NCBI GenBank assembly: GCA_018433885.1
Contig: JAHDQK010000004.1
Coordinates: 1-64,000 of the forward strand
From: Candidatus Cloacimonadota bacterium
GTDB lineage: Bacteria > Cloacimonadota > Cloacimonadia > Cloacimonadales > Cloacimonadaceae
Reading direction: 5' to 3'
DNA: 64,000 bases
Part shown: positions 1-64,000 of the stretch, in pieces
Layout: every line of letters begins with the position of its first letter
Numbering within the stretch: the first letter of the stretch is position 1
Translations under genes and position numbers: made by a program
Notes under the pieces: model-generated
What the model was told of the DNA's origin: nothing
What the model saw: the letters and a program-made list of their open reading frames with translations, nothing else
The model's database searches: none

Positions 1-3000
1 GCTTGTATTCACGGGAATCGGTGCGGTGTAGAGAATACCTTCTGTTTCGCTGGGATCGCTATCATCGGTAGTATAGCGGATGCTTGCGCCCAGGCTGGGG
101 CTGGAAAGTACCACTAACTGCGCATTAGGATAAGTTCCGCCGGCAGGGTTGAAGCTAACGCTGGCTACCTGACCGGTAACGGTGTAGGTAGCGGAAACGA
201 TGCTACTGGGCAGCCAACCATCTCTGAAGGCACGGGCTCGGATGAACATTGTGCTATTCAGAGGAACGGTGATGGCGCTACTATACAGAATAGATGCCTC
301 GGTGGGATCGCTTCCATCTGTGGTATAATAGATTTCTGCGTCTTCGGTTGCTACGGTTATTTCCACATCGATAGGAGCGCTGGAGGTAGTGGATCCGGGC
401 ATGAAGACTGGGCTTGCCACGAAACCTGTAATAGTATAAGTGCGTTCCACGATTCCACTATCGATCATATTCGCCTTAGTAGCTTTCACCCGGAGAGTCG
501 TGCTGGTGGAGATGATGATCGGTTCGGCTGGATCGTAGATTTCCCAAGTTTCGGTCTCGGGATCCATTTGATACAGAATTGTGGAGCCATCCGTGCGTTC
601 AAAGACGGTTACCGTGAAGGGCTCTGTAAAGGTGCCGCCAGCAGGGAAAACTATAGGATCCAGCACCTGATCCGGTGCGATTATGTAGTCTGCAGTGGCG
701 ATATCAGAATCTGTATAACCTGTCAATTGGGCAAATGCCTTGAGTGTGGTATTCACATTCACCGCGATGGGAGCGCCATAGACCAATGATTCATCCGTAG
801 GGTCGCTGCCATCGGTTGTATAATAGATCGTGGCTCCGTCCGTAGAACTGATGCTTACGTTCTGAGGAAGGTTGTAAGTTCCTGGAGCCGGGCTAAACGC
901 GGGAGTGGCTACCTGCGGAGTTACGGGGATATCGATGATATATTGTTTGGTAGTGATCTCGGAATCCACCCAATCCGTCTTGATGGCTTTTGCCTGGATC
1001 AAGGTGGTCTCTGTGATACTCAAAGCCTCAGTATAGGGCAACCAAGCTCCACTCACCGAAGTGCGGTAGAGGATCGAAGCATCGGGAGTATCGGAGGTAA
1101 TCGTTACCAGTACAGGGCTATTGGTATGAAGCTCTTGCGCAGGATCAAAGACAGGCGCGGCTACTCGTTGATTGATCACAAATCCGCGTTCATAGATATC
1201 GGAATCCGCCCATCCATCCCGAATGGCTATCGCCTTGAGAATGGATGACTCGGTGATCTCCACGGGGGCGCTATACAAAGTCCCATTACTTTGGCTGGGG
1301 ATAGATCCATCCAGGGTATAATAGATGCCTGTGTTGCTCGTAATAGTGGAGAGAGTCACAGTAAAGGTTTCGTAGTGAATAGCAGGTATTCCGCCATCCG
1401 TGATCTGTGATACTTTCAGCACATAGTTTGCCGAGCTTTCCGCGGCAGGCAACCAGTTTGCCCTGGTGGCGTAAGCCCGGATCAAGGTGGATTCATCCAC
1501 GGAGATGGCAGATTCATACAGTTGGTTGGGCTCGGTGCCGTCAATGCTATAATAGATCTGTGCGCCGGGGGTTGAGCTGCCAAGTGTGACCGTCTGCACG
1601 TCGAAATAGGTGCCAGCAGCGGGAGTGAAGGTTACTGGAGCCACCATTCCGTTGATGGTATAGCTGAAGTTCCTGATATCCGAGGAAAGCCAATCATCCT
1701 TGCTGCCCACTACCCAGTAGTTTGTACTGGTAGTCAAGGATATCGGAGCATCATCATAAAGCGTCCATTCTTCGAAAGGAAGATCTGCGGAACTGGTATT
1801 GTAATAGATTTCTGCATCCGGAGTATTCACGCTGAAGACCACTTCGCGCGGTCCGGCATACTCTCCGGAGGCAAGGCTGGCTTGCGGATTTCTCACTTTG
1901 AGCAGATAGTTCCAAACTCTTGTGCCGGAATTGGGATACAGGTCTCTGGAGGCATAGGCATAGAGATTCTGATTGTGCAAAATGTCGATCTCTTCGCCCG
2001 TATAGGGGATGTAGTTGATGCCATCCAGGCTATAGTGGATCGCCGCATTATGAGCATGGCTCAAGACTACGGTGAAAGGTTCGAAATAGGTTCCGGACAC
2101 CACATTTGCCACAGGGAGCGCGAGAGCGGAATTGAAGACATAGTTCCGCAGCAAATGGACAGTCTCGACCCCGTCGTTCTCTGCCCATGCTTCCACTGTG
2201 GTATCGGTGCCGATTTCAGGGAGAATCACCGGGCTGATACCCAGCACTGGTGCCGCACCGTTGATACTGTAATACAGGTTTCCTACCGGCGTGCTGATGT
2301 TGATTTCTATCTCATCTCCCGATGCATATTCGGTTTGCAGAGGAAGTATTTCCGGTACTTGAAGAACTGTATAGGTGTCGTCTCCATATTTGGTTTCCGA
2401 ACCAGCCATTTCTGCTTTCGCATAGATAGTGGTCTGGGTACCCAGAGCGAGATCCAGGAGGCCGGTGTAAGGCTGCCAGTTTACGTTGTCGAAGCTATAG
2501 GAGATAGTTGCTTCGGCAGGAACTACACTCAAGCTCACGCTGGTGGGGCTGGTATAGGTTCCGCCCTCTGGATTAAACACGATATCTCCGATAGTATTGG
2601 CGATATTATAGGCTTTGTAAACCACCTGCGAAGGACGGTAGCCATCTTTGTATGCTCTTGCGGCAAAACCGCGTGAGCTGGCTACTTCGAATTGTCCATT
2701 ATAGAGGATTCCGTTCACAGAATCCGGCACCGCTGTGCCTGTGGGATCTTCCATATAATAAATCTGGTAAGGTGCCAGGTTCAGATCCGCCACGATGCTC
2801 ACCATGATGGGCAGAGGATGCTCTGTGGCAACCGGCTCAAACACAGGATCTACCATAGTGGGAATGAACTGGAAGGTCCAAGTGATAGGATCACTATCCA
2901 CCCAACCTGGTTTGAGGGAAATCGCTTTCAGGGTATATAGTTCTGCAGCTTCCAGTGGGTTGCTGCCCAAGGTAATGGGTACGGTGTATAGGGCAGATGT

Positions 3001-5811
3001 CCCCGTGGGCTCGCTACCGTCCAGAGTATAGCGGATTTCGGCAGCATCATAGGTGAAGAGCGACACTTCGATCTGTTGATAATGCTGGGAAAGTGCAACA
3101 TCAGGATCGGGAATCTGCAAAGGACCATCATTAGTGGTGAAAGTAACTGGAGGCAGGAACTTCACGAAGTAATCCGCGATCGCGCTGTATTCACTATTTA
3201 TCCAATTTTCTTTTGCGGCATACGCCTGCAGTCTGTAATGAGACATTGTAAGATCAAACGGAGCTACGTAAAGGTTAAAGCTTTCGCCTCCGTCCAAACT
3301 GTAATAGATCTCGGCATCCTGCCACCTGTCACCAGCCGGCATTTGCAGGCTGATCGTCACATTCTCTTCGTAAGTGTGTTCACCACCGATGGACGCCCAA
3401 GGTGTAGTGTATGCGGATGCGGGAGGGCTGGTGTGGGCTACCAGCGGCACCGGTAGCTGCCCGGTGATAGTGTAAACGCCTTCGTGCACCAAGCTCTCCA
3501 AGGTGGTAAAGGGAGGCAAGGCTGTGGCATAGGTGCGGATCGTGATATCACGCTCGGCATAGATGGGGCCACTATAAAGAGTCCAGGGGCTGAATGCGCC
3601 CATATCGTCCGTTTTATACTGGTAATAGATATCCGCCGGGGGATCCAGATCCGGAGCCACATCTGTGTTTATGGAGATGTATATCGGTGCATCGTAATAA
3701 TCCGCGGGCAAGCTCTTGGGTATCGGGTCAAACACCGTGGGATTGGTCAGATCGTCCCAAAACAGCATCCTGGTGCGGTTATTGATTTGAAAATCAAAAC
3801 TATAGGTCTCGCTGGGATACCATTCTTCGGCTCCCGGATCAGCCGTAGGGTCGTTATATTCCGCCCACCATCTGATGGTCGTGGAAGAATGCAGGTAAAG
3901 GGTAAGAGGATCTCCTGATGCCGAACTCCAAGTATAAACTTGAGCCTGAGCAGGCAAGCCAAGAGGCTCTAGCGAGTAGTATATTGTTGCGGCTCCGGGT
4001 GTAGCTACAAAACCGGAAAATTCCACTTTTACACTGTCCCCAAAGCACACACAATAGTTACCGTCTATATCCGGAGCGGGAATTGTGGCGAGGCCAGGCT
4101 CAGCAAAAACTACCTGGTCATTTATTATATAGTTATGCGCTGCGCTCACGGGGCTTTCGATCCAATCCGTCCTGATTGCTTTTGCCACGAAGTTGCGGAC
4201 GCTTTGGCTGGGGATCGCGATCCCGGGTTCAGAATAAGGCAACCACTCCACTCCGCCATCGGTGGAGTAAACAATATCGGCATCCGCAGGCTGGGTGCTA
4301 AGGGTCAGCAAGAAGTTGCTACCGATGCTATCATCCGGATTATTGGGCAGATACCTGCCGCTGGCATGACTGAAAACAGGTGTTTGCACGGTTCCGGTCA
4401 TATTGTAAGTCTGATGATTGACCGAAGAATCGGGACCCTCAAACGGCACGAAATACGCCCATACCGTCTGACTATACGCAGCCGGAGGATTGGTCTGAAT
4501 AGGGATCAACACCGGGTTCTGATACTGGGTCCAGGGGCCAGTGGGTCCCACCAGACTGAAGTAAATCCCTTCCACTTCGATGCCCGGGGCGGTGATGGTA
4601 ACGTAAATATCTTCGGTGAAGGGACCCATATCTTCCCAGGGCTCAAATTGCGGCCCCAGCGGGCTTACGGTGATATTCCAGCTTTGATTCAGCTCGAATC
4701 CGCTGTTGTCGGAACGGTCATAAACCCGAAGGTTTAAAGGAAAGTATCCAGGAACGTTGAAAACGTGGTCGAAATTGTCTGAAGTACTGATTTCCACGCC
4801 ATCCAAGGTCCAGCTATAGTACAGTGTATCGCCGTCGATATCGTTGGCTTGCACTTCGAAATTAACTGAGACGCCCTGATCGATCGGATCAATTTCGGAT
4901 AGTGGAGCGAATATCTCGATGCCGTCTGCTTTTACGGATAGGATCTCCGGAGGATCATTTACCTGAGTAACTCTCAAGGTGATCGTACGGCTGGCTATAG
5001 TGTTGTATGTTCTATCTTTTGCAGTGAGTTGGAATGTATAATCTTCATAAGCTCCCACCACATTCGCCGGAGGGGTAAAGGTAACTGCCGTGCCCAAGCC
5101 CGCACCGGAGTCTGCCTGGGTGTACCCCACTACAGAACTGGTAGGGGTTACAAACAATTGAATGGATGATGGAGAGCCCATATTATCCACAGAAACAATA
5201 TAGGGAGTGGTGGTACCCGGCATATTACCGATGAAGTTCACCGTCAAAGGTGTGTCCTCCGGGGTACTGAAGATGAATCCGTTGGGGATCGGCTGTGCCA
5301 CATTGGGGAAGTTAAAAACTGGTGCATCCAGCACATTGGTGACCCTTATCGTAAACAACCAGGTTACTCCGGGCATCCCGGGAGTGATCGGTTGATCAGA
5401 GATCGTGATAGCCACAGTCTCCTCTCCCCACCAAAGGGGGTTCACAGTGGTGAAACTCAACTGAGTGGGGTTCCCGGCTACTTGTTGGATCAGGAAACGC
5501 TCACTGTTTGACCACCAGAAATGAAGAGAATCTCCGGCTGTATATCCGTTGATGTCTCCTGCAAAATCTTTTATCCAAGGAAGGGTGCCCTGAAGAAAAG
5601 CGGGATCCCCGGAAGCCGGCAAAACACGCGGAATATCCGTGGGATCATAGTTAAAACTCAGGTGGGTTCTCACCTGAGAATTGTTTAGCCTGATGGCTTC
5701 GATCAGCTCCGGAGTAAAATCCTTTTCCGAAAGCTTTCGAACGTCCAAAGGCTGCCCTCCCAAGAGCATGATGCTCAAGAGAATAACTAATACGAAAAAA
5801 ATCTTTTTCAT
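1..5811 (-). CDS. Giant secreted repeat protein, C-terminus outside window
   Basis: An uninterrupted reading frame runs from an ATG at 5811 (preceded by GGAGG on the minus strand) to the window edge, giving at least 1937 residues; the C-terminus lies beyond position 1. It opens with a signal peptide (MKKIFFVLVILLSIMLLGG). Residues to about 350 form cadherin/PKD-like beta domains (for example 'NDIDGDTLYYSWTLDG'). From about residue 400 onward there are about 18 repeats of roughly 80 residues, each with a core like 'IYYTTDGSDPT...LYSAPI' followed by 'Y.ITG.V..PVF.P.GG'. This is the pattern of the chitobiase/beta-hexosaminidase C-terminal repeat (CHB_HEX_C_1 type), found in large surface proteins. 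No catalytic domain is visible in the part present. Likely an exported surface or adhesin-like protein; a sorting-type C-terminus is expected but cannot be seen. Plus-strand open frames in this region are in codon register with this gene and are shadows. Confidence 0.85.
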   Translation of the reverse strand, partial: MKKIFFVLVILLSIMLLGGQPLDVRKLSEKDFTPELIEAIRLNNSQVRTHLSFNYDPTDIPRVLPASGDPAFLQGTLPWIKDFAGDINGYTAGDSLHFWWSNSERFLIQQVAGNPTQLSFTTVNPLWWGEETVAITISDQPITPGMPGVTWLFTIRVTNVLDAPVFNFPNVAQPIPNGFIFSTPEDTPLTVNFIGNMPGTTTPYIVSVDNMGSPSSIQLFVTPTSSVVGYTQADSGAGLGTAVTFTPPANVVGAYEDYTFQLTAKDRTYNTIASRTITLRVTQVNDPPEILSVKADGIEIFAPLSEIDPIDQGVSVNFEVQANDIDGDTLYYSWTLDGVEISTSDNFDHVFNVPGYFPLNLRVYDRSDNSGFELNQSWNITVSPLGPQFEPWEDMGPFTEDIYVTITAPGIEVEGIYFSLVGPTGPWTQYQNPVLIPIQTNPPAAYSQTVWAYFVPFEGPDSSVNHQTYNMTGTVQTPVFSHASGRYLPNNPDDSIGSNFLLTLSTQPADADIVYSTDGGVEWLPYSEPGIAIPSQSVRNFVAKAIRTDWIESPVSAAHNYIINDQVVFAEPGLATIPAPDIDGNYCVCFGDSVKVEFSGFVATPGAATIYYSLEPLGLPAQAQVYTWSSASGDPLTLYLHSSTTIRWWAEYNDPTADPGAEEWYPSETYSFDFQINNRTRMLFWDDLTNPTVFDPIPKSLPADYYDAPIYISINTDVAPDLDPPADIYYQYKTDDMGAFSPWTLYSGPIYAERDITIRTYATALPPFTTLESLVHEGVYTITGQLPVPLVAHTSPPASAYTTPWASIGGEHTYEENVTISLQMPAGDRWQDAEIYYSLDGGESFNLYVAPFDLTMSHYRLQAYAAKENWINSEYSAIADYFVKFLPPVTFTTNDGPLQIPDPDVALSQHYQQIEVSLFTYDAAEIRYTLDGSEPTGTSALYTVPITLGSNPLEAAELYTLKAISLKPGWVDSDPITWTFQFIPTMVDPVFEPVATEHPLPIMVSIVADLNLAPYQIYYMEDPTGTAVPDSVNGILYNGQFEVASSRGFAARAYKDGYRPSQVVYKAYNIANTIGDIVFNPEGGTYTSPTSVSLSVVPAEATISYSFDNVNWQPYTGLLDLALGTQTTIYAKAEMAGSETKYGDDTYTVLQVPEILPLQTEYASGDEIEINISTPVGNLYYSINGAAPVLGISPVILPEIGTDTTVEAWAENDGVETVHLLRNYVFNSALALPVANVVSGTYFEPFTVVLSHAHNAAIHYSLDGINYIPYTGEEIDILHNQNLYAYASRDLYPNSGTRVWNYLLKVRNPQASLASGEYAGPREVVFSVNTPDAEIYYNTSSADLPFEEWTLYDDAPISLTTSTNYWVVGSKDDWLSSDIRNFSYTINGMVAPVTFTPAAGTYFDVQTVTLGSSTPGAQIYYSIDGTEPNQLYESAISVDESTLIRAYATRANWLPAAESSANYVLKVSQITDGGIPAIHYETFTVTLSTITSNTGIYYTLDGSIPSQSNGTLYSAPVEITESSILKAIAIRDGWADSDIYERGFVINQRVAAPVFDPAQELHTNSPVLVTITSDTPDASILYRTSVSGAWLPYTEALSITETTLIQAKAIKTDWVDSEITTKQYIIDIPVTPQVATPAFSPAPGTYNLPQNVSISSTDGATIYYTTDGSDPTDESLVYGAPIAVNVNTTLKAFAQLTGYTDSDIATADYIIAPDQVLDPIVFPAGGTFTEPFTVTVFERTDGSTILYQMDPETETWEIYDPAEPIIISTSTTLRVKATKANMIDSGIVERTYTITGFVASPVFMPGSTTSSAPIDVEITVATEDAEIYYTTDGSDPTEASILYSSAITVPLNSTMFIRARAFRDGWLPSSIVSATYTVTGQVASVSFNPAGGTYPNAQLVVLSSPSLGASIRYTTDDSDPSETEGILYTAPIPVNTS

Positions 5812-6627
5812 ATTGCCTCCTATATTGCCAAATTATAAACAATTCGTACACGCAATCCACATATATGGAGATCGCATTATATAACATATAAAATAAACTC
5901 CGAGCCAGATATGGCAAGGCAAAGCTCTGCTACCCTGCCATTGTGACATCTCTCCGCTTTGTGTCAAGTTCTTTTTCGGGCTTATCTTATCCGCGTTATA
6001 CGAGTTCAATGTTTTTTATTCGCAAACTATCAATCTCAGGACTCTTCGGATAAAGATTGACCTCGTTGGAAGCATGGTAAATTCAGGTTTAGATACCGCG
6101 TTTCCTCCTCTTATAGAATCCTGTATATGATACAATATCAGCATGTTGCGGCACTATGATAAATCCTTGTCAGGCGCGGCAGAAGCATCCCGGACAAACT
6201 ACTTACCAGCAAATTGGATATCATCAGTTCAGACTCAGTGTGGATATCTTTCTACAATATCTTCGCCTTTTTTTAATGTTTCCTGATGTTTTTCCCTTTT
6301 TTCCCCATTCAGTTTCCTTGTCTCTTTCGCTTCAAAAGACAGCAATGCAATCCCAAATCACGTAAAATTTTCTATTACAGATCAATAGCATTACCTTAAA
6401 ATGCGTTGTATTGCATCCCGTGAAAGCCTGATTGGCTCATTACTGCAGTCATTTCGGACACTCCAAGCGCACAGTCATCTCAACCCAATCTTACCTAATG
6501 CGCGGCATTATCTTCGCCAGTCAATAATATATATACATATTGCCTAAAACATCGAAATATCATATTTAGCTCCCTGCATTAACCTAATTATGTGCATGGC
6601 AATATTTGAGGCCAGACTATTTGATAC
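5812..6627. other. Divergent intergenic region without recognised gene
   Basis: About 800 bases between the minus-strand repeat protein and the plus-strand reductase. It is AT-rich with pyrimidine runs around 6270-6340. On the minus strand there is a TTGACA (5967-5962), but no good -10 at the right distance; a TATAAT (5881-5876) closer to the gene lacks a -35. The one open frame here (6156-6365) has no ribosome-binding site and low-complexity composition. No tRNA, repeat or conserved protein was recognised. Confidence 0.5.
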
Positions 6628-6655
6628 TTGCCAAACATTATTCGCTGATTATATT
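6628..6655 (+). promoter_or_regulatory. Possible promoter of the disulfide reductase gene
   Basis: TTGCCA (6628-6633), a 16-base spacer and TATATT (6650-6655) resemble a sigma70-type promoter 37 bases before the preferred ATG at 6693. If correct, transcription starts downstream of the upstream in-frame ATG at 6606, which supports the later start codon. Confidence 0.35.
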
Positions 6656-6692
6656 TTCTGGCAAAGACTATATTGTATCTGGAGGATACCAA

Positions 6693-9158
6693 ATGCCAAA
6701 GTATCTCATCGTGGGTGGAGTAGCCGGTGGCGCAACTACCGCCGCCCGGCTAAGAAGATTGGATGAACACGCCGAGATTGTAATGTTTGAACGCGGGGCT
6801 TATATCTCATACGCCAACTGCGGTTTACCTTACTATGTGGGGGGAGTTATCTCCGAGCGCGATCGTCTGTTTGTGCAGACTCCCCAAAGTTTTAAAGCCC
6901 GTTTGAATGTGGACGTCCGCATCGAACAGGAGGTAATCGCGATTGATCGCCAGACAAAGAGTATAACCATTAGACGTAAGGACGGCAGTGAATACAACGA
7001 AACTTACGACAAACTGGTGCTCTCACCCGGTGCAGAGCCTTTGCGTCCCCCGATTCCCGGGATCCAAGATGAAGTAATATTTACCCTGCGAAACGTTCCG
7101 GATACAGATAGAATTGCTAAATTTATCGAGCAGCATAATGTGCGACACGCCGTGATTGTGGGAGCTGGCTTCATCGGGCTGGAGATGGCGGAAAACCTAC
7201 ACCACAAAGGGATCAATGTAACTATTGTAGAAATGGCGGAACAGGTGATGACCCCTCTGGATTATGAGATGGCGGCAGCCGTGCATCAACATCTGAAGAC
7301 CAAGCAAGTGGAGTTTTATCTTAAAGATGCGGTAAACTCATTTGTGAGAGAGAAGAGCGGCTTGCAGGTTCGCCTGAAGAGCGGGCGCAGCATCGCCACC
7401 GACATGGTGGTTCTTTCGATCGGCGTGCGCCCGGACAGCAAGTTGGCAGAGGATGCCGGGCTGGAGCTCGGAATAAACAAGGGGATCAAAGTTAACGAAT
7501 ATCTGCAGACGAGTGATCCCGATATCTATGCCCTGGGAGATGCCATCGTGTATCCCAATCCCATTACCGGGGACGAAAGCCATACCTATCTGGCTGGTCC
7601 GGCAAATAAGCAAGGCAGGATGGTGGCGGACAACATCGCCCACGGCAATGTACGCAAATATCAGGGGAGCATTTCCACCGCGATAGCGAAAGTGTTTGAC
7701 CTCACTGTGGGTGCCACCGGAGTATCGGAGAAGGTACTAAAAAAATCCGGCATACCCTATATCTCATCCATTATCCATGGTAGCAGCCACGCGGGATACT
7801 ATCCGGACGCGCTCCCCATGACTATCAAGATTGTATTCAACCCCGAAAACGGAAAGCTATTGGGCGGGCAGATCGTGGGCTTCGATGGCGTGGATAAACG
7901 CATCGACATGCTTGCTCACATCCTGAAACATGGAGAAACGATCTACGATATGCAAGAAATAGAGCATGCCTATGCCCCACCTTTTTCCAGTGCCAAAGAT
8001 CCAGTAAACATGGCGGGATTGGTAGCGGAAAACATCATCAAAGGCATGATCAAGATCATCCATTGGGATGAAATCCGCAATCTGAACCTGAAAGACGTTT
8101 CGTTGATAGACGTCCGCACCACTGAAGAAAATGCCCTGGGCACCATCGAAGGCAGCCTCAACATCCCGGTAGATGAACTCCGCGAGCGTCTGAGCGAGAT
8201 CCCCCAAAACAAAAAAATAATCGTCTTCTGTGGAACCGGACACAGATCCTACTTCGCCGCCAGAATCCTGATGCAAAACGGGTTCAGCGATGTATTCAAC
8301 CTCAGTGGGGGCTACATCACATATGAGCATGCCACCCAAAAACAAAGTAATGAAGACATCTTTGGCGGAGAATACATCGGAAAGGACGACCATATTTATC
8401 AGGGAAAGGAATCCCCCGGGCAGACTCCCACAGGCAAGATTACCGAAGTTGACGCCAGCGGACTACAGTGCCCCGGACCAATCATGCGCTTGAAGAACGA
8501 GATCGACCGGCTTGCTGATGGAGATATCCTGAAGATCAGCGCCAGTGATCCAGGATTTGCCAAGGATGTTCCTGCCTGGTGCAATATGACCGGGAATAAG
8601 CTGTTGAAAGTGGAAAGTAGCGGAAAGAAGATCGTCGCCATGATTCAAAAAGGCGGCGGTAAAGCCTTGGAAGCGGGTAGCGGTGGCGGAAAGAACAAGA
8701 CGATCATCGTGTTCAGTGACGATATGGACCGCGCTCTGGCATCATTTGTGATCGCCAACGGAGCTGCCTCCACCGGAAAGAAAGTAACGATGTTCTTCAC
8801 CTTTTGGGGCTTGAATGTAATCAAAAAACCGGGAGCACTCAAGACAGATAAGGACACCATGGGCAAGATGTTTGGCATGATGATGCCCAAAGGCGCAGGC
8901 AGCTTGGGGCTCTCCAAGATCAATTTTGCGGGGATGGGCCCCATGATGATGAAAAAGCGGATGAAAGACAAGAATGTGGACAGCCTGGAAATGATGATCA
9001 TGCAAGCCAAAAGAGCAGGAGTTCAGATGATCGCGTGTCAGATGAGCATGGACATCATGGGCGTGGAAGCCAGTGAATTGATCGACGGCGTGACTATCGG
9101 CGGGGTGGCTACATACCTGGAAGAAGCGGAGCAGAGCAACCTGAATCTGTTTATCTAA
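6693..9158 (+). CDS. CoA-disulfide reductase-like flavoprotein fused to rhodanese, TusA and DsrE-like domains
   Basis: A 821-residue cytoplasmic protein made of four joined modules. Residues 1-440 are a pyridine-nucleotide-disulfide oxidoreductase: the FAD motif GGVAGGATTAARLRR is at 8-22 and the single redox cysteine is C43 in 'YANCGLPYY', the position and context known from CoA-disulfide reductases and NADH oxidases of this class. A rhodanese domain follows (about 460-550, active-site C513 in 'FCGTGHRS'), then a TusA/SirA domain (about 583-655, C593 in 'LQCPGP') and a DsrE-type domain (about 667-821). The likely role is reduction of low-molecular-weight disulfides, polysulfide or persulfide, with sulfane sulfur passed between the modules. 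The frame is open back to 6606, but the ATG at 6693 has GGAGG in front and starts exactly at the FAD fold. It stands alone, closed by a strong terminator. Confidence 0.9.
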   Translation: MPKYLIVGGVAGGATTAARLRRLDEHAEIVMFERGAYISYANCGLPYYVGGVISERDRLFVQTPQSFKARLNVDVRIEQEVIAIDRQTKSITIRRKDGSEYNETYDKLVLSPGAEPLRPPIPGIQDEVIFTLRNVPDTDRIAKFIEQHNVRHAVIVGAGFIGLEMAENLHHKGINVTIVEMAEQVMTPLDYEMAAAVHQHLKTKQVEFYLKDAVNSFVREKSGLQVRLKSGRSIATDMVVLSIGVRPDSKLAEDAGLELGINKGIKVNEYLQTSDPDIYALGDAIVYPNPITGDESHTYLAGPANKQGRMVADNIAHGNVRKYQGSISTAIAKVFDLTVGATGVSEKVLKKSGIPYISSIIHGSSHAGYYPDALPMTIKIVFNPENGKLLGGQIVGFDGVDKRIDMLAHILKHGETIYDMQEIEHAYAPPFSSAKDPVNMAGLVAENIIKGMIKIIHWDEIRNLNLKDVSLIDVRTTEENALGTIEGSLNIPVDELRERLSEIPQNKKIIVFCGTGHRSYFAARILMQNGFSDVFNLSGGYITYEHATQKQSNEDIFGGEYIGKDDHIYQGKESPGQTPTGKITEVDASGLQCPGPIMRLKNEIDRLADGDILKISASDPGFAKDVPAWCNMTGNKLLKVESSGKKIVAMIQKGGGKALEAGSGGGKNKTIIVFSDDMDRALASFVIANGAASTGKKVTMFFTFWGLNVIKKPGALKTDKDTMGKMFGMMMPKGAGSLGLSKINFAGMGPMMMKKRMKDKNVDSLEMMIMQAKRAGVQMIACQMSMDIMGVEASELIDGVTIGGVATYLEEAEQSNLNLFI

Positions 9159-9186
9159 ACCATCATTAATCAATTTAAGAGATCTA

Positions 9187-9219
9187 AAATACCGGGGTCA
9201 CTTCCCCGGTATTTTTTTA
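9187..9219 (+). terminator. Rho-independent terminator after the reductase gene
   Basis: AAATACCGGGG pairs with CCCCGGTATTT around a six-base loop and is followed by a T run. It lies 29 bases past the reductase stop codon. Confidence 0.9.
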
Positions 9220-9360
9220 TCTACACCAAGCTTATCTCTAAGGTATCCAAGCATGTATGGGAGATAATCTCAAGCTGGCTAAAGAGCTTTTACCCGTGCC
9301 CAAAAGCTCAGTCCTACAAGATGCCTCTGCCAAAACATCTTGCCCGAGCGAACCATTCAA

Positions 9361-9446
9361 CCCCATTTCCCGAACAAGTCCGCATGCCGTCTTCCAGCAG
9401 CGGAAACTGCTCATAGACGGCGGGGAGACTGCTTTGCTGAATGGGG
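9361..9446 (+). repeat. Structured intergenic repeat, copy A (86 bp)
   Basis: One of three related copies (others at 35229-35325 and 56951-57036). The ends form a short inverted repeat (CCCCATT ... AATGGGG). Inside, ATGCCGTCT is followed by a small hairpin (AGCAG/CTGCT in this copy), and the right end reads TTTGCTGAATGGGGATGCT. Copies A and C have identical length. Directly after it is a run of 12 G (9452-9463). It sits in a 397-base gap between the reductase terminator and the next gene; the overlapping open frames at 9238-9627 (minus) and 9257-9481 (plus) look non-coding. Confidence 0.7.
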
Positions 9447-9616
9447 ATGCTGGGGGGGGGGGGATTCTGGACATGGCATGATTACAGATAGATAGTAACT
9501 GCGCGATTTTTATTTTGGTTACGGAAGTCTCTCCGCCATCAGATAACAAGCGATAGAACTTGACAGCAAAGTGGGTGGTTTTATCATGCCCCAAACAAAA
9601 ACTAAGGATATTTAAA

Positions 9617-10294
9617 ATGGAATACAAAGATCAGGAAAATGGTTTTGACCCCGAGAGCTTGGATTATGGCACCTACGAAAGCGCAGAATTGGAGCGTTTA
9701 TTTGAAAGCGCAGAGACAGATAGCGAAGCCTATAATGCCATTATGGAAGAGCTTACCAAGCGCGGCTACGATTTTGGTGTAGAAGATCCCGAACCAATTC
9801 GAGAACCGATCACAGTGCCGCTCAGACTGCGTTACAGCATAATAGGTACCAGAATTTGGAACCTTGCCGCGTTATTGGTGGGATTGCTTGGTGCTGCCTT
9901 CTTCCTGAAGGTTCAGACAAGTTTTGGGCAAGTGGATCCGTCCCTGAGGATCATGGTATATTCCATGGTCGCGGTTTTGGTATCGCTAAGCTATCTGATC
10001 TCCGGTATTCGTCTTTTGGCGAACCACAAAGATCAGGAAAATCTCTCCCGGGCAGTTCCCACTCTGGAATACTGGTTTTTGACTTTTGTGTGGTTTGGCT
10101 TTTCCTGCTATCAGATCTACACGGGTGTTAAAAGTTTCATGATGTATTTCAGGATGCAATTGGGCTATGAAATTGCGCTGTTTGCGTCCCTACCTTCAGT
10201 GATGATGGTGCTCTTCAGTTTCCTGCTGGGAATGAGCATGCTGTATCTGGCTTTGGAACTGAGAATGCCGCGCACGCAGAAATTGACGAACTAA
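9617..10294 (+). CDS. Integral membrane protein of unknown function
   Basis: A 225-residue protein I do not recognise. The first 55 residues are acidic and soluble ('GFDPESLDYGTYESAELERLFESAETDSEAYNAI' region, cited by position 9-42). After residue 80 there are four hydrophobic segments, roughly at 83-103, 115-137, 150-170 and 185-210, so it is probably a small four-helix inner-membrane protein. The ATG at 9617 has AAGGAT eight bases upstream; the frame is open to 9560, but that extension lacks a ribosome site. The next gene starts 21 bases after its stop, so the two are probably co-transcribed. Confidence 0.75.
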   Translation: MEYKDQENGFDPESLDYGTYESAELERLFESAETDSEAYNAIMEELTKRGYDFGVEDPEPIREPITVPLRLRYSIIGTRIWNLAALLVGLLGAAFFLKVQTSFGQVDPSLRIMVYSMVAVLVSLSYLISGIRLLANHKDQENLSRAVPTLEYWFLTFVWFGFSCYQIYTGVKSFMMYFRMQLGYEIALFASLPSVMMVLFSFLLGMSMLYLALELRMPRTQKLTN

Positions 10295-10315
10295 ACGGTC
10301 AAAAGGCGGGTATTT

Positions 10316-10780
10316 ATGCGCTCAATCAAGGTTTTAGCTATAGGTCTGCTGATGCCCGCAATTTTGCAGCTTGGTTTGTGGGCTCAGGACACCGTGCTGG
10401 GTTTGAATTTCGAGATGGAATATGCTAGCGCGAGAGACAGCCTGGAATCCAGGGGCTTTGTGGCTGCCGCTGGTGAGGACTACCATTTCGTCAACGAAAG
10501 TGGAGATACAGAGGTGGAATTGTGCTTTGCCAAGGGTCAAACTGGCTTGAAGTGCCTGAGGATCCTGATCCAGGGAAGTGATCCTGACGAACTGGAAGAC
10601 ACCGCGCTGGAGATGTTGAGCCAGTTTCATTCAGAAGATTTTGATTATGACCCTGATATGCGGGAAGCATGGTGGAAACTGGATGAATTCCACTTCCTGA
10701 ATGCCGCTCTGATCGATGAAGATGGGCTCTATGAGATATTCTATGGAGATATCCGCGAAGAAGAACTGAATCCCTATTGA
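10316..10780 (+). CDS. Small exported protein of unknown function
   Basis: 154 residues with a signal peptide (MRSIKVLAIGLLMPAILQLG, cleavage likely after LWA at about residue 23). The mature part is acidic and mixed alpha/beta, rich in D/E, without a motif I recognise; the pattern of a short strand-rich region ('EVELCFAKGQTGLKCLRIL') suggests a small folded periplasmic domain. AAAAGGCGGG lies before the ATG. It follows the membrane protein gene at 21 bases, so it is probably the second gene of a two-gene operon. Confidence 0.75.
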   Translation: MRSIKVLAIGLLMPAILQLGLWAQDTVLGLNFEMEYASARDSLESRGFVAAAGEDYHFVNESGDTEVELCFAKGQTGLKCLRILIQGSDPDELEDTALEMLSQFHSEDFDYDPDMREAWWKLDEFHFLNAALIDEDGLYEIFYGDIREEELNPY

Positions 10781-11050
10781 CCATCCTGAAAACCATATTG
10801 ATAGAGTAGAAATGCATTCGAGTATCCATTTCTTGAATATGCTTTGGTAGGTCAATTTTTGTGGGATCAGGATAAACAGAATTGATTGGGTGAATCTGGA
10901 GGTATATTTACTTAGCGGTATGCAAGGCTTTTGTCCTATATCATTAGCTTGAGAGAAGCTCCCTCTCGGCGAAAAAATCTATCAAATCAAGCCGCCGCCA
11001 TTGTGCCAAAAACATCCGTGAACAAAGACAGATAGGATTGATGATAGCAC
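10781..11050. other. Convergent gap, nothing recognised
   Basis: This stretch separates two converging transcription units. Apart from a weak GAGAG/CTCTC hairpin before an A run near 10950-10975 and the minus-strand terminator at its right end, no gene, RNA or repeat was seen. Confidence 0.5.
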
Positions 11051-11083
11051 AAAAAAAGGCCCCTTCATGTTGCAGAAGGAGCC
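11051..11083 (-). terminator. Terminator of the PDZ/barrel gene
   Basis: On the minus strand GGCTCCTTC pairs with GAAGGGGCC (one G-T pair) around an eight-base loop and is followed by seven T. It lies 34 bases beyond the stop codon at 11118. Confidence 0.85.
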
Positions 11084-11117
11084 AGGATGTTTAGGGAGTG
11101 CTTTTTGTTTTTAAAAT

Positions 11118-12314
11118 TTAGAATCCAAACCAGGGACCGATAGTCACGGTCATGCCTTGGAATGTTGTATCGGGAGATCCGCTGATCTCAAAAGATTCCC
11201 CTGCCAAACCGCGTACACGCCAGTCCTTGGTAAGAGAATATCCGTAGGTATAACCGACTTCAGCGCGAAGCCCCATCCAGGACAGGACGCGATACATGAC
11301 CTCAGCCCGGGGTTGCACGTTCAGATAACCTTTACGTAATAGGAAATGGGTGTTGTTCGAAGCCGAGATGGTCTCAGGGAGTTCGTTCCAATTATAATTA
11401 GCATTGGTGTTTATAAATTCCATTTCATGGGCAGAGCCACCGATCATCAAGCCAATGCTGGTAATCAGGTTTTTGCTGAACGGGATGCGTTTATCCAGCG
11501 TTACACCACCCAATAAGTTCTCGTATCTCATGAAGATTTGATAATCGTTCATGCCGGGGTTGCGGTTCTGGGTCTTTTTGGTATCTTCAAACCAAGTGAT
11601 CTGACCACCAAGGAAATATCCCTTACCGATGGAGAATTTTCCACCCAGACCCTGTTGTAAGAGGCCGTCTTCGCGGAATTTGTTGAACCCGATGGTGGAA
11701 TCTGCCACTATTTCGTTGATATCATTCATATCCAGGTCTATCCACATGGGAATCCAAGTACCACCGCCATAACCAGCGCTGAGCTTCTTCCTTCCGGGAA
11801 TTTTGGGATCGCTTACTTTCACGCCATCGGTGTGACGACTGCCAACCGTCATATCCATGGATTCGGTTTTGCCATCGCGAAAGTAAACGATGCTGATCTG
11901 ATCTCCAGCACGCAGGGTTTTGCGGATCTTTTCGAATGTGGCGTAGTTGGTTACTTCTTGATTGTTGATTCTGGTAATGATGTCATCTTCTCTCATACGA
12001 TGGTGCCAAGCGGGGGAATCCTGCACCACACCGGTTACCAAAACTCCGGTATAGCCTTGGTATCTCAGTTCCTGAGCTTTGGGAAATGTGAGATCTTCGA
12101 TGAACAAACCAAAATAAGCTGCATCGACAGATTCCTGGCCGCTATTCATATTGATGGCCATCTTGGTGTTTATATCGTCCAATCCCTTCAACTCCATAAT
12201 GTAGCGGCGGGATTCGATTAATTCTTGCTCGGTGTCGGCACCAGTATCATTCTGAGCTATCAGGGGCAATACCAGCATCCCACAAAGTGCGAGTGATACA
12301 AAAATCTTTTTCAT
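11118..12314 (-). CDS. PDZ-domain protein with outer-membrane barrel-like C-terminus
   Basis: 398 residues. A signal peptide (residues 1-20, ending PLIAQ) is followed by an acidic stretch and a PDZ-like domain (about 65-160; 'GVVQDSPAWHHRMREDDIITRINNQEV' lies at its centre, shown here as positions 95-121) of the kind found in HtrA/C-terminal proteases, but without a protease domain. From about residue 180 on, alternating strand patterns, glycine/aromatic residues and a final phenylalanine (GPWFGF) suggest a small outer-membrane beta barrel. A periplasmic PDZ domain joined to a barrel could hold or sense envelope partners; that is inference. ATG at 12314 is preceded by AGGAGAG. It is monocistronic, divergent from the M28 peptidase gene. 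Confidence 0.75.
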   Translation of the reverse strand: MKKIFVSLALCGMLVLPLIAQNDTGADTEQELIESRRYIMELKGLDDINTKMAINMNSGQESVDAAYFGLFIEDLTFPKAQELRYQGYTGVLVTGVVQDSPAWHHRMREDDIITRINNQEVTNYATFEKIRKTLRAGDQISIVYFRDGKTESMDMTVGSRHTDGVKVSDPKIPGRKKLSAGYGGGTWIPMWIDLDMNDINEIVADSTIGFNKFREDGLLQQGLGGKFSIGKGYFLGGQITWFEDTKKTQNRNPGMNDYQIFMRYENLLGGVTLDKRIPFSKNLITSIGLMIGGSAHEMEFINTNANYNWNELPETISASNNTHFLLRKGYLNVQPRAEVMYRVLSWMGLRAEVGYTYGYSLTKDWRVRGLAGESFEISGSPDTTFQGMTVTIGPWFGF

Positions 12315-12448
12315 CTTTCTCTCCTTTTTTAAGGTTCATAACATCTATAAATGCAAGATAGGAGCCAATTTTTCATAGATGCGTATGGTGCTGTCTTATA
12401 ATCAGTTACAAATTCGCTCCCACAGCTCCCCCTTCCATCATATATCAT

Positions 12449-12470
12449 TATGATATGGAGCCATATCATA
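12449..12470. promoter_or_regulatory. 22-bp palindrome in divergent promoter region
   Basis: TATGATATGG-AG-CCATATCATA is a perfect inverted repeat with 10-base arms, halfway between the divergent genes at 12314 (minus) and 12598 (plus). There is no T run, so it looks more like an operator than a terminator. The rest of the 283-base gap shows no gene. Confidence 0.45.
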
Positions 12471-12597
12471 TCCTGAAGTGTAAGAACTCCCCCTGAAGTG
12501 GGTTTCAGCTTTATAACTGAGGACGATAACAATTGCCGGTTGTTAGGGAATAATTCTTGCATCAGAAACAGTTATTGAATGATCAAGGACGTGCATT

Positions 12598-15456
12598 ATG
12601 AAGCGTAGCATTTTGTTTGCAGCCTTACTGGGCATGCTTACTTTGCTTTTGGCTGCTCCCGCGCAATTGGCGATTGTAAGCGGACAGAAGACCAGCCTCC
12701 ACGAACTGGCTACCACGCTTATTGGCGAGGGACAGACAGTATATTATTACAACGACAACTATATGGTGGCAAGGTTGGATCCCACCAAATACAGCGCAAA
12801 GTATCCGGGTGAACCCCAAAAAGGTGAACAGCTTTATCTGATCCAAGGGCTTTCTGCCGATGAGCGCTTGAAACTTTCCAGTTTGGGTGCCTTGCATCCT
12901 TTGGGAGAGCGGGACGCTCTCTTGATATCTTCCGCGAATGATGTCCTGATTCGCGAGTTTAGCCCCGGATCTTTCACGGAATTATCCCATAACCCGCTTC
13001 GTTCGTTACCTCGGCAAGCCCATGCCCAGACTCTCAGGCAGATAGATCCCCAGATATTACAGATGGTTTCGATGGTAAACGCAGATAGTGTATCTTACTT
13101 CTTGCAGTCCCTGCAGGATCTGCAAACCCGCTATGCTTTGGCGGAGAACCGTCTGGCTGTGGCAACCTGGATCAAGGACACCTTTGTGCGGTTTGGTATC
13201 GCCAACACGTATCTGGAAGAATTTACCTGGAATGGAACCCAGCAATACAATGTGGTGGCTACCATCGAAGGCACAACGTATCCGGATGAATACATCGTGG
13301 TGGGTGGTCACCATGATTCCGTAACCTACAATCAACCACATCTTTGGGCGCCAGGAGCGGATGACAACGCCTCTGGGACAGTTGCTGCCATAGAGACAGC
13401 CAGGGTGATGATGGCGAGCAGTTTCCAGCCAAAATGCAGCATACGTTTCATAACTTTTGCCGCCGAGGAGTTTGGGCTTCATGGCTCTCACTTCAACGCG
13501 CAGGAAGCGGAAAACGCCGGCACTAACATCCGGCTGATGATCAATCACGATATGATAGCGAACAATTCCAACAATTCCGGCTTGGTTCGTCTGATGCCAT
13601 ACAACGGAAGCGAAGCTCTGAACCAGGTGGCGTCGGACTTGGTGGAGGACTACAGTTCACTTCAGACTGTGTATGGAAATTTGAACAGCAGTTCCAGCGA
13701 CAGCTATGCATATTGGTCTCGGGGATATCCTGTATTATATTTCTTTGAGATGGATTTCAGCGAGGTGTATCACAGCGACGACGATACCATGGCAAACTTG
13801 GATCCCCATTATTGCACGGAGGTGATCAAAGCCTCCCTGGCTTGCACGGCAAATTTCGCCATGATGCCAGGAATGGTGCAGGGAGCAAATCTTACAGACG
13901 TGGGAGATGGCAATTCGCTACTTATCTCTTGGGAGGAAATCACGGATCCCTCTGTTACGAATGTACTGATTCGTTATAGCACTACAGATCCTACAAATGA
14001 ACAGCCAATAATGGTTAGTGAAGGCACCAGCTATCTGGTTCAAGGTTTGGTAACCGGCGAAAACTACAACTTTTCATTGTGTGTAAGCAATTCTGCCGGT
14101 TTTGAGAGCCCACAGATATATTTCAGCGGATCTCCAATGCTTAATCCCCGAACTCCGGAGAATCTTGTGGCGGTTCCTCTTCTCAATGCTATCGGGCTAA
14201 GCTGGGAAGCTAATCATGAGTTGGATTTTGCCGGATACAGGCTCTATCGGGCAAGCAGCCCAGAGCTGGAGCTGGTTTTGGTATCCGATGGTCTTTTGAC
14301 CGAGCCCGAATATCTGGATACCGAAGTGGAAGGAGATCCAGAAATCATCTATACATATAAGGTACAGGCGGTGGATACTACCGGCAATACCAGTGAGCTG
14401 AGTGGAATAGCCGGGGGCAGACCCGCTACTTTTGACAATGGGATATTGTTGATCGACGCAACCGCCGGGGGGAATGGGAGCGGACCCTTTATGCCCACCA
14501 ATCAAATGGTGAGCGATTATTACACGGATGTCCTCTCTGGTTTTGATGTTCACAATTTGGATCTGGCAGAAATGAGCAGAGATATCAGACTCTACGACAT
14601 CTGTATCTATTCCACAATAATCTGGCATGACGTGGATTCTACTACGGATATTTTACCCCAGGATGTAGTTAAGGCTCTCGGAGAATATGTCGCTTTGGGT
14701 GGTAACTTGCTCTACAATGGATATTTCCCGGGAAAAGCACTGGCGGGAAATGCGGGATATCCCGCAGAATTCAACGATCAGCAAGTGATCCGAAATGTGT
14801 TTGGTGCAGCTTCTGCGGACTACGTGTTACAAGCCCGGCTGCGTATGGCTCTGAGCCAAGAGGATCTGGTTCCGGATCTTACGGTTGGGAATCACGCCAG
14901 TATGGAAGCGTTTAACTTCCACATCATCAAAGTGGAAGCGCTTTACCCCACCGCAAGCGCGGAGATTTGGTACACCTATCATTCGGACTACGATTCGGGA
15001 AGCCCTTACGCGCAAATGCAAGGATATCCCATCGGAATATATAACGAGTATCTGCAAGGACGCAGTTTGCTACTCAGCTTCCCTCTGTATGTAATGAATC
15101 AACAGGATGTAAGCCAATTGCTATATGGGGTCCTGCACCACAAATGGGGTGAAAGCACAGGGAATGAAGATACTAGCTCGCCAGCTATCACAGAGCTGAA
15201 GATTTCGCCGAGTTATCCCAACCCCTTCAGGAATAGTACCTCCTTCCAAGTAACAGGTGCGGGCAAAGATTCTGGCAAGATAAAAATCTACAATCTGAGA
15301 GGACAGATGATCCGTGAACTCAAACCGCAAGCATCCGGCGAATATACTTGGGACGGCATGGACCACAGAGGTAGCTCCGTGAGCAGCGGCATATATTTTG
15401 CCCGGGTTTCGGATGGCGGCAGATGCGCTCAACGCAAGCTGATCCGCCTGAAATAA
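12598..15456 (+). CDS. Secreted M28-family zinc peptidase with FN3 and sorting-type C-terminus
   Basis: 952 residues. Signal peptide 1-20. A propeptide-like region runs to about 170, then the M28 catalytic domain (about 180-420). The two-zinc site is visible: H238 and D240 in GGHHDS, D255/D256 in GADDNASG, E290/E291 in FAAEEFG, an Asp in NHDMI, and His in VYHSDDDT. The family comprises aminopeptidases and related exopeptidases. Two fibronectin-III-like domains follow (about 425-605), a beta/alpha domain of unknown role, and a C-terminal sorting-type domain from about 868 ('PSYPNPF', 'IYNLRGQMI', 'SSGIYFARV', ending LIRLK). It probably acts at the cell surface or outside on peptides. AAGGACG precedes the ATG. 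A terminator follows directly. Confidence 0.9.
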   Translation: MKRSILFAALLGMLTLLLAAPAQLAIVSGQKTSLHELATTLIGEGQTVYYYNDNYMVARLDPTKYSAKYPGEPQKGEQLYLIQGLSADERLKLSSLGALHPLGERDALLISSANDVLIREFSPGSFTELSHNPLRSLPRQAHAQTLRQIDPQILQMVSMVNADSVSYFLQSLQDLQTRYALAENRLAVATWIKDTFVRFGIANTYLEEFTWNGTQQYNVVATIEGTTYPDEYIVVGGHHDSVTYNQPHLWAPGADDNASGTVAAIETARVMMASSFQPKCSIRFITFAAEEFGLHGSHFNAQEAENAGTNIRLMINHDMIANNSNNSGLVRLMPYNGSEALNQVASDLVEDYSSLQTVYGNLNSSSSDSYAYWSRGYPVLYFFEMDFSEVYHSDDDTMANLDPHYCTEVIKASLACTANFAMMPGMVQGANLTDVGDGNSLLISWEEITDPSVTNVLIRYSTTDPTNEQPIMVSEGTSYLVQGLVTGENYNFSLCVSNSAGFESPQIYFSGSPMLNPRTPENLVAVPLLNAIGLSWEANHELDFAGYRLYRASSPELELVLVSDGLLTEPEYLDTEVEGDPEIIYTYKVQAVDTTGNTSELSGIAGGRPATFDNGILLIDATAGGNGSGPFMPTNQMVSDYYTDVLSGFDVHNLDLAEMSRDIRLYDICIYSTIIWHDVDSTTDILPQDVVKALGEYVALGGNLLYNGYFPGKALAGNAGYPAEFNDQQVIRNVFGAASADYVLQARLRMALSQEDLVPDLTVGNHASMEAFNFHIIKVEALYPTASAEIWYTYHSDYDSGSPYAQMQGYPIGIYNEYLQGRSLLLSFPLYVMNQQDVSQLLYGVLHHKWGESTGNEDTSSPAITELKISPSYPNPFRNSTSFQVTGAGKDSGKIKIYNLRGQMIRELKPQASGEYTWDGMDHRGSSVSSGIYFARVSDGGRCAQRKLIRLK

Positions 15457-15478
15457 CAGGATCGCCAACATCATACAA

Positions 15479-15502
15479 GGCGCTACCCGTAGCACCTTTT
15501 TT
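15479..15502 (+). terminator. Terminator after the M28 peptidase gene
   Basis: GGCGCTAC pairs with GTAGCACC (one mismatch) around CC and is followed by six T. It lies 23 bases past the stop. Confidence 0.8.
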
Positions 15503-15550
15503 GTGGGTCATCCACAAGTCTCAGCAGGGGCTGCCGATAGTTGATTTTGG

Positions 15551-15578
15551 TTGACACATATGCTTTCTTTCAAAGAAT
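15551..15578 (+). promoter_or_regulatory. Possible dnaE operon promoter
   Basis: TTGACA (15551-15556), a 16-base spacer and AAGAAT (15573-15578), located between the upstream terminator and the dnaE ATG at 15606. Confidence 0.4.
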
Positions 15579-15605
15579 GAAACCATGAGCGAGATGGAGT
15601 AAACG

Positions 15606-18600
15606 ATGTCCTTTGTACATTTACACAATCACAGTCAATACAGCCTGTTGGACGGAGCCTGCCGGGTAGACCGCATGGTGAAGCTTGCCCAAGAAATGGA
15701 AATGCCTGCCGTGGCAATTACGGATCATGGCAACCTATTTGGGGTAATCGACTTCTATAACACTGCCAAAAAAGCGGGAATAAAACCGATCATCGGCACC
15801 GAAGCCTACATAATAAATGGAGATCTGGAGCAGGAAAGCAGCAAAAACGATATCCGGCACCACTTGATCCTGCTTGCTATGAATTATACCGGCTACAAAA
15901 ACCTGATGAAGCTCTCCTCCCTCTCTTACATCAAAGGATTCTATTACAAACCCCGCATCTCCAAGAGCTTGCTGAAACAACATAGCGATGGGCTGATCTG
16001 CCTCTCCGCCTGCATCAAAGGTGAAATAGCCTCCCTATTGTTGAACGACAGAGCCCGGGAAGCCAAAGAAAGCGCACTCTGGTATAAAGAACTTTTTGGA
16101 GACCGCTACTATCTGGAAATCCAGAATCACCAGCTCGAACAGGAAAAAAGCGTGATGCCGAAGCTAATTGCGCTCGCCAGAGAGTGCGATATCCCATTGG
16201 TGCTCACAAACGATTGTCACTATCTGCATCAGGAAGATCACGAAGCCCACGACATCCTGCTTTGCATCCAGACCGGGAAGCTGCTCAGCGATCCTGGCAG
16301 AATGCGCTATAATACCACTCACCTTTACTTTAAGTCCCCTGCAGAAATGCGCGAGATCTTCCCCGAAGTTCCGGAAGCTTACGATAACACGCTGAAGATA
16401 GCCCAGCGCATTGATCTTGAGCTTCGCTACGATAAATTCCTTTTGCCCAATGTAGAGACACCTCCGGAATTCCCTGAAATGGGAGAATATCTGAAGCATC
16501 TCTGCCTGGAAGCGGCGAAAAAGAAGTATCCTGCCATGACCACTGAGGTGGAAGAGCGCATCGACTATGAACTCGGTGTGATCAAACGCATGGGCTTTGA
16601 AGGATATTTCCTGGTGGTAAAAGATATCATCGACAGTGCCCGTCTGCGTGACGTTCCCGTAGGACCCGGACGTGGCTCTGCCGCAGGCAGCATCATCGCC
16701 TATTTGTTAGATATCACAAAGATAGATCCCATCAAATATGGCTTGCTTTTCGAACGCTTCCTGAACCCGGATAGAATCAGCATGCCGGATATCGATATTG
16801 ACTTCTGTGCTCAAGGCAGGGGCAAAGTAATCGATTTTATAGTCCAAAAATACAATCGCGAAAGCGTTACACAAATAATCACCTACGGTACTCTGGGAGC
16901 TAAGAGCGTGATCAAGGATGTTGCCAGAGTCCTCTCGGTTCCGGCTGCAGATGCCAATACCATCACAAAAACAATTCCCGGAGTAGTCAAGAGCCTGGAA
17001 GATGCCCTAAAGCAGTATCCGGAATTCGTAAGCTTGATCAATCAGAACGAACTGTACCAAAGCATCCTGAAACACTCAATCGTGCTGGAAGGATTGATCC
17101 GTCAGACCGGAATCCATGCCGCGGGTGTGGTGATAGCACCCGGAGACCTTACAGAATATGTTCCGCTTGCCTGCAGTGTCCAGAAAGATGGCGAGAAGGT
17201 GATTCTGGTTCAATATGAAGGTAAATGGCTGGACGAACTCAAAATGTTGAAGATGGACATCTTGGGGTTAAAAACACTTACCTTGATAAAGAAGACCATC
17301 GATCTTGTGCGGGAAAGTCACAACAAAGAGATCGATATCGAGAACGTAGCGCTGGACGACAAGAAAGTGTATGCAATGCTAAGCAAAGGCGAGACAGACG
17401 GTGTATTTCAGTTTGAAAGCGACGGCATGCGCAAATACCTGATCGACCTTAAGCCAAATATGTTTGAGGATCTGATCGCGATGGTGGCATTGTATCGCCC
17501 GGGACCAATGCAGTTCATCGATAGTTACATCGCCCGTAAACACGGCAAAGAACGAGTTTCTTACGATCACCCCTTGGTGGAAAATGCCTTGAAGGGCACC
17601 TATGGAGTAACTATCTATCAGGAACAGGTGATGCAAATCTCGCGCGAACTGGGCGGGCTTTCCGGAGGCGAGGCGGACACCCTGCGCAAAGCCATGGGTA
17701 AAAAGAACTCTGAACTGATGATGAAGTTCCGGGAAAAGATTATCAGCGGCGCAGCTAAAAACGGGGTTCCGGCAGCCACGATTGAAAAGATCTGGCAGGA
17801 TTGGCTTCGCTTTGCCGAATACGCTTTTAATAAAAGCCATGCTACCTGTTATGCCCTGGTGGCATATCAGACCGCATGGCTCAAGGCGCATTATCCGGTG
17901 GAGTTTATGGCAGCCCTGTTGTCTCTGGAAGATAATCCCGCCGATATCCCGGTCAAGATCGAAGTCTGCAAGAATATGGGGATCAACATCATCCCCCCCA
18001 ATATCAACCGCAGCAATGCAGAGTTTAGCGTTCACGATTGCGATGTGTTGTTTGGGCTAAGGGCAATCAAAAACCTCGGTGAAGCGGCAATGAAGGCAAT
18101 CATCGAAGACCGCCTGCAACATGGAGCTTATACCAGCATCTTCAATTTCTGTTCGCGCTTGGATAGTTCATCGGTAAATAAAACTGTCTTGGAGAGCCTG
18201 ATCGCTTCCGGAGCCATGGATGAATTGGAAGGATCCCGGGCACAAAAATGGGCTGTGATCGAGCAAGCTCTGGCTCTTTCCTCCGGGGATCAAAAAGATC
18301 GGAAAAAGGGTCAAACCACATTGTTTGACCTGATCTCGGACGATGATGCCGAGGACGATTATTTCCCGCCCTTGCCCAGTATCGACGATTGGACATATCT
18401 GCATCAATTGGATATGGAAAAATCCGTCCTAGGCTTTTATATGAGCGGGCACCCCCTCTTCGAATACCGCATTTTGATCCGTAAAATCTGCAATGCTAAC
18501 TCCATTAGCGGAAAGGCAAAAACAGGCGAGCTTCTGCTGGTGGGCATAGTTTCTAACATCAGCCGTAAAAAAGATAACCGCGGCAATCCAATCGCCTTTG

Positions 18601-19049
18601 TAGAAATGGAAGACCTCAATGGCAGATTCGAAGTACCGCTGTTTAACAAAGATTTCAGCCAGTATTCCCAGCAGATTGAGATCGGAAAAGTATATTACGT
18701 AATCGGCAACAAGAGCGGATTCAACGGAAATGACGATGGCATCCTGCGTGTTCTGCCTTCTCAGATAATCGCTTTCGAGAGCCTCCCCAAATTCCTGAGA
18801 GGTTATCTAAGACTTAAGCTCAACATGGAACATATCCGCCGAGGAGTCTTGGTGGAAGCGGCGAACTGGGTGCGAGTCAAACCCGGAGGGATCTCTTTAC
18901 GGTTAGAAATCGAGACCAAAGAGCAAGAAGTGATAACCTTGGAAGCAGGGAGTGGCATCTTTGCGGATAATGGCGTTCTTGCCTGGTTGGAGCTGCAAAA
19001 GATAAATTACAGATTGGAGATTCAAGGTGCTGCGCCGGATACTCTTTAG
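15606..19049 (+). CDS. dnaE: DNA polymerase III alpha subunit
   Basis: 1147 residues, normal for DnaE-type replicative polymerases. The N-terminal PHP domain (1-210) keeps the metal-binding pattern 'HLHNHSQYSLLDG' at 5-17 and 'ITDHGN', unlike the degenerate site in enterobacteria, so it may still have exonuclease activity. The palm carries the 'PDIDIDF' catalytic aspartates (about residue 395), followed by fingers, a beta-binding region and an OB-fold (about 970-1050, from 'LLVGIVSNI'). ATG at 15606 has GGAG seven bases upstream. The last 23 bases overlap the next gene, so polymerase and GWxTD genes are translated from one message. Confidence 0.97.
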   Translation: MSFVHLHNHSQYSLLDGACRVDRMVKLAQEMEMPAVAITDHGNLFGVIDFYNTAKKAGIKPIIGTEAYIINGDLEQESSKNDIRHHLILLAMNYTGYKNLMKLSSLSYIKGFYYKPRISKSLLKQHSDGLICLSACIKGEIASLLLNDRAREAKESALWYKELFGDRYYLEIQNHQLEQEKSVMPKLIALARECDIPLVLTNDCHYLHQEDHEAHDILLCIQTGKLLSDPGRMRYNTTHLYFKSPAEMREIFPEVPEAYDNTLKIAQRIDLELRYDKFLLPNVETPPEFPEMGEYLKHLCLEAAKKKYPAMTTEVEERIDYELGVIKRMGFEGYFLVVKDIIDSARLRDVPVGPGRGSAAGSIIAYLLDITKIDPIKYGLLFERFLNPDRISMPDIDIDFCAQGRGKVIDFIVQKYNRESVTQIITYGTLGAKSVIKDVARVLSVPAADANTITKTIPGVVKSLEDALKQYPEFVSLINQNELYQSILKHSIVLEGLIRQTGIHAAGVVIAPGDLTEYVPLACSVQKDGEKVILVQYEGKWLDELKMLKMDILGLKTLTLIKKTIDLVRESHNKEIDIENVALDDKKVYAMLSKGETDGVFQFESDGMRKYLIDLKPNMFEDLIAMVALYRPGPMQFIDSYIARKHGKERVSYDHPLVENALKGTYGVTIYQEQVMQISRELGGLSGGEADTLRKAMGKKNSELMMKFREKIISGAAKNGVPAATIEKIWQDWLRFAEYAFNKSHATCYALVAYQTAWLKAHYPVEFMAALLSLEDNPADIPVKIEVCKNMGINIIPPNINRSNAEFSVHDCDVLFGLRAIKNLGEAAMKAIIEDRLQHGAYTSIFNFCSRLDSSSVNKTVLESLIASGAMDELEGSRAQKWAVIEQALALSSGDQKDRKKGQTTLFDLISDDDAEDDYFPPLPSIDDWTYLHQLDMEKSVLGFYMSGHPLFEYRILIRKICNANSISGKAKTGELLLVGIVSNISRKKDNRGNPIAFVEMEDLNGRFEVPLFNKDFSQYSQQIEIGKVYYVIGNKSGFNGNDDGILRVLPSQIIAFESLPKFLRGYLRLKLNMEHIRRGVLVEAANWVRVKPGGISLRLEIETKEQEVITLEAGSGIFADNGVLAWLELQKINYRLEIQGAAPDTL

Positions 19050-20145
19050 TATCATTCTGGTACTTGGCCTTATTCCCCTGATGGGTCAGGAAATCATGTT
19101 TGAGACCTATGATCATGGAACAGATATCTGGATACTTCTGCCCTACGACCTCTTCCACTTCGGCAATAACGAAGATGTTGCCCAGTATCAGGTTTCCCTA
19201 CAAATCAAAAACTCCCGCGGCTCACAGGTCGCAACAGATGAGACGCAGATCATGATTCCCAACCGCGAGTGGCTTCACGGAACCGCCATCCCAATACGTC
19301 GGAGTTATGACCTTTCCACAGGAACTCACAATCTGAATCTTAGCCTCCGGAACCGCAAACTGGGAGACAAACAAAATTTTAACAAATCCTTCAATGTTGG
19401 CAGTCAGGCCACAGAACTGGGCCAAGCATATGTGATTGCCACGCGAGACGACTTCAGCTACATCCCGGAAAATCTTGAGCTACATAATCTGCAAAGCCTG
19501 AAGCTTGTGCATAGCTTCGCTATCGGAGCCAGCCGCCTGATACTGGAACTGGACCAAGTAAAGCAACTCTACGATGATCCTCAAAGCCCGGTTGAGATCG
19601 ATCTTACCAGTTTGGCTGAAGGTGACAGCATCTCCAGTCTGAGGCTTTCCTTGGACGAGATGAATATCCGCTATCAAATCGAACCCCTTCTTTACAGACC
19701 GTGGTTTTCCTTTAACCATAGATATTCACTTAAAGATCAAATGGAACAGATCCGCTATATCGCAAATCAAAACGAATGGCGGGTTTTGCGAAAGGTGGCG
19801 GCAAATAAACACTCCGACGCCATCGAGAGCTTCTGGCAAGCAAAGGATCCTAGCCCCGGCACTCTGCGCAACGAATATCGCGAATACTTCTACCAAAGAG
19901 TACTATATGCGGACGAGCATTTCACGATTCATAGCAGATTGAAGGGCTGGAAATCTGACCGCGGCAGAATCTATATCAAATTCGGTGAACCAGATCAGAT
20001 CATCAACGATGCCTTTCCCATCGGAAGAGCTCCCAGCATCACTTGGCACTACTTCCGTCTGAACCGTAGCTTCATTTTCGCCGATGAGAGAGGATTTGGA
20101 CAATATAGATTAAGGAACAAAGATGAAGAATACAAAGATTTTTAG
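19027..20145 (+). CDS. Exported GWxTD-domain protein, first copy
   Basis: 372 residues beginning at a GTG with GGAGA six bases upstream, inside the 3' end of dnaE. Signal peptide 1-20 (ending LMGQ). The middle is strand-rich. The C-terminal third carries the GWxTD-type signature in the variant form GWKSD, followed by RGRIYIKFGEP (about residues 310-326). GWxTD proteins are a family of unknown function common in Bacteroidota and relatives and usually exported. It overlaps the second copy by 23 bases. The two copies are clearly diverged, so this is an old duplication. The role is unknown; a complex of the two is plausible. Confidence 0.85.
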   Translation: MLRRILFSIILVLGLIPLMGQEIMFETYDHGTDIWILLPYDLFHFGNNEDVAQYQVSLQIKNSRGSQVATDETQIMIPNREWLHGTAIPIRRSYDLSTGTHNLNLSLRNRKLGDKQNFNKSFNVGSQATELGQAYVIATRDDFSYIPENLELHNLQSLKLVHSFAIGASRLILELDQVKQLYDDPQSPVEIDLTSLAEGDSISSLRLSLDEMNIRYQIEPLLYRPWFSFNHRYSLKDQMEQIRYIANQNEWRVLRKVAANKHSDAIESFWQAKDPSPGTLRNEYREYFYQRVLYADEHFTIHSRLKGWKSDRGRIYIKFGEPDQIINDAFPIGRAPSITWHYFRLNRSFIFADERGFGQYRLRNKDEEYKDF

Positions 20146-21472
20146 ACTGTTCTGCCTGTTTTCATTGTTGCTATGCGCTATAACTGGGCTAAGCGCACAG
20201 GAATTTCTGAATATGCATTTGGATTACTCTCGTTTCTTGGCTCCCAACCAAGATACTATCCTGCTGCTGGATTATCAGATTCCCTACCGTTCTCTGATCT
20301 TTGTAGCAAAAAACAATGCTTACTTTGCAGAAGTGGAAGTGCAGGTGGAAGTATCCAATCAGGATTCACTGTTGTTTTCCCAAAACGTGACCGATAACAT
20401 CGGCATCCGTAGTAAACATGATGCCCTATCCAATCAAAAAGCATATCTGAACCGCATGAGCTTTCAGCTGGAAGAGCAAGGCTATGTGGTGAGTTTTCGC
20501 GCTACAGACATCAATAGCGGTAAGGTCTTCACATGGGATTTTGCAGTTGATGCCTTGGATAAAAATACCCGGATCAGCGACATCGAGCTCAACAGCAGCG
20601 TGTACCCGGATAGTAGCGCGTATCTGCGGAAGTTTCAACGGGACGGGAAGGTCTATGAGGCTCAGCCATCGATTATCCTGAACCGGGAATACCATGAGTT
20701 TGCTCACCTCTACCTGGAGCTTTACACACCAGAAGTAGAACTTGGCGAACCTTTGCTTCTGGTGCTTAGCCTGGATAAAGGGAATGAGGCTGTAATGGAG
20801 GACTATCTGGATATTGTTCCCCAAAAATCACGTGAAAGCTTGAGCCTGAAGATCCCCCTTTCTGATCTGGCAGCTGGCAAATATTCAGGTTCCATCAGCC
20901 TCTTGGTTGGGGAAGTGCTTCAGAACCGGGATTTCGAGTTTGTCCTCGCTGAAGAATCCGAAACCATGCTCTCGCTGTTTCCTGATCCAGATAACGAACT
21001 GGGACTGATGAAGATATTTATGGCGAGCAGAGCTCCCTCAAACTGGGACGCCATGAACGATGAAGCCAAACGCAGACACGTCACCAACTTCTGGAGAAGC
21101 ATGGCACTGAGTACCGGAATGTCCGAACAAGCAATTCTGGATATGGTAAAAGCGAGGATGGACTACGCTAACCTCTATTATTCATCTCTCAGACCAGGCT
21201 GGACATCAGATATGGGAAGGATATATATTCGTAATGGTGCTCCAGCGGAGATTGAAAAAGGCACCAGTTCGGATGAAAGCCGCTTTGTGAGGAAGGATTA
21301 TCAGATCTGGAAGTATCGTAGCGGAGACAGGCCAGTATATGTCTTCATCGATATCCAGATGAACAATAATTACCGTCTGATCTATGTTTCCGAAGACGAT
21401 ATGGAAGTATCAAACCCGGATTGGTTGCGCTTCCTCGGTTCGGATTTCGACACCAGCTTGTTGAGGAATTGA
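20123..21472 (+). CDS. Exported GWxTD-domain protein, second copy
   Basis: 449 residues, signal peptide 1-25 (ending GLSAQ). The signature appears as GWTSD followed by MGRIYIRNGAP (about 354-370), near the C-terminus. The N-terminal two thirds is predicted beta-rich. ATG at 20123 has TAAGGAAC in front and lies inside the previous gene. It is the last gene of the dnaE operon, convergent with the yraN-like gene 55 bases away; no clear terminator was seen between them. Confidence 0.85.
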   Translation: MKNTKIFRLFCLFSLLLCAITGLSAQEFLNMHLDYSRFLAPNQDTILLLDYQIPYRSLIFVAKNNAYFAEVEVQVEVSNQDSLLFSQNVTDNIGIRSKHDALSNQKAYLNRMSFQLEEQGYVVSFRATDINSGKVFTWDFAVDALDKNTRISDIELNSSVYPDSSAYLRKFQRDGKVYEAQPSIILNREYHEFAHLYLELYTPEVELGEPLLLVLSLDKGNEAVMEDYLDIVPQKSRESLSLKIPLSDLAAGKYSGSISLLVGEVLQNRDFEFVLAEESETMLSLFPDPDNELGLMKIFMASRAPSNWDAMNDEAKRRHVTNFWRSMALSTGMSEQAILDMVKARMDYANLYYSSLRPGWTSDMGRIYIRNGAPAEIEKGTSSDESRFVRKDYQIWKYRSGDRPVYVFIDIQMNNNYRLIYVSEDDMEVSNPDWLRFLGSDFDTSLLRN

Positions 21473-21527
21473 GGCATCGGCAACATCTCTTAGTGCGCAA
21501 GGATTATCTGCCCAAGGATGCTGGTTG

Positions 21528-21911
21528 TCAATCCAGCACCGGCTCAAAGGCATCGACGTAATGGTGAATATTGTAGCTGTTCGTGGCTTCATCGTAGAGC
21601 ACGATGATCACGTCAAATCTCGTTGAGTAGTTGTCAAACTTGGGATTCTGATTAACATATATTAGCGCTACTCTGGAGATGTGCTTTTGTTTTTGAAGTG
21701 TCACGTTGTCGATAGCGCTTTGTATAGAGTGATAAGATCTGGTTTTAACTTCAACGAATATTAACTGTTGATCTTTTTCCACGATGAGGTCTATTTCCCC
21801 TTGCTTTACCCGAAAGTTTCTGCAAAGCACTTGATAGCCGTTTGTTACAAGAAAATCGGCAGCTACGCTTTCACCTATTAAAGCAAGTTCTTTGTTTGAT
21901 ATAGTCTTCAT
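21528..21911 (-). CDS. YraN/UPF0102-family putative endonuclease
   Basis: 127 residues, normal for the family. The restriction-endonuclease-like core is visible: 'GESVAADFL' (N-terminal helix), 'GEIDLIVEKD' and 'FVEVKTRS', which give the D-(x)n-E-x-K type metal site. The family is annotated as putative nuclease linked to DNA processing; the precise role is unsettled. It stands alone on the minus strand. Its start codon is 86 bases from the plus-strand gene at 21998, so the two promoters overlap. Confidence 0.9.
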   Translation of the reverse strand: MKTISNKELALIGESVAADFLVTNGYQVLCRNFRVKQGEIDLIVEKDQQLIFVEVKTRSYHSIQSAIDNVTLQKQKHISRVALIYVNQNPKFDNYSTRFDVIIVLYDEATNSYNIHHYVDAFEPVLD

Positions 21912-21927
21912 TGGTACGAGAAATAAC

Positions 21928-21955
21928 TTGACGAATAATTTGTCAACGATATTAA
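21928..21955 (+). promoter_or_regulatory. Promoter of the 21998 gene, overlapping a divergent one
   Basis: TTGACG (21928-21933), 16-base spacer, TATTAA (21950-21955). The segment TTGACGAATAATTTGTCAA is itself an inverted repeat (TTGAC-N9-GTCAA), so a TTGACA -35 for the minus-strand yraN-like gene lies in the same place. Confidence 0.5.
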
Positions 21956-21997
21956 GGAACCATGAATAGAAATCAACACCGCAAGGTGGAGGGAAGT

Positions 21998-23191
21998 ATG
22001 AAAAAAGTTATATTGAGTGTAATCGTTATCGCAGCGATGTTTAGCCTGCTTCAGGCAGTGCCTTTTCAGACACTTGGCATGCTGCGCACCCCGGATGCTT
22101 ATGTTTTACCGCATAAAGCAGCCGAGTTAATGCTGGCCGGATATTACTATGATGTGGCGAAGCCCGTTGATATAGACGGTTTTGCGCCTTACATGATGGC
22201 TGGCGTGGGTCTTTTTGACCGCGTTGAACTGGGATTATTCCTGGGCGACAAAGTGAAAGACGAACCCATGGTTTATTTTTTAAATATGAAGTTCAAAGTG
22301 TTGCAAGAAACCCCGCGTTTCCCGCAGTTGGCAGTCGGTATGGACAATATCTTCTCGCCGGTCAGTACTCACGGGGTTCACGATGGTGGCTTGACGCCTA
22401 CTGACGACTTCTACGGACATCCGGATAAGGCCGCATTTGAGTATTATTCACCATATGCCGTAGCCTCCAAGCAAGCGGTTGTATTTGGTATGCCTTGGAT
22501 GTTCAATCTTGGGTTTGGCTCAAACCGCTTCATCGGTCAGGTGAGTCGTTCCCGCGTGTTCAATGGTATATTCATGTCTGCAGAGCTTTCCCCGATCCGT
22601 GATTTGGCAATTCAGGGCGAGTATAGTGGCCACGATTTCAATGCTGGCGTTAAATACAGCTGGAAAAATTGGGGATTCAAGGTTGGGGCATCCGCTTTGG
22701 AAGACCTTGCCAAGGACAACGGCTATGAAGATAACCTGAGAGTAGCTTTTGCCGTATCCTACCTCTTCGACAAATACGCCGAAGCTCAACGCCGTCCTGA
22801 TCTCAGCCGTTATGCCTCTGGTAGAGACTTGGAAGATCCCTATATTGTAGATCTTGGCACCATTCCTCCCGAACAGGGAGTAGTAATTCCGCCCAGTGGT
22901 GAAGTTGTTCCCGGAACAGGAGAAGTCGTAGTGATCCCTCCTACCGGAACCACTCCTGGCACCACCCCCGGAACCTCCACAGGTGAAGTTGCGGTAGTTA
23001 CTCCCGGCACCACTCTTGAGACTCCTGGTCTCAGCGGCACCGGCGGTACCACAAACTATTCGCAGCTCTCCCCCGAAGTGCGGGATTTGCTGGAAGAGCT
23101 CAGACAACTTCGTCAAGAGCGCGAGAAAGCCCAGAAATCCCTCGAAGATCTTCGTTCCTGGATTCAGGAGCTGAAGGCCAATCGGAACTAA
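21998..23191 (+). CDS. Outer-membrane-type protein with Pro/Thr/Gly linker and C-terminal coiled coil
   Basis: 397 residues. The ATG at 21998 has GGAGGG upstream and starts a clean signal peptide (MKKVILSVIVIAAMFSLLQA); the frame extends 12 codons further up without need. Residues 22-265 show a repeated pattern of short strands with glycines and aromatics typical of an outer-membrane barrel or conduit. Residues 285-345 are a low-complexity Pro/Gly/Thr/Val linker ('PGTTPGTTPGTSTGE'), and 350-397 form a charged coiled coil (LLEELRQLRQEREKAQKSL). It is the first gene of the cluster running to 32753, though a 145-base gap separates it from the TPR gene. A barrel with a long tethered helix would suit a link between outer membrane and periplasmic parts; this is inference. 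Confidence 0.75.
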   Translation: MKKVILSVIVIAAMFSLLQAVPFQTLGMLRTPDAYVLPHKAAELMLAGYYYDVAKPVDIDGFAPYMMAGVGLFDRVELGLFLGDKVKDEPMVYFLNMKFKVLQETPRFPQLAVGMDNIFSPVSTHGVHDGGLTPTDDFYGHPDKAAFEYYSPYAVASKQAVVFGMPWMFNLGFGSNRFIGQVSRSRVFNGIFMSAELSPIRDLAIQGEYSGHDFNAGVKYSWKNWGFKVGASALEDLAKDNGYEDNLRVAFAVSYLFDKYAEAQRRPDLSRYASGRDLEDPYIVDLGTIPPEQGVVIPPSGEVVPGTGEVVVIPPTGTTPGTTPGTSTGEVAVVTPGTTLETPGLSGTGGTTNYSQLSPEVRDLLEELRQLRQEREKAQKSLEDLRSWIQELKANRN

Positions 23192-23249
23192 GTACATAGC
23201 ACATAGTAGTGAAATGTAGGATTCATACTTCCTATACAGAAAGTAGAGA

Positions 23250-23277
23250 GCCAGGATGTGGTTTACTGCATCCTGGC
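23250..23277. other. Hairpin between the outer-membrane-type gene and the TPR gene
   Basis: GCCAGGATG and CATCCTGGC form a perfect nine-base stem with a ten-base loop, 59 bases after the stop at 23191. No T run follows at once (the nearest is near 23302-23310), so it may be a weak terminator, a processing site or a stabiliser of the upstream message. Confidence 0.5.
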
Positions 23278-23336
23278 ATCCTACCTAATGAATCGGTGAT
23301 TTAATTTTTTTATGAGAGTCTAAAGTGAGCGGGGTT

Positions 23337-26300
23337 ATGAAAAAGTATATTAAAGTGTTTTTGCTCGTTGTCTTTACGCTGGCTTGCGTCTCATCCATTT
23401 TTGCCCAGACGGGCATGATAGACGAGCAACTGACAGTTGAGCAGCTACGGGAAGAGATCCGCCTTCAAAAACAACAAATCCGTGAAGCAGCCAAGATGTT
23501 TCTGGTTGACGAGCTGCCGAGCATCATCGAGCTTGATCCCGACCGAGCGGATCTGGAGCTTCAGAAATTCAGCAGCGTCTTGAGGTATCTGGGCGACGAC
23601 GAAGTTTTATATCTTTTAGGGCATATGTACTCAAGGGTCGGCGAAAACGACAAAGCTATCTCCATTTTTGATTCACTGCTCAAGACAGACCTCAATCAGG
23701 GCGCGCGTAAGATGTTGAATCTTGTACTCTACCGCAAACTTATCGGGCTCCTGCAAGCCGGAGACCGCCAAGCCGCCAGAGACTATTTACGCATCATCGT
23801 TTTCGAGAACTACAATACCGAGCAGTATTTTCCTGCTTATCTGTACCTTTACTCTGATTTAAGCGCGGACAGCGGCAACTATCAACAGGTAATTACTCTA
23901 ATCGAGTCTTACAACGCCAACCGTGACATCGTTTTAAACCATTTATTACCCCTCAAGCAGCAGGTTCTTTCCCGGGTAAACAACCTCAACATCGGCAGCT
24001 ATTACGATAACCCCACCCAAGCTGGATACAATCAGCTGAGTAGCCAGATTGACCAGATCAAAGTGGACCTTACTGCAATCTATAATCAGATGATCGGCCT
24101 TGATGGAATGATTTTTGTGGATGCTATTGTCGATGCTCACAAGGATGAAATGGCCAAGCTTGACGAGCTGAAGGTCATGTTTGCAGAATATGCCAATACC
24201 AGTACGCAAACTCAGGAACAGATCAAGCCGGCAATGGTCATGATAGAATCCGTAAAACAGAATCTCGCTTTGTATGACCGTTTACTTAAGGGTTTTGACA
24301 ATCTTTTGCAACAGAACTTCCTGCGTCTCAGCGAGGCTGATCCGGATGCCGCTGAAGTTTTTGCCGGAGACCTGTATCTTGACCGGATTATCCAGACTCA
24401 AAGAACAATCCAGAGTTACGATGAGATCATCAAGGAAATCGACGCTCTTCTTGCCAGTGGAGATTATCCTCAACACACTGAACGTCTTGTAAGGGAGCGT
24501 CAGTGGGCAATGGAGCGTAAAGCAGAATCTGAGGTATTGTATCAGAAATACATGGCAGATCTGAATAATGCGGAAACAACCGATAAAACCGCTCTGCTGG
24601 AAATTTTGGGTGAATACAACGCTCTTGTAGAAGACCAGAAGATGCTTACGGAAACTGCCCATGAAATGGAAAGCTATGTAGTTACGGAAGCCCGCACCAT
24701 AATAAATGAGGACCTCCGCGCTCAGATACGCCCCCGGATTTCCGCTCAGATCGGTAGCGTAGCTTATAGTGCAGATCGCGATCAAATCTTTACCAGCGGA
24801 TTCAGTACAGCCCTTACTGCGATAGATTTTATTACCTTACAAATGGAATACAGGGCTTTGATGGCGGAATTCAATGAATACCTTGCCCGTCAGAGCACTC
24901 TCAGCGCACAAGAAATGGAAGCTGAGCAGACCAGATTCCGCAACGAACAGCTGGAATTAATTTCTCAATTTACTGCATTCATCGACGCGAACCCCTATTT
25001 CAGCGCGATTGAGCAGCCAGGTGGAGGCTCCTTAGCTGAAGCAGCAGACCTATATTACAACCTGGCTGAGTTGCAATACTATGCGATCCCTACTGATTTG
25101 ACTCTTGCTTTAAACAGCTATAAAAGAGCTCTTCAGCTCGATCCCCTTCTTCCCGATAGAGACTTGGCGCTATACAACGTAGCCTTTATCTCCAGCGAAA
25201 TTCAACGTCGCGCTGTGGACGATGCTAAGATCGCCTATCGTGAGACTGCCCGTGGCTTGGATAATCCCCCCGCCAATGCCTTGTATTCTCAACAGAATTT
25301 CTCTGAAGCGCACGAGTCTTTAACAGAGATTGTGGAGAATTATCCTGAATCCAAGATTTGGGAAGAATCGGTATATCGTCTCGGCTTATTGTATTTCAGC
25401 TATTCAACGGATTCGGATGATCCCGACCCACTGCGTGCTCAGGCACTGGACTATTTTGACCAAATCGTAGCCAAACCCAAGAGCCCGCTATATTATGATG
25501 CTCTGTACCAGAGAGGCTGGGTAAGGCTGAACAGCATAGATCAGGATGATCTGCGCCTCGCTATGACAGACTTCATGGAACTGCTTATGGCTACTGATGC
25601 AGGCTTGATCTCCGATCCCCAAGTAGCTGCTGACTACCGCGAGGATGCGGTGGACAACATCGCCTATTGCCTGATCGCTCTGGATGGCACAGATTTCAAT
25701 GCCAGATCACGCGGTGTGGCAGAGTTGCAACGAGTTTTCGAAGGTTATTCAAACCAGCAGATAGTAGAGCAGGTGCTTGATCGCTCCGCTTCGCTCAAAT
25801 TGGATATGGGCGTTTCTTTACAAGCGATAGATTTTCTCGAGTTCAAGATCGCCACTGTGCCCATGGCATTGAACAACCCGGTGCTTTTGGATTCGATCCT
25901 GGTTCTGTACCATTCATCCAGCCAAGAAATGCGCGAAGGCGAGAATCTTGAGGATATTACTCAAAACATCTACCAGCGTTTGATCGACGATTATAACCAT
26001 GAATCACAGTGGTACACCATAAACAAAAGCAACGACATCACCAAACAGATGGAGATCGTGAATAACGCTTATATCCAGCGTGGTTACCGCCTATATAACA
26101 CCTTCGTGCAAGATATCAAGCGCGAAAACATCGCCAGATATGAAGAGCACATCGCCAAGTATGGCAGCTTTGCCCAGCTTCACAACCCGGATTATCAGTC
26201 TTTTATTACTCAGTCCGATAGCCTTGTGGTGAACGCATATATGGAACTTGCAAGCCGCAATCGAGGCATCCAAGATTTCTCCGAAGCTATTCGCCGCCTG

Positions 26301-29183
26301 TATGCTTACAATGATAAATACCCAACCAACAGCTTGTTTTACGAAAACGAGAAGCTAGCCTTGGATTATGCCTTGGGAATATACGAACAAACTGAAACCA
26401 ACATGGCTACTGAGGGGTATAACGCTGCTGCCGGCGAACCCGCAAATCTGGACGAAGCTTTTGTGATCCTCCAGAACAGCGCAGATAGATTCATCGGGGT
26501 GGCGGATCAGGAGCGTTTCCGCACGCCTGCCCGCACTGCCGAAGTGATCGACACCATCCTTCTCTTGGGAGATTTCCAGTTTAACCGGGAGAAGTACCCC
26601 GAAGCAGCCCGTTTCTACAATCAAGCATTAAGCCGCAGTGCCGATATAACCGACACCGATAAGCGGGAAACATATCTGAAACTAGCAGAAATGAGTGTAA
26701 GGGAAAGCAAGCATACGGAAGCAGAAAACTGGTTCCGTCAAGCTCTTCCCCTCGCACTGAATAACGCCGACCGCGAAACGATCAACCGGGAAGTCCTGTT
26801 ACAAATCCAGAACAGCTACGAAGCCGCCGCCGCGCGGGGCGATTTTATGACCGAAGCCACCGAAAGGCTACGTCTTGCTGAAGAATTTGCCACCAGCGAT
26901 AACAGCCGAAGACTGGGACAGAGAAATGCCGCGGTTGATGCCTTTATAAACGCCAAAGCCTATCAGCAAGCAATTGACCTGTTGATGGAATTGGCAACCA
27001 CGGATACTGAAGTGGATGCCATCTATACCCGCTATGCTCAAGCCATCAATATCGCAGAATCCGACAGCCTTATGAACGACCCCGCTCTTGCCAAAAACCT
27101 CGAAGCGGAATTCATCAGTAAACATCCAGCCAGCAAATATGCCTTTGGTTTGCGTCTTGCCGCCATCAATGCCCTTGCTCAGCAAACAGTTACCAGAGCC
27201 CAAGCGGCGGAACAGTACCTCGCCCTCTATGAAGAGGTGCAGGCAGGCTCCATTTCAAACGTATCTGGAGATACCACCGTGCCCCCGGAAGACCTTCTGG
27301 CAGATAGCATCCGATTGTACAACCTAGATACCAATGTTGCTGTCGGTTATCCTCTGATGGATCGCTTTATCGCAAGTTATCCCAACCACGAGAATGTGGT
27401 TCCCTATATGGAGATTATGGCGGCAGGCCACTTCAGCCGCAATGAAATGGAAGATTACAAACGGCTTGCCCGGGAGATATTCCGCAAAGACCCCTCCAAA
27501 AACCAATACTATCAGAATGTTGCAGAACGCGAACTTCTGGTTATCGCCAACGAGTTTGATGCCGCTTATCAGAACAAAGACTTCACCGGTGCCTTTGCCG
27601 CGCGTGATCGCTACCGTACTTTGGAAACCGCATACAAACGTGAAGGTCTGAATTTCGATCAAGGCGTATATGATGTATTTGCCAGAGTTCAAAAAGAATA
27701 CGACGACATCCAGAAGCGCAACGCATATCTGGCGAATTACGACTCCCGCCTAAGCGCACTGGAAAGATCCAAGTTATTTACGGACTCCCCTGCCGCGCAA
27801 ATCCGGGTGAACAATCTCACCACATGGGATAGAAACCTCGGTGCTGGCGACCGTCGTATTCCCAAGTATTTCGATACCGTAAACGCCGAAGCAAATAAAG
27901 TTCTCGCTTTGATCAAGCAGGCTGCTGAAAGTGGATATGATATCGATAACGACAGACAGATCCGAGCTTATGCCTTACTCTCCAAGGTTTTTGACCGTGG
28001 AGCAGAAGTTGTGGGAACCCAAATCCGAGCCTTTTTCTCAAATTCTGAACAGGGAAGGTATTATACTTCTCAATGGGGAGCCGATGCTGCAACTCAAGTA
28101 GGCGGCTTTGTTAGCCAGAATACGATGGACTATGTCTCTAATTCCATAAACTGGAGCAACTACATCTTTACGAACTACTATTTGGCTGGCTACCAGACTC
28201 CCGCCACCGAAGCCGCAAAAACCGCGCTAACTTCAGCTGGATACGTCTTGGAATTCCGCACTCAGGAATTTGTGCTGGATGACAGCTGGCAACAGACTCT
28301 TACTCCGGAAAGATCCAACCTGAGCATCAGTCAGATCCAAAGCCCGAAGGGGCAAAAGCTGGGCAGCACCACAATACCTGCCAACACTACCCTGATGGTC
28401 ACCCGCAGTTTCAATGTGGATCTAGAGCCAGATTTCGCCTTTCTACAGTTCGTTTTCCCAGACGAGATCGAGCTTAAGCTGAATGGCAACTTGGTTCCTG
28501 CAAACATGGTTCCCGTGGATAGCCTGGATGCCAATAAGCCTGCCACAGCGCGTTACAGCATCTTGATCCCCGGCGAACTTTTCGCGGTGGGAGAGAATAC
28601 CTTTGAGCTATCCATGATCAACCCCAGCTCCGTCAACACCCAAGCAGCGGCATCCTTGCTTCTGATGACAAATCTGCAGAAGATCCGCGCAAACATCCCC
28701 CCTGTGGTTAAAAACATTTATACCAACCAAGGTTGGCGAGTTGTCTCTACAGATGCTGAGACAGGCGAAGAGAGTGCCGCTTATGCCACCGAAGCACCCG
28801 AATGGAACATTAACTGGGATAACTTGGCAGATATGGAGCCCAACCCCGCCCGACCCATTTGGGTATCCGAGCTAGATGCTCCGGCAGACGAGCTTGTGTT
28901 TGAGACAGAGTTCATTCTCGACACCGAATTCAGAGAAGGAATGATAGAGTTTATCGCACCCGAAAACGTTACCGTGTATTTAAACGGCAGCGAAATTGGT
29001 AACGCAATCTTCGATTATGACCCGGAACCTCTGACCATCTACAAAGGACAGGTTCCCATCCCAATTCAAAATGTAGTGGAAGGTAGAAACGTGATTCGTT
29101 TCAAAGTAAACAATAGCTCTATCTACAGAGGCTTTTTGGCTCACATTACTTATTCACAAGCCGGTAAGGAGGATATCCGATGA
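23337..29183 (+). CDS. Giant periplasmic TPR-repeat protein
   Basis: 1948 residues from the ATG at 23337; a GTG four codons earlier (23325) is possible. Signal peptide (MKKYIKVFLLVVFTLACVSSIFAQ region, residues 1-22). Nearly all of the protein is helical, with TPR-like pairs visible in several places ('YNLAELQYYAIPTDLTLALNSYKRALQLDP', about residues 575-605, and 'LGDFQFNREKYPEAARFYNQALSRS', about 1083-1107). A coiled-coil section lies around 230-480. The last 330 residues change to beta sandwich (two jelly-roll-like domains, 'FLQFVFPDEIELKLNG' and 'IEFIAPENVTVYLNG'). Such size and layout suit a periplasmic scaffold. The next gene overlaps its stop by four bases and is followed by ExbB/ExbD genes, which suggests it is the scaffold of the same machine, comparable to the TPR proteins of gliding-motility clusters. 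Confidence 0.85.
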   Translation: MKKYIKVFLLVVFTLACVSSIFAQTGMIDEQLTVEQLREEIRLQKQQIREAAKMFLVDELPSIIELDPDRADLELQKFSSVLRYLGDDEVLYLLGHMYSRVGENDKAISIFDSLLKTDLNQGARKMLNLVLYRKLIGLLQAGDRQAARDYLRIIVFENYNTEQYFPAYLYLYSDLSADSGNYQQVITLIESYNANRDIVLNHLLPLKQQVLSRVNNLNIGSYYDNPTQAGYNQLSSQIDQIKVDLTAIYNQMIGLDGMIFVDAIVDAHKDEMAKLDELKVMFAEYANTSTQTQEQIKPAMVMIESVKQNLALYDRLLKGFDNLLQQNFLRLSEADPDAAEVFAGDLYLDRIIQTQRTIQSYDEIIKEIDALLASGDYPQHTERLVRERQWAMERKAESEVLYQKYMADLNNAETTDKTALLEILGEYNALVEDQKMLTETAHEMESYVVTEARTIINEDLRAQIRPRISAQIGSVAYSADRDQIFTSGFSTALTAIDFITLQMEYRALMAEFNEYLARQSTLSAQEMEAEQTRFRNEQLELISQFTAFIDANPYFSAIEQPGGGSLAEAADLYYNLAELQYYAIPTDLTLALNSYKRALQLDPLLPDRDLALYNVAFISSEIQRRAVDDAKIAYRETARGLDNPPANALYSQQNFSEAHESLTEIVENYPESKIWEESVYRLGLLYFSYSTDSDDPDPLRAQALDYFDQIVAKPKSPLYYDALYQRGWVRLNSIDQDDLRLAMTDFMELLMATDAGLISDPQVAADYREDAVDNIAYCLIALDGTDFNARSRGVAELQRVFEGYSNQQIVEQVLDRSASLKLDMGVSLQAIDFLEFKIATVPMALNNPVLLDSILVLYHSSSQEMREGENLEDITQNIYQRLIDDYNHESQWYTINKSNDITKQMEIVNNAYIQRGYRLYNTFVQDIKRENIARYEEHIAKYGSFAQLHNPDYQSFITQSDSLVVNAYMELASRNRGIQDFSEAIRRLYAYNDKYPTNSLFYENEKLALDYALGIYEQTETNMATEGYNAAAGEPANLDEAFVILQNSADRFIGVADQERFRTPARTAEVIDTILLLGDFQFNREKYPEAARFYNQALSRSADITDTDKRETYLKLAEMSVRESKHTEAENWFRQALPLALNNADRETINREVLLQIQNSYEAAAARGDFMTEATERLRLAEEFATSDNSRRLGQRNAAVDAFINAKAYQQAIDLLMELATTDTEVDAIYTRYAQAINIAESDSLMNDPALAKNLEAEFISKHPASKYAFGLRLAAINALAQQTVTRAQAAEQYLALYEEVQAGSISNVSGDTTVPPEDLLADSIRLYNLDTNVAVGYPLMDRFIASYPNHENVVPYMEIMAAGHFSRNEMEDYKRLAREIFRKDPSKNQYYQNVAERELLVIANEFDAAYQNKDFTGAFAARDRYRTLETAYKREGLNFDQGVYDVFARVQKEYDDIQKRNAYLANYDSRLSALERSKLFTDSPAAQIRVNNLTTWDRNLGAGDRRIPKYFDTVNAEANKVLALIKQAAESGYDIDNDRQIRAYALLSKVFDRGAEVVGTQIRAFFSNSEQGRYYTSQWGADAATQVGGFVSQNTMDYVSNSINWSNYIFTNYYLAGYQTPATEAAKTALTSAGYVLEFRTQEFVLDDSWQQTLTPERSNLSISQIQSPKGQKLGSTTIPANTTLMVTRSFNVDLEPDFAFLQFVFPDEIELKLNGNLVPANMVPVDSLDANKPATARYSILIPGELFAVGENTFELSMINPSSVNTQAAASLLLMTNLQKIRANIPPVVKNIYTNQGWRVVSTDAETGEESAAYATEAPEWNINWDNLADMEPNPARPIWVSELDAPADELVFETEFILDTEFREGMIEFIAPENVTVYLNGSEIGNAIFDYDPEPLTIYKGQVPIPIQNVVEGRNVIRFKVNNSSIYRGFLAHITYSQAGKEDIR

Positions 29184-29473
29184 AAAAGACCCTATTTGTT
29201 ATGACCTTGCTAAGCGCAGTGGGCTTTGGGCTCTATGCTCAAGAGGCGACCCCCCAACCAGCTCCGCCACCGCGGCCTTTGGTCCAAGGAGTGTATGTGG
29301 ATACCGAGACTATTGAGATCAGAGTCAGTGATATGGCACCCGCATCCGGAATTTATAAATCGAAATCCGATACCTTCTTCGTAACCGGAAAGTATCGCTT
29401 TGTTATGGATGACAGAATCGTACAAGAAAATAGCGAAACATTATTAAATAAATGGCTTAAGGAGTCAAAATGA
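29180..29473 (+). CDS. Small exported protein of the ExbB/ExbD cluster
   Basis: 97 residues. Signal peptide 1-20 (ending GLYAQ), a short proline-rich stretch (TPQPAPPPRP), then a small domain ending in a helix. I do not recognise it. The ATG overlaps the TPR gene stop (ATGA) and has a strong AAGGAGG site; its own stop overlaps the channel gene start in the same way. Strict translational coupling indicates that it is made in proportion to its neighbours and is a component or chaperone of the complex. Confidence 0.75.
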   Translation: MKKTLFVMTLLSAVGFGLYAQEATPQPAPPPRPLVQGVYVDTETIEIRVSDMAPASGIYKSKSDTFFVTGKYRFVMDDRIVQENSETLLNKWLKESK

Positions 29474-30243
29474 AAAGCAAGCATATCATACTCGTTGTGA
29501 TCGCCCTGTTATTGAGTGTAGGGTTCCTCTTTGCACAAGAAGCAGCTGAGGCAGTAGCAGAAACAGCAGCTCCAGCTTCCTCTCAAGGTGGACTATTCCA
29601 ACTGTATAACGATAGCGGAAACTTTGCCCATCTGATTTTAATCAACTTCCTGATCGGTTTGGCATTGGCTGTAGTGCGCTACATCCAGCTCTATGTCCGG
29701 GAAAAGATCGATGCCGAAAAATTCTTTCTCAAACTGAAAAACTTTGTGAAGAACGATCAAATCGAAGAAGCCACCAAGATTTCTGAACAGTTCAAGGGAA
29801 CCACCATGGGCTTTATTTTCTGGAGTGGTCTTGCTGTCTTCAAGGACATCCGCAAATCCGGCAAGAAGGGTGAAGAAGCCCGTATCGCCGTACAGAACGC
29901 ATTTGACGAAGCTGTGTTGCAGAAAGTGCACAAACTGGACGGCGGTCTCTTCTGGTTCGATACCCTGGCTCAGATCTCCACATATCTGGGACTTCTGGGA
30001 ACCATTTTCGGTCTAATCGCTGCCTTCTCCGCTCTGGAAGGACTTACCGGAGCAGCTCAGAATGCCGCTCTTACCAATGGTATCCGTCTTGCTATCGGTA
30101 CCACGGCATTTGGTTTGATTGGCGCTATTCCTCTTACCCTGATCAAGGGTGGTCTTTTTACCCGGGCTCAAAACCTCATTAGCGATATCGACGAATACAG
30201 CGTAAAACTGGTAAACCATATCAACAACCAGATCAAGGACTAA
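29470..30243 (+). CDS. ExbB/TolQ/MotA-type proton channel subunit
   Basis: 257 residues. A hydrophobic N-terminus like a signal sequence (1-22) precedes an Ala/Glu-rich periplasmic segment. Membrane helices lie at about 53-75, 155-183 and 200-225. The conserved core is visible in 'LAQISTYLGLLGTIFGLIAAF' (about 165-185, shown by ends) and 'AIGTTAFGLIGAIPLTL', the pore-lining motifs of the ExbB/TolQ/MotA family (Pfam MotA_ExbB). The N-terminal signal-like extension is an add-on seen in some TonB-system homologues. With the two ExbD-type genes that follow, it would form an inner-membrane motor driven by proton or sodium flow. Overlaps the preceding gene by four bases. Confidence 0.93.
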   Translation: MKSKHIILVVIALLLSVGFLFAQEAAEAVAETAAPASSQGGLFQLYNDSGNFAHLILINFLIGLALAVVRYIQLYVREKIDAEKFFLKLKNFVKNDQIEEATKISEQFKGTTMGFIFWSGLAVFKDIRKSGKKGEEARIAVQNAFDEAVLQKVHKLDGGLFWFDTLAQISTYLGLLGTIFGLIAAFSALEGLTGAAQNAALTNGIRLAIGTTAFGLIGAIPLTLIKGGLFTRAQNLISDIDEYSVKLVNHINNQIKD

Positions 30244-30246
30244 GTT

Positions 30247-30780
30247 ATGGCTGGATATCGTCGTCCATATCGTCCTTCAGAGGCGAGGCAACAGAAAGGC
30301 CAGACGGCGCCACAGGAACCGGATTTGGTTCCCATCATGAATCTGTTTCTCACCATCATTCCTTTTTTGATGATGATGATTACAATTTCGGTTTCCCTCA
30401 TGGCTTTGAACTTCGCTTCGGACGCCGGTGGTGGCGCAGGCGGTAGCGGCGGTGGAGGCGGCAATCAGGATAAGATCCTGGAGATTCACTTGATGCTAAG
30501 GCAATCGGAAAGCTTGGAGCTATTCCCCGGGATGGAAATCCGCGAACCGGGCTCCACCATCCACAAATTACCTTGGTTGAGCGAGAATGTCTATGATTTC
30601 CACAGCCTGAACGATCTCCTCGCACGCCTCAAGGAAAAGTATTCCGAAACCACCGAGATCGCCGTTGTAGTTCATCCGGATGTGCTGTATGATACGCTTA
30701 TCCGCACAATCGACCTGTGCAAAACCAATGGTTTTGTAACAGTGCATTATCGTAGTCCCCAAGCAATGTACGCTTATTAG
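30247..30780 (+). CDS. ExbD/TolR-type protein without the usual membrane aspartate
   Basis: 177 residues. A cytoplasmic tail (1-25) is followed by one membrane helix (28-52) and a periplasmic domain after a Gly-rich linker (GGGAGGSGGGGG, about 60-75). In ExbD/TolR the helix begins 'PL.D' and the Asp carries the proton; here the aligned segment is 'VPIMNLFLTIIPF' with Asn at residue 32. The only nearby Asp is D26, just outside the helix. The periplasmic part ends with the family-like 'TEIAVVVHPDVLYDTLIRTID' region (positions 137-157). It starts three bases after the channel gene. It probably acts as a structural or modulatory partner of the second ExbD protein. Confidence 0.88.
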   Translation: MAGYRRPYRPSEARQQKGQTAPQEPDLVPIMNLFLTIIPFLMMMITISVSLMALNFASDAGGGAGGSGGGGGNQDKILEIHLMLRQSESLELFPGMEIREPGSTIHKLPWLSENVYDFHSLNDLLARLKEKYSETTEIAVVVHPDVLYDTLIRTIDLCKTNGFVTVHYRSPQAMYAY

Positions 30781-30795
30781 GATGGGGAGGTTATT

Positions 30796-31332
30796 ATGAG
30801 TTTTAATTCGAAAACCAACAAAGGGCGGCGCCAAGTTCGCCGCAAGGTGCAGGATTCCAAACAACTATCGATCACATCCCTGTTGGATGTCTTGACCATC
30901 ATCCTGGTGTTCCTTATCAAAAACGTATCCATGGAAGCGGTGAAGATCTCCGAATTGCCGGATATGATATATCCCACCACCATGTCCACGGATAAATTGA
31001 TGGAGAACGCCATGGTAACTCCTGTAAAACTGTATATGCATAAAGTTCTCCTCGGTGTAGAAAACCTGACCTTGGGTACTCCCAAAGATATCGTGGAAAA
31101 CCAAGAAACAAGACGTATCATGGAAGCGTTTTTCCTTACAGATTACGACGCTATCCCGGAAGACAAGAAAAGAGAAGCATGCCTCGTGGTACAAGCAGAC
31201 GCGCAATTACCATGTGGCTACATAACCCAAATCGTGAGCGTAGGCACCTCCGTGGGTTATGAAAATATCTACTTCGCAACCTTAGAGGAAGCAGACTGGC
31301 TGAGGACATACAGCTCTGCTTCGTCACAATAA
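30796..31332 (+). CDS. ExbD/TolR-type motor protein
   Basis: 178 residues. A basic cytoplasmic tail (KGRRQVRRKV) leads into a single membrane helix 'LSITSLLDVLTIILVFLI' with the conserved proton-carrying Asp at residue 31. The rest is periplasmic and keeps the typical late ExbD motif in divergent form ('ACLVVQADAQLPCGYITQI', about 142-160). GGGGAGG lies before the ATG, 16 bases after the previous gene. This copy, not its neighbour, should be the active stator partner of the channel. Confidence 0.9.
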   Translation: MSFNSKTNKGRRQVRRKVQDSKQLSITSLLDVLTIILVFLIKNVSMEAVKISELPDMIYPTTMSTDKLMENAMVTPVKLYMHKVLLGVENLTLGTPKDIVENQETRRIMEAFFLTDYDAIPEDKKREACLVVQADAQLPCGYITQIVSVGTSVGYENIYFATLEEADWLRTYSSASSQ

Positions 31333-31343
31333 ATGGAGGTCTT

Positions 31344-32753
31344 ATGGCTAAGATTCTAAGTCTCAGATTGAACTACAAAGGGAAGTTCCTTGATTATGCC
31401 AAAGAAGGCAAGGAAATCAAGAAAAACTTCACTATTGGTTCAAACAAGTTTCTGCAATGGCAGATTCTGGATCCCTCGTTTCCGGATAAACACATGTTTA
31501 TCCAACAGAAAGGAGGAGAGTATGTAATGCAGATGCTTCCCGGTAACCAACTTAGTGTGGAAAAGGGCGGCAATGCGGTTGATAGCAACTATCTAAAACA
31601 AAACAACCTGTTATCGGGCAATGAACTGGTGCTTAAACATGATCTCAAAGGTACTCTTACTCTCTCTCCAGATTGGAGCATTGAGTTTGAATACAGAGAA
31701 CCTTGGGTGGCGATTCTTACTGCGGAAGAAAAACAGATCGTCGCACAATACGCACGCAGAGCAAAGCCAGATGAAGTTAGCAGATTCAACCGCATGATTC
31801 TGTGGTTGGTTTTGTTATTGGCGATTGTGTTCTCGATAATCTTCGAGCTGTTTCTAAAACCGGAATACAAATACGAAGACACGGTGGTAGGTAAACTACA
31901 AACACTTCAAGCCGAAGCCCAAAGAGTTCAGGCTGATGCCAGTTTGCGCACCAGCAACTTCGTTCAACAAGAAGCACCACCTCAGGAAGCTACAGAAGAC
32001 GATACTCCCCAACAGGGAACTCCCGGAGCAACCGGTCCTCGCGGATCAGCAGCTTTGGATGCTGCTTTTGCCGGAGGTTTTGATGCTACGGCAACAGGTG
32101 TGGCACCACAGCTAAAAATCGTAACCGTAGTACAGGGATTTTCCGCAAGGCGCCCCGGTGCCGGCGGTGGTGGCGGTGGTACAGGTAGTGGTGGAGCCGC
32201 AGGCGGAGGCGCAGGAGCTGGATCCTCATTCAACGCATCCAGTGCTCCGAATTTTGCCGATATCGGTGCCGCTGTTACTAAAGGTCCCTCTACAGGTCTT
32301 TACACACAACGCCCTGAAGGTGCCACAGGTATCAATGTGATAGGAGATGCCTCCAAAGTAGCTCCCAGTGGAAAATCCTGGGGTGACCTTGTAGAACAGG
32401 AAAGAGTGAGAAGAGATTACGAGCGCCGTGGCGTGGTTAAATTAAGAGAAGGCGTCATTGAAGGCCTGAGTGAAGAACAAGTAGCGGTACAAACCAGCCT
32501 GAGAGATCAGGTTCAGAACCGTCAATCTCAGATCACCCAAGCCTATCGCGAAGCAAATCTGCGCCAAACCGCCAGCTTTACAATCACCTTGTTCATCCGT
32601 AGTAATGGAAGCCTGAGGGAATCCATGGTGGTTCCTGCCGGAGCATATCCGGAGAGCTTTGTTGCCAGGGTAAAGAGCATCGTTGATAGCTGGAGATTCA
32701 ACGTAACTGGTGAGGCACAATATACCTTCACGGTACGTCTAAGACCAAATTAA
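31344..32753 (+). CDS. FHA-like/TM/TonB-like protein (GltG/AgmX-type architecture)
   Basis: 469 residues without signal peptide. The cytoplasmic N-terminus (about 25-115) resembles an FHA fold ('FTIGSNKFLQWQILDPSFPDKHMFI', positions 29-53), a phosphothreonine-reading module in other proteins. One membrane helix lies at 151-171. The periplasmic part has a Gln/Glu/Pro stretch, a Gly-rich linker (about 268-292) and a final 70-residue domain ('TASFTITLFIRSNGSL ... WRF') like the TonB/AgmX-PglI C-terminal fold. This order (FHA, TM, TonB-like end) matches GltG-type proteins of Myxococcus gliding machinery. It likely transmits motor force from the ExbB/ExbD complex to the periplasmic scaffold, with a cytoplasmic input. 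It ends the cluster; a terminator follows. Confidence 0.8.
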   Translation: MAKILSLRLNYKGKFLDYAKEGKEIKKNFTIGSNKFLQWQILDPSFPDKHMFIQQKGGEYVMQMLPGNQLSVEKGGNAVDSNYLKQNNLLSGNELVLKHDLKGTLTLSPDWSIEFEYREPWVAILTAEEKQIVAQYARRAKPDEVSRFNRMILWLVLLLAIVFSIIFELFLKPEYKYEDTVVGKLQTLQAEAQRVQADASLRTSNFVQQEAPPQEATEDDTPQQGTPGATGPRGSAALDAAFAGGFDATATGVAPQLKIVTVVQGFSARRPGAGGGGGGTGSGGAAGGGAGAGSSFNASSAPNFADIGAAVTKGPSTGLYTQRPEGATGINVIGDASKVAPSGKSWGDLVEQERVRRDYERRGVVKLREGVIEGLSEEQVAVQTSLRDQVQNRQSQITQAYREANLRQTASFTITLFIRSNGSLRESMVVPAGAYPESFVARVKSIVDSWRFNVTGEAQYTFTVRLRPN

Positions 32754-32778
32754 TAACTAAGAAAAACAACAAATATAC

Positions 32779-32805
32779 AGCTCCGCAATCGCGGAGCTTT
32801 TTTTT
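32779..32805 (+). terminator. Terminator of the envelope-machine cluster
   Basis: AGCTCCGC and GCGGAGCT form a perfect eight-base stem with an AATC loop, followed by seven T, 26 bases past the last gene. Confidence 0.93.
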
Positions 32806-32876
32806 CATCAGAGCGGGAAAAAGCCAATTCCAATTTTCCCGTTGACAAATATGCCTTACTTACCAGCCTTCCTACC

Positions 32877-35219
32877 ATGTATTATTACCTGATTGCACTG
32901 CCATTCTCTTTACCCCGGGATTTCAGCTATACAAGCCAGGAACCCGTTCCAATCGGAGCGCGCGTTTTGGTGCCTCTTAAAGCTAAACTGACCTTGGGCA
33001 TCTGCCTGAAAGAAGTACCCGCCGGCAACCATCGCTACCAACAAGTAGTAGAGGTGTTGGACGACAGTCCATGCCTTCCGGCAGACCTCCTGGAGCTTGC
33101 CAATTGGATGGCAGAATATTATCATTCTTCCGTGGGAAAAGCCCTGTTTGCCATGCTTCCAGCCAAACTGCAAAGCACGGTGGATGCGCAAATCTCGTGG
33201 ATTGGAGAGGTCTCAGCCATCCCCCCGGACTACAGATTCATCCACGATGCTATCCCCAAAGGTGGATGCATCAGTATCCTGGATTTGAAGGCTCGGTTTC
33301 CGAACCAGGCGGTCTTCCGCCTATGCGAATCAGCCGCCAGCGAGGGATGGATCAAAGCAGAACAGAAGCTGAAGCATAAGGATAGACCCAAAATCCTGAA
33401 TTACATCAAGATATGCACTTCCAACCCTGCTGAAGACGATTTACCGCTCAAACAGCGAGAAGCTTGGGAACGCATCAAACAGGAAAGCAAGCCCTTCCCC
33501 ATGGCAGACATCAGCAGCGAGGTATCCTATAGCAGCCTGAAGGCTCTGGTGAAAAAAGGCTTGATCGAGATATTCCCCAAAGAAGTAGAAAGCAAAGACC
33601 TCATCCGCGAATCTGCTTTTGCCCCCAAGGACATTGTCCTGAATGAAGATCAAACTACCGTTATCCGGGAGATCCTGGAGGATTATGGCAGATTCCAAGT
33701 GCATCTACTCTTTGGTATCACCGGCAGTGGCAAGACCGAAGTATATATCGAAATCATTCGCAAATACTTGGATGACGGAAAATCCGTGATCTTCCTGATT
33801 CCGGAAATCGCGCTAACCCCCCAAATGCTGGATCGTTTCGATTCCAGCTTTGGGAACGACCTTGCAGTATTACACAGTCAATTGACCGATGCCCAACGCT
33901 TTGCACAGTGGCAGAGACTTCATAATGGAGATTGCCGCATCGCTCTGGGTGCGCGGAGTGCGATCTTTGCACCGCTTAAAAATCTGGGACTCATCATTGT
34001 GGATGAAGAACATGAACAGAGTTATAAGCAGGACAACATTCCCCGCTACAACGGCAGAGACATGGCAATAGTTCGCGCCCGCAATAGTGGTGCGCAAGTG
34101 ATTCTTGGTTCGGCAACGCCTTCTTTGGAAAGCTGGAGCAATAGCATCTCCGGCAAGTACAAACTGCATAAACTGCTCAAACGACCCCTGGACTTTAGGC
34201 TTCCCGAAGTGAAGATCCTAAATATGTGTGAGGAGCAAAACACAGACCTGATCTCGGACCCCCTCGCCCAAGCCATCGCCGAGAGGTTGGAACTTAAAGA
34301 ACAGGTGATCCTGTTTCAGAACCGCCGGGGCTACTCATCTTTTGTTCAGTGTCTGAAATGCGGAAAACTGATCACCTGTCCAAATTGTGAGATCAGTATG
34401 TATTATCACCGGGATCGGGAGGAAATGCAATGCCATTATTGCGGGCTCTACTTCCCCATCCCCCGGCGCTGTCCGGATTGCGGATCATTCAGCTTTGCCT
34501 ACGGTTCTCCCGGTACTCAGAAAGTAGAGCAAAGCCTCAGAATCCTCTTCCCCATGGCAAAGATCCTCCGCTTGGATAGCGATAGCAGCCGCACCAATCT
34601 GAAGACGATGTATCAGCGCATGAAGAAAAGGGAAGTGGATATTCTTCTGGGCACTCAGATGATCAGCAAAGGGCTGGATTTTCCCGATGTTACCTTGGTG
34701 GGCATCATCAATGCCGATATCAGCCTGAACATCCCAGATTTTCGCGCGGCTGAACGCACCTTTCAACTCCTGACTCAGGTAGCGGGACGCAGCGGACGAG
34801 CAGATAAAAAGGGAGAAGTGATCATCCAAACCTATAATCCGGAACATTATGCCATCCAATATGCCGGGCAACAGGATTTTGAGGGCTTTGCCCGGGCTGA
34901 AATTGCGTTTCGAAAAAGGCTCTACTACCCCCCTTATTACCGCCTCGGCAGAATCCTGTTCCAAAGCCCGGACATCGATGAACTCCGCCGTGAAATGGCG
35001 CGCTTGCAGAAAGATCATTTACCCCGCTCCAGCGAGGATCTCTTGATCCTGGGACCCAGCCCTGCACCCTTTTCCAAAATTAACCAAATGTATCGTTTTC
35101 ACGTGATCCTGAAAGCAAAAACTCCCGCCATCCTCAGCCAAGCCATTCGGGATATCACGCAAGTATTTAAGACCAAGCTCTATCCTCAGATCGATATCGA
35201 CCCCACCATGCTAATGTGA
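32877..35219 (+). CDS. priA: Primosomal replication helicase PriA
   Basis: 780 residues, normal length. N-terminal 3'-DNA-binding domain (1-100), winged-helix-like part, then the helicase core with Walker A 'GITGSGKTE' (about 279-287), 'DEEHEQSY' (DEEH-type Walker B) and 'GSATPSLES'. The PriA zinc region is complete: 'CLKCGKLITCPNC' and 'CHYCGLYFPIPRRCPDC'. PriA reloads the replisome at stalled forks. No good ribosome site precedes the ATG at 32877, and a TTGACA (32842-32847) sits only 30 bases upstream, so the message may have almost no leader; the -10 is not clear. Confidence 0.96.
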   Translation: MYYYLIALPFSLPRDFSYTSQEPVPIGARVLVPLKAKLTLGICLKEVPAGNHRYQQVVEVLDDSPCLPADLLELANWMAEYYHSSVGKALFAMLPAKLQSTVDAQISWIGEVSAIPPDYRFIHDAIPKGGCISILDLKARFPNQAVFRLCESAASEGWIKAEQKLKHKDRPKILNYIKICTSNPAEDDLPLKQREAWERIKQESKPFPMADISSEVSYSSLKALVKKGLIEIFPKEVESKDLIRESAFAPKDIVLNEDQTTVIREILEDYGRFQVHLLFGITGSGKTEVYIEIIRKYLDDGKSVIFLIPEIALTPQMLDRFDSSFGNDLAVLHSQLTDAQRFAQWQRLHNGDCRIALGARSAIFAPLKNLGLIIVDEEHEQSYKQDNIPRYNGRDMAIVRARNSGAQVILGSATPSLESWSNSISGKYKLHKLLKRPLDFRLPEVKILNMCEEQNTDLISDPLAQAIAERLELKEQVILFQNRRGYSSFVQCLKCGKLITCPNCEISMYYHRDREEMQCHYCGLYFPIPRRCPDCGSFSFAYGSPGTQKVEQSLRILFPMAKILRLDSDSSRTNLKTMYQRMKKREVDILLGTQMISKGLDFPDVTLVGIINADISLNIPDFRAAERTFQLLTQVAGRSGRADKKGEVIIQTYNPEHYAIQYAGQQDFEGFARAEIAFRKRLYYPPYYRLGRILFQSPDIDELRREMARLQKDHLPRSSEDLLILGPSPAPFSKINQMYRFHVILKAKTPAILSQAIRDITQVFKTKLYPQIDIDPTMLM

Positions 35220-35228
35220 GGCATCCTC

Positions 35229-35325
35229 CCCCATCGTCCCGACCTTTGGCTAAGCAGTTCCCATGCCGTTTCCATGCAGTCCATACTGCTTGAAAGCAGC
35301 ATGGGGGCTGCTTCGTTGAATGGGG
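35229..35325 (+). repeat. Structured intergenic repeat, copy B (97 bp)
   Basis: Second copy of the family at 9361 and 56951, 11 bases longer. Same landmarks in the same order: CCCCAT at the left end, ATGCCGTTTCCAT, the hairpin GCAGT-CCAT-ACTGC, a further AGCAG/CTGCT pair, and TTGAATGGGGATG at the right end. It begins ten bases after the priA stop, between priA and a converging gene. Confidence 0.7.
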
Positions 35326-35347
35326 ATGGAGTGGCTAATTTACTGTA

Positions 35348-35467
35348 TTGTGTCGCCCATGAAGGGCTTTTTGGGGGTGGTTGGGGCAATGAACGAGGGG
35401 CTCCGCTACGCTACGCACCCTCGTAGTCAGGGTTAAAGCGATCCAGAGCCCCTCGCGGGCGACACAA
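35348..35467. repeat. Nested inverted repeat
   Basis: TTGTGTCGCCC (35348-35358) is repeated exactly inverted as GGGCGACACAA (35457-35467). Inside it, CGAGGGGCTC (from about 35395) is matched inverted by GAGCCCCTCG (about 35446-35455), one base from the outer arm. The 120-base unit could fold into a long bipartite stem. The 13-mer TTGTGTCGCCCAT also occurs at 56818-56830, near copy C of the other repeat. No gene is present between 35220 and 35575. Confidence 0.55.
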
Positions 35468-35575
35468 GGCAATGAGAGGGCATCATGGCATTCCGCGAAA
35501 ACATGAAGTACAAAAAGCAGAGCTTAATATGATGATAAAACCCATGGTAACATTTAAGCGTTTCATGTTTTTCTC

Positions 35576-37051
35576 CTATCTTGTCTTTACGATTTTTTTG
35601 AGCTGCCTGGTCGTGCCTTCGGAGCGAAGGAGATAGATACCTTTTGGGCTTGGCTTCCCTCCGCTGTCTTTGCCGTCCCAGACAGTTTCACCTTTACTCA
35701 GCTCCAGAGAACGGATTAACTGACCTTTGATATTGAAGATCTCAATGCTGTTACCTTGGATAGGTAATGAGTTGTCCTGTTTGATCTTGATCTTTATTTC
35801 ATCTTTCATAGGGTTTGGATAAGCCGATATTATCGTTGCTGGAGGGATTTGAACTTCATCAGCCACTGGCACCTGACCATTGGGCAGGAGCTTGGTGATT
35901 AACTGGGTCTGACCATTGCCCCAAGCCCAGTACAAGCAACCTTCGCTGTCCATGGCAAGCAGAGCTGTGGATGCGTTGCCTATCCCTTCGTTTATGTAAT
36001 TGCTAACGTTTTCCCCGTCCTGTTGCCAAGACCAGATCAGGTCTCCGTTACCGGAGAGGTTGACTAGTGAAGCATCATAAGGCGAGTAGGTGCCACAAAC
36101 AAACACTCCATCTGCATGCACCAAAGTGGAGTGCGGCCATTTTACAATAGTGGGATCGACGTTAAACACGTGCGTAAGTTCATTGTTATGTAATCGATAA
36201 GCCATAATGCATATGTCGAGATATACCTCGCCAAATGAACCAAATATCGAGTAGCTGTCGTCTTCAGGGTTGCTACCTATGGTCAAGCTTGAGTAAAATG
36301 CGTGAAAATATCCAGGTATATCAATGCGGTTGACGATGTTGCCCATGGGATCAACCTCCAGAATTGAGGCTGTACCAATGCTCAATTGACAGGTGATGAG
36401 GATGTTGCCATTGTCCATGAGCGCCAGATCATAGGCTTCTGCTCCCCGTTCCTGATAGGGGCTACTGGCATCCAATGGGTAATAAGCAGTGGCAAGCGTA
36501 TCTCCCGTAGCTGAAAAGCGGTAGAAGCAAGCCATTGACTCATCAATATAGCGCAAGGTTTTGCCCACCGCAACTATCTCATTATTGGGCGTTCGCAGAG
36601 CTTTATTGAAATGCGCTCGTTTAGGATTGGGTATGCTATACTCTTCCGAGATTAGTGTAAAATTACCATTACTATCAATCGACCAAAGATTAATATACCA
36701 GTCTCCAAGGAGAGCCGTTATGGCAGCAGTAATAAAGGTAACGGCATCGTTTTCATCAATATCAATTCCAGCAATTGTGAGCCAAACAGTATCCCCTCCC
36801 ATCAAATGTCGCCAGAGTAGATTACCGGAAGGATCAAGTTTGGTAATGCTTAGATAGTGTGTATGTAGCCCGTAATTGTAATCTAAGTTTCCCAGAACAA
36901 CCACGCTGTTATCGGAGCAGACAAAGATGGATCTTGATGATATCAGGCAAGCTTCAAAATATTCAGAATAGACATATCCGCTTTGGGCAAATGCTATGCT
37001 GCTGATGGCTAGGATAAATATACTAAGTAACACTCGAAATGATGTGTTCAT
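35576..37051 (-). CDS. Secreted propeller-like protein with sorting-type C-terminus
   Basis: 491 residues. Signal peptide 1-22 (ending SIAFAQ). Residues 25-400 contain repeated units of the form 'GN....ITKLDPSGNLLWR' and 'EVDPMGNI', as in delta-60/beta-propeller surface proteins; no catalytic motif is visible. The C-terminal 90 residues are the sorting-type domain ('SAYPNPM', 'EIFNIKGQLIRSL', 'VWDGKDSGGK', 'PKGIYLLRS'), ending KKIVKTR. Upstream of the ATG at 37051 is AAGGAG (on the minus strand). Single gene, convergent with priA. Confidence 0.8.
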   Translation of the reverse strand: MNTSFRVLLSIFILAISSIAFAQSGYVYSEYFEACLISSRSIFVCSDNSVVVLGNLDYNYGLHTHYLSITKLDPSGNLLWRHLMGGDTVWLTIAGIDIDENDAVTFITAAITALLGDWYINLWSIDSNGNFTLISEEYSIPNPKRAHFNKALRTPNNEIVAVGKTLRYIDESMACFYRFSATGDTLATAYYPLDASSPYQERGAEAYDLALMDNGNILITCQLSIGTASILEVDPMGNIVNRIDIPGYFHAFYSSLTIGSNPEDDSYSIFGSFGEVYLDICIMAYRLHNNELTHVFNVDPTIVKWPHSTLVHADGVFVCGTYSPYDASLVNLSGNGDLIWSWQQDGENVSNYINEGIGNASTALLAMDSEGCLYWAWGNGQTQLITKLLPNGQVPVADEVQIPPATIISAYPNPMKDEIKIKIKQDNSLPIQGNSIEIFNIKGQLIRSLELSKGETVWDGKDSGGKPSPKGIYLLRSEGTTRQLKKIVKTR

Positions 37052-37383
37052 GATAAACTCCTTTTTTATATTGCCAAGTCGAAATCATAAAAATGTCGCT
37101 CATGGATAAGTCTCGTCCTACAAGACCGCTTGCAAGCTATACTTTCCTGAACAAAGCAAGAAAATGAACCATAAGAAAACAGGCTATATGTGATATTTGT
37201 AACACGTCATTCTTACCTCTTAATTTTCTTGATCATCACTCGCGTACATTTTCATGAATGCCCACTCATCGTCAAGAACTTATTCGTTTTTTTGTCGCAT
37301 CCTTATGCATCCGTGTTTGTGTGAATACAGGGGACTACTTTCATTGCTCCGGATCGATGATCCAGTAAGTACAAGGAGCATAA
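37052..37383. other. Intergenic region before the lysozyme remnant
   Basis: 332 bases, AT-rich, without recognisable gene or RNA. The last 20 bases carry a good ribosome-binding site (AAGGAG) for the lysozyme remnant. Confidence 0.5.
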
Positions 37384-37774
37384 ATGGAAGCGAAACTGAT
37401 GGATAGAATCAAAGAGCAGCTTGTCAGACATGAAGGTCTGAAGCTGAAGCCATATCGCTGCACGGCAGGCAAGCTTACAATCGGTATCGGTCGCAATCTC
37501 GTTCGTTCATAGCACGCAGATGACGCAGATGGACGGATTTACGCAGATTATGATCAATCTGGAATCAAGTCAGATATCAGTTTCGCTGAAAAATCTCCTC
37601 CCACTTGGTGAGTTCTATAACTTCAAGAGACTGCTTGAGTTGAAGAATACTCTGGCATTTATCGGTGCCGGAGACTGGGAACGAGCCGCTAATGGCATGT
37701 TGGCTTCCAAGTGGGTGAAGCAAGTGGGGATGAGAGCTATTGAGCTATCAGAGATAATGAGGAAGGGCCAGTGA
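37384..37774 (+). pseudogene. Remnant of a phage-type lysozyme (GH24) gene
   Basis: The ATG at 37384 has AAGGAG upstream. The first 42 codons read as the start of a phage-type muramidase: 'VRHEGLKLKPYRCTAGKLTI' then GIGRNL, with the catalytic Glu of 'HEGL' present, and end in a TAG at 37510-37512. Another frame (open from 37520) gives the family's C-terminus from about 37660: 'NTLAFIGAGDWERAANGMLA', then SKWVKQVGMRAIELSEIM, stopping at 37774. The roughly 60 residues that normally join them are missing; in their place is about 140 bases with ACGCAGAT repeats. The gene is thus broken by insertion with loss of its centre. It is the only clear phage-derived trace in the window. Confidence 0.8.
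37514..37549 (+). repeat. ACGCAGAT short-repeat insertion in the lysozyme remnant
   Basis: ACGCAGATG occurs at 37514-37522 and 37523-37531, and ACGCAGATT at 37541-37549, with GGACGGATTT between. From memory, similar ACGCAGAT/ACGGATTT arrays occur as dispersed intergenic repeats in several bacterial genomes. The inserted segment probably continues to about 37650, where lysozyme homology resumes. Confidence 0.55.
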
Positions 37775-37868
37775 TTGTTATAATGCGCATTCCAGTTTTA
37801 GATGGTTAATGGTTATGGAAATCCAGTTCCTATGGCCAGTGCCTGGCGGTGGATCCGAGATATTTTTC

Positions 37869-37896
37869 TTGACACGAGATGGCGGCATTATATCTT
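37869..37896 (+). promoter_or_regulatory. Possible promoter of the rimP-infB operon
   Basis: TTGACA (37869-37874), 16-base spacer and TATCTT (37891-37896), about 200 bases before rimP. The rest of 37775-38097 holds no gene; one terminator-like hairpin lies between this promoter and rimP. Confidence 0.5.
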
Positions 37897-37963
37897 GTCC
37901 CAAATACTAAAGTACGTCAGAGATGGCGGCTAAGTTCTTATGGTTCCCGCTTTTGCGGTGTTG

Positions 37964-37991
37964 ATAGCTACTATGGTTAGCTATTTTTTTT
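37964..37991 (+). terminator. Terminator-like hairpin in the rimP leader
   Basis: ATAGCTA and TAGCTAT form a perfect seven-base stem with a seven-base loop, followed directly by seven more T (eight in all). It lies about 70 bases after the candidate promoter and 107 before the rimP start, so it may attenuate the translation-factor operon; if the real promoter is downstream, it simply ends upstream transcription. Confidence 0.7.
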
Positions 37992-38097
37992 GATGTGAAA
38001 CAGGTGTGAAAGATGCGCTTGGTGGAGAACCGGATAGATAGTTATTTACGGAATCTAACAAATTTATGGCGGCTTGCCGCAAAGATAAGAGGATTAA

Positions 38098-38586
38098 GTG
38101 CAATATTTTCGAACTCAGATTGAAGACATAGCCAAGAAGATCTGCGCGGATATGCATCTCGCCTTGTACGACATCGATGAAAAGATGAGCGGCAAGGGGC
38201 GGATCGTGATAGTTTACCTCACCAAGATAGGTGGTGTGACTCTGGATGAGTGTGCCCGTTTTAGCAGGGCTCTGAGTGAGGAATTGGAGACTTTTGACCT
38301 GATTCCAGAGCGTTACTTTCTGGAAGTATCATCCCCAGGGCTAGAGCGTCCGCTCAAGCTAAAAAGCCATTGGGTGAGTGCCATCAACGAAAAAGTGGCA
38401 GTTCAATATAGCGAAGAAGAAAACAAGCGCTCCGTGATGGGGACATTGACGGAAGTGAATCAGGACACAGTGGTTCTGGACGACCGGGGAGAGATGATCG
38501 AGATTCCCCTCAAATCCATCTCCAGAGCCAAAACAGTATATTTGGGTATAGCCCGAGGAAATGAAGATGAACGCGAATATTCTTGA
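38098..38586 (+). CDS. rimP: Ribosome maturation factor RimP
   Basis: 162 residues from a GTG with AGAGGA upstream. The two RimP domains are seen: the N-terminal alpha/beta part with 'GRIVIVYLTKIGGVTLDECA' (positions 33-52) and 'FLEVSSPGLERPL' (77-89), and the SH3-like C-terminus ('GTLTEVNQDTVVLDD'). RimP acts in 30S subunit assembly. It is the first gene of the classic rimP-nusA-infB operon and overlaps nusA. Confidence 0.95.
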   Translation: MQYFRTQIEDIAKKICADMHLALYDIDEKMSGKGRIVIVYLTKIGGVTLDECARFSRALSEELETFDLIPERYFLEVSSPGLERPLKLKSHWVSAINEKVAVQYSEEENKRSVMGTLTEVNQDTVVLDDRGEMIEIPLKSISRAKTVYLGIARGNEDEREYS

Positions 38587-39805
38587 GGCAGTAATCAAGC
38601 TGGCGGCGATCAAACAACTGGATAGCGCATTAATCCAGCAGATCATCGTGGAATCCATTACCAATACACTTGCCAAGAAACTCGAGCCGGAGAACGATCT
38701 GGAAGTATATATCGACGATGTGGCTCGCGGAATCAAAGTGCGCTATAAATGCTTGGTGGTAGAGCTGGAAAGCTCTTTGGGCGAGATCTCGCTTAGCGAT
38801 GCGCGCGCCAATTACGACTCCACCGCTCGCTTGGGAGATTATATCCAAAAAGAAATGGCGCTGCACGAGTTTGAACCAAAACTGGTCAAGACCGCCCAAA
38901 AGATTATCCAAGACCGCATCCGTAATTTGGAAGACGAAAAAATTCAAAGCGACTTTAATAAACAGAAACATACCATCGTATCCGGAAAGATCAAATCCAT
39001 CGACGAAAACAACGGTGGATACAGGATTGACCTGAACTACACGGACGCGCTTTTGCCTCTGGACGAGCAGATAGAAAACGAGTTTTACCGCGTGGGCGAC
39101 AATATTAAAGCCTATGTGACCAACATCCGCTCCGGAAACAAGGGCGTGACGGTCATCCTTTCCCGCACCAATCCTGAGTTTGTAAAAAAACTGTTTGAAG
39201 CAGAGATCCCTTCCATCTTCAATGGCAAAATGCGCATCCGCAAGATAGTGCGCGAGCCCGGCATCCGTACCAAGGTAGAGCTGGAAGCTCTAGACCCCGC
39301 CCTGGACCCCATCAACGAATGCATCGGACCCAAAGGCACCCGCATCGATAGCATCCGCAAAGAACTTCACGGGGAGCAGATCGACATCGTGGTGCATAGT
39401 GAAGATCTGGAGAAAATGGTGGAAAACGCCTTGGGCATCAGCAACGTGAAACGAGTGGTGATCGAGCGCAACCGTTCCGCCAGTGTTATCGTTGACGAAG
39501 CAGACAAGATCATCGCCATTGGCAAACAGGGGAAAAACGTGCGCCTTGCCGCCAAGCTGACGGGGCTAAAGATCGACATCTTCACTTCCGAAGAGTTCGA
39601 AGAAAAGATGTCCAAAGAACGCCGCACCGTAAGCCATGTAAACGAGCTGGACGGGGTAACGCCCAAGATTGCGGAAGTGCTACGTAATGCTGGCTATACC
39701 AGCGTTCAGGATATCTTCCAAGCCTCTGTTAGTGAGCTGGCTTCTCTGGAAGGTATGGGACAGAAGACGGCAGAAAAACTGAAGGAAGCAGCGAAGTATT
39801 TCTAA
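38567..39805 (+). CDS. nusA: Transcription termination/antitermination factor NusA
   Basis: 412 residues from the ATG at 38567, six bases after GAGGAA; an ATG two codons earlier touches that site and is less likely. Order: N-terminal RNA-polymerase-binding domain (1-125), S1 domain (about 138-200, 'VSGKIKSIDENNGGYRIDL'), KH domains with 'DPINECIGPKGTRIDSI' and 'IAIGKQGKNVRLAAKL', and one C-terminal helix-hairpin-helix stretch ('LASLEGMGQKTAEKL'). The long acidic repeats of enterobacterial NusA are absent, as in many phyla. Overlaps rimP by 20 bases and the next gene by one. Confidence 0.96.
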   Translation: MNANILEAVIKLAAIKQLDSALIQQIIVESITNTLAKKLEPENDLEVYIDDVARGIKVRYKCLVVELESSLGEISLSDARANYDSTARLGDYIQKEMALHEFEPKLVKTAQKIIQDRIRNLEDEKIQSDFNKQKHTIVSGKIKSIDENNGGYRIDLNYTDALLPLDEQIENEFYRVGDNIKAYVTNIRSGNKGVTVILSRTNPEFVKKLFEAEIPSIFNGKMRIRKIVREPGIRTKVELEALDPALDPINECIGPKGTRIDSIRKELHGEQIDIVVHSEDLEKMVENALGISNVKRVVIERNRSASVIVDEADKIIAIGKQGKNVRLAAKLTGLKIDIFTSEEFEEKMSKERRTVSHVNELDGVTPKIAEVLRNAGYTSVQDIFQASVSELASLEGMGQKTAEKLKEAAKYF

Positions 39806-40035
39806 TGCCAAATATGAATAGCCACGCCTGTCATGTTCCGATTCGCACCTGCGTAGCGTGCCGCAAGAAGAGCGCTCAAAAAGAGCTTCTGGCTTTTCTT
39901 CTGCTGCCGGCAGGAATTGTGTTCGACATAAATAGACGGCTTGCCACGCGCAAGTACTATGTATGCCGGGATGCCGAGTGTGTGCAAAATCTCGATAAAT
40001 GGCGCAAGAAACGCGCAAAGGGGAGAAAAGCATGA
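39805..40035 (+). CDS. rnpM: YlxR/RnpM-family RNA-binding protein
   Basis: 76 residues, basic. Shows the family signature 'RTCVACRKK' near residue 14 and 'YYVCRDAECV' near 51. Members bind RNase P RNA and modulate it in Bacillus (RnpM). The start codon shares one base with the nusA stop (TAATG), and the stop overlaps the L7Ae-like start, so translation is coupled along the operon. The symbol is assigned by family and position. Confidence 0.88.
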   Translation: MPNMNSHACHVPIRTCVACRKKSAQKELLAFLLLPAGIVFDINRRLATRKYYVCRDAECVQNLDKWRKKRAKGRKA

Positions 40036-40352
40036 CAAACGAGCTGGATCCCCGTATATTGAATTTGATGCAATTTGCACGCAAAGCCGGGAAGCTGGTG
40101 GGTGGCGTGGAAGCCTGTATGAGAGGTATGCATCATAAACACATACATCTTATAGTAATAGCCGCCGATACATCAGAGCGGACATTGAACCGGGTGCGTT
40201 TTGAGATGCGTGAATGCGGCAGTAAAATGCCGTTGATCCAAGCCGGTTCTCAGGCGGAGATAAGTGCTGCCCTGGGGCTCCCCTTGACCGGAGTATTCGG
40301 CGTCAGCGACAAGAATTTTGCTGCCAAGATCACAGAATATTGGCAGGCGTGA
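40032..40352 (+). CDS. L7Ae/YlxQ-like ribosomal-type RNA-binding protein
   Basis: 106 residues from the ATG at 40032 (GGGAG upstream), which overlaps the preceding stop as ATGA; the frame is open 11 codons further up inside the neighbour. The L7Ae/L30e/S12e fold is suggested by 'LMQFARKAGKLVGGVEACMR' (positions 12-31), the 'HLIVIAADTSERT' strand-turn and a late 'GVFGVSDKNFA'. The standard place between ylxR and infB supports the call. Members bind kink-turn RNA. Confidence 0.85.
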   Translation: MTNELDPRILNLMQFARKAGKLVGGVEACMRGMHHKHIHLIVIAADTSERTLNRVRFEMRECGSKMPLIQAGSQAEISAALGLPLTGVFGVSDKNFAAKITEYWQA

Positions 40353-40363
40353 GTGGAGGAACC

Positions 40364-43024
40364 TTGCAGATACGCGTACATGAATTAGCCAAGGAACTCA
40401 AGATCAGTACATTGGCTCTAAAAAAGCATCTTACAGATCTGGGTGTGATTACCAAAAGCCACATGAGCTTTATCGAAGAAGAAGTGGCGGACAAGATCCG
40501 TGAAAAGTATAATGAGCAAATCGATGCCGAAAAGAGAGCGGAGAAAGACCGCAAGAAGCTGATCGAACTGCGCCAGCAAGCGAAGAAAGGCGAGAGCAAG
40601 CCTGCTAAAGCTGAAGAGAAACCGGCTCCGACACCTGTGGAGAAACCGGAAGAAATCTTAGAAAAACCAGCGGAAAAGCCTGCCAAAAAGAGCAAATCTA
40701 CGGAAAAGGCAGCCAAAGAGGAGCATCCTGAAGCACCCGCTTCCAAACCGGAAGCCGAAGACATACCCTTGGCTTCCGAACAAACTCCAGAAGGAGTAAA
40801 AGAACCGGCTAAGCTACCCTCCTTCTTTGAATTGCAAGAACAAAAAGCACGGGAAGAAGCTAAGAAACATCGTGAAACGCTGGACATCCGAGTGCCTTAT
40901 AAACAAGCCACTCCTCCTCCCCGAGCTAAGGAAAATAAGTCTTCCAAACCTCAACACCAAGAGCGTCCCCGCACCAAACCCCAGAGCAGGACAAGCAGTG
41001 TGCAGGCTCCTCCTCCGCCTCCTGTGATCCCGATCCCGGAGAAAAAGGAGATAGACAAGAAATTTGGCAAAGCCAAACCGGTGCATGATGATCTGGGCGA
41101 CAAGAGCAAACATAAAAAAGCCTTGATCTCTAGTACAAAGAAAGGCAAAACCAAGGCAATTGAGACCACCGAAGTGGACGAAGCAGCCATCTCCCGCAGT
41201 ATCAAGAAAGTGATGCAAAAAACCACCAAGCGCAAGAAATATCACAGAGATGCGCAGGTGGTGGATGAGCGCGGCAGCGAGATCGTAATCCGCGAATTTA
41301 CCTCAGTATCTGAGCTTGCCAAGATCATGAACGTATCTGCCAGTGAGATTATCTCCAAGTTCTTCATGATGGGGCAGTTGGTAACGATCAATCAACGCTT
41401 GGATCGCGATTCTCTGGAAATGATCTGCGATGAGTTCAAGGTGGAATTCCGCTTTGAAGATGAATACGGCGCTGAACTGATCGAACAAGTTTTAGATAAA
41501 TATGCTGAAGTTCCGGAGATTCCCAGACCACCCGTGGTTACGATCATGGGGCACGTGGATCATGGTAAGACCTCGATTCTGGATTATATCCGCAACGAGA
41601 ACATAGTTGCGGGAGAATCCGGCGGCATCACTCAGCACATCGGGGCGTATCAGATAGAAATAAACAAACATAAGATCACCTTCTTGGATACGCCGGGACA
41701 TGAAGCCTTCACGGCAATGCGTGCCCGCGGAGCAAATGTAACCGATATCGCAGTGATCGTAGTAGCTGCCACCGAAGGTGTAAAACCCCAGACCCGCGAA
41801 GCGATTGACCATGCCCGCGCCGCCGGTGTTTCCCTGATCATCGCCATCAACAAAGTGGATTTGCCTGATGCCAATGTGGATAAAACCATTGCCGAACTGC
41901 TGGAACTGGGAGTGTATCTGGAACAATATGGCGGAGAAGTGCCCTGGTGCAGAACTTCAACCGTGACCGGAGAAGGCATCTTGAATTTGATCGAGCTGAT
42001 TCTGCTAACTGCCGAAATGTTGGAACTAAAAGCCAAGTGCGATGTTCCTGCGGAAGCTATCGTAGTGGAATCCCAAAAAGACCCTCGTATGGGTTCGGTA
42101 GCCACGATATTGATGCAACAAGGCACCCTGAAGCGCGGAGACATCATCGTCTGTGGCGCGGTAAGCGGAAGAGTGCGCCGGATGGAAAATGAGCGCGGCT
42201 TGGAGATCAAAGAATTGGGCCCCAGCGACGTAGCTCGGATCTATGGACTTTCGGATACTCCCAAAGCTGGAGACGTGCTGAACCAAGTAGATAGCGAGAA
42301 AACCGCCCGCACTATCTCCACCGAACGCCAACAGATCCGCCTTGAACGCGAGAAATACCAAAACAAGAGTAGCTTGCAGAATATCTTTGCTCGCATCAAA
42401 GAAGATCAGATCAATACTCTCAACGTAATATTAAAGACCGATACCGACGGTTCCGCGGAAGCGATCGCCGATAGTTTGCAGAAGCTTGCCAACGAAGAGG
42501 TTTCGGTAAACATCATTCACAAGAGCGTGGGTGGCATCACCGAAACCGACGTTTCCTTGGCTTCGGCGTCTGATGCGATTATCATCGGATTCCACGTCCG
42601 CGCTACCCAACTCGCCCGCCGTCTTGCCGAAGACGAAGGAGTGGAGATCAAACTTTACCAAGTGATCTACGATGCCATCGACGACATCCGCGCTGCCTTG
42701 GAAGGAATGCTGAAGCCCACTATTGAAGAACAAAGCATCGGCTCTGCCACGGTTAAACAAGTGTTCAAGATCAAGAAGATCGGCACCATCGCCGGGTGCC
42801 AGGTGGATCGCGGTGTGATTCAGAGCAATTGCCTGATCCGTCTGTATCGCAACGATGTCCTGATCACAGAGGATAAACTCAGCTCGCTGAAACACTATAG
42901 CAACGATGTGAAAGAAGTCCGCGCGGGAACAGATTGCGGACTCTCTTTGGTGAACTTCACAGATATCAAAGAAGGCGACGTGATCGAAGCCTACATCGAA
43001 CAAGAGGTAGCCAAGAAACTCTGA
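40364..43024 (+). CDS. infB: Translation initiation factor IF-2
   Basis: 886 residues. The start is taken as TTG at 40364 because GGAGGA lies six bases upstream and the protein then begins with the conserved IF-2 N-terminal helix ('QIRVHELAKELKIST'); a TTG eight codons earlier is poorer. Residues 55-290 are a Lys/Glu/Pro/Ala-rich linker. A second IF2-N domain precedes the GTPase: G1 'GHVDHGKTS' at 396-404, then 'DTPGHEAF' and 'NKVD'. Domains II-IV follow to the C-terminus. IF-2 brings initiator tRNA to the ribosome. Overlaps rbfA by one base. Confidence 0.97.
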   Translation: MQIRVHELAKELKISTLALKKHLTDLGVITKSHMSFIEEEVADKIREKYNEQIDAEKRAEKDRKKLIELRQQAKKGESKPAKAEEKPAPTPVEKPEEILEKPAEKPAKKSKSTEKAAKEEHPEAPASKPEAEDIPLASEQTPEGVKEPAKLPSFFELQEQKAREEAKKHRETLDIRVPYKQATPPPRAKENKSSKPQHQERPRTKPQSRTSSVQAPPPPPVIPIPEKKEIDKKFGKAKPVHDDLGDKSKHKKALISSTKKGKTKAIETTEVDEAAISRSIKKVMQKTTKRKKYHRDAQVVDERGSEIVIREFTSVSELAKIMNVSASEIISKFFMMGQLVTINQRLDRDSLEMICDEFKVEFRFEDEYGAELIEQVLDKYAEVPEIPRPPVVTIMGHVDHGKTSILDYIRNENIVAGESGGITQHIGAYQIEINKHKITFLDTPGHEAFTAMRARGANVTDIAVIVVAATEGVKPQTREAIDHARAAGVSLIIAINKVDLPDANVDKTIAELLELGVYLEQYGGEVPWCRTSTVTGEGILNLIELILLTAEMLELKAKCDVPAEAIVVESQKDPRMGSVATILMQQGTLKRGDIIVCGAVSGRVRRMENERGLEIKELGPSDVARIYGLSDTPKAGDVLNQVDSEKTARTISTERQQIRLEREKYQNKSSLQNIFARIKEDQINTLNVILKTDTDGSAEAIADSLQKLANEEVSVNIIHKSVGGITETDVSLASASDAIIIGFHVRATQLARRLAEDEGVEIKLYQVIYDAIDDIRAALEGMLKPTIEEQSIGSATVKQVFKIKKIGTIAGCQVDRGVIQSNCLIRLYRNDVLITEDKLSSLKHYSNDVKEVRAGTDCGLSLVNFTDIKEGDVIEAYIEQEVAKKL

Positions 43025-43497
43025 TGAAAAACTATCGCATCCCCAGATTGCAGGAAGAGCTGAAGAAGATCTTCAATATCACAATCAGTCAGAAGCTGGG
43101 AGATCCGGCTCTGGCTTGGGTGACTATCACCGATGTGGTGCTTTCCAAAGATCTGCGCTATGCCAAGCTCTACTTTTCACATTACGCAAACCCTGCCTCA
43201 CACGAGGAGATCAGGGAGCACTTGATCAAAACCAGCGGATTCTTTAAGAAACAAATTGCAGGAGCACATATTATGAGGACAATCCCAGAGTTATCATACC
43301 ATTATGACGACACTGAAGACCGAGCGGAGAAGGTGGAAGCCCTTTTGGCACGTGTAAAGGACGAATATGACGATGACGATTATGATCCGGATATAGACAT
43401 CGACGATTATCTGGATGATGATGAGTATTACGATTATGACGAAGACGATGAAGACGATTACGACGACTTTGATGACGACGACGATGAGGACGATTGA
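43024..43497 (+). CDS. rbfA: 30S ribosome-binding factor RbfA with acidic tail
   Basis: 157 residues from the ATG at 43024, which overlaps the infB stop by one base. Residues 1-110 are the normal KH-like RbfA fold ('RIPRLQEELKKIF', 'VTITDVVLSKDLRYAKLYFS'). Residues 113-157 are an added tail of 28 Asp and 5 Glu among 45 residues, the rest mostly Tyr and Ile. RbfA helps mature the 16S 5' end during cold growth and assembly; the tail could tune RNA release or bind a basic partner, but this is a guess. The codons are mixed GAC/GAT, so it is not a simple base slippage tract. Confidence 0.93.
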   Translation: MKNYRIPRLQEELKKIFNITISQKLGDPALAWVTITDVVLSKDLRYAKLYFSHYANPASHEEIREHLIKTSGFFKKQIAGAHIMRTIPELSYHYDDTEDRAEKVEALLARVKDEYDDDDYDPDIDIDDYLDDDEYYDYDEDDEDDYDDFDDDDDEDD

Positions 43498-43517
43498 GCT
43501 GCAGCCGCAGTACTAAT

Positions 43518-44504
43518 ATGCACAAAGATATTACTCAAAAGCTCTTTGCCCTTGCCCAAGGGGCAAAGAGCATTGTTGTTACTACCCATATAAATTCGGA
43601 CGGAGATGGCATGGTGGCATCCCTTGCTCTGCAAATGCTGCTGAAAATGAATGGTCTTGCGAGCACTTTGGTGACCGATGGCGAGGATATCTCCCGCTAT
43701 GGCTTTCTGATGCGGGATCAAGTAGTAGAGCCATTTCACGACCAAATGCGTTGCGATCTGTGTATTGTTCTAGATTGCAATAGCTTCGATCGCATCGGAA
43801 ACAGACGCCTCTTGGTAGATACTGCCATAAACGTTGTTGTATTGGATCATCACGTTGTGGAACATAACCCGATACCTGCAACTTTGAGCTTGATCGATCA
43901 TGCTTATGGTTCTGTGGGAATCCTGCTCTGGCATTGTCTAAAATCCGCTATATCAAAGCTGGATGCTTCATCCCGAAAATACATTGCCGATTGCGTGTAT
44001 GTGACCATCCTCAACGATAGTAATAACTTCAGTAACGCAAATACCAACCATGCCATGTTTGCAACGGCTGCCGAGCTTGCCCGCGAAGGCATTCTGCCCC
44101 ACCTGCTACATATGGCATATTTGCAGAACCATAGTGCGAAAGAGATGCTCTATGTAGGGAAAAGCCTGGCAAACATCAGATTACTGGCAGATGATAGTTT
44201 CCTCTTCCTGCATTCGGATTATGCCCTTGCCCAGGAACTTGAGATCAATCCTTCGGACTATATGAGCGTTACCCGCTGGGTTCAGGGAGTTTCCGGCCTC
44301 AAAGCCATTGCGTATTTCCGGGAAGACCACCCCGGTGATTGGAAGATATCTCTGCGTTCGCTGGAGCTGAATGTACAAGAGATCGCAGCCAGATATGGTG
44401 GCGGCGGTCATCGCAAAGCCTCGGGTCTAAGCCTCAAGGGGAGCCTGCAGGAAGTACAACAGATTATTTTTAGCGCCCTTCAAACGGCACATCCTATCTC
44501 ATGA
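43518..44504 (+). CDS. DHH-family phosphoesterase, NrnA-like
   Basis: 328 residues from ATG 43518. A TTG at 43494 overlapping the rbfA stop, with GAGGA upstream, is a real alternative. Motifs: 'THINSDGDG' (metal site), 'LDHHVVEHNP' (DHH) and the C-terminal DHHA1 'GGGGHRKASG'. NrnA-type enzymes break down nanoRNA and pAp, and some cyclic dinucleotides. In this operon position, between rbfA and truB, it is standard. It overlaps truB by four bases. Confidence 0.9.
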   Translation: MHKDITQKLFALAQGAKSIVVTTHINSDGDGMVASLALQMLLKMNGLASTLVTDGEDISRYGFLMRDQVVEPFHDQMRCDLCIVLDCNSFDRIGNRRLLVDTAINVVVLDHHVVEHNPIPATLSLIDHAYGSVGILLWHCLKSAISKLDASSRKYIADCVYVTILNDSNNFSNANTNHAMFATAAELAREGILPHLLHMAYLQNHSAKEMLYVGKSLANIRLLADDSFLFLHSDYALAQELEINPSDYMSVTRWVQGVSGLKAIAYFREDHPGDWKISLRSLELNVQEIAARYGGGGHRKASGLSLKGSLQEVQQIIFSALQTAHPIS

Positions 44505-45367
44505 ACTCGTTCATTCCCATCGACAAAGAGGCAGGAATCTCTTCCTTCGGAGTAATATCCGCCCTACGCAAGATTCTAAAAATAAGAAAGATCGGCCATT
44601 GCGGAACATTGGATCCATTTGCCACCGGTCTGCTGATCTGCGCCACCGGGCAATATACACGCCTGCTGGGATATCTGGAACAATTGGACAAAACCTATGA
44701 GGCTGAGCTTCTATTAGGAAAGCAAAGCGCAACCGGGGATCCTGAGGGAGAGATCATCGCCGAGAAGTCTCCGGAAGTAGATTCAGCTTCTTGGGAAACA
44801 CTCAGAGATAAAGTTCTGGCTCTCAGTATGTTGCCCATCCCCCAATACTCCGCGGTCAAAATCGAGGGTAAGCGCGCCTATCGCTATGCCCGGGAAGGAC
44901 ACATCCTGCAGATGCCCATGCGGGAAGTGAAGATCTTGGATTTTGAGCTATTAAGCATTACCGCGGATCACCGGGTCCGCTATCGTGCTACGGTTTCCAA
45001 GGGAACCTACATCCGGGCACTAAGCGAATACATCGCCGCGGAACTGGGCACGGTGGGGATGACCACGGCCCTGCGTAGAACCGCTATTTCCGGATTCGGC
45101 ATCTCTCGCGCGGTTACTCTTAAGGCTCTGCAAACCGATCCGCATCAAGCGTCAATTATGCCTCGGGAGCTACTCTCACACCTACCTTCCATTACCATCT
45201 CCGATAACCAAGAACGCCTGTTTCTGAACGGAAACAGCAGCGAGACAGACCTGCCTGAGACCCCCACTATCGCCGTTTATATTGAAGATGATACATTATT
45301 AGGAATCGGTAAGGTGGATGCCGGCAAGCTACTCCCCACAGTCGTGATCTCTGGAGAGACACAATGA
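44501..45367 (+). CDS. truB: tRNA pseudouridine-55 synthase TruB
   Basis: 288 residues. Signature 'GHCGTLDPFATGLL' holds the catalytic Asp (residue 38 by position), followed by 'KTYEAELLLG' and 'QYSAVKIEGKRAY'. TruB makes pseudouridine 55 in the tRNA T-arm. The C-terminal PUA-like part is short. Start and stop both overlap the neighbours by four bases (ATGA). Confidence 0.96.
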   Translation: MNSFIPIDKEAGISSFGVISALRKILKIRKIGHCGTLDPFATGLLICATGQYTRLLGYLEQLDKTYEAELLLGKQSATGDPEGEIIAEKSPEVDSASWETLRDKVLALSMLPIPQYSAVKIEGKRAYRYAREGHILQMPMREVKILDFELLSITADHRVRYRATVSKGTYIRALSEYIAAELGTVGMTTALRRTAISGFGISRAVTLKALQTDPHQASIMPRELLSHLPSITISDNQERLFLNGNSSETDLPETPTIAVYIEDDTLLGIGKVDAGKLLPTVVISGETQ

Positions 45368-46260
45368 GCGTGCTGAGTATCGGCACCTTCGACGGCTTGC
45401 ATCTGGGTCACCAGAAGCTATTAGCCAGAATGCGCGAAATAGCCAGGCTCGAAGAGTTGCAATCCATCGTCGTCACCTACAAGGATCATCCCGCGTTTGT
45501 ACTAAGCCAGAAGGCTCTACCTAAGCTTTTGTGCCCTTGGGAGATCAAACAACAGGAACTAATGAAGCTTGGAATCGACCGGGTGGAAGTCCTGGAGTTT
45601 GATGCGGAACTGGCGGCGACTTCTGCAGAAGACTTCCTAGAGAAGATTCTCATCCCTCGCTGGCAACCAAAAGTAATCGTGGTGGGCTACGACAGCCACT
45701 TCGGTAAGAATCGGCGAGGCAACCGAAGCTTCTTGGAAGACCGCGCGGAGCAATTTGGCTATCGTGTGGAATATATTTCGCCCCAGCTCTATGGCGGAAA
45801 CCCGGTAAGTAGCACCATTATCCGCGAACTGCTCTGCCAAGGGGATATTAAAACCGCAAACGACCTTTTGGGAAGATACTACCGCCTTTCCGGCAAGGTG
45901 GGAAAAGGCATCGCCAGAGGGCGCGAATTTGGCTTCCCCACCGCAAACCTGATTCTTAGCAACCCTCACCAGCTACTTCCCCGAGAAGGGATCTATCTTA
46001 GCAGAGCAATCTTGGGTGAAAGCAGATTTTTTGGCTTGACGAATATCGGGAAATCCCCCACGGTGAAACACACAGGCATCGTGGAGATAGAAACCTTTCT
46101 GATGGACTTTTCCGGGGATATCTATGGCGACAGCCTGCAAGTGGAACTAATCAGCTACCTTAGGGAGGAAAAAATGTTTGCGAATACAGACGCCCTCGTA
46201 CAAGCCATGCGGATGGATCTGATCCATGCCCGCCGGTTGATCTCTGGAGGATTGTCTTGA
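45364..46260 (+). CDS. ribF: Bifunctional riboflavin kinase/FAD synthetase
   Basis: 298 residues. The nucleotidyltransferase part has 'GTFDGLHLGHQKLL' and 'SSTIIRELLCQGDI'; the riboflavin kinase part has 'GREFGFPTANL' and 'GIYLSRAI'. The enzyme converts riboflavin to FMN and FAD. The beginning is short: only six residues precede the GTFDG motif, so the N-terminal strand is minimal, which fits an ATGA overlap start. Confidence 0.96.
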   Translation: MSVLSIGTFDGLHLGHQKLLARMREIARLEELQSIVVTYKDHPAFVLSQKALPKLLCPWEIKQQELMKLGIDRVEVLEFDAELAATSAEDFLEKILIPRWQPKVIVVGYDSHFGKNRRGNRSFLEDRAEQFGYRVEYISPQLYGGNPVSSTIIRELLCQGDIKTANDLLGRYYRLSGKVGKGIARGREFGFPTANLILSNPHQLLPREGIYLSRAILGESRFFGLTNIGKSPTVKHTGIVEIETFLMDFSGDIYGDSLQVELISYLREEKMFANTDALVQAMRMDLIHARRLISGGLS

Positions 46261-48125
46261 AACGGCTGATCCTTCTGTATCTGATGCTGTTCGCGTTACT
46301 CAATGCCATCGAGGTGATCGATGCCGATGGCAACCAGATTCCCCAAGATCGTCAATATCACTTTAATCATCACAATTCCACAAACGACTACAATATCTAC
46401 GGTGCCAATAGATGGGCAGTGCGGTTCAACCTCCAATCCGCCTACCCGGGAGTAGCTCAAGTATCCTTCAACGTCCAGGGTGCGCGGCTGTGGTTCCCCT
46501 ATCCTGGTGATAGTGCCACGGTAGAGCTCTATACAGATTTCTCCTCCCAACCGGGAACCCTGGTAAGCTCTAAAACAGTGAACATCGATGCCAACCAGAT
46601 CGACATCCTCTTCGATGCAACCACAAACTTGAATAGCGCCTGGCTAGTGGTAAACTATACTACAAACATGAACAATAGATACGTTGCCGCCAGTGCCGGT
46701 GGCGGCTCCAACAGCTATTTCTTGAACCAAATCGGAGAAAACAGCTATCTATCTTCACTGGCGGCTGCAGGCTTCAATTGCGAGCTTCTGTTTGGGCTCT
46801 TGGGTGAGTTTGTGCTTACCGAGCCGGATCTTGAGCTGGTGGATTTCGATCTCTTGGGAGACGTCTCTCCCGGAGCCAGAGTATCTCCCACCTTTACTTT
46901 ATATAACCACAGCGATATTCAGGTGAATAATGCGGAAGTCTCGCTGGTGCTGAATAAACCCGGCTTCCCTGCTTATGATGCCCTCAGCATTCCGATCCCG
47001 GAGAGTATTCCTCCCCGAACCCAGTGGGAATTCTCACCGATGGAGATTTTGTTCGAACTCCCGGAGGAAGCCACGCAGATCCGCCTGGAAGCCCATGTGC
47101 AAAGCGAATTTGCGGAAAATGACACGCTACTTATCAATAACTCCAAAGTGCGAACCATCAATCTTTTTACAGACCCCATGCCGGTCATGTTGGTCGAGAA
47201 CTTCCTCCGCGAATCCGAGACGGCTCCGCTAGCTTCCCTGCAAGAACCTCTTCTTGCGGAAGGCATACACGTGTTGCAACACTACCCCGTGCTCACGGAT
47301 CCTAATGCCAATCTCGCGGCGATCCGCCGTTTTAACTGGTATGGATTCAATTCCATTCCCCGCACTGTGGGCAATGGATATAGCCGGATCACCGGTCTCA
47401 ACCAATCTTATGCTCAGAATTTTGAGTATCTGATCGATACCATTAGTACCGACCGAAGCTTCATTACAAACTCTAGCTGCAGATTGGATTCCATCCCGGA
47501 TTCCGAGAACGTTAACCTTACGATTACCCTGGAAAACCAAAACACAGCCATGTACTCCGGTGTAAATCAAAGCTTGATGAGTGGCTCACGCTTCTTTGTA
47601 GGGCTCTATGCCCGGCCTACTTCTCAAGAAGCAGAAAACTTCACCCTCCTGCGCTGGATCGCCTTTGCCGATACGATCAACAACCCCATCGGGATCGGCT
47701 CCACTGTGGAAAAAAGCTATACTATCAGCTCCACTGGGCTCTTCGATGAAAGCCTGGACCTCTCCTATCGCATCTATTACTTCATCCAAGGTAACGACGG
47801 CGGAAGAATCCGCTTTGCAAATTATCAGAGCTTCAGTAGCTCTACCTATAGCAACAATCAGGAAGAACTGGCTCCCGTGGTGAGTTACAATATCCGTCCC
47901 AACCCAGCCCGCAGGGGAGACATCATCACGCTCAGCCTAGATAAACACAGCCCCACGCGGCTGAGCATCTACAATATCCGGGGGCAAATGATCTTTGAAA
48001 AGTATGAAACGTTCCAGAATATGGAGCTTGATCCGGGCTTATTCCCCAGCTCCGGAATCTATTTCTTCCGCGTCTCCCAAGACGGGAATAGCACCTTAAC
48101 CAAAAAGATAAGTATCATCAAGTAA
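46257..48125 (+). CDS. Secreted Omp28-like protein with sorting-type C-terminus
   Basis: 622 residues starting at TTG 46257, overlapping the ribF stop by four bases, with GGAGG six bases upstream. Signal peptide 1-17 (LILLYLMLFALLNAIE region). An N-terminal jelly-roll-like domain (30-180) precedes a cell-adhesion-type beta domain. Residues about 300-390 resemble the thioredoxin-like Omp28 fold ('MLVENFLRESETAPL', 'LQHYPVLTDPNANLAAI', 'NSIPRTVGNGYSRITG'), but the usual CxxC position has no cysteine, so no redox role is expected. The end is the sorting-type domain ('YNIRPNPA', 'LSIYNIRGQMI', 'SSGIYFFRV', KKISIIK). It is a surface protein attached to a housekeeping operon. Confidence 0.75.
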   Translation: MKRLILLYLMLFALLNAIEVIDADGNQIPQDRQYHFNHHNSTNDYNIYGANRWAVRFNLQSAYPGVAQVSFNVQGARLWFPYPGDSATVELYTDFSSQPGTLVSSKTVNIDANQIDILFDATTNLNSAWLVVNYTTNMNNRYVAASAGGGSNSYFLNQIGENSYLSSLAAAGFNCELLFGLLGEFVLTEPDLELVDFDLLGDVSPGARVSPTFTLYNHSDIQVNNAEVSLVLNKPGFPAYDALSIPIPESIPPRTQWEFSPMEILFELPEEATQIRLEAHVQSEFAENDTLLINNSKVRTINLFTDPMPVMLVENFLRESETAPLASLQEPLLAEGIHVLQHYPVLTDPNANLAAIRRFNWYGFNSIPRTVGNGYSRITGLNQSYAQNFEYLIDTISTDRSFITNSSCRLDSIPDSENVNLTITLENQNTAMYSGVNQSLMSGSRFFVGLYARPTSQEAENFTLLRWIAFADTINNPIGIGSTVEKSYTISSTGLFDESLDLSYRIYYFIQGNDGGRIRFANYQSFSSSTYSNNQEELAPVVSYNIRPNPARRGDIITLSLDKHSPTRLSIYNIRGQMIFEKYETFQNMELDPGLFPSSGIYFFRVSQDGNSTLTKKISIIK

Positions 48126-48132
48126 AGAGATT

Positions 48133-49083
48133 ATGGAAGATCACATTTATGTAAGCGACATGCATCAGCATGAGAATAAAGAAGTAAGCGGATATTATCT
48201 GGCACAAGAAAAAGAACTGCGCGAAGGCAAAGGCGGCATCTATCTGCGCTTAAAGCTTCGCGATCGTAGCGGCGCTGCCACCGCAAACGTCTGGAAGGAC
48301 GCCGCCAAGACCAGCGAATTGTTTGAAGCCGGAGACATCGTCCACATAAAAGCCCAGGTGGTGAACTTCAAGGGTCAGATCCAACTCACCGTCCAACAAC
48401 TACGATACGCCGATAAAACGGAGTTTGACCTTGGGCACTTCGTGGCAAAAAGCCGCTTTGAACCAGAGTTTTTGGCAGAACGATTCTGGGAATTTGTGGA
48501 TAAAGTGGAGAACGAACACCTCAACCGTCTGCTCCATGTAATCTTCGACGATAAAACATTCTTCTCCAAGTATCTGAATGCACCTGCCGCCAAAGGCTGG
48601 CATCATAACTATGTGCATGGGCTGATCGAACACTGTGTGGCTGTAGCCAGCCTCTGCGAGTTTGTAAGCACCCAATACCCCGTCTCGATGGATCTGCTCA
48701 TCACCGGAGCTCTTCTGCATGATGTAGCCAAGACCCACGAATACTCAGGAAGCGCGGCATTTGAATTCACCGATATCGGGCGCTTGATCGGACATCTGAG
48801 TATGGGAGACCAAATGGTGGTGGAAGCTGCAGCGGCAATTCCCGGATTCCCCCCCGAGCTACTAATGAATCTGCGGCATCTGATCCTCTCGCATCACGGA
48901 GAATATGAAAAGGCATCCGTGCGCTTGCCTCAGACCCTGGAAGCCATCCTTTTGCACCATTGCGACAACCTCGATGCCCAAGCTGCCGGAGTGAACCAGT
49001 TGCTGGAATCCGCCGCTCCCGATGCCACATGGAGCGAGTACGACAAGCTGAACAACCGCTACTACCGGTTGGTGAAAATCTAA
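48133..49083 (+). CDS. OB-fold/HD-domain 3'-5' exoribonuclease, YhaM-like
   Basis: 316 residues. Residues 15-100 form an OB-fold ('LRLKLRDRSGAATANVW'); residues 155-290 are an HD metal-dependent phosphohydrolase with 'WHHNYVHGLIEHC', 'ALLHDVAKTHEY' and 'LSHHGEYE', giving the His/Asp ligands. This order is that of YhaM/CBF1-type nucleases that trim RNA or single-stranded DNA. It starts seven bases after the surface-protein gene and belongs to the same transcript. Confidence 0.9.
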   Translation: MEDHIYVSDMHQHENKEVSGYYLAQEKELREGKGGIYLRLKLRDRSGAATANVWKDAAKTSELFEAGDIVHIKAQVVNFKGQIQLTVQQLRYADKTEFDLGHFVAKSRFEPEFLAERFWEFVDKVENEHLNRLLHVIFDDKTFFSKYLNAPAAKGWHHNYVHGLIEHCVAVASLCEFVSTQYPVSMDLLITGALLHDVAKTHEYSGSAAFEFTDIGRLIGHLSMGDQMVVEAAAAIPGFPPELLMNLRHLILSHHGEYEKASVRLPQTLEAILLHHCDNLDAQAAGVNQLLESAAPDATWSEYDKLNNRYYRLVKI

Positions 49084-49092
49084 TCCCCTACG

Positions 49093-49869
49093 ATGTTTCA
49101 GACCAGCGTACTTGCCAGCGGTAGCAAAGGCAATTCCATCCTCATCCGTAGCCGGAATACAGGGATCATCCTTGATGCTGGCGTAAGCATGAAACGCATC
49201 TGGGAAGCTCTGGACGCCCTCAAGGTCCCGCGCACATTAATCAAGGCAGTGGTAGTTTCCCACGAACACTCCGATCATACCCGGAGCGCCGGAGCCCTCT
49301 GCCGAAGTTTGAAAATACCCCTGTACATCTCTCCGGATACCTATGCTTACAGCTCTCACAAGCTTGGCAGAGTGGATGAACTTCTTATATATTTTGATGC
49401 CGGGACGGACTTCTTGGTGGGAGATATCCTAGTGCAACCCTTCCGCTCTTCCCACGACGCCGTGGATAGCTGCAACTTCACTTTCGTGCATGATGGCCGG
49501 AAGCTGGGCGTAGCGATAGACTTGGGCTATTTCTCCAAACTAACTTTACTGAAGCTAAGTGAAGTGCATGCTTTGGTGCTGGAAAGCAACCATGATCTGC
49601 AGATGCTGATGGAAGGTCCCTACGACTGGAACCTGAAGATCAGGGTAAAGGGTGAACATGGACATCTCTCCAACGACCAGGCTGTAGGTCTTATCTCCCA
49701 AGTACTGCACCCGGGGCTGAAGAACCTGATCCTCGCCCACCTCTCAGAGACCAATAACCTGCCGGAGATCGCTTATAAGGTAATGAACGACTACCTCACC
49801 AGCATTCGCAGCGATATCAACCTGATGCTGGCGAATCAATACTGCCACACCCCTTTGGTGGATGTGTGA
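49093..49869 (+). CDS. Metallo-beta-lactamase-fold hydrolase, YycJ/WalJ-like
   Basis: 258 residues, normal for the group. Metal-binding motif 'SHEHSDH' (about 56-62), with further His in 'SSHDAVDS', Asp in 'IDLGYF' and His in 'LAHLSETNN'. N-terminus 'LASGSKGNSILI' is typical of YycJ-type proteins, reported as exonucleases or DNA-repair-linked hydrolases. Last gene of the rimP-started cluster, ten bases after the nuclease gene. No terminator was seen on the plus strand after it. Confidence 0.9.
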   Translation: MFQTSVLASGSKGNSILIRSRNTGIILDAGVSMKRIWEALDALKVPRTLIKAVVVSHEHSDHTRSAGALCRSLKIPLYISPDTYAYSSHKLGRVDELLIYFDAGTDFLVGDILVQPFRSSHDAVDSCNFTFVHDGRKLGVAIDLGYFSKLTLLKLSEVHALVLESNHDLQMLMEGPYDWNLKIRVKGEHGHLSNDQAVGLISQVLHPGLKNLILAHLSETNNLPEIAYKVMNDYLTSIRSDINLMLANQYCHTPLVDV

Positions 49870-49982
49870 GATAGTCATCAGCTATTTGCACTGAACTTAT
49901 CCCTTAATTACCAAACACCCCCCTTAACACCACCCCCCACAATTACCAATCCCCTTACCAATCCACCCAAGCTTATCGCGCC

Positions 49983-50019
49983 TCAAAACAAAACCCCGGC
50001 ACCATCAGGCACCGGGGTT
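49983..50019 (-). terminator. Terminator of the LTD-domain protein gene
   Basis: On the minus strand AACCCCGGTGCC pairs with GGTGCCGGGGTT (two G-T pairs) around a four-base loop, then TTTTGTTTT. It is 21 bases beyond the stop at 50041. Confidence 0.9.
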
Positions 50020-50040
50020 GGGAGTTCTATAACTGTTTTC

Positions 50041-52605
50041 TTATTTCATTAGTACGGCTTTCTTGCTGAAGCTCTCGGAGCCTGCTTGCATCCGGATGAA
50101 ATACACGCCGGTGCTTACGCTTCTTCCGTAGTTATCGCAACCATCCCACACGAAACTGTGGTTCCCGGCTGCCTTGTTGCCAAGTTCCATGCTGCGAACC
50201 ATCTGTCCACGGTTGTTGAAGATGTTGAAGTTCACATTCTGGCTGTTTGCCAAAGCATAGCTGATGGTGGTGCTGGGATTAAACGGATTCGGATACACAT
50301 TCTTCAGTTCGGTGAACTTGGGAATCTCAGGAAGTTGTAAACCACCCTGCTCGTAGTTGAGGCTGATCGGACCGTGGAAGCCTTCGCTACCGTCCATATC
50401 CGCAACCATCAACCAATAGTAATAGGTGCCAGTCTGGTTTAGTTCCTTGTCTGTAAACTGATAAACTTGTTGGGTAGAAGTGTTTGTGGCAGGGATCAGG
50501 TTGCTTACCATGAGGGCGCTTTCCAGGTTGTTCTCCATGTTGCGATAGATGTAGAATCCGTTCACGTTGGTCTCGGTCTCGGTTACCCAAGTGAGCACAG
50601 CATTGTGGATTGAGCTGATGGTCGCGGTAAAGGTGGAAAGTTCCACGGGAAGGGTGGGGTTGCCACCGTTGCCGGATTTGAGCTCGATCACGGTGTTCTT
50701 GCTTTTAGCAAATTCCAGCCAAAAGTAAACATAGCCGGTACCATCCACTTCTTCAACGATCCAAGTGCCGTCGAACAGACATGCTACCCATTGATCCAGA
50801 GAAAATACGGTTACGATCCAGGGACCATCACCGGTAAGCTCTATTCTTTGTTCAAAGGTAGGGGTAAAACCGGGATTGGGAACAGGTGTCGGAGTACCAG
50901 AGACGATAATGCCATTACCACCTGTGATCTCAATCAGTACAACGACAGCGTCAATCTCTGTATCTTCGGGGTAATCGTATGTACTGGCTGCAGTAGTGGT
51001 AACTTCGATCTCGTTGGAGCTTGAGCTCGTCTGTGAGTATGCATCATAAGCACGAACTACATAGTAATATTCGGTCTCGGGATCAAGACCGGTAACTTCA
51101 TAGCTGGTTACATTGCTGACGTCTCTGTTATCAAACCCGGTGACGTAGCTTGAGGAGCTGCCGCCTGCCATTGTGTGAGAACCGAGATAGGTCGTGGTAT
51201 CCTTTGCATAGGAATCCCAGTCACTTGTCGAATATGTAGTCGTGGGAGAAGAAACTGAGGATTTCCTGACCAAGGTGACGTCTTTACCCCAATCAGCAAC
51301 TTGATCCACTACTCCAACAACGTCAATCTGAACGTCATTCGTGCCGTCATTTTTATACAAAGCAACACAGTCATTACCATTGAAATCCATGGGAGAGCCG
51401 CCAAAGGTCTGATCAGCAAGAGCTAAAATTGTTGCATTCGCACTTGAATGTGCGACAACATAAACATCTCCATCAGTCAAGTTGCCGATCAGCGACAGTT
51501 TACCGCCAAATGATCCAGCTCCGTTTGTTTGCTTCAATAAAGAATAGTTAGACAAATCAACCGTAGTGCCAGTACCATTGTATATCTCAATAGCCTTGTT
51601 AATGCTGCTACCTTCAATATATTCAGAGATGAATAGATCAGTAGCGGCTGCTCCGATAGTCTTCGTATAAACATCCAGGTAATAACCTGTTGCTCCAGAA
51701 ACAGAGCCCCAGTTTGCCGTAAAGCTGTCTGACCCAAGGACTGTGGCAGCGGTAGCAAGCGGAGCCGAAGGTGCCGCCGGAGTTGTTACTTCGCCGCTGC
51801 AATTAACTGTTTGGGATGTAGCATCGCCACCTGATACAGTAATAGTCTGGTTATTATACACGCCAATCGCCAGGCCGGCATTGAGTTTTACATATACGGT
51901 TGCAGATACTGAGCCACCGCTTTGAGTAAGAGTAAGGCTGCTTCCGTATGTGCCTCCTTCGGTAGCGGAAACTACATAGTCTGTCCCGGAGGATGAAACG
52001 CTGAGGTTTCCGGTTAAGCTAGAGCCGGTTACCGAAAATGAATTAGCTGTAGATGGACCGTTTGCATGACTATAGGTAAACCCTGAAAGTGTGCTGGGGT
52101 TTAAGGCGATCAATGGTGACCCGGCATCAGGAGTCCCCTGGAACAAGATGTCGTCAATCCGAACTCCTCTTCCTGTTGCGGCTGGACGAGTCCATTTCAG
52201 TTTAAACTGTGATGAACTGACAGTTCCTATGTTCCATGTTCCTGAGTTAATATAGGTTTTGGAACTGGGTGTTGCAGAGGTAAATACCGTTGCATTCCAA
52301 GTACTGCCATTATCTGTGGAATATTCTACTTGGGCAGGATTAGCTGTTCCTGATCCATAAGTGGCTACTTTAAAACTCAAAGTCAAATCAACATAGCCTG
52401 AGACATCGAAGGCTTCACTGATGATAGCATCACCACTGTTATCTACAAGCCAATATCCACCTTGTTGGATGGCTAACCCCCCCCCATTGGAAAAGGTCCA
52501 TCCAGATGTGGCAGATGCACATGCATCACTATGGATTGTCGTCTGCCCCCACGCCATGCTGACCAGCAGCAGGCTGAGCATAAATAAGAAAATTAGTTTC
52601 TTCAT
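50041..52605 (-). CDS. Secreted LTD/FN3-domain protein with sorting-type C-terminus
   Basis: 854 residues from the ATG at 52605 (GGGAGG upstream); the frame is open 29 codons further but the signal peptide (MKKLIFLFMLSLLLVSMAWG) begins here. Order: jelly-roll-like domain (25-140), an Ig-like domain, an FN3-like piece ('ANWGSVSGATGYYLDVYT'), then a lamin-tail domain (about 315-470; 'LFISEYIEGSSINKAIEIYN' at its start), as in secreted nucleases and surface proteins, then FN3 parts. The last 85 residues are the sorting-type domain ('VYPNPFNPSTTISY', 'NIFNNRGQMV', 'FVWDGCDNYG', 'STGVYFIRM'). No catalytic domain was found. Confidence 0.82.
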   Translation of the reverse strand: MKKLIFLFMLSLLLVSMAWGQTTIHSDACASATSGWTFSNGGGLAIQQGGYWLVDNSGDAIISEAFDVSGYVDLTLSFKVATYGSGTANPAQVEYSTDNGSTWNATVFTSATPSSKTYINSGTWNIGTVSSSQFKLKWTRPAATGRGVRIDDILFQGTPDAGSPLIALNPSTLSGFTYSHANGPSTANSFSVTGSSLTGNLSVSSSGTDYVVSATEGGTYGSSLTLTQSGGSVSATVYVKLNAGLAIGVYNNQTITVSGGDATSQTVNCSGEVTTPAAPSAPLATAATVLGSDSFTANWGSVSGATGYYLDVYTKTIGAAATDLFISEYIEGSSINKAIEIYNGTGTTVDLSNYSLLKQTNGAGSFGGKLSLIGNLTDGDVYVVAHSSANATILALADQTFGGSPMDFNGNDCVALYKNDGTNDVQIDVVGVVDQVADWGKDVTLVRKSSVSSPTTTYSTSDWDSYAKDTTTYLGSHTMAGGSSSSYVTGFDNRDVSNVTSYEVTGLDPETEYYYVVRAYDAYSQTSSSSNEIEVTTTAASTYDYPEDTEIDAVVVLIEITGGNGIIVSGTPTPVPNPGFTPTFEQRIELTGDGPWIVTVFSLDQWVACLFDGTWIVEEVDGTGYVYFWLEFAKSKNTVIELKSGNGGNPTLPVELSTFTATISSIHNAVLTWVTETETNVNGFYIYRNMENNLESALMVSNLIPATNTSTQQVYQFTDKELNQTGTYYYWLMVADMDGSEGFHGPISLNYEQGGLQLPEIPKFTELKNVYPNPFNPSTTISYALANSQNVNFNIFNNRGQMVRSMELGNKAAGNHSFVWDGCDNYGRSVSTGVYFIRMQAGSESFSKKAVLMK

Positions 52606-52823
52606 AATTCCTCCCTGAATTATGTGTATTATCATATATATAAAACCATTATAAGTTTGGGGCGATGATCCTATGGAGCCGGATTCTGACAAGTTATATT
52701 TTTACTGATATCGATATTAGTCCCCCGGCTAGGCATCGGATGCGAGCGTAAAGCTATGTCTTGCAAGTAATACAATTTGTGGAAGAATATAAACATCAAC
52801 CGATGTTTGATACACAAAACGCA

Positions 52824-52850
52824 AGAAAGCCCCCACTTTTCAGCAGGGGC
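52824..52850 (-). terminator. Terminator of the two-gene unit 52872-53507
   Basis: On the minus strand GCCCC pairs with GGGGC across TGCTGAAAAGTGG and is followed by TTTCTT. The stem is short, but the place, 22 bases past the last stop, fits. Confidence 0.65.
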
Positions 52851-52871
52851 ATTTTATAGATATTCAGGATA

Positions 52872-53033
52872 TTAGCCGTTGAGTTCCAGATCCAGGGTAT
52901 TCAGGAAGATCTCAACGAGGATGCTTACGATCAGTTCAAAGAAGATCTGTTCGTTTGCTTCATTGATCAGGGGGATATCCACCAGGTCGTTGATACGGTC
53001 GGCGAGGGCGCGGACTAAAGCTTTGTTTTCCAT
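52872..53033 (-). CDS. Very small protein of unknown function
   Basis: A 53-residue frame from ATG 53033 to TAA 52872. It is supported by an excellent ribosome site (GAAGGAG, seven bases before the ATG), by lying 18 bases after the larger unknown gene, and by a terminator after it. The sequence is mostly one or two amphipathic helices rich in Ile, Leu and Glu ('IFFELIVSILVEIFLNTL'), ending DLELNG. No motif is recognised; it could be a helical partner of its neighbour. Confidence 0.7.
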   Translation of the reverse strand: MENKALVRALADRINDLVDIPLINEANEQIFFELIVSILVEIFLNTLDLELNG

Positions 53034-53051
53034 TTTCTACTCCTTCATTTA

Positions 53052-53507
53052 TTACATGCTGCTATCCAGAAGCTCGTAGCCACTCACTTTGGGCAGATAG
53101 CCGGCATCTACAGCCGAGGCGATTGTGGTGAGTTCTACGAACAAGCTCTGGATATCGTTTAGGGTGATACTGGTAAGATCCACTCCTCCGCCGTTGATAT
53201 CGGAGAAATTGAACATCATTTTTACGAAGAGGCCATAAGAATTGGGGCTCAGGGAATTGCGGGGAGTCTCTTCTTTGCCGTAGATACTGGCGTAGGTACG
53301 CAGATCGGATTTGAACTCATCGCTACAGCCCCCATAGATTAGGCTGATGTTTTTTGCGATATCTCCCATCCGGCTGTTGTTTTCCGTGAGGGTAGGTTTC
53401 ACATACTTCCGGGCGATGCATACCGCTCCGTTCTTGTAGCTGGCGAAGGTGATCTCGTCGATGGTTCCGCTGTAGGAAGCGATTCCGTATTTCAGTTTGG
53501 TTTTCAT
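53052..53507 (-). CDS. Protein of unknown function, first of a two-gene unit
   Basis: 151 residues from ATG 53507 with GGAG 11 bases upstream. No signal peptide. The start, 'YGIASYSGTIDEITFASYKN' then GAVCIARKY, has the feel of small structural or phage-like proteins that open with a short beta meander, but I cannot name a family. The C-terminal 40 residues are predicted helical. Its partner at 52872 follows closely. The pair is divergent from rpsA, with two direct repeats in the shared promoter region. Confidence 0.7.
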   Translation of the reverse strand: MKTKLKYGIASYSGTIDEITFASYKNGAVCIARKYVKPTLTENNSRMGDIAKNISLIYGGCSDEFKSDLRTYASIYGKEETPRNSLSPNSYGLFVKMMFNFSDINGGGVDLTSITLNDIQSLFVELTTIASAVDAGYLPKVSGYELLDSSM

Positions 53508-53562
53508 AATGTGTCTCCTGTTGTTTTTTTTAGGCTTTCCGGATTACCTATACTTACTTATG

Positions 53563-53583
53563 TGTGGACAGGTTGTGGACAGG
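53563..53583. promoter_or_regulatory. Two 10-bp direct repeats in the rpsA divergent promoter region
   Basis: TGTGGACAGG occurs twice (53563-53572 and 53574-53583) with an 11-base period, about one helical turn, so a protein could bind both on the same face. It lies between the unknown minus-strand pair and rpsA. Confidence 0.4.
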
Positions 53584-53713
53584 CTGGAAATTTCTTGTTG
53601 AGAGCTGGAGATTTTCCATCAATTCTACGAACTATGCTGTTTGAAAATAAAAGACTTTACAAAAACGGCATCTGCAGAATCGTGGTATTCTCAAATGTCG
53701 TTAGGAGTTACAT

Positions 53714-55243
53714 ATGTCAGACAAGGTGCGTGAAACTAGCAGCAAAGCTGCTCTTAAGGAATTGAAAGAAGATTATCTTCGCATGCTCGAAGATTCCTTT
53801 CAAAACACAAATGAAATCAAGAAAGGCGATGTAGTCGAAGCCCCGATCGTCACAATTACGGATAATTTCCTGATCGTGAACTTGGGCGGCAAGTTCGACG
53901 CATATGCCGAGATCAGCGAATTTTCCGATGAAAAAGGCGTTCTCTCGCTTCAGGTGGGAGATATTCTCAAAGGTTACGTGGTGGATCAGAATGATCAAGG
54001 CTACGTAGTTGGCAAAAGCCTCACCAAACAGTATGTGGACAAACAATCCATCCGTGATGCCTTCGAGAAGAAGATTCCGGTTCAGGGCAAAGTCTATTCG
54101 GTTACCAAAGGTGGATTCAATGTGGATATCCTTGGTGCCCGCGCATTTTGTCCGGTATCGCAGATCTCCGGCAGACCGGTGGAAGACACAACCACATTCA
54201 TCGGTCAAACACTGGACTTTATGGTGATTGAGTGCTCGGAAAACTGTCGCAGGATCGTGGTTTCCCACCGTCAACTGGCAGATCAGGTAGCAAACGAGAA
54301 GAAGGCGGAAGCCTTGGCGAAGATTTCCGAAGGCGAGATAGTCTCCGGCAAAGTAATGCGCATGACCAATTTTGGCGCGTTTGTAGATATCGGCGGCATC
54401 GAAGGTTTGATGCACGTTTCCGAGATTTCCTGGCAGCATGTGATCAAACCCCAGGACGTTCTGAAAGCCGGGCAGGAGATCGATGTAAAAATCCTTTCCA
54501 TCAAAGGCGACAAGATTGCTCTTTCCCTGAAAGCCCTGCAAGAGAACCCCTTCACCCAAGCCCTTAGCGAGATCAAGGAAGGCGACGAAGTAAACTGCCG
54601 CATCCTGCGTCTGCACAACTTTGGTGCGTTTGCCGAACTCAAACCCGGTGTCGAAGGTCTTATCCCCGTTTCCGAGATGAGCCGCAACCGCAATATCGGG
54701 CACCCGCGTGAAGTCCTCAAGGAAGGGGATTACGTTCAGGTTCAGATCCTCCGGATCGATCCGGACACCCGCAAGATTTCCCTTTCACTGAAGGCTCTGC
54801 AACCGGATCCTTGGGAGCAGATCGAAGAAGTAATCGCCATCGAAAAACCTTTCTCCGGCGTGGTGGAAAGCTCCACCAATTTCGGTGTGTTTGTTACCAT
54901 CAGCGATGGTATCACAGGCCTGCTTCCCCGCTCCAGAGTTCGCAAAACCGACAACTTCAAGAGTGGCGACGAGATCGAACTGATGGTAACCGCCATCGAC
55001 CGGGATAACCATAGAATCACTTTGGATTATACCGACCGCACTCCGGAAGAAATTGCCGCAGCCAGCCGTCCCCGCAACGAAGACCGCGGTCACCGCGAAC
55101 CCCGCGAATCCGGCGGATACCGTGGCGATCGTGATTTTGGTGGACGCCGCGATGGTGGCAAAGGCCGCAGAGACGACGAATGGCGCAAGTATGCCAATCA
55201 GAAAACTCCTGTGGTAGAAGACAATCCTTTTAAAGATTTATAG
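53714..55243 (+). CDS. rpsA: Ribosomal protein S1
   Basis: 509 residues with five S1 OB domains at about 37-104, 121-186, 206-274, 289-361 and 377-440; domains three to five carry the clear 'TNFGAFVDIGG', 'HNFGAFAEL' and 'TNFGVFVTI' RNA-binding strands. The six-domain E. coli form is one longer. Residues 450-492 form an Arg/Asp/Gly-rich tail ('RGDRDFGGRRDGGKGRR'), unlike standard S1 and similar in composition to RGG RNA-binding tails. S1 holds mRNA on the 30S subunit. AGGAG lies six bases before the ATG. lysS follows seven bases after the stop. Confidence 0.95.
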   Translation: MSDKVRETSSKAALKELKEDYLRMLEDSFQNTNEIKKGDVVEAPIVTITDNFLIVNLGGKFDAYAEISEFSDEKGVLSLQVGDILKGYVVDQNDQGYVVGKSLTKQYVDKQSIRDAFEKKIPVQGKVYSVTKGGFNVDILGARAFCPVSQISGRPVEDTTTFIGQTLDFMVIECSENCRRIVVSHRQLADQVANEKKAEALAKISEGEIVSGKVMRMTNFGAFVDIGGIEGLMHVSEISWQHVIKPQDVLKAGQEIDVKILSIKGDKIALSLKALQENPFTQALSEIKEGDEVNCRILRLHNFGAFAELKPGVEGLIPVSEMSRNRNIGHPREVLKEGDYVQVQILRIDPDTRKISLSLKALQPDPWEQIEEVIAIEKPFSGVVESSTNFGVFVTISDGITGLLPRSRVRKTDNFKSGDEIELMVTAIDRDNHRITLDYTDRTPEEIAAASRPRNEDRGHREPRESGGYRGDRDFGGRRDGGKGRRDDEWRKYANQKTPVVEDNPFKDL

Positions 55244-55249
55244 AGAATC

Positions 55250-56746
55250 ATGGCAGAAAACCAGTTTACCAAGCTTCGCAAAGAGAAGCTGGCGAAGATA
55301 CGTGCGATGGGGATCGACCCATATCCCGTGGAAAGCGCCCGCAGCCACAAGATTGGCGAAGTACTCTGCGATAAAGAATCCCGCGTAGCCGGGACAGAAC
55401 GGGTTATCCTGGCGGGTCGCCTTGTGGCGATGCGCCGCCAGGGTAAGCTCGGATTTGGAAATCTTGAGGACGACAGCGGCAAGATCCAGCTCTATGTATC
55501 CCAAAACGAACTTGGCGAGGACAACTATAGCCTGTTCAAGCTTTGTGATGCCGGGGATTTTGTGCAAGCGGAAGGTAACCTCTTTTTTACCCAAGCCGGG
55601 GAATACTCCCTGAAATGCGAACGGATCACTTTACTGGGCAAAAACATCCGTCCTCTGCCCGCGGTGAAGGAAAAGATCGTGGATGGCAAAAGCATCCGCT
55701 ACGATGAATTTGCCGATATCGAATTGCGCTATCGCAAACGCTATCTGGACCTACTGCTAAATCCAGAACATCGCAAGGTGTTTGAACTCCGCAGCCGGAT
55801 CGTTTCCGCAGCCCGCCGTTACATGGACAGCCGAGGCTACATCGAAGTAGAAACTCCGATCCTCCAGCCGCTCTATGGCGGAGCCAATGCCCGTCCGTTT
55901 ATCACCCATCACAATACTTTGGATACCTACCTTTATCTGCGCATCGCCGTGGAATTGTATCTCAAACGCCTGATTGTGGGCGGTTTCGAGCGGGTCTATG
56001 AGATCGGCAAAAACTTCCGCAACGAAGGCATGGATCGCACCCACAATCCGGAGTTTACCATGATGGAATCCTACGAGGCATATTCCGATTTGAACGGGAT
56101 GATGGATCTCGTAGAGGGTCTCATCAAGCATCTGGCGCTGGATATAGTGGGCAAAGATACCTTTGTGTATCAGGGTCACACCGTGCATCTGGGCGGTTCT
56201 TGGCGTCGCGCATCGATGCCGGAACTGGTAAAAGATGCAACCGGACTGGATGTGCTAACCGAAAGCGAGGAAACACTGGTTGCTTTCTGCAACAAACACG
56301 AACTTGAGATCCCTCAGGGCAGTGCCAAAGGCAAACTGATCGCGCTGATCTATGAACACTTTGTGGAAGAAAAGCTGATCGAGCCTACCTTTGTGTGCGA
56401 TTTCCCCAAAGAAATCTCGCCTCTGGCAAAAGCTAAACCCGGCAATCCGCTTCTGGCAGACCGCTTTGAACTTATCATCGCGGGTGGTGAATTTGCCAAT
56501 GCCTTCAGCGAATTGAACGACCCCCTGGATCAACGCGAACGCTTGGAAGCCCAAGCCAAACTACGTGCGATGGGAGACGACGAAGCGAATGTGGTGGATG
56601 AAGACTTTCTGGAAGCCCTTGAATATGGGATGCCACCTATGGGTGGACAAGGCATCGGCATCGACCGTCTGGTGATGTTGCTTACGGAAAATGATTCGAT
56701 CAAAGAAGTAATCCTGTTTCCCCAAATGAAACCGGATCACAATTGA
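55250..56746 (+). CDS. lysS: Lysyl-tRNA synthetase, class II
   Basis: 498 residues, normal length. N-terminal OB-fold anticodon-binding domain (about 55-150), then the class II core: motif 1 region around 'SRGYIEVETPILQPLYGGA', motif 2 'FRNEGMDRTHNPEFTMME' and motif 3 'GMPPMGGQGIGIDRLVML'. It charges tRNA-Lys. The ribosome site is weak, so translation may depend on coupling to rpsA, seven bases upstream. A terminator follows. Confidence 0.97.
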   Translation: MAENQFTKLRKEKLAKIRAMGIDPYPVESARSHKIGEVLCDKESRVAGTERVILAGRLVAMRRQGKLGFGNLEDDSGKIQLYVSQNELGEDNYSLFKLCDAGDFVQAEGNLFFTQAGEYSLKCERITLLGKNIRPLPAVKEKIVDGKSIRYDEFADIELRYRKRYLDLLLNPEHRKVFELRSRIVSAARRYMDSRGYIEVETPILQPLYGGANARPFITHHNTLDTYLYLRIAVELYLKRLIVGGFERVYEIGKNFRNEGMDRTHNPEFTMMESYEAYSDLNGMMDLVEGLIKHLALDIVGKDTFVYQGHTVHLGGSWRRASMPELVKDATGLDVLTESEETLVAFCNKHELEIPQGSAKGKLIALIYEHFVEEKLIEPTFVCDFPKEISPLAKAKPGNPLLADRFELIIAGGEFANAFSELNDPLDQRERLEAQAKLRAMGDDEANVVDEDFLEALEYGMPPMGGQGIGIDRLVMLLTENDSIKEVILFPQMKPDHN

Positions 56747-56767
56747 TAAAACCAAACTCCAGGATTA

Positions 56768-56794
56768 CCGGGCTCTTTTAGAGTCCGGTTTTTT
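56768..56794 (+). terminator. Terminator of the rpsA-lysS unit
   Basis: CCGGGCTC pairs with GAGTCCGG (one G-T) around TTTTA and is followed by six T, 22 bases past lysS. Confidence 0.9.
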
Positions 56795-56859
56795 ATTGAT
56801 AACCAGGGTTTCGGGTTTTGTGTCGCCCATACGCAAAAACAGCACATTGATGAGTTATG

Positions 56860-56884
56860 AAAAAAACGCGGCAGGATGCCGCGT
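56860..56884 (-). terminator. Terminator, probably of the nrdDG operon
   Basis: ACGCGGCA-GGA/TCC-TGCCGCGT is a perfect eight-base stem with a three-base loop. On the minus strand it is followed by seven T. It lies about 280 bases beyond nrdG, so the nrdDG message would carry repeat copy C in its tail. Confidence 0.8.
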
Positions 56885-56950
56885 CCACACAAAAAAAGCC
56901 CCGCCAGGGATTTTTCTGGCAATGTATTGCATGAACCCCAAACACCTCTA

Positions 56951-57036
56951 CCCCATTCTCCGATCGAATCGCAATGCCGTCTCCATGCAGTGCGGACTGC
57001 TACGACACCCGATGCCGATTCCTTTGCTGAATGGGG
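56951..57036 (+). repeat. Structured intergenic repeat, copy C (86 bp)
   Basis: Third copy of the family at 9361 and 35229. Left end CCCCATTC and right end GAATGGGG are perfect inverted partners. ATGCCGTCTCCAT is followed by the hairpin GCAGT-GCGG-ACTGC and the end TTTGCTGAATGGGGATGCT. It lies between the lysS terminator and nrdG; no gene is seen in 56795-57160. Confidence 0.7.
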
Positions 57037-57160
57037 ATGCTATGATTGGGTTACGGTGGATTGCTTAGGGTGTTAAATGGTTTCTTGCGAGGCAAGGCAT
57101 CGGGGAGATGGTTCCAAATAAGGGATGAACTTAGAATGCACTAAATATGATGGTATGTGT

Positions 57161-57868
57161 TCAGCCTTGCCGGACAACCAGGTGAACTCTGTTGGATCTC
57201 GCCCAATCTTTCAACATCCGGAGATCCGGATTATCTTTAATGTCGATTTGAGGTAGATCGTGAGTTTTGAGGTCGTCCAAAGTGGTGGCATAGCGGCAGG
57301 GCTGGATATAGTAATTATCTCCTTCGTGCAACATGGAGCGGATATCGTAGAGATCGTCTCCAAAAAGGATATCGGGAGCTACGGTAGTGCGAAACTCATA
57401 TTGAACGCCGCTAAGGCGGATCAGTTCCATGCTTCGCAGGATGTTTTGGGGAGCTACATCACTGCGGGTAAGTCTTTGGTAGAGTGGCAGCGGAGCCTTG
57501 ATATCCATCGCAATATAATCCACAGCCTTGGCATAGATCACCTGTGCCAGGATTTCCGGCAAGGCGCCGTTGGTATCCAGTTTCACCTTGAAGCGCATGG
57601 CTTTGAGAATCTTGAGAAAGGGGATCAGATCCTCTTGCAGAGTGGGTTCGCCGCCGGTGACCACCACCGCGCTGAGGCGCTTTCTTCTTTTATATAGAAA
57701 TTTCAGCACCTTCTCCGTGTTCAGCAGGGGGCAAAAGATCTGGGGCAACACCAGTTCCGGATTGTGGCAGTAGGGACAGCGGAAGTTACAGCCCTGGGTA
57801 AAGACCAACGCGCTAAGCTCGCCGGGGTAGTCTAAAAGGGAGAACTTCTGAAATCCACCGATTTTCAT
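57161..57868 (-). CDS. nrdG: Anaerobic ribonucleotide reductase activating protein
   Basis: 235 residues. A radical-SAM enzyme with the cluster motif 'CNFRCPYC' (CxxxCxxC, about 27-34), 'VVVTGGEPTLQ' (SAM contact) and 'KLDTNGALP'. It installs the glycyl radical on NrdD. Start overlaps the nrdD stop by four bases. The length is more like the longer NrdG2-type activases than the 155-residue enterobacterial form. Confidence 0.94.
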   Translation of the reverse strand: MKIGGFQKFSLLDYPGELSALVFTQGCNFRCPYCHNPELVLPQIFCPLLNTEKVLKFLYKRRKRLSAVVVTGGEPTLQEDLIPFLKILKAMRFKVKLDTNGALPEILAQVIYAKAVDYIAMDIKAPLPLYQRLTRSDVAPQNILRSMELIRLSGVQYEFRTTVAPDILFGDDLYDIRSMLHEGDNYYIQPCRYATTLDDLKTHDLPQIDIKDNPDLRMLKDWARSNRVHLVVRQG

Positions 57869-59979
57869 GCCAAGCGCGGATCCTGTTTGGGATTTGGGTG
57901 TTTCACGGTATCGAAGGTGGTACGCATTTTAAATTCCGCTTTTTTCCCCTCGTTCCATTGCGAAACGGGGCGAAGATAGCCAACGATGCGAGAAAACACT
58001 TCGCAAGTGTTTCCGCAGCGCGGGCACTTGGGGATCTCTCCATCCAGATACCCGTGTTCGGGGCAAATGCTGAAGGTGGGGGAAAAGGTAAAATAGGGCA
58101 GACGGTAGTTGCTGCAGATGCTTTTTACCAGATTCTTTACGCTGGCGGAGTGCTCCAGACGTTCACCGCCAAAGATGTGCAACACAGTTCCCCCAGTGTA
58201 TTTGGTCTGCAATTCATCCTGTAGATCCAGCACTTCGAAGACATCATCGGAAAAATTCACCGGCAACTGCGTGCTGTTTGTATAAAATGGGGTATCTCCA
58301 TCGGGATTCGCGCTGCGAATGCCCGGGAAGTTTTGTTTATCCAAGATCGCCAAGCGATAACTGGTACCTTCGGCAGGAGTGGCTTCCAGGTTGTAGTTAT
58401 TCCCGGTAAGTTCCTGAAATTCAATCAGCCTTTCACGCAGATAGTCCATTACTTTTAAGGCAAAATCCTTGCCCTTGGTGCTGCCGATGCCTTCGCCCAG
58501 GAAGTTCAAGCAGGCTTCGTTCATACCGATCACCCCGATGGTGGAAAAGTGGTTTTTCCAATATTGTTGGAACCTTTCGCGGATGCTTTTAAGATAAAAC
58601 GCGGTGTAGGGATATAGACCGCTATCGGTATATGTTTCCAGTACTTTGCGTTTGATTTCCAGGGACGACATCGCCAAGGCGAGGCTGCGTTGCAAGCGCG
58701 CCATGAAATCCTCTTCATTATCTGCCAAAAAGCCGATGCGCGGGAGGTTCAGGGTAACCACTCCGATGGATCCCGTGAGGGGATTTGCGCCAAACAAGCC
58801 TCCGCCACGAGCTTCCAGCTTGCGGGTATCCAGACGTAAGCGGCAGCACATGCTACGGGCGTCGTTCGGATCCATATCGCTATTTACAAAGTTCGAAAAA
58901 TAGGGTATGCCATATTTGGCAGTGGCTTCCCAGAGGTATTCGATGGCGGGGTTATCCCAGCTGAAGTCCTTGGTGATATTATATGTAGGAATGGGAAAGG
59001 TGAAGACTCTGCCTTTGGCATCGCCTTGAATCATCACTTCCAAAAACGCCCGGTTCAACATGTCCATTTCCGCTTGAAAATCCGAATATGAGCGATCCTG
59101 GGGGATTCCCCCGATGATCACCGCTTGATTCTTGTAGCTATCCGGGGGGAAGAGATCCATGGTGATGTTTGTAAAAGGAGTCTGAAACCCCACTCGGGTG
59201 GGCACATTCAGGTTGAAGACAAATTCTTGCAGAGCTTGTTTGACTTCTGGGTAAGAAAGCTTGTCGTAATGAATAAAGGGTGCCAAAAGGGTGTCGAAAC
59301 TACTAAAAGCTTGGGCTCCCGCCGCTTCTCCCTGAAGAGTGTAGAAGAAGTTCACGATCTGCCCCAGAGCACTACGGAAATGCTTTGCGGGAGAGCTTTC
59401 CACCTTGCCCACCGCGCCTTTGAAACCAGTAAGCAAAAGGTCCATCAGATCCCAACCCACGCAATATACCGAGAGCTGTCCCAAGTCGTGAATGTGCATA
59501 TCGCCGCTCACATGCGCTTCCCGAATCTCCGGAGGGTATATCTTATTCAGCCAATAGGTTTTGCTTACTTCGCTGGCGATGTAGTTGTTCAAGCCCTGCA
59601 AGGAATATGCCATGTTTGAGTTCTCGCTTACCTGCCAATCCAGCTTTTCCAGATATTGGTCGATGAGCCGGACTCCCGCGGTGGAGACCATATCGCGGAT
59701 GCGAGCGTGCTGATCCCGGTAAATGATGTAGGCTTTGGCGGTCTTCTTGTAGGGTGAGGCAAGTAGCACTTCTTCCACGATGTCTTGGATGCTTTCCACT
59801 TCCGGAAGGTCTTCACTGAGGCTTTGCTGAGCGAGGTTGAGAACTCTGAGGCAAAGTTTGTCTGCTATCACGGCGTCAAACTCGCCACTGGCTTCCCCGG
59901 CACGCATCAAAGCACGGGTAATCTTGGATTTATCAAAATCTACTATATGTCCATTCCGCTTGCGGATTTTTGAAAACAT
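57865..59979 (-). CDS. nrdD: Anaerobic (class III) ribonucleoside-triphosphate reductase
   Basis: 704 residues, normal. N-terminal ATP-cone (1-90, 'KRNGHIVDFDKSKITRAL'), then the large catalytic barrel with 'SMCCRLRLDTRKLEARGGG'. The C-terminal zinc site 'CPEHG ... CPRCGNTC' precedes the glycyl radical site 'RIVGYLRPV', with the radical Gly at about residue 667. It makes dNTPs without oxygen; the radical is destroyed by air, so strict anaerobic life is implied. TAAGGAG lies seven bases before the ATG. First gene of the nrdDG operon. Confidence 0.96.
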   Translation of the reverse strand: MFSKIRKRNGHIVDFDKSKITRALMRAGEASGEFDAVIADKLCLRVLNLAQQSLSEDLPEVESIQDIVEEVLLASPYKKTAKAYIIYRDQHARIRDMVSTAGVRLIDQYLEKLDWQVSENSNMAYSLQGLNNYIASEVSKTYWLNKIYPPEIREAHVSGDMHIHDLGQLSVYCVGWDLMDLLLTGFKGAVGKVESSPAKHFRSALGQIVNFFYTLQGEAAGAQAFSSFDTLLAPFIHYDKLSYPEVKQALQEFVFNLNVPTRVGFQTPFTNITMDLFPPDSYKNQAVIIGGIPQDRSYSDFQAEMDMLNRAFLEVMIQGDAKGRVFTFPIPTYNITKDFSWDNPAIEYLWEATAKYGIPYFSNFVNSDMDPNDARSMCCRLRLDTRKLEARGGGLFGANPLTGSIGVVTLNLPRIGFLADNEEDFMARLQRSLALAMSSLEIKRKVLETYTDSGLYPYTAFYLKSIRERFQQYWKNHFSTIGVIGMNEACLNFLGEGIGSTKGKDFALKVMDYLRERLIEFQELTGNNYNLEATPAEGTSYRLAILDKQNFPGIRSANPDGDTPFYTNSTQLPVNFSDDVFEVLDLQDELQTKYTGGTVLHIFGGERLEHSASVKNLVKSICSNYRLPYFTFSPTFSICPEHGYLDGEIPKCPRCGNTCEVFSRIVGYLRPVSQWNEGKKAEFKMRTTFDTVKHPNPKQDPRLA

Positions 59980-60079
59980 GGGGCGACTCCTTATGGCTAA
60001 ATCGGTAAATATCTGTCTATAAAAGAATTACAAAGCTGAGAGCAAAACTGCGAAAACAGCAGCCACGCTTCGATATACA

Positions 60080-60107
60080 CGAATATGGTCACTTATCAAT
60101 CTGTCAA
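60080..60107 (-). promoter_or_regulatory. Possible nrdDG promoter
   Basis: On the minus strand TTGACA (60107-60102), a 16-base spacer and TATTCG (60085-60080), about 100 bases before nrdD. No NrdR-type box was recognised in the 291-base gap. Confidence 0.35.
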
Positions 60108-60270
60108 TTTGATGTTTTTCCACCCGCGGGATTAAACAGGGCTAAGGATACTGTTGATAAGGTTTCCCGCTCTGATTTTTTTTTCGGGCAAGTTATAAGA
60201 GATGATCTACAGGAATTTATGGGGATTCGGTATAAAAATTGTATGTAGCATTATAAAAAAACTGGAGACC

Positions 60271-62256
60271 ATGGTGACCTACAGATTACGATATATTATG
60301 CTCACGCTTTTACTATTGATGGCGGTAATAGCCGTTTATGCCAGGGCAATTGAAGATTTTACAATTACTTATGCTTGGGAACGCTTCACCCAGACAGACC
60401 CTCCCACCGCTCCGGTGCGCCCCATTGCGGAGTTTGAACCTGCCTCCCAGGTGCTGATACGCTATCCTCTGGGGATTCCGCTCTCGCTGGTAGCGCAACT
60501 TTCCAACACGGCAGATGTGCTATGCTTGGTTAGTAGTGGATCCCAGCAAAGCTCTGCGACAAATTCATTCAGCAATGCCGGAGTGAATATGGACCGGGTG
60601 AGCTTCATGATCGCCAGCACGGATTCCTATTGGACGCGGGACTATGGTCCGTGGTTTATCTACGATGGGAACGGTGACTATGGTGTGGTTGACTTTCAGT
60701 ACAACCGCCCCCGTCCGGGCGATAATATGGTGCCCCAACTGTATGCAGATCAGTTTGATCTGCCATATTATGGGATGAACCTGAATCAGACCGGCGGGAA
60801 CTATATGACGGATGGCATCAATACCGCCGCCCAGACTCAGATCGCCTATAGCGAAAACAATAATAATCAAACAAATGTAAACAACCTCATGCATCAGTAT
60901 CTGGGCATTAGCAGCTATCATGTGTTGGAGGATCCCAACAATACCTACATCGATCACATCGATTGTTGGGGAAAGTTCCTGGCTCCGGACAAGGTGTTAA
61001 TCCGCAGCGTCCCCAGCTCTCACCCGCAATATAGCGAGATCGAAGCCACCGCTCAGTACTTCGCCAATCTTACTTCTGCCTGGGGCTATCCCTACCGGGT
61101 TTATCGGGTGAATACCCCGCAAAATCAACCTTATACCAACTCCCTGATCTTGAATAAACGTGTGTTTGTGCCGATCATGAACAGCCCGCACGACGCCGCG
61201 GCTCTACAGGTATATGCCGAAGCGATGCCCGGTTATGAGATCATCGGAGTTATCGGAAGCAGCTACACCCCCTGGGAAAGCACAGACGCGCTTCATTGCC
61301 GCACCCACGAGATCCCGGATCCCGAGATGTTGCACATCGCTCACAACCCGATTTTTGGCGTGGTTGATTACGCAGAAAGCTATCCAATAGCTGCCACGAT
61401 CATCCCCCATAGTGGAGAGGAACTTATTGATACTGAGACAAATGTGGTGTTTAAGATTAATAGCGGCGAGTGGCAGACAAGCCCGTTGATCCAGGATAAT
61501 GCCTATACCTATCTTGCCAGTATTACAGGCTTTGCCGCCGGCGATACCATCCGCTACTATCTTGATGCCGAGGATTTGAGCGGTAGAGAACGCAGACATC
61601 CGGAATTTGCCGAACTGGACCCCCACTATTTTGTGATCTACGAAGATACTCAAGGTCCTGTGCTGGAACACTTTCCCGCTTGCAGTATCGGCGAGGTGGA
61701 GACCACTTTCATCCTCACCGCCAGTGATCCCTCCGGAATCAAAGACGCTTGGATTGAGTATAGCACCGATGCAGGAGAAGTGTTTTCAGCCAAAATGCAG
61801 GATGCTGGAAACGGGATCTACCTCTTTACCTTTTTGCCGGATTTTAACTCTCAGAACCAATACTTCATGTATCGCTTCGCAGCTATGGACACCCAAGAAA
61901 ACGTATCCTGGCTACCCGGAGAAAACCAATGGTATAGCGTAGCTATCACCCATCTGAGTAATGAGGATCAAAACCAAGCCCCCGCGGTTGCGAGCTTGAA
62001 TTTGTATCCCAATCCCATGAAACAGGGATCCCGAATCACCGCGAGTATCTCGGGTAAAAGAACGGGAAACTTGAAAGCTCAGATCTTCAACCTGAAGGGG
62101 CAATTGGTGCACGAACAGAATATCCCTGCCTCAGAAAACAACATGATCTGGGATGGACGCGACATAAATGGCAAATCCGCCAGCAGTGGAATCTATTTCC
62201 TGAAAATAAGCGGGACCTCTTTGGTGCTTAACCGCAAGTTTATCATAGTGAACTGA
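60271..62256 (+). CDS. Secreted peptidylarginine deiminase-like enzyme with sorting-type C-terminus
   Basis: 661 residues from ATG 60271 (GGAG five bases upstream); the frame is open back to 60202. Signal peptide 1-25 (ending VYARA). Residues 40-365 match the bacterial PAD/agmatine-deiminase fold, and all catalytic positions known from the Porphyromonas enzyme can be found: D124 in 'TRDYGPWF', H229 and D231 in 'YIDHIDCWG', N290 in 'QPYTNSLIL', and the nucleophile C343 in 'STDALHCRTHEIPD'. Two Ig-like domains (about 375-570) and the sorting-type end ('LYPNPMKQG', 'QIFNLKGQLV', 'MIWDGRDINGK', 'SSGIYFLKI') follow. The likely reaction is hydrolysis of the guanidino group of arginine residues or agmatine to citrulline-type products plus ammonia, outside the cell. 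Confidence 0.88.
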   Translation: MVTYRLRYIMLTLLLLMAVIAVYARAIEDFTITYAWERFTQTDPPTAPVRPIAEFEPASQVLIRYPLGIPLSLVAQLSNTADVLCLVSSGSQQSSATNSFSNAGVNMDRVSFMIASTDSYWTRDYGPWFIYDGNGDYGVVDFQYNRPRPGDNMVPQLYADQFDLPYYGMNLNQTGGNYMTDGINTAAQTQIAYSENNNNQTNVNNLMHQYLGISSYHVLEDPNNTYIDHIDCWGKFLAPDKVLIRSVPSSHPQYSEIEATAQYFANLTSAWGYPYRVYRVNTPQNQPYTNSLILNKRVFVPIMNSPHDAAALQVYAEAMPGYEIIGVIGSSYTPWESTDALHCRTHEIPDPEMLHIAHNPIFGVVDYAESYPIAATIIPHSGEELIDTETNVVFKINSGEWQTSPLIQDNAYTYLASITGFAAGDTIRYYLDAEDLSGRERRHPEFAELDPHYFVIYEDTQGPVLEHFPACSIGEVETTFILTASDPSGIKDAWIEYSTDAGEVFSAKMQDAGNGIYLFTFLPDFNSQNQYFMYRFAAMDTQENVSWLPGENQWYSVAITHLSNEDQNQAPAVASLNLYPNPMKQGSRITASISGKRTGNLKAQIFNLKGQLVHEQNIPASENNMIWDGRDINGKSASSGIYFLKISGTSLVLNRKFIIVN

Positions 62257-62309
62257 ATCCATGTGGAAGGATATCTACAAGAAAAGCGAAAAAAATCCGC
62301 AAATTCTAC

Positions 62310-62338
62310 TTGACAGAAAAACCGGCCTTCCACATATT
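62310..62338 (+). promoter_or_regulatory. Possible promoter of the M14 peptidase gene
   Basis: TTGACA (62310-62315), 17-base spacer and CATATT (62333-62338), just after the deiminase stop and before the terminator-like hairpin. Confidence 0.5.
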
Positions 62339-62377
62339 GTAGCTAGCCTACAGACCCTACATAGAATGCCCTCCGAG

Positions 62378-62417
62378 CAGTGGGGATGCCGCCCGGCATT
62401 CCCCACTGTATTTTTTT
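62378..62417 (+). terminator. Strong terminator hairpin before the M14 peptidase gene
   Basis: CAGTGGGGATGCCG pairs with CGGCATTCCCCACTG (one bulged base) around CC, then TA and seven T. It may end the deiminase transcript, or act as a leader terminator, because a promoter-like sequence lies upstream of it and the next ribosome site (AAGGAG, 62436-62441) downstream. Confidence 0.88.
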
Positions 62418-62449
62418 ATCCACATATTTATTGCTAAGGAGTTGATCCT

Positions 62450-64000
62450 ATGAAGAAGAAACTCGCCATCTTTTTTGCCTTCCTTTGCCTCTGCCTACTC
62501 TTGAAGGGAGAAAGCCTTGTAATCCGCATCTCCGATCCCGGTGTAACTGAGTATCACGCGCTGCTAAGTAACGGTGTAGATATCGCGCTATATCATCCTG
62601 GAGCATTTCTGGATATCGTAATCTCATCTAAGGATTTAGCTGTTTATCAGGATAAATATCCGGAACTAAGGATCACGCAAACCGAGGCTGAGATGAAAGC
62701 CAATCTGAGCTCCGGAGACCGGGACATCCCCGGCTACCGCACTTACGATGAAGTGGTGCTGGAGCTTGCCCAGATGGCAGCCACCTATCCCTCGTTGATC
62801 AGCATGCATTCAATCGGTTCTGGTTGGGGCAAGATCTACGCAGATCAGGGTATCCCCGCCTATCAGGATTACGCGCATGAGATCTGGGCAATGAAGCTCT
62901 CGGATAATGTTCTGGAAGAGGAAGATGAAGCCCAATTTCTCTTCGTGGGTGCGCACCATGCCCGGGAACCGCTCTCGGTGGAAACCTGCATGGCGATCAT
63001 GTATTATCTTTTGGAAAACTATGGCACAGATCCCAGAGTGACGGCGATTATGGACAGTTCCGAGATCTGGGTGGTACCCTTGCTAAACCCGGATGGACAC
63101 AAGCTTGTGCTGGATCAAACTCAGATCATGTGGCGAAAAAACCTGAACGATAACAACGGCAACCAACAAATAGACTGGGGTTCAAACGGTAACGGAGCGG
63201 ACGGTGCGGATATCAACCGCAATTACTCCTATATGTGGGGAAACATCAGCGCTACGGACAACCCCTACGATTCCGTCTATCACGGTGCCAGCCCCTTTTC
63301 GGAACCGGAATCCGCGGCGATCCGGGATCTGGTGATGGCAAAGCACTTTCTGGCAAGCATCAGCTACCACACTTATGGCAAATATGTGCTCTATCCCTTT
63401 GGTTTTGCACATGATGTGAGTGGTCCGGACGTGGCGGAGCAACGCTTGTTGGCACAAGAGATGGCTCTTCTAACCGGATATACTGCCATGCCTTCCCACG
63501 ATTTATACCCCGTGAGCGGGAGCTGCGAGGATTGGTTGTTGGGAGTAAGGGGGATGTTTTCCTACACTATCGAAATGGCAAATCAGTTCATTCCCCAAGG
63601 TGCTCAGGTACAACAGCTGGTGCAAGAACAAATCCCGGCGGCACTTGCGCTTCTGGAAAGGAAGGATTATAAGAGCTTGAAAGGGAATGTAACCGATGCC
63701 TCCACGGGTAACCCCATGGTCGCCCAGATCTATATCCCAGAGTTGGACAACCACGTTCCCCAGCGGGCTGCGGTGTATTCCAGACCGGATTTTGGATCCT
63801 ATCATCGCTTTCTGCCAGAAGGAAACCACGAAGTAATAGTCCACGCTCCCGGCTATATCCCGCAAGCGGTGGATGTAACAATCTCTGTAGACGGCGTCAC
63901 TGTGCAGGATTTCTCGTTGCAACCGGCTGAAGCTGTCTCCGCCAGCTTTTTGATCCGCAATCACCGGGGTCAACCACTTCCCGGTGCGCTTCTGGAGCTT
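62450..64000 (+). CDS. Secreted M14 zinc carboxypeptidase, C-terminus outside window
   Basis: 517 residues are visible from ATG 62450 (AAGGAG eight bases upstream). Signal peptide 1-20 (MKKKLAIFFAFLCLCLLLKG). A propeptide-like region runs to about 95; the M14 domain spans about 100-400: zinc ligands H170 and E173 in 'HHARE', substrate-binding 'DINRNYSY', third zinc His in 'SYHTYG', and catalytic Glu in 'YTIEMANQ'. A carboxypeptidase-regulatory-like beta domain begins at about 405 ('LKGNVTDASTGNPMVAQIY'). The frame continues past the window edge and probably ends in a sorting-type domain like its neighbours. It would remove C-terminal residues from peptides outside the cell. Confidence 0.88.
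   Translation, partial: MKKKLAIFFAFLCLCLLLKGESLVIRISDPGVTEYHALLSNGVDIALYHPGAFLDIVISSKDLAVYQDKYPELRITQTEAEMKANLSSGDRDIPGYRTYDEVVLELAQMAATYPSLISMHSIGSGWGKIYADQGIPAYQDYAHEIWAMKLSDNVLEEEDEAQFLFVGAHHAREPLSVETCMAIMYYLLENYGTDPRVTAIMDSSEIWVVPLLNPDGHKLVLDQTQIMWRKNLNDNNGNQQIDWGSNGNGADGADINRNYSYMWGNISATDNPYDSVYHGASPFSEPESAAIRDLVMAKHFLASISYHTYGKYVLYPFGFAHDVSGPDVAEQRLLAQEMALLTGYTAMPSHDLYPVSGSCEDWLLGVRGMFSYTIEMANQFIPQGAQVQQLVQEQIPAALALLERKDYKSLKGNVTDASTGNPMVAQIYIPELDNHVPQRAAVYSRPDFGSYHRFLPEGNHEVIVHAPGYIPQAVDVTISVDGVTVQDFSLQPAEAVSASFLIRNHRGQPLPGALLEL

Follow-up and report, generated by a model that had tools for sequence, protein, structure and literature searches.

AglRQS is required for the movement of Myxococcus xanthus (PMC3858216), and Luciano et al. 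described AglRQS together with GltC, GltD, GltE and GltG as a core complex in 2011, with binding between M. xanthus AglR and GltG detected by two-hybrid (PMC3169522). The authors argued that the core by itself probably does not power motility, and that most carriers have no documented gliding (PMC3169522). Since then, the Agl/Glt core has stood as a standalone machine in Proteobacteria and a Fibrobacter. For 5:2 motors, a 2022 review considers ten-fold symmetry almost certainly universal, and it leaves undecided whether the ExbD-type subunits of AglRQS pair as heterodimers or homodimers (PMC9389320).

In the window, the whole 64,000-nucleotide stretch of Candidatus Cloacimonadota DNA analysed here, seven genes at 21998–32753, all found as ORFs on the plus strand, encode an outer membrane (OM) barrel, a 1948-residue TPR protein, a 97-residue exported protein, ExbB, ExbD1, ExbD2 and an FHA-TM-TonB protein. 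The last six are tightly packed: two of their junctions overlap by 4 bases, and the other three leave 3, 15 and 11 bases between genes. The barrel gene ends 145 bases upstream of them. The unit is closed by an intrinsic terminator at 32779–32798 (+), the top plus-strand candidate of our scan, with an 8-bp stem (6 GC pairs) followed by TTTTTTT; priA lies downstream at 32877. The ORFs, Pfam matches, AlphaFold2 and Foldseek results and terminator scan agree with the initial annotation, which had described a seven-gene block with these parts closed by a terminator. It was also right about the tight packing and overlap, but it counted five packed genes where there are six. In a neighbourhood comparison, which that annotation had proposed as a check, the block is kept in the same gene order across families of one Cloacimonadota order, so chance assembly can be dismissed, and similar loci occur in Fibrobacterota, Myxococcota and others. 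The ExbD1 marker is present in 63 of 88 Cloacimonadota genomes.

The ORF of the barrel protein spans 21962–23191, and its conserved start is an internal ATG at 21998 (invariant M13), the same position as in the initial annotation, giving a 397-residue protein (21998–23191, +) that is conserved in 23 genomes. The AlphaFold2 model contains 12 strands, a disordered Pro/Thr linker (288–369) and a C-terminal coiled-coil helix (371–408), in line with the barrel, Pro/Thr linker and coiled coil of the initial annotation. Foldseek matched it to OM barrels of the PDB, KdgM, FapF and OmpG among them. The TPR ORF (23325–29183) encodes 1952 residues from a GTG, or 1948, the length given in the initial annotation, from the ATG at 23337 (23337–29183, +), and matches Pfam TPR models at 2e-8 to 3e-8. 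Its orthologues are found in 24 loci. In related families (loci L047, L049, L051 and L052) the scaffold is instead encoded by two separate genes of ~670 and ~1300–1500 residues, which indicates that the 1948-residue exported protein is a local fusion. Its C-terminus, which shows a weak match to the last part of a TPR protein encoded at the same gene position in Raymondbacteria, appears to carry beta-sandwich (jelly-roll) domains. The Cloacimonadota TPR protein lies where the core would place its TPR proteins; it matches neither the GltC nor the GltE model, and orthology to GltD, GltE or GltC is not demonstrable by sequence. The 97-residue exported protein (29180–29473, +) overlaps each neighbour by 4 bases and has a conserved C-terminus, LLNKWLKESK; a 16-row alignment of the protein has 6 invariant columns. 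In other phyla an exported ORF of similar size occupies this position; profile comparison of the 97-residue protein with these small proteins detects no homology (hhalign probability 2.8%).

The ExbB/AglR-type ring subunit (29470–30243, +) carries an N-terminal signal-like extension and matches PF01618 at 3.3e-20, and its channel threonines T178, T211 and T212 are invariant in 26 rows. Its profile relatives in the PDB are TolQ and ExbB. This relationship, together with the ExbB, ExbD and TonB folds of the block, would fit a divergent Tol-Pal or Ton system serving envelope upkeep or nutrient uptake, with which the locus shares the 5:2 motor family and a TonB-like C-terminal domain. In a tree of 43 ExbBs other than M. 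xanthus AglR, the window ExbB nevertheless groups with its counterparts in GltG-type loci of about ten phyla and is separated from Tol/Ton (97/97). On two other contigs (C68 and C71), this genome encodes separate operons of the ExbB-ExbD-TonB type. In addition, the FHA domain, the giant TPR scaffold and an unlike ExbD pair with one member lacking the Asp are foreign to Tol/Ton, whose ExbD and TolR proteins retain it. A Tol/Ton identity is thus highly improbable.

The last gene (31344–32753, +) encodes the predicted force transducer. When the FHA-TonB alignment was searched against PDB profiles, Gly-rich linkers accounted for most of the matches and those to TonB were weak; structure prediction was therefore chosen for this protein. 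The AlphaFold2 model shows an FHA-like domain (4–118), a TM helix (144–171), a disordered Gly-rich linker (193–347) and a TonB-CTD-like domain (377–466). Foldseek returned FHA matches from 4.8e-4 and TonB (2gsk), in line with the two domains that the initial annotation had assigned to this protein. Against a GltG-like set, whose members match NF033760 (GltG) at 1e-19 to 1e-62, the transducer scores an hhalign probability of 99.1% (E 3.7e-19) over FHA and TM. Taken alone, the window protein has no NF033760 match and its NF033768 match falls below the model cut-off; 22 of its 24 orthologues match NF033768 at E<=0.1. The TM helix lacks the Ser-x-x-x-His of TonB, so the protein may engage ExbB in a different way.

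Loci of Fibrobacterota, Raymondbacteria, KSB1, Sumerlaeota, Latescibacterota, Myxococcota and others share a common gene order: a large TPR protein, a smaller TPR protein or lipoprotein, an exported protein of ~100 residues, ExbB, two ExbDs and an FHA-TM-TonB protein. The window and almost every locus compared with it have the order ExbB-ExbD1-ExbD2, and a TonB-type gene comes next in many phyla. Since neighbours in the other-phyla loci match the NCBIfam models for GltE, GltC and GltG, the composition of the block is not new, contrary to the initial annotation; the same set exists in the same order in many phyla, and the set was already reported as a core complex in 2011 (PMC3169522). The broader proposal of the initial annotation, an energised machine that crosses the envelope and has kinship with Agl-Glt, agrees with the GltG homology, the ExbB tree and the shared gene order. 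The window shares with the Agl/Glt core the ExbB, two ExbDs, the GltG-homologous FHA-TM-TonB protein and periplasmic TPR proteins, all in one clustered region. By size and place, its small exported protein resembles GltF and its OM barrel resembles GltA/B/H; for the small protein, sequence comparison does not demonstrate orthology. Unlike in the core, the TPR genes are fused into one, and ExbD1 has an Asn, whereas the Asp is reported as conserved in both AglQ and AglS (PMC9389320). We consider it likely that the block is a trans-envelope motor of the Agl/Glt-core type, with an ExbB ring around an ExbD1 and ExbD2 axle and a GltG-like transducer leading to the TPR and barrel scaffold. The Agl/Glt motor and transducer are now seen in about ten phyla, with the full block in Cloacimonadota.

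The homologous core, together with an OM barrel and a TPR scaffold like those of Glt, might suggest that the machine drives Agl-Glt-like gliding motility. However, the core alone was judged unlikely to do so by Luciano et al. (PMC3169522), and the same genome has no NF033761 match for the gliding-specific GltJ, so we regard a gliding role as unlikely. The Agl-Nfs spore-coat machine of Myxococcus also combines a GltG-type transducer with a motor of this kind, and it moves a surface polymer (PMC3858216); unlike Agl-Nfs, the window block holds no known spore-coat genes. The TPR-TolQ-TolR-TolR-vWA clusters of PVC bacteria likewise combine a TPR gene, one TolQ, an unlike TolR pair and a dedicated transducer, but that transducer ends in a vWA fold, whereas here it has a TonB-like domain and a cytoplasmic FHA-like domain (PMC12204202). 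A cluster on the Vibrio alginolyticus plasmid pMBL287 (L063) is also similar, with a barrel, a 726-residue exported protein, a short exported protein, ExbB, an ExbD with Ser for Asp, an ExbD with Asp and a Pro-rich transducer; it differs in having no FHA domain and in an additional lipoprotein and 210-residue exported protein.

The initial annotation had suggested secretion of sorting-tail proteins as a possible task. The block would then be the type IX secretion motor of Cloacimonadota, in place of GldLM, and SprA is indeed found in 85 of 88 genomes and sorting tails are present in the window. No GldM match was found in the same genome, but no control matched either. The axle genes belong to the ExbD family by Pfam and are not GldM-type. 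SprA is present in all 25 genomes without ExbD1, and the motor ExbB is missing as well from three of these (G031, G032 and G039). These genomes argue against sorting-tail secretion as the general cargo, and a type IX motor is very unlikely. GWxTD proteins were considered as parts of the machine and rejected; they occur in 85 of the 88 genomes, including motor-less ones, and are therefore neighbours only.

The two ExbD genes differ at the proton-carrying residue. ExbD1 (30247–30780, +; PF02472 at 2.6e-8) has the motif P-x-x-N-L-x-x-x-I-P, in which Asn32 (codon 30340–30342) aligns with the Asp of E. coli TolR. The site is Asn in 22 of 22 sequences and in 30 of 30 Cloacimonadota loci. ExbD2 (30796–31332, +; PF02472 at 5.5e-6) keeps Asp31 (codon 30886–30888) in the motif LxDxxTIxLVFLxK, and this Asp is invariant in 21 rows found via ExbB and in 30 of 30 Cloacimonadota loci found via ExbD1. 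A plasmid search with ExbD2 gave no match. The Asp-to-Asn change was absent from the initial annotation. In a second genome set, 49 ExbD1/ExbD2 pairs comprised N/D (26), D/D (19), G/D (2), A/D (1) and D/A (1), so every pair retains at least one Asp. D/D pairs occur in Bacteriovoracaceae and many Myxococcota. Because the first ExbD lacks the Asp in 29 of these 49 pairs, we take its loss as a feature of a motor subtype, not one that defines the core. Outside Cloacimonadota the ExbD1 site may also be Ser, Ala or Gly, and an Asp-less ExbD1 accompanies an Asp-bearing ExbD2 in about ten other phyla. As far as we found, this loss in one subunit with retention in the other appears to be new; our searches of the literature available to us found neither a paper on a Cloacimonadota ExbB nor one on AglQ D28N.

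The Asn in ExbD1 and the Asp in ExbD2 predict an obligate ExbD1-ExbD2 axle with one proton site. Five ExbB subunits would encircle an axle of one ExbD1 and one ExbD2, and protons would pass via the single Asp of ExbD2. As the Asn of ExbD1 would bind no proton, each turn of the motor would comprise five power states rather than ten. It is quite possible, at somewhat under even odds, that these loci form a widespread motor class with an obligate heterodimeric single-Asp axle (ExbB5-ExbD1-ExbD2), five protons and five 72-degree steps per turn, and specialised axle arms. Alternatively, ExbB and ExbD2 may by themselves build an ordinary 5:2 motor that has two Asp residues, with ExbD1 as an anchoring or regulating accessory outside the ring. 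The lost catalytic Asp would fit such a role, and the choice between hetero- and homodimer is undecided even for AglQ/AglS (PMC9389320). However, ExbD1 retains both the TM segment and the periplasmic domain of an ExbD (PF02472), exbB and exbD2 flank its gene in almost every locus, and the D/D pairs suggest that both positions can be catalytic; we therefore find an accessory role doubtful. ExbD1 and ExbD2 could also each homodimerise, in which case the ExbD1 homodimers would be inactive.

In the heterodimeric motor, the GltG-like protein would couple to the ring by its TM helix, and its disordered linker and TonB-like tip would span the periplasm. Following the order of parts in Agl/Glt, the tip may pull or move the scaffold of the fused TPR protein and the OM barrel with its coiled coil. 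At the outer membrane this would amount to transport or mechanical work, with the movement of a surface-linked cargo as the likeliest form.

If true, a heterodimeric single-Asp axle would break the ten-fold symmetry expected for all 5:2 motors. The conserved Asn/Asp split offers a natural, testable case of a motor with just one axle subunit that can carry protons. If confirmed, it would settle how the ExbD subunits pair and would test how the number of protons sets step size and torque.

The motor block is the Cloacimonadota form of the Agl/Glt core. Its seven plus-strand genes span positions 21998-32753 and encode a barrel protein, a 1948-aa TPR protein, a 97-aa exported protein, ExbB, ExbD1, ExbD2, and an FHA-TM-TonB (GltG-like) protein. 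ORF reading confirms the coordinates and sizes of the initial annotation, whose barrel start agrees with conservation (M13 is invariant) and whose TPR size fits the internal ATG at 23337. From the TPR gene through the FHA-TM-TonB gene, every gene is tightly packed, with plus-strand overlaps of 4 bases between the TPR and 97-aa genes (29180-29183) and between the 97-aa and ExbB genes (29470-29473), and remaining gaps of 3, 15, and 11 bases. The terminator said to close the set is indeed there, a clear one at 32779-32798 (plus strand) downstream of the last gene. On one side of the block lie dnaE, a pair of GWxTD genes, and yraN in reverse orientation; on the other side lies priA. The two overlapping GWxTD-domain proteins (19027-21472, after dnaE) adjoin the block in most families, and GWxTD proteins occur almost throughout the phylum (85/88 genomes), motor-less genomes included.

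Gene-neighbourhood comparison shows that the proposed machine is conserved as a unit in relatives. The order GWxTD-GWxTD-yraN(reverse)-barrel-TPR-97 aa-ExbB-ExbD1-ExbD2-FHA-TonB-priA holds throughout the genus and the family and, beyond the family, in most block-bearing families of the order. Profile search finds ExbD1 in 63 of 88 Cloacimonadota genomes and in 51 of the 71 best ones. It finds none in family f10, in the majority of f13, or in some members of f9, although some absences may be assembly gaps. In several families beyond the window's own, the TPR protein is split between one gene of about 670 aa and another of 1300-1500 aa; a fusion is therefore the best reading of the 1948-aa scaffold. 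The long form also occurs in a locus of family f2 (L058).

Pfam identifies ExbB, ExbD1, ExbD2, and the TPRs, and the ExbB channel threonines are invariant in the alignment. The predicted barrel protein has 12 strands, a disordered Pro/Thr linker, and a coiled coil, and its model matches outer-membrane barrels. At its C-terminus, the TPR protein has no Pfam family match and looks, from its sequence, like jelly-roll domains; this part gives a weak profile match (59%, E 9e-5) to the terminal stretch of the large TPR protein encoded in a same-type Raymondbacteria locus. The FHA-TM-TonB protein scores weakly by sequence search. Its AlphaFold2 model, built with 24 orthologues, has a beta-sandwich (4-118), a TM helix (144-171), a disordered linker (193-347), and a helix-strand-strand-helix-strand C-terminal domain. 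Foldseek ranks FHA domains first (from E 4.8e-4) and TonB C-terminal domains lower (2gsk, TM-score 0.66 on target), bearing out both assigned parts. FHA domains bind phosphothreonine through a Gly-Arg motif. In the window protein (31344-32753, residues 4-118), Gly-Ser replaces it, which makes phosphothreonine binding in the usual mode doubtful. In other phyla, most GltG-like proteins show Gly-Asp at this position.

Public genomes were scanned with a DNA pattern for the ExbD2 motif LxDxxTIxLVFLxK, which matched orthologues and none of the other ExbD loci of the own genome; the matches listed are a sample, not a count. Among them are loci from Fibrobacterota, Raymondbacteria, KSB1, Latescibacterota, Sumerlaeota, Coatesbacteria, Dadabacteria, Bdellovibrionota, Myxococcota, unclassified rumen bacteria, and others. 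Profiles of the window proteins recover the ExbB-ExbD1-ExbD2 order in nearly all matches listed and an FHA-TonB match adjoining ExbD2 in most (E down to 1e-16), while in many, TPR-type proteins and a short exported protein lie upstream of the motor genes. The TPR and 97-aa proteins were matched to counterparts by gene position. Proteins of the other-phyla loci match the named models of GltG (1e-19 to 1e-62), GltE (to 3e-36), and GltC (4e-32). The composition, first thought new, is thus shared, as many of these loci have the same gene order. Among loci L141, L145, L135, and L165, Raymondbacteria and one Fibrobacterota MAG have an additional ORF (about 107 aa) separating ExbD1 from ExbD2, and the Fibrobacter loci have a longer ExbD1 (311 aa) with Ala at its Asp site. 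A distant, largely unannotated cousin on Vibrio alginolyticus plasmid pMBL287 (L063:2106-9310) lies beside a large Ig-like protein and has Ser for Asp in its first ExbD.

Luciano et al. (2011) defined the core as gltD, gltE, gltC, gltG, and aglRQS, clustered in non-Deltaproteobacteria with unknown function (PMC3169522), and a 2013 Agl-Nfs study raises the possibility of a basal transport machinery (PMC3858216). ExbB, the ExbD pair, and GltG are common to this core and the window block, and the TPR scaffold is a candidate counterpart of the core's TPR proteins. The kinship to Agl-Glt proposed initially is upheld by profile-profile comparison of the Cloacimonadota FHA-TonB protein with other-phyla GltG-like proteins (99.1%, E 3.7e-19) and by an ExbB tree of 43 sequences, some on long branches and with M. 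xanthus outside the material compared, which places the Cloacimonadota clade among GltG-type loci, apart from Tol/Ton (97/97). Elsewhere, the own genome has further operons of the ExbB-ExbD-TonB type. It also carries, on contig C21, a ZorA/ZorB-like pair (L057:8194-10188; MotA-like, 487 aa, and MotB-like, 175 aa) adjoining large uncharacterised proteins, possibly an anti-phage system.

Aligned to E. coli TolR, the proton site is Asp in ExbD2 (30796-31332, Asp31) and Asn in ExbD1 (30247-30780, Asn32). This split is found in 22/22 Cloacimonadota rows and 30/30 phylum-search loci, two partly overlapping sets. Among the pattern matches listed, the ExbD1 residue is N in 37, D in 12, S in 2, A in 2, and G in 1, with 3 further rows truncated or misaligned and with the Cloacimonadota-labelled outliers L136 and L146 and the Vibrio locus included. 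Because the ExbD2 Asp is part of the search pattern, it carries no evidential weight in these loci. In a second, partly overlapping set, found via ExbD1 in whole genomes, the ExbD1/ExbD2 pairs are N/D 26, D/D 19, G/D 2, A/D 1, and D/A 1, always retaining at least one Asp. The occurrence of A, G, and S suggests a lack of protonation at the ExbD1 site, not a specific need for Asn. Judged from sequence, the N/D pair argues for an axle that is an obligate ExbD1-ExbD2 heterodimer holding a single proton site, which would hence give five states per turn. A 2022 review of 5:2 motors describes a conserved Asp in both AglQ and AglS, whereas Cloacimonadota ExbD1 has Asn; it leaves open whether AglQ/AglS form hetero- or homodimers and expects all 5:2 motors to share ten-fold symmetry (PMC9389320). 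Our literature search, of partial coverage, found no report of an Asn/Asp ExbD split.

The window encodes three T9SS type A sorting-tail proteins, one otherwise uncharacterised (35576-37051, minus strand), one with an ExeM-like stretch (50041-52692, minus strand), and one agmatine-deiminase-like (60202-62256, plus strand), and secretion of such proteins had been suggested as the motor's cargo. SprA occurs in nearly every genome of the phylum, including all 25 Cloacimonadota genomes without ExbD1, so driving T9SS is unlikely as a general role. An uncontrolled search of the own genome gave no match for GldM. Gliding is a possible output of the motor block, but the core alone is not considered sufficient for it (PMC3169522), and GltJ had no match in the own genome. 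Most likely, the block encodes a machine for transducing force, whose work at the outer membrane would be done through its GltG-like protein, TPR scaffold, and barrel.
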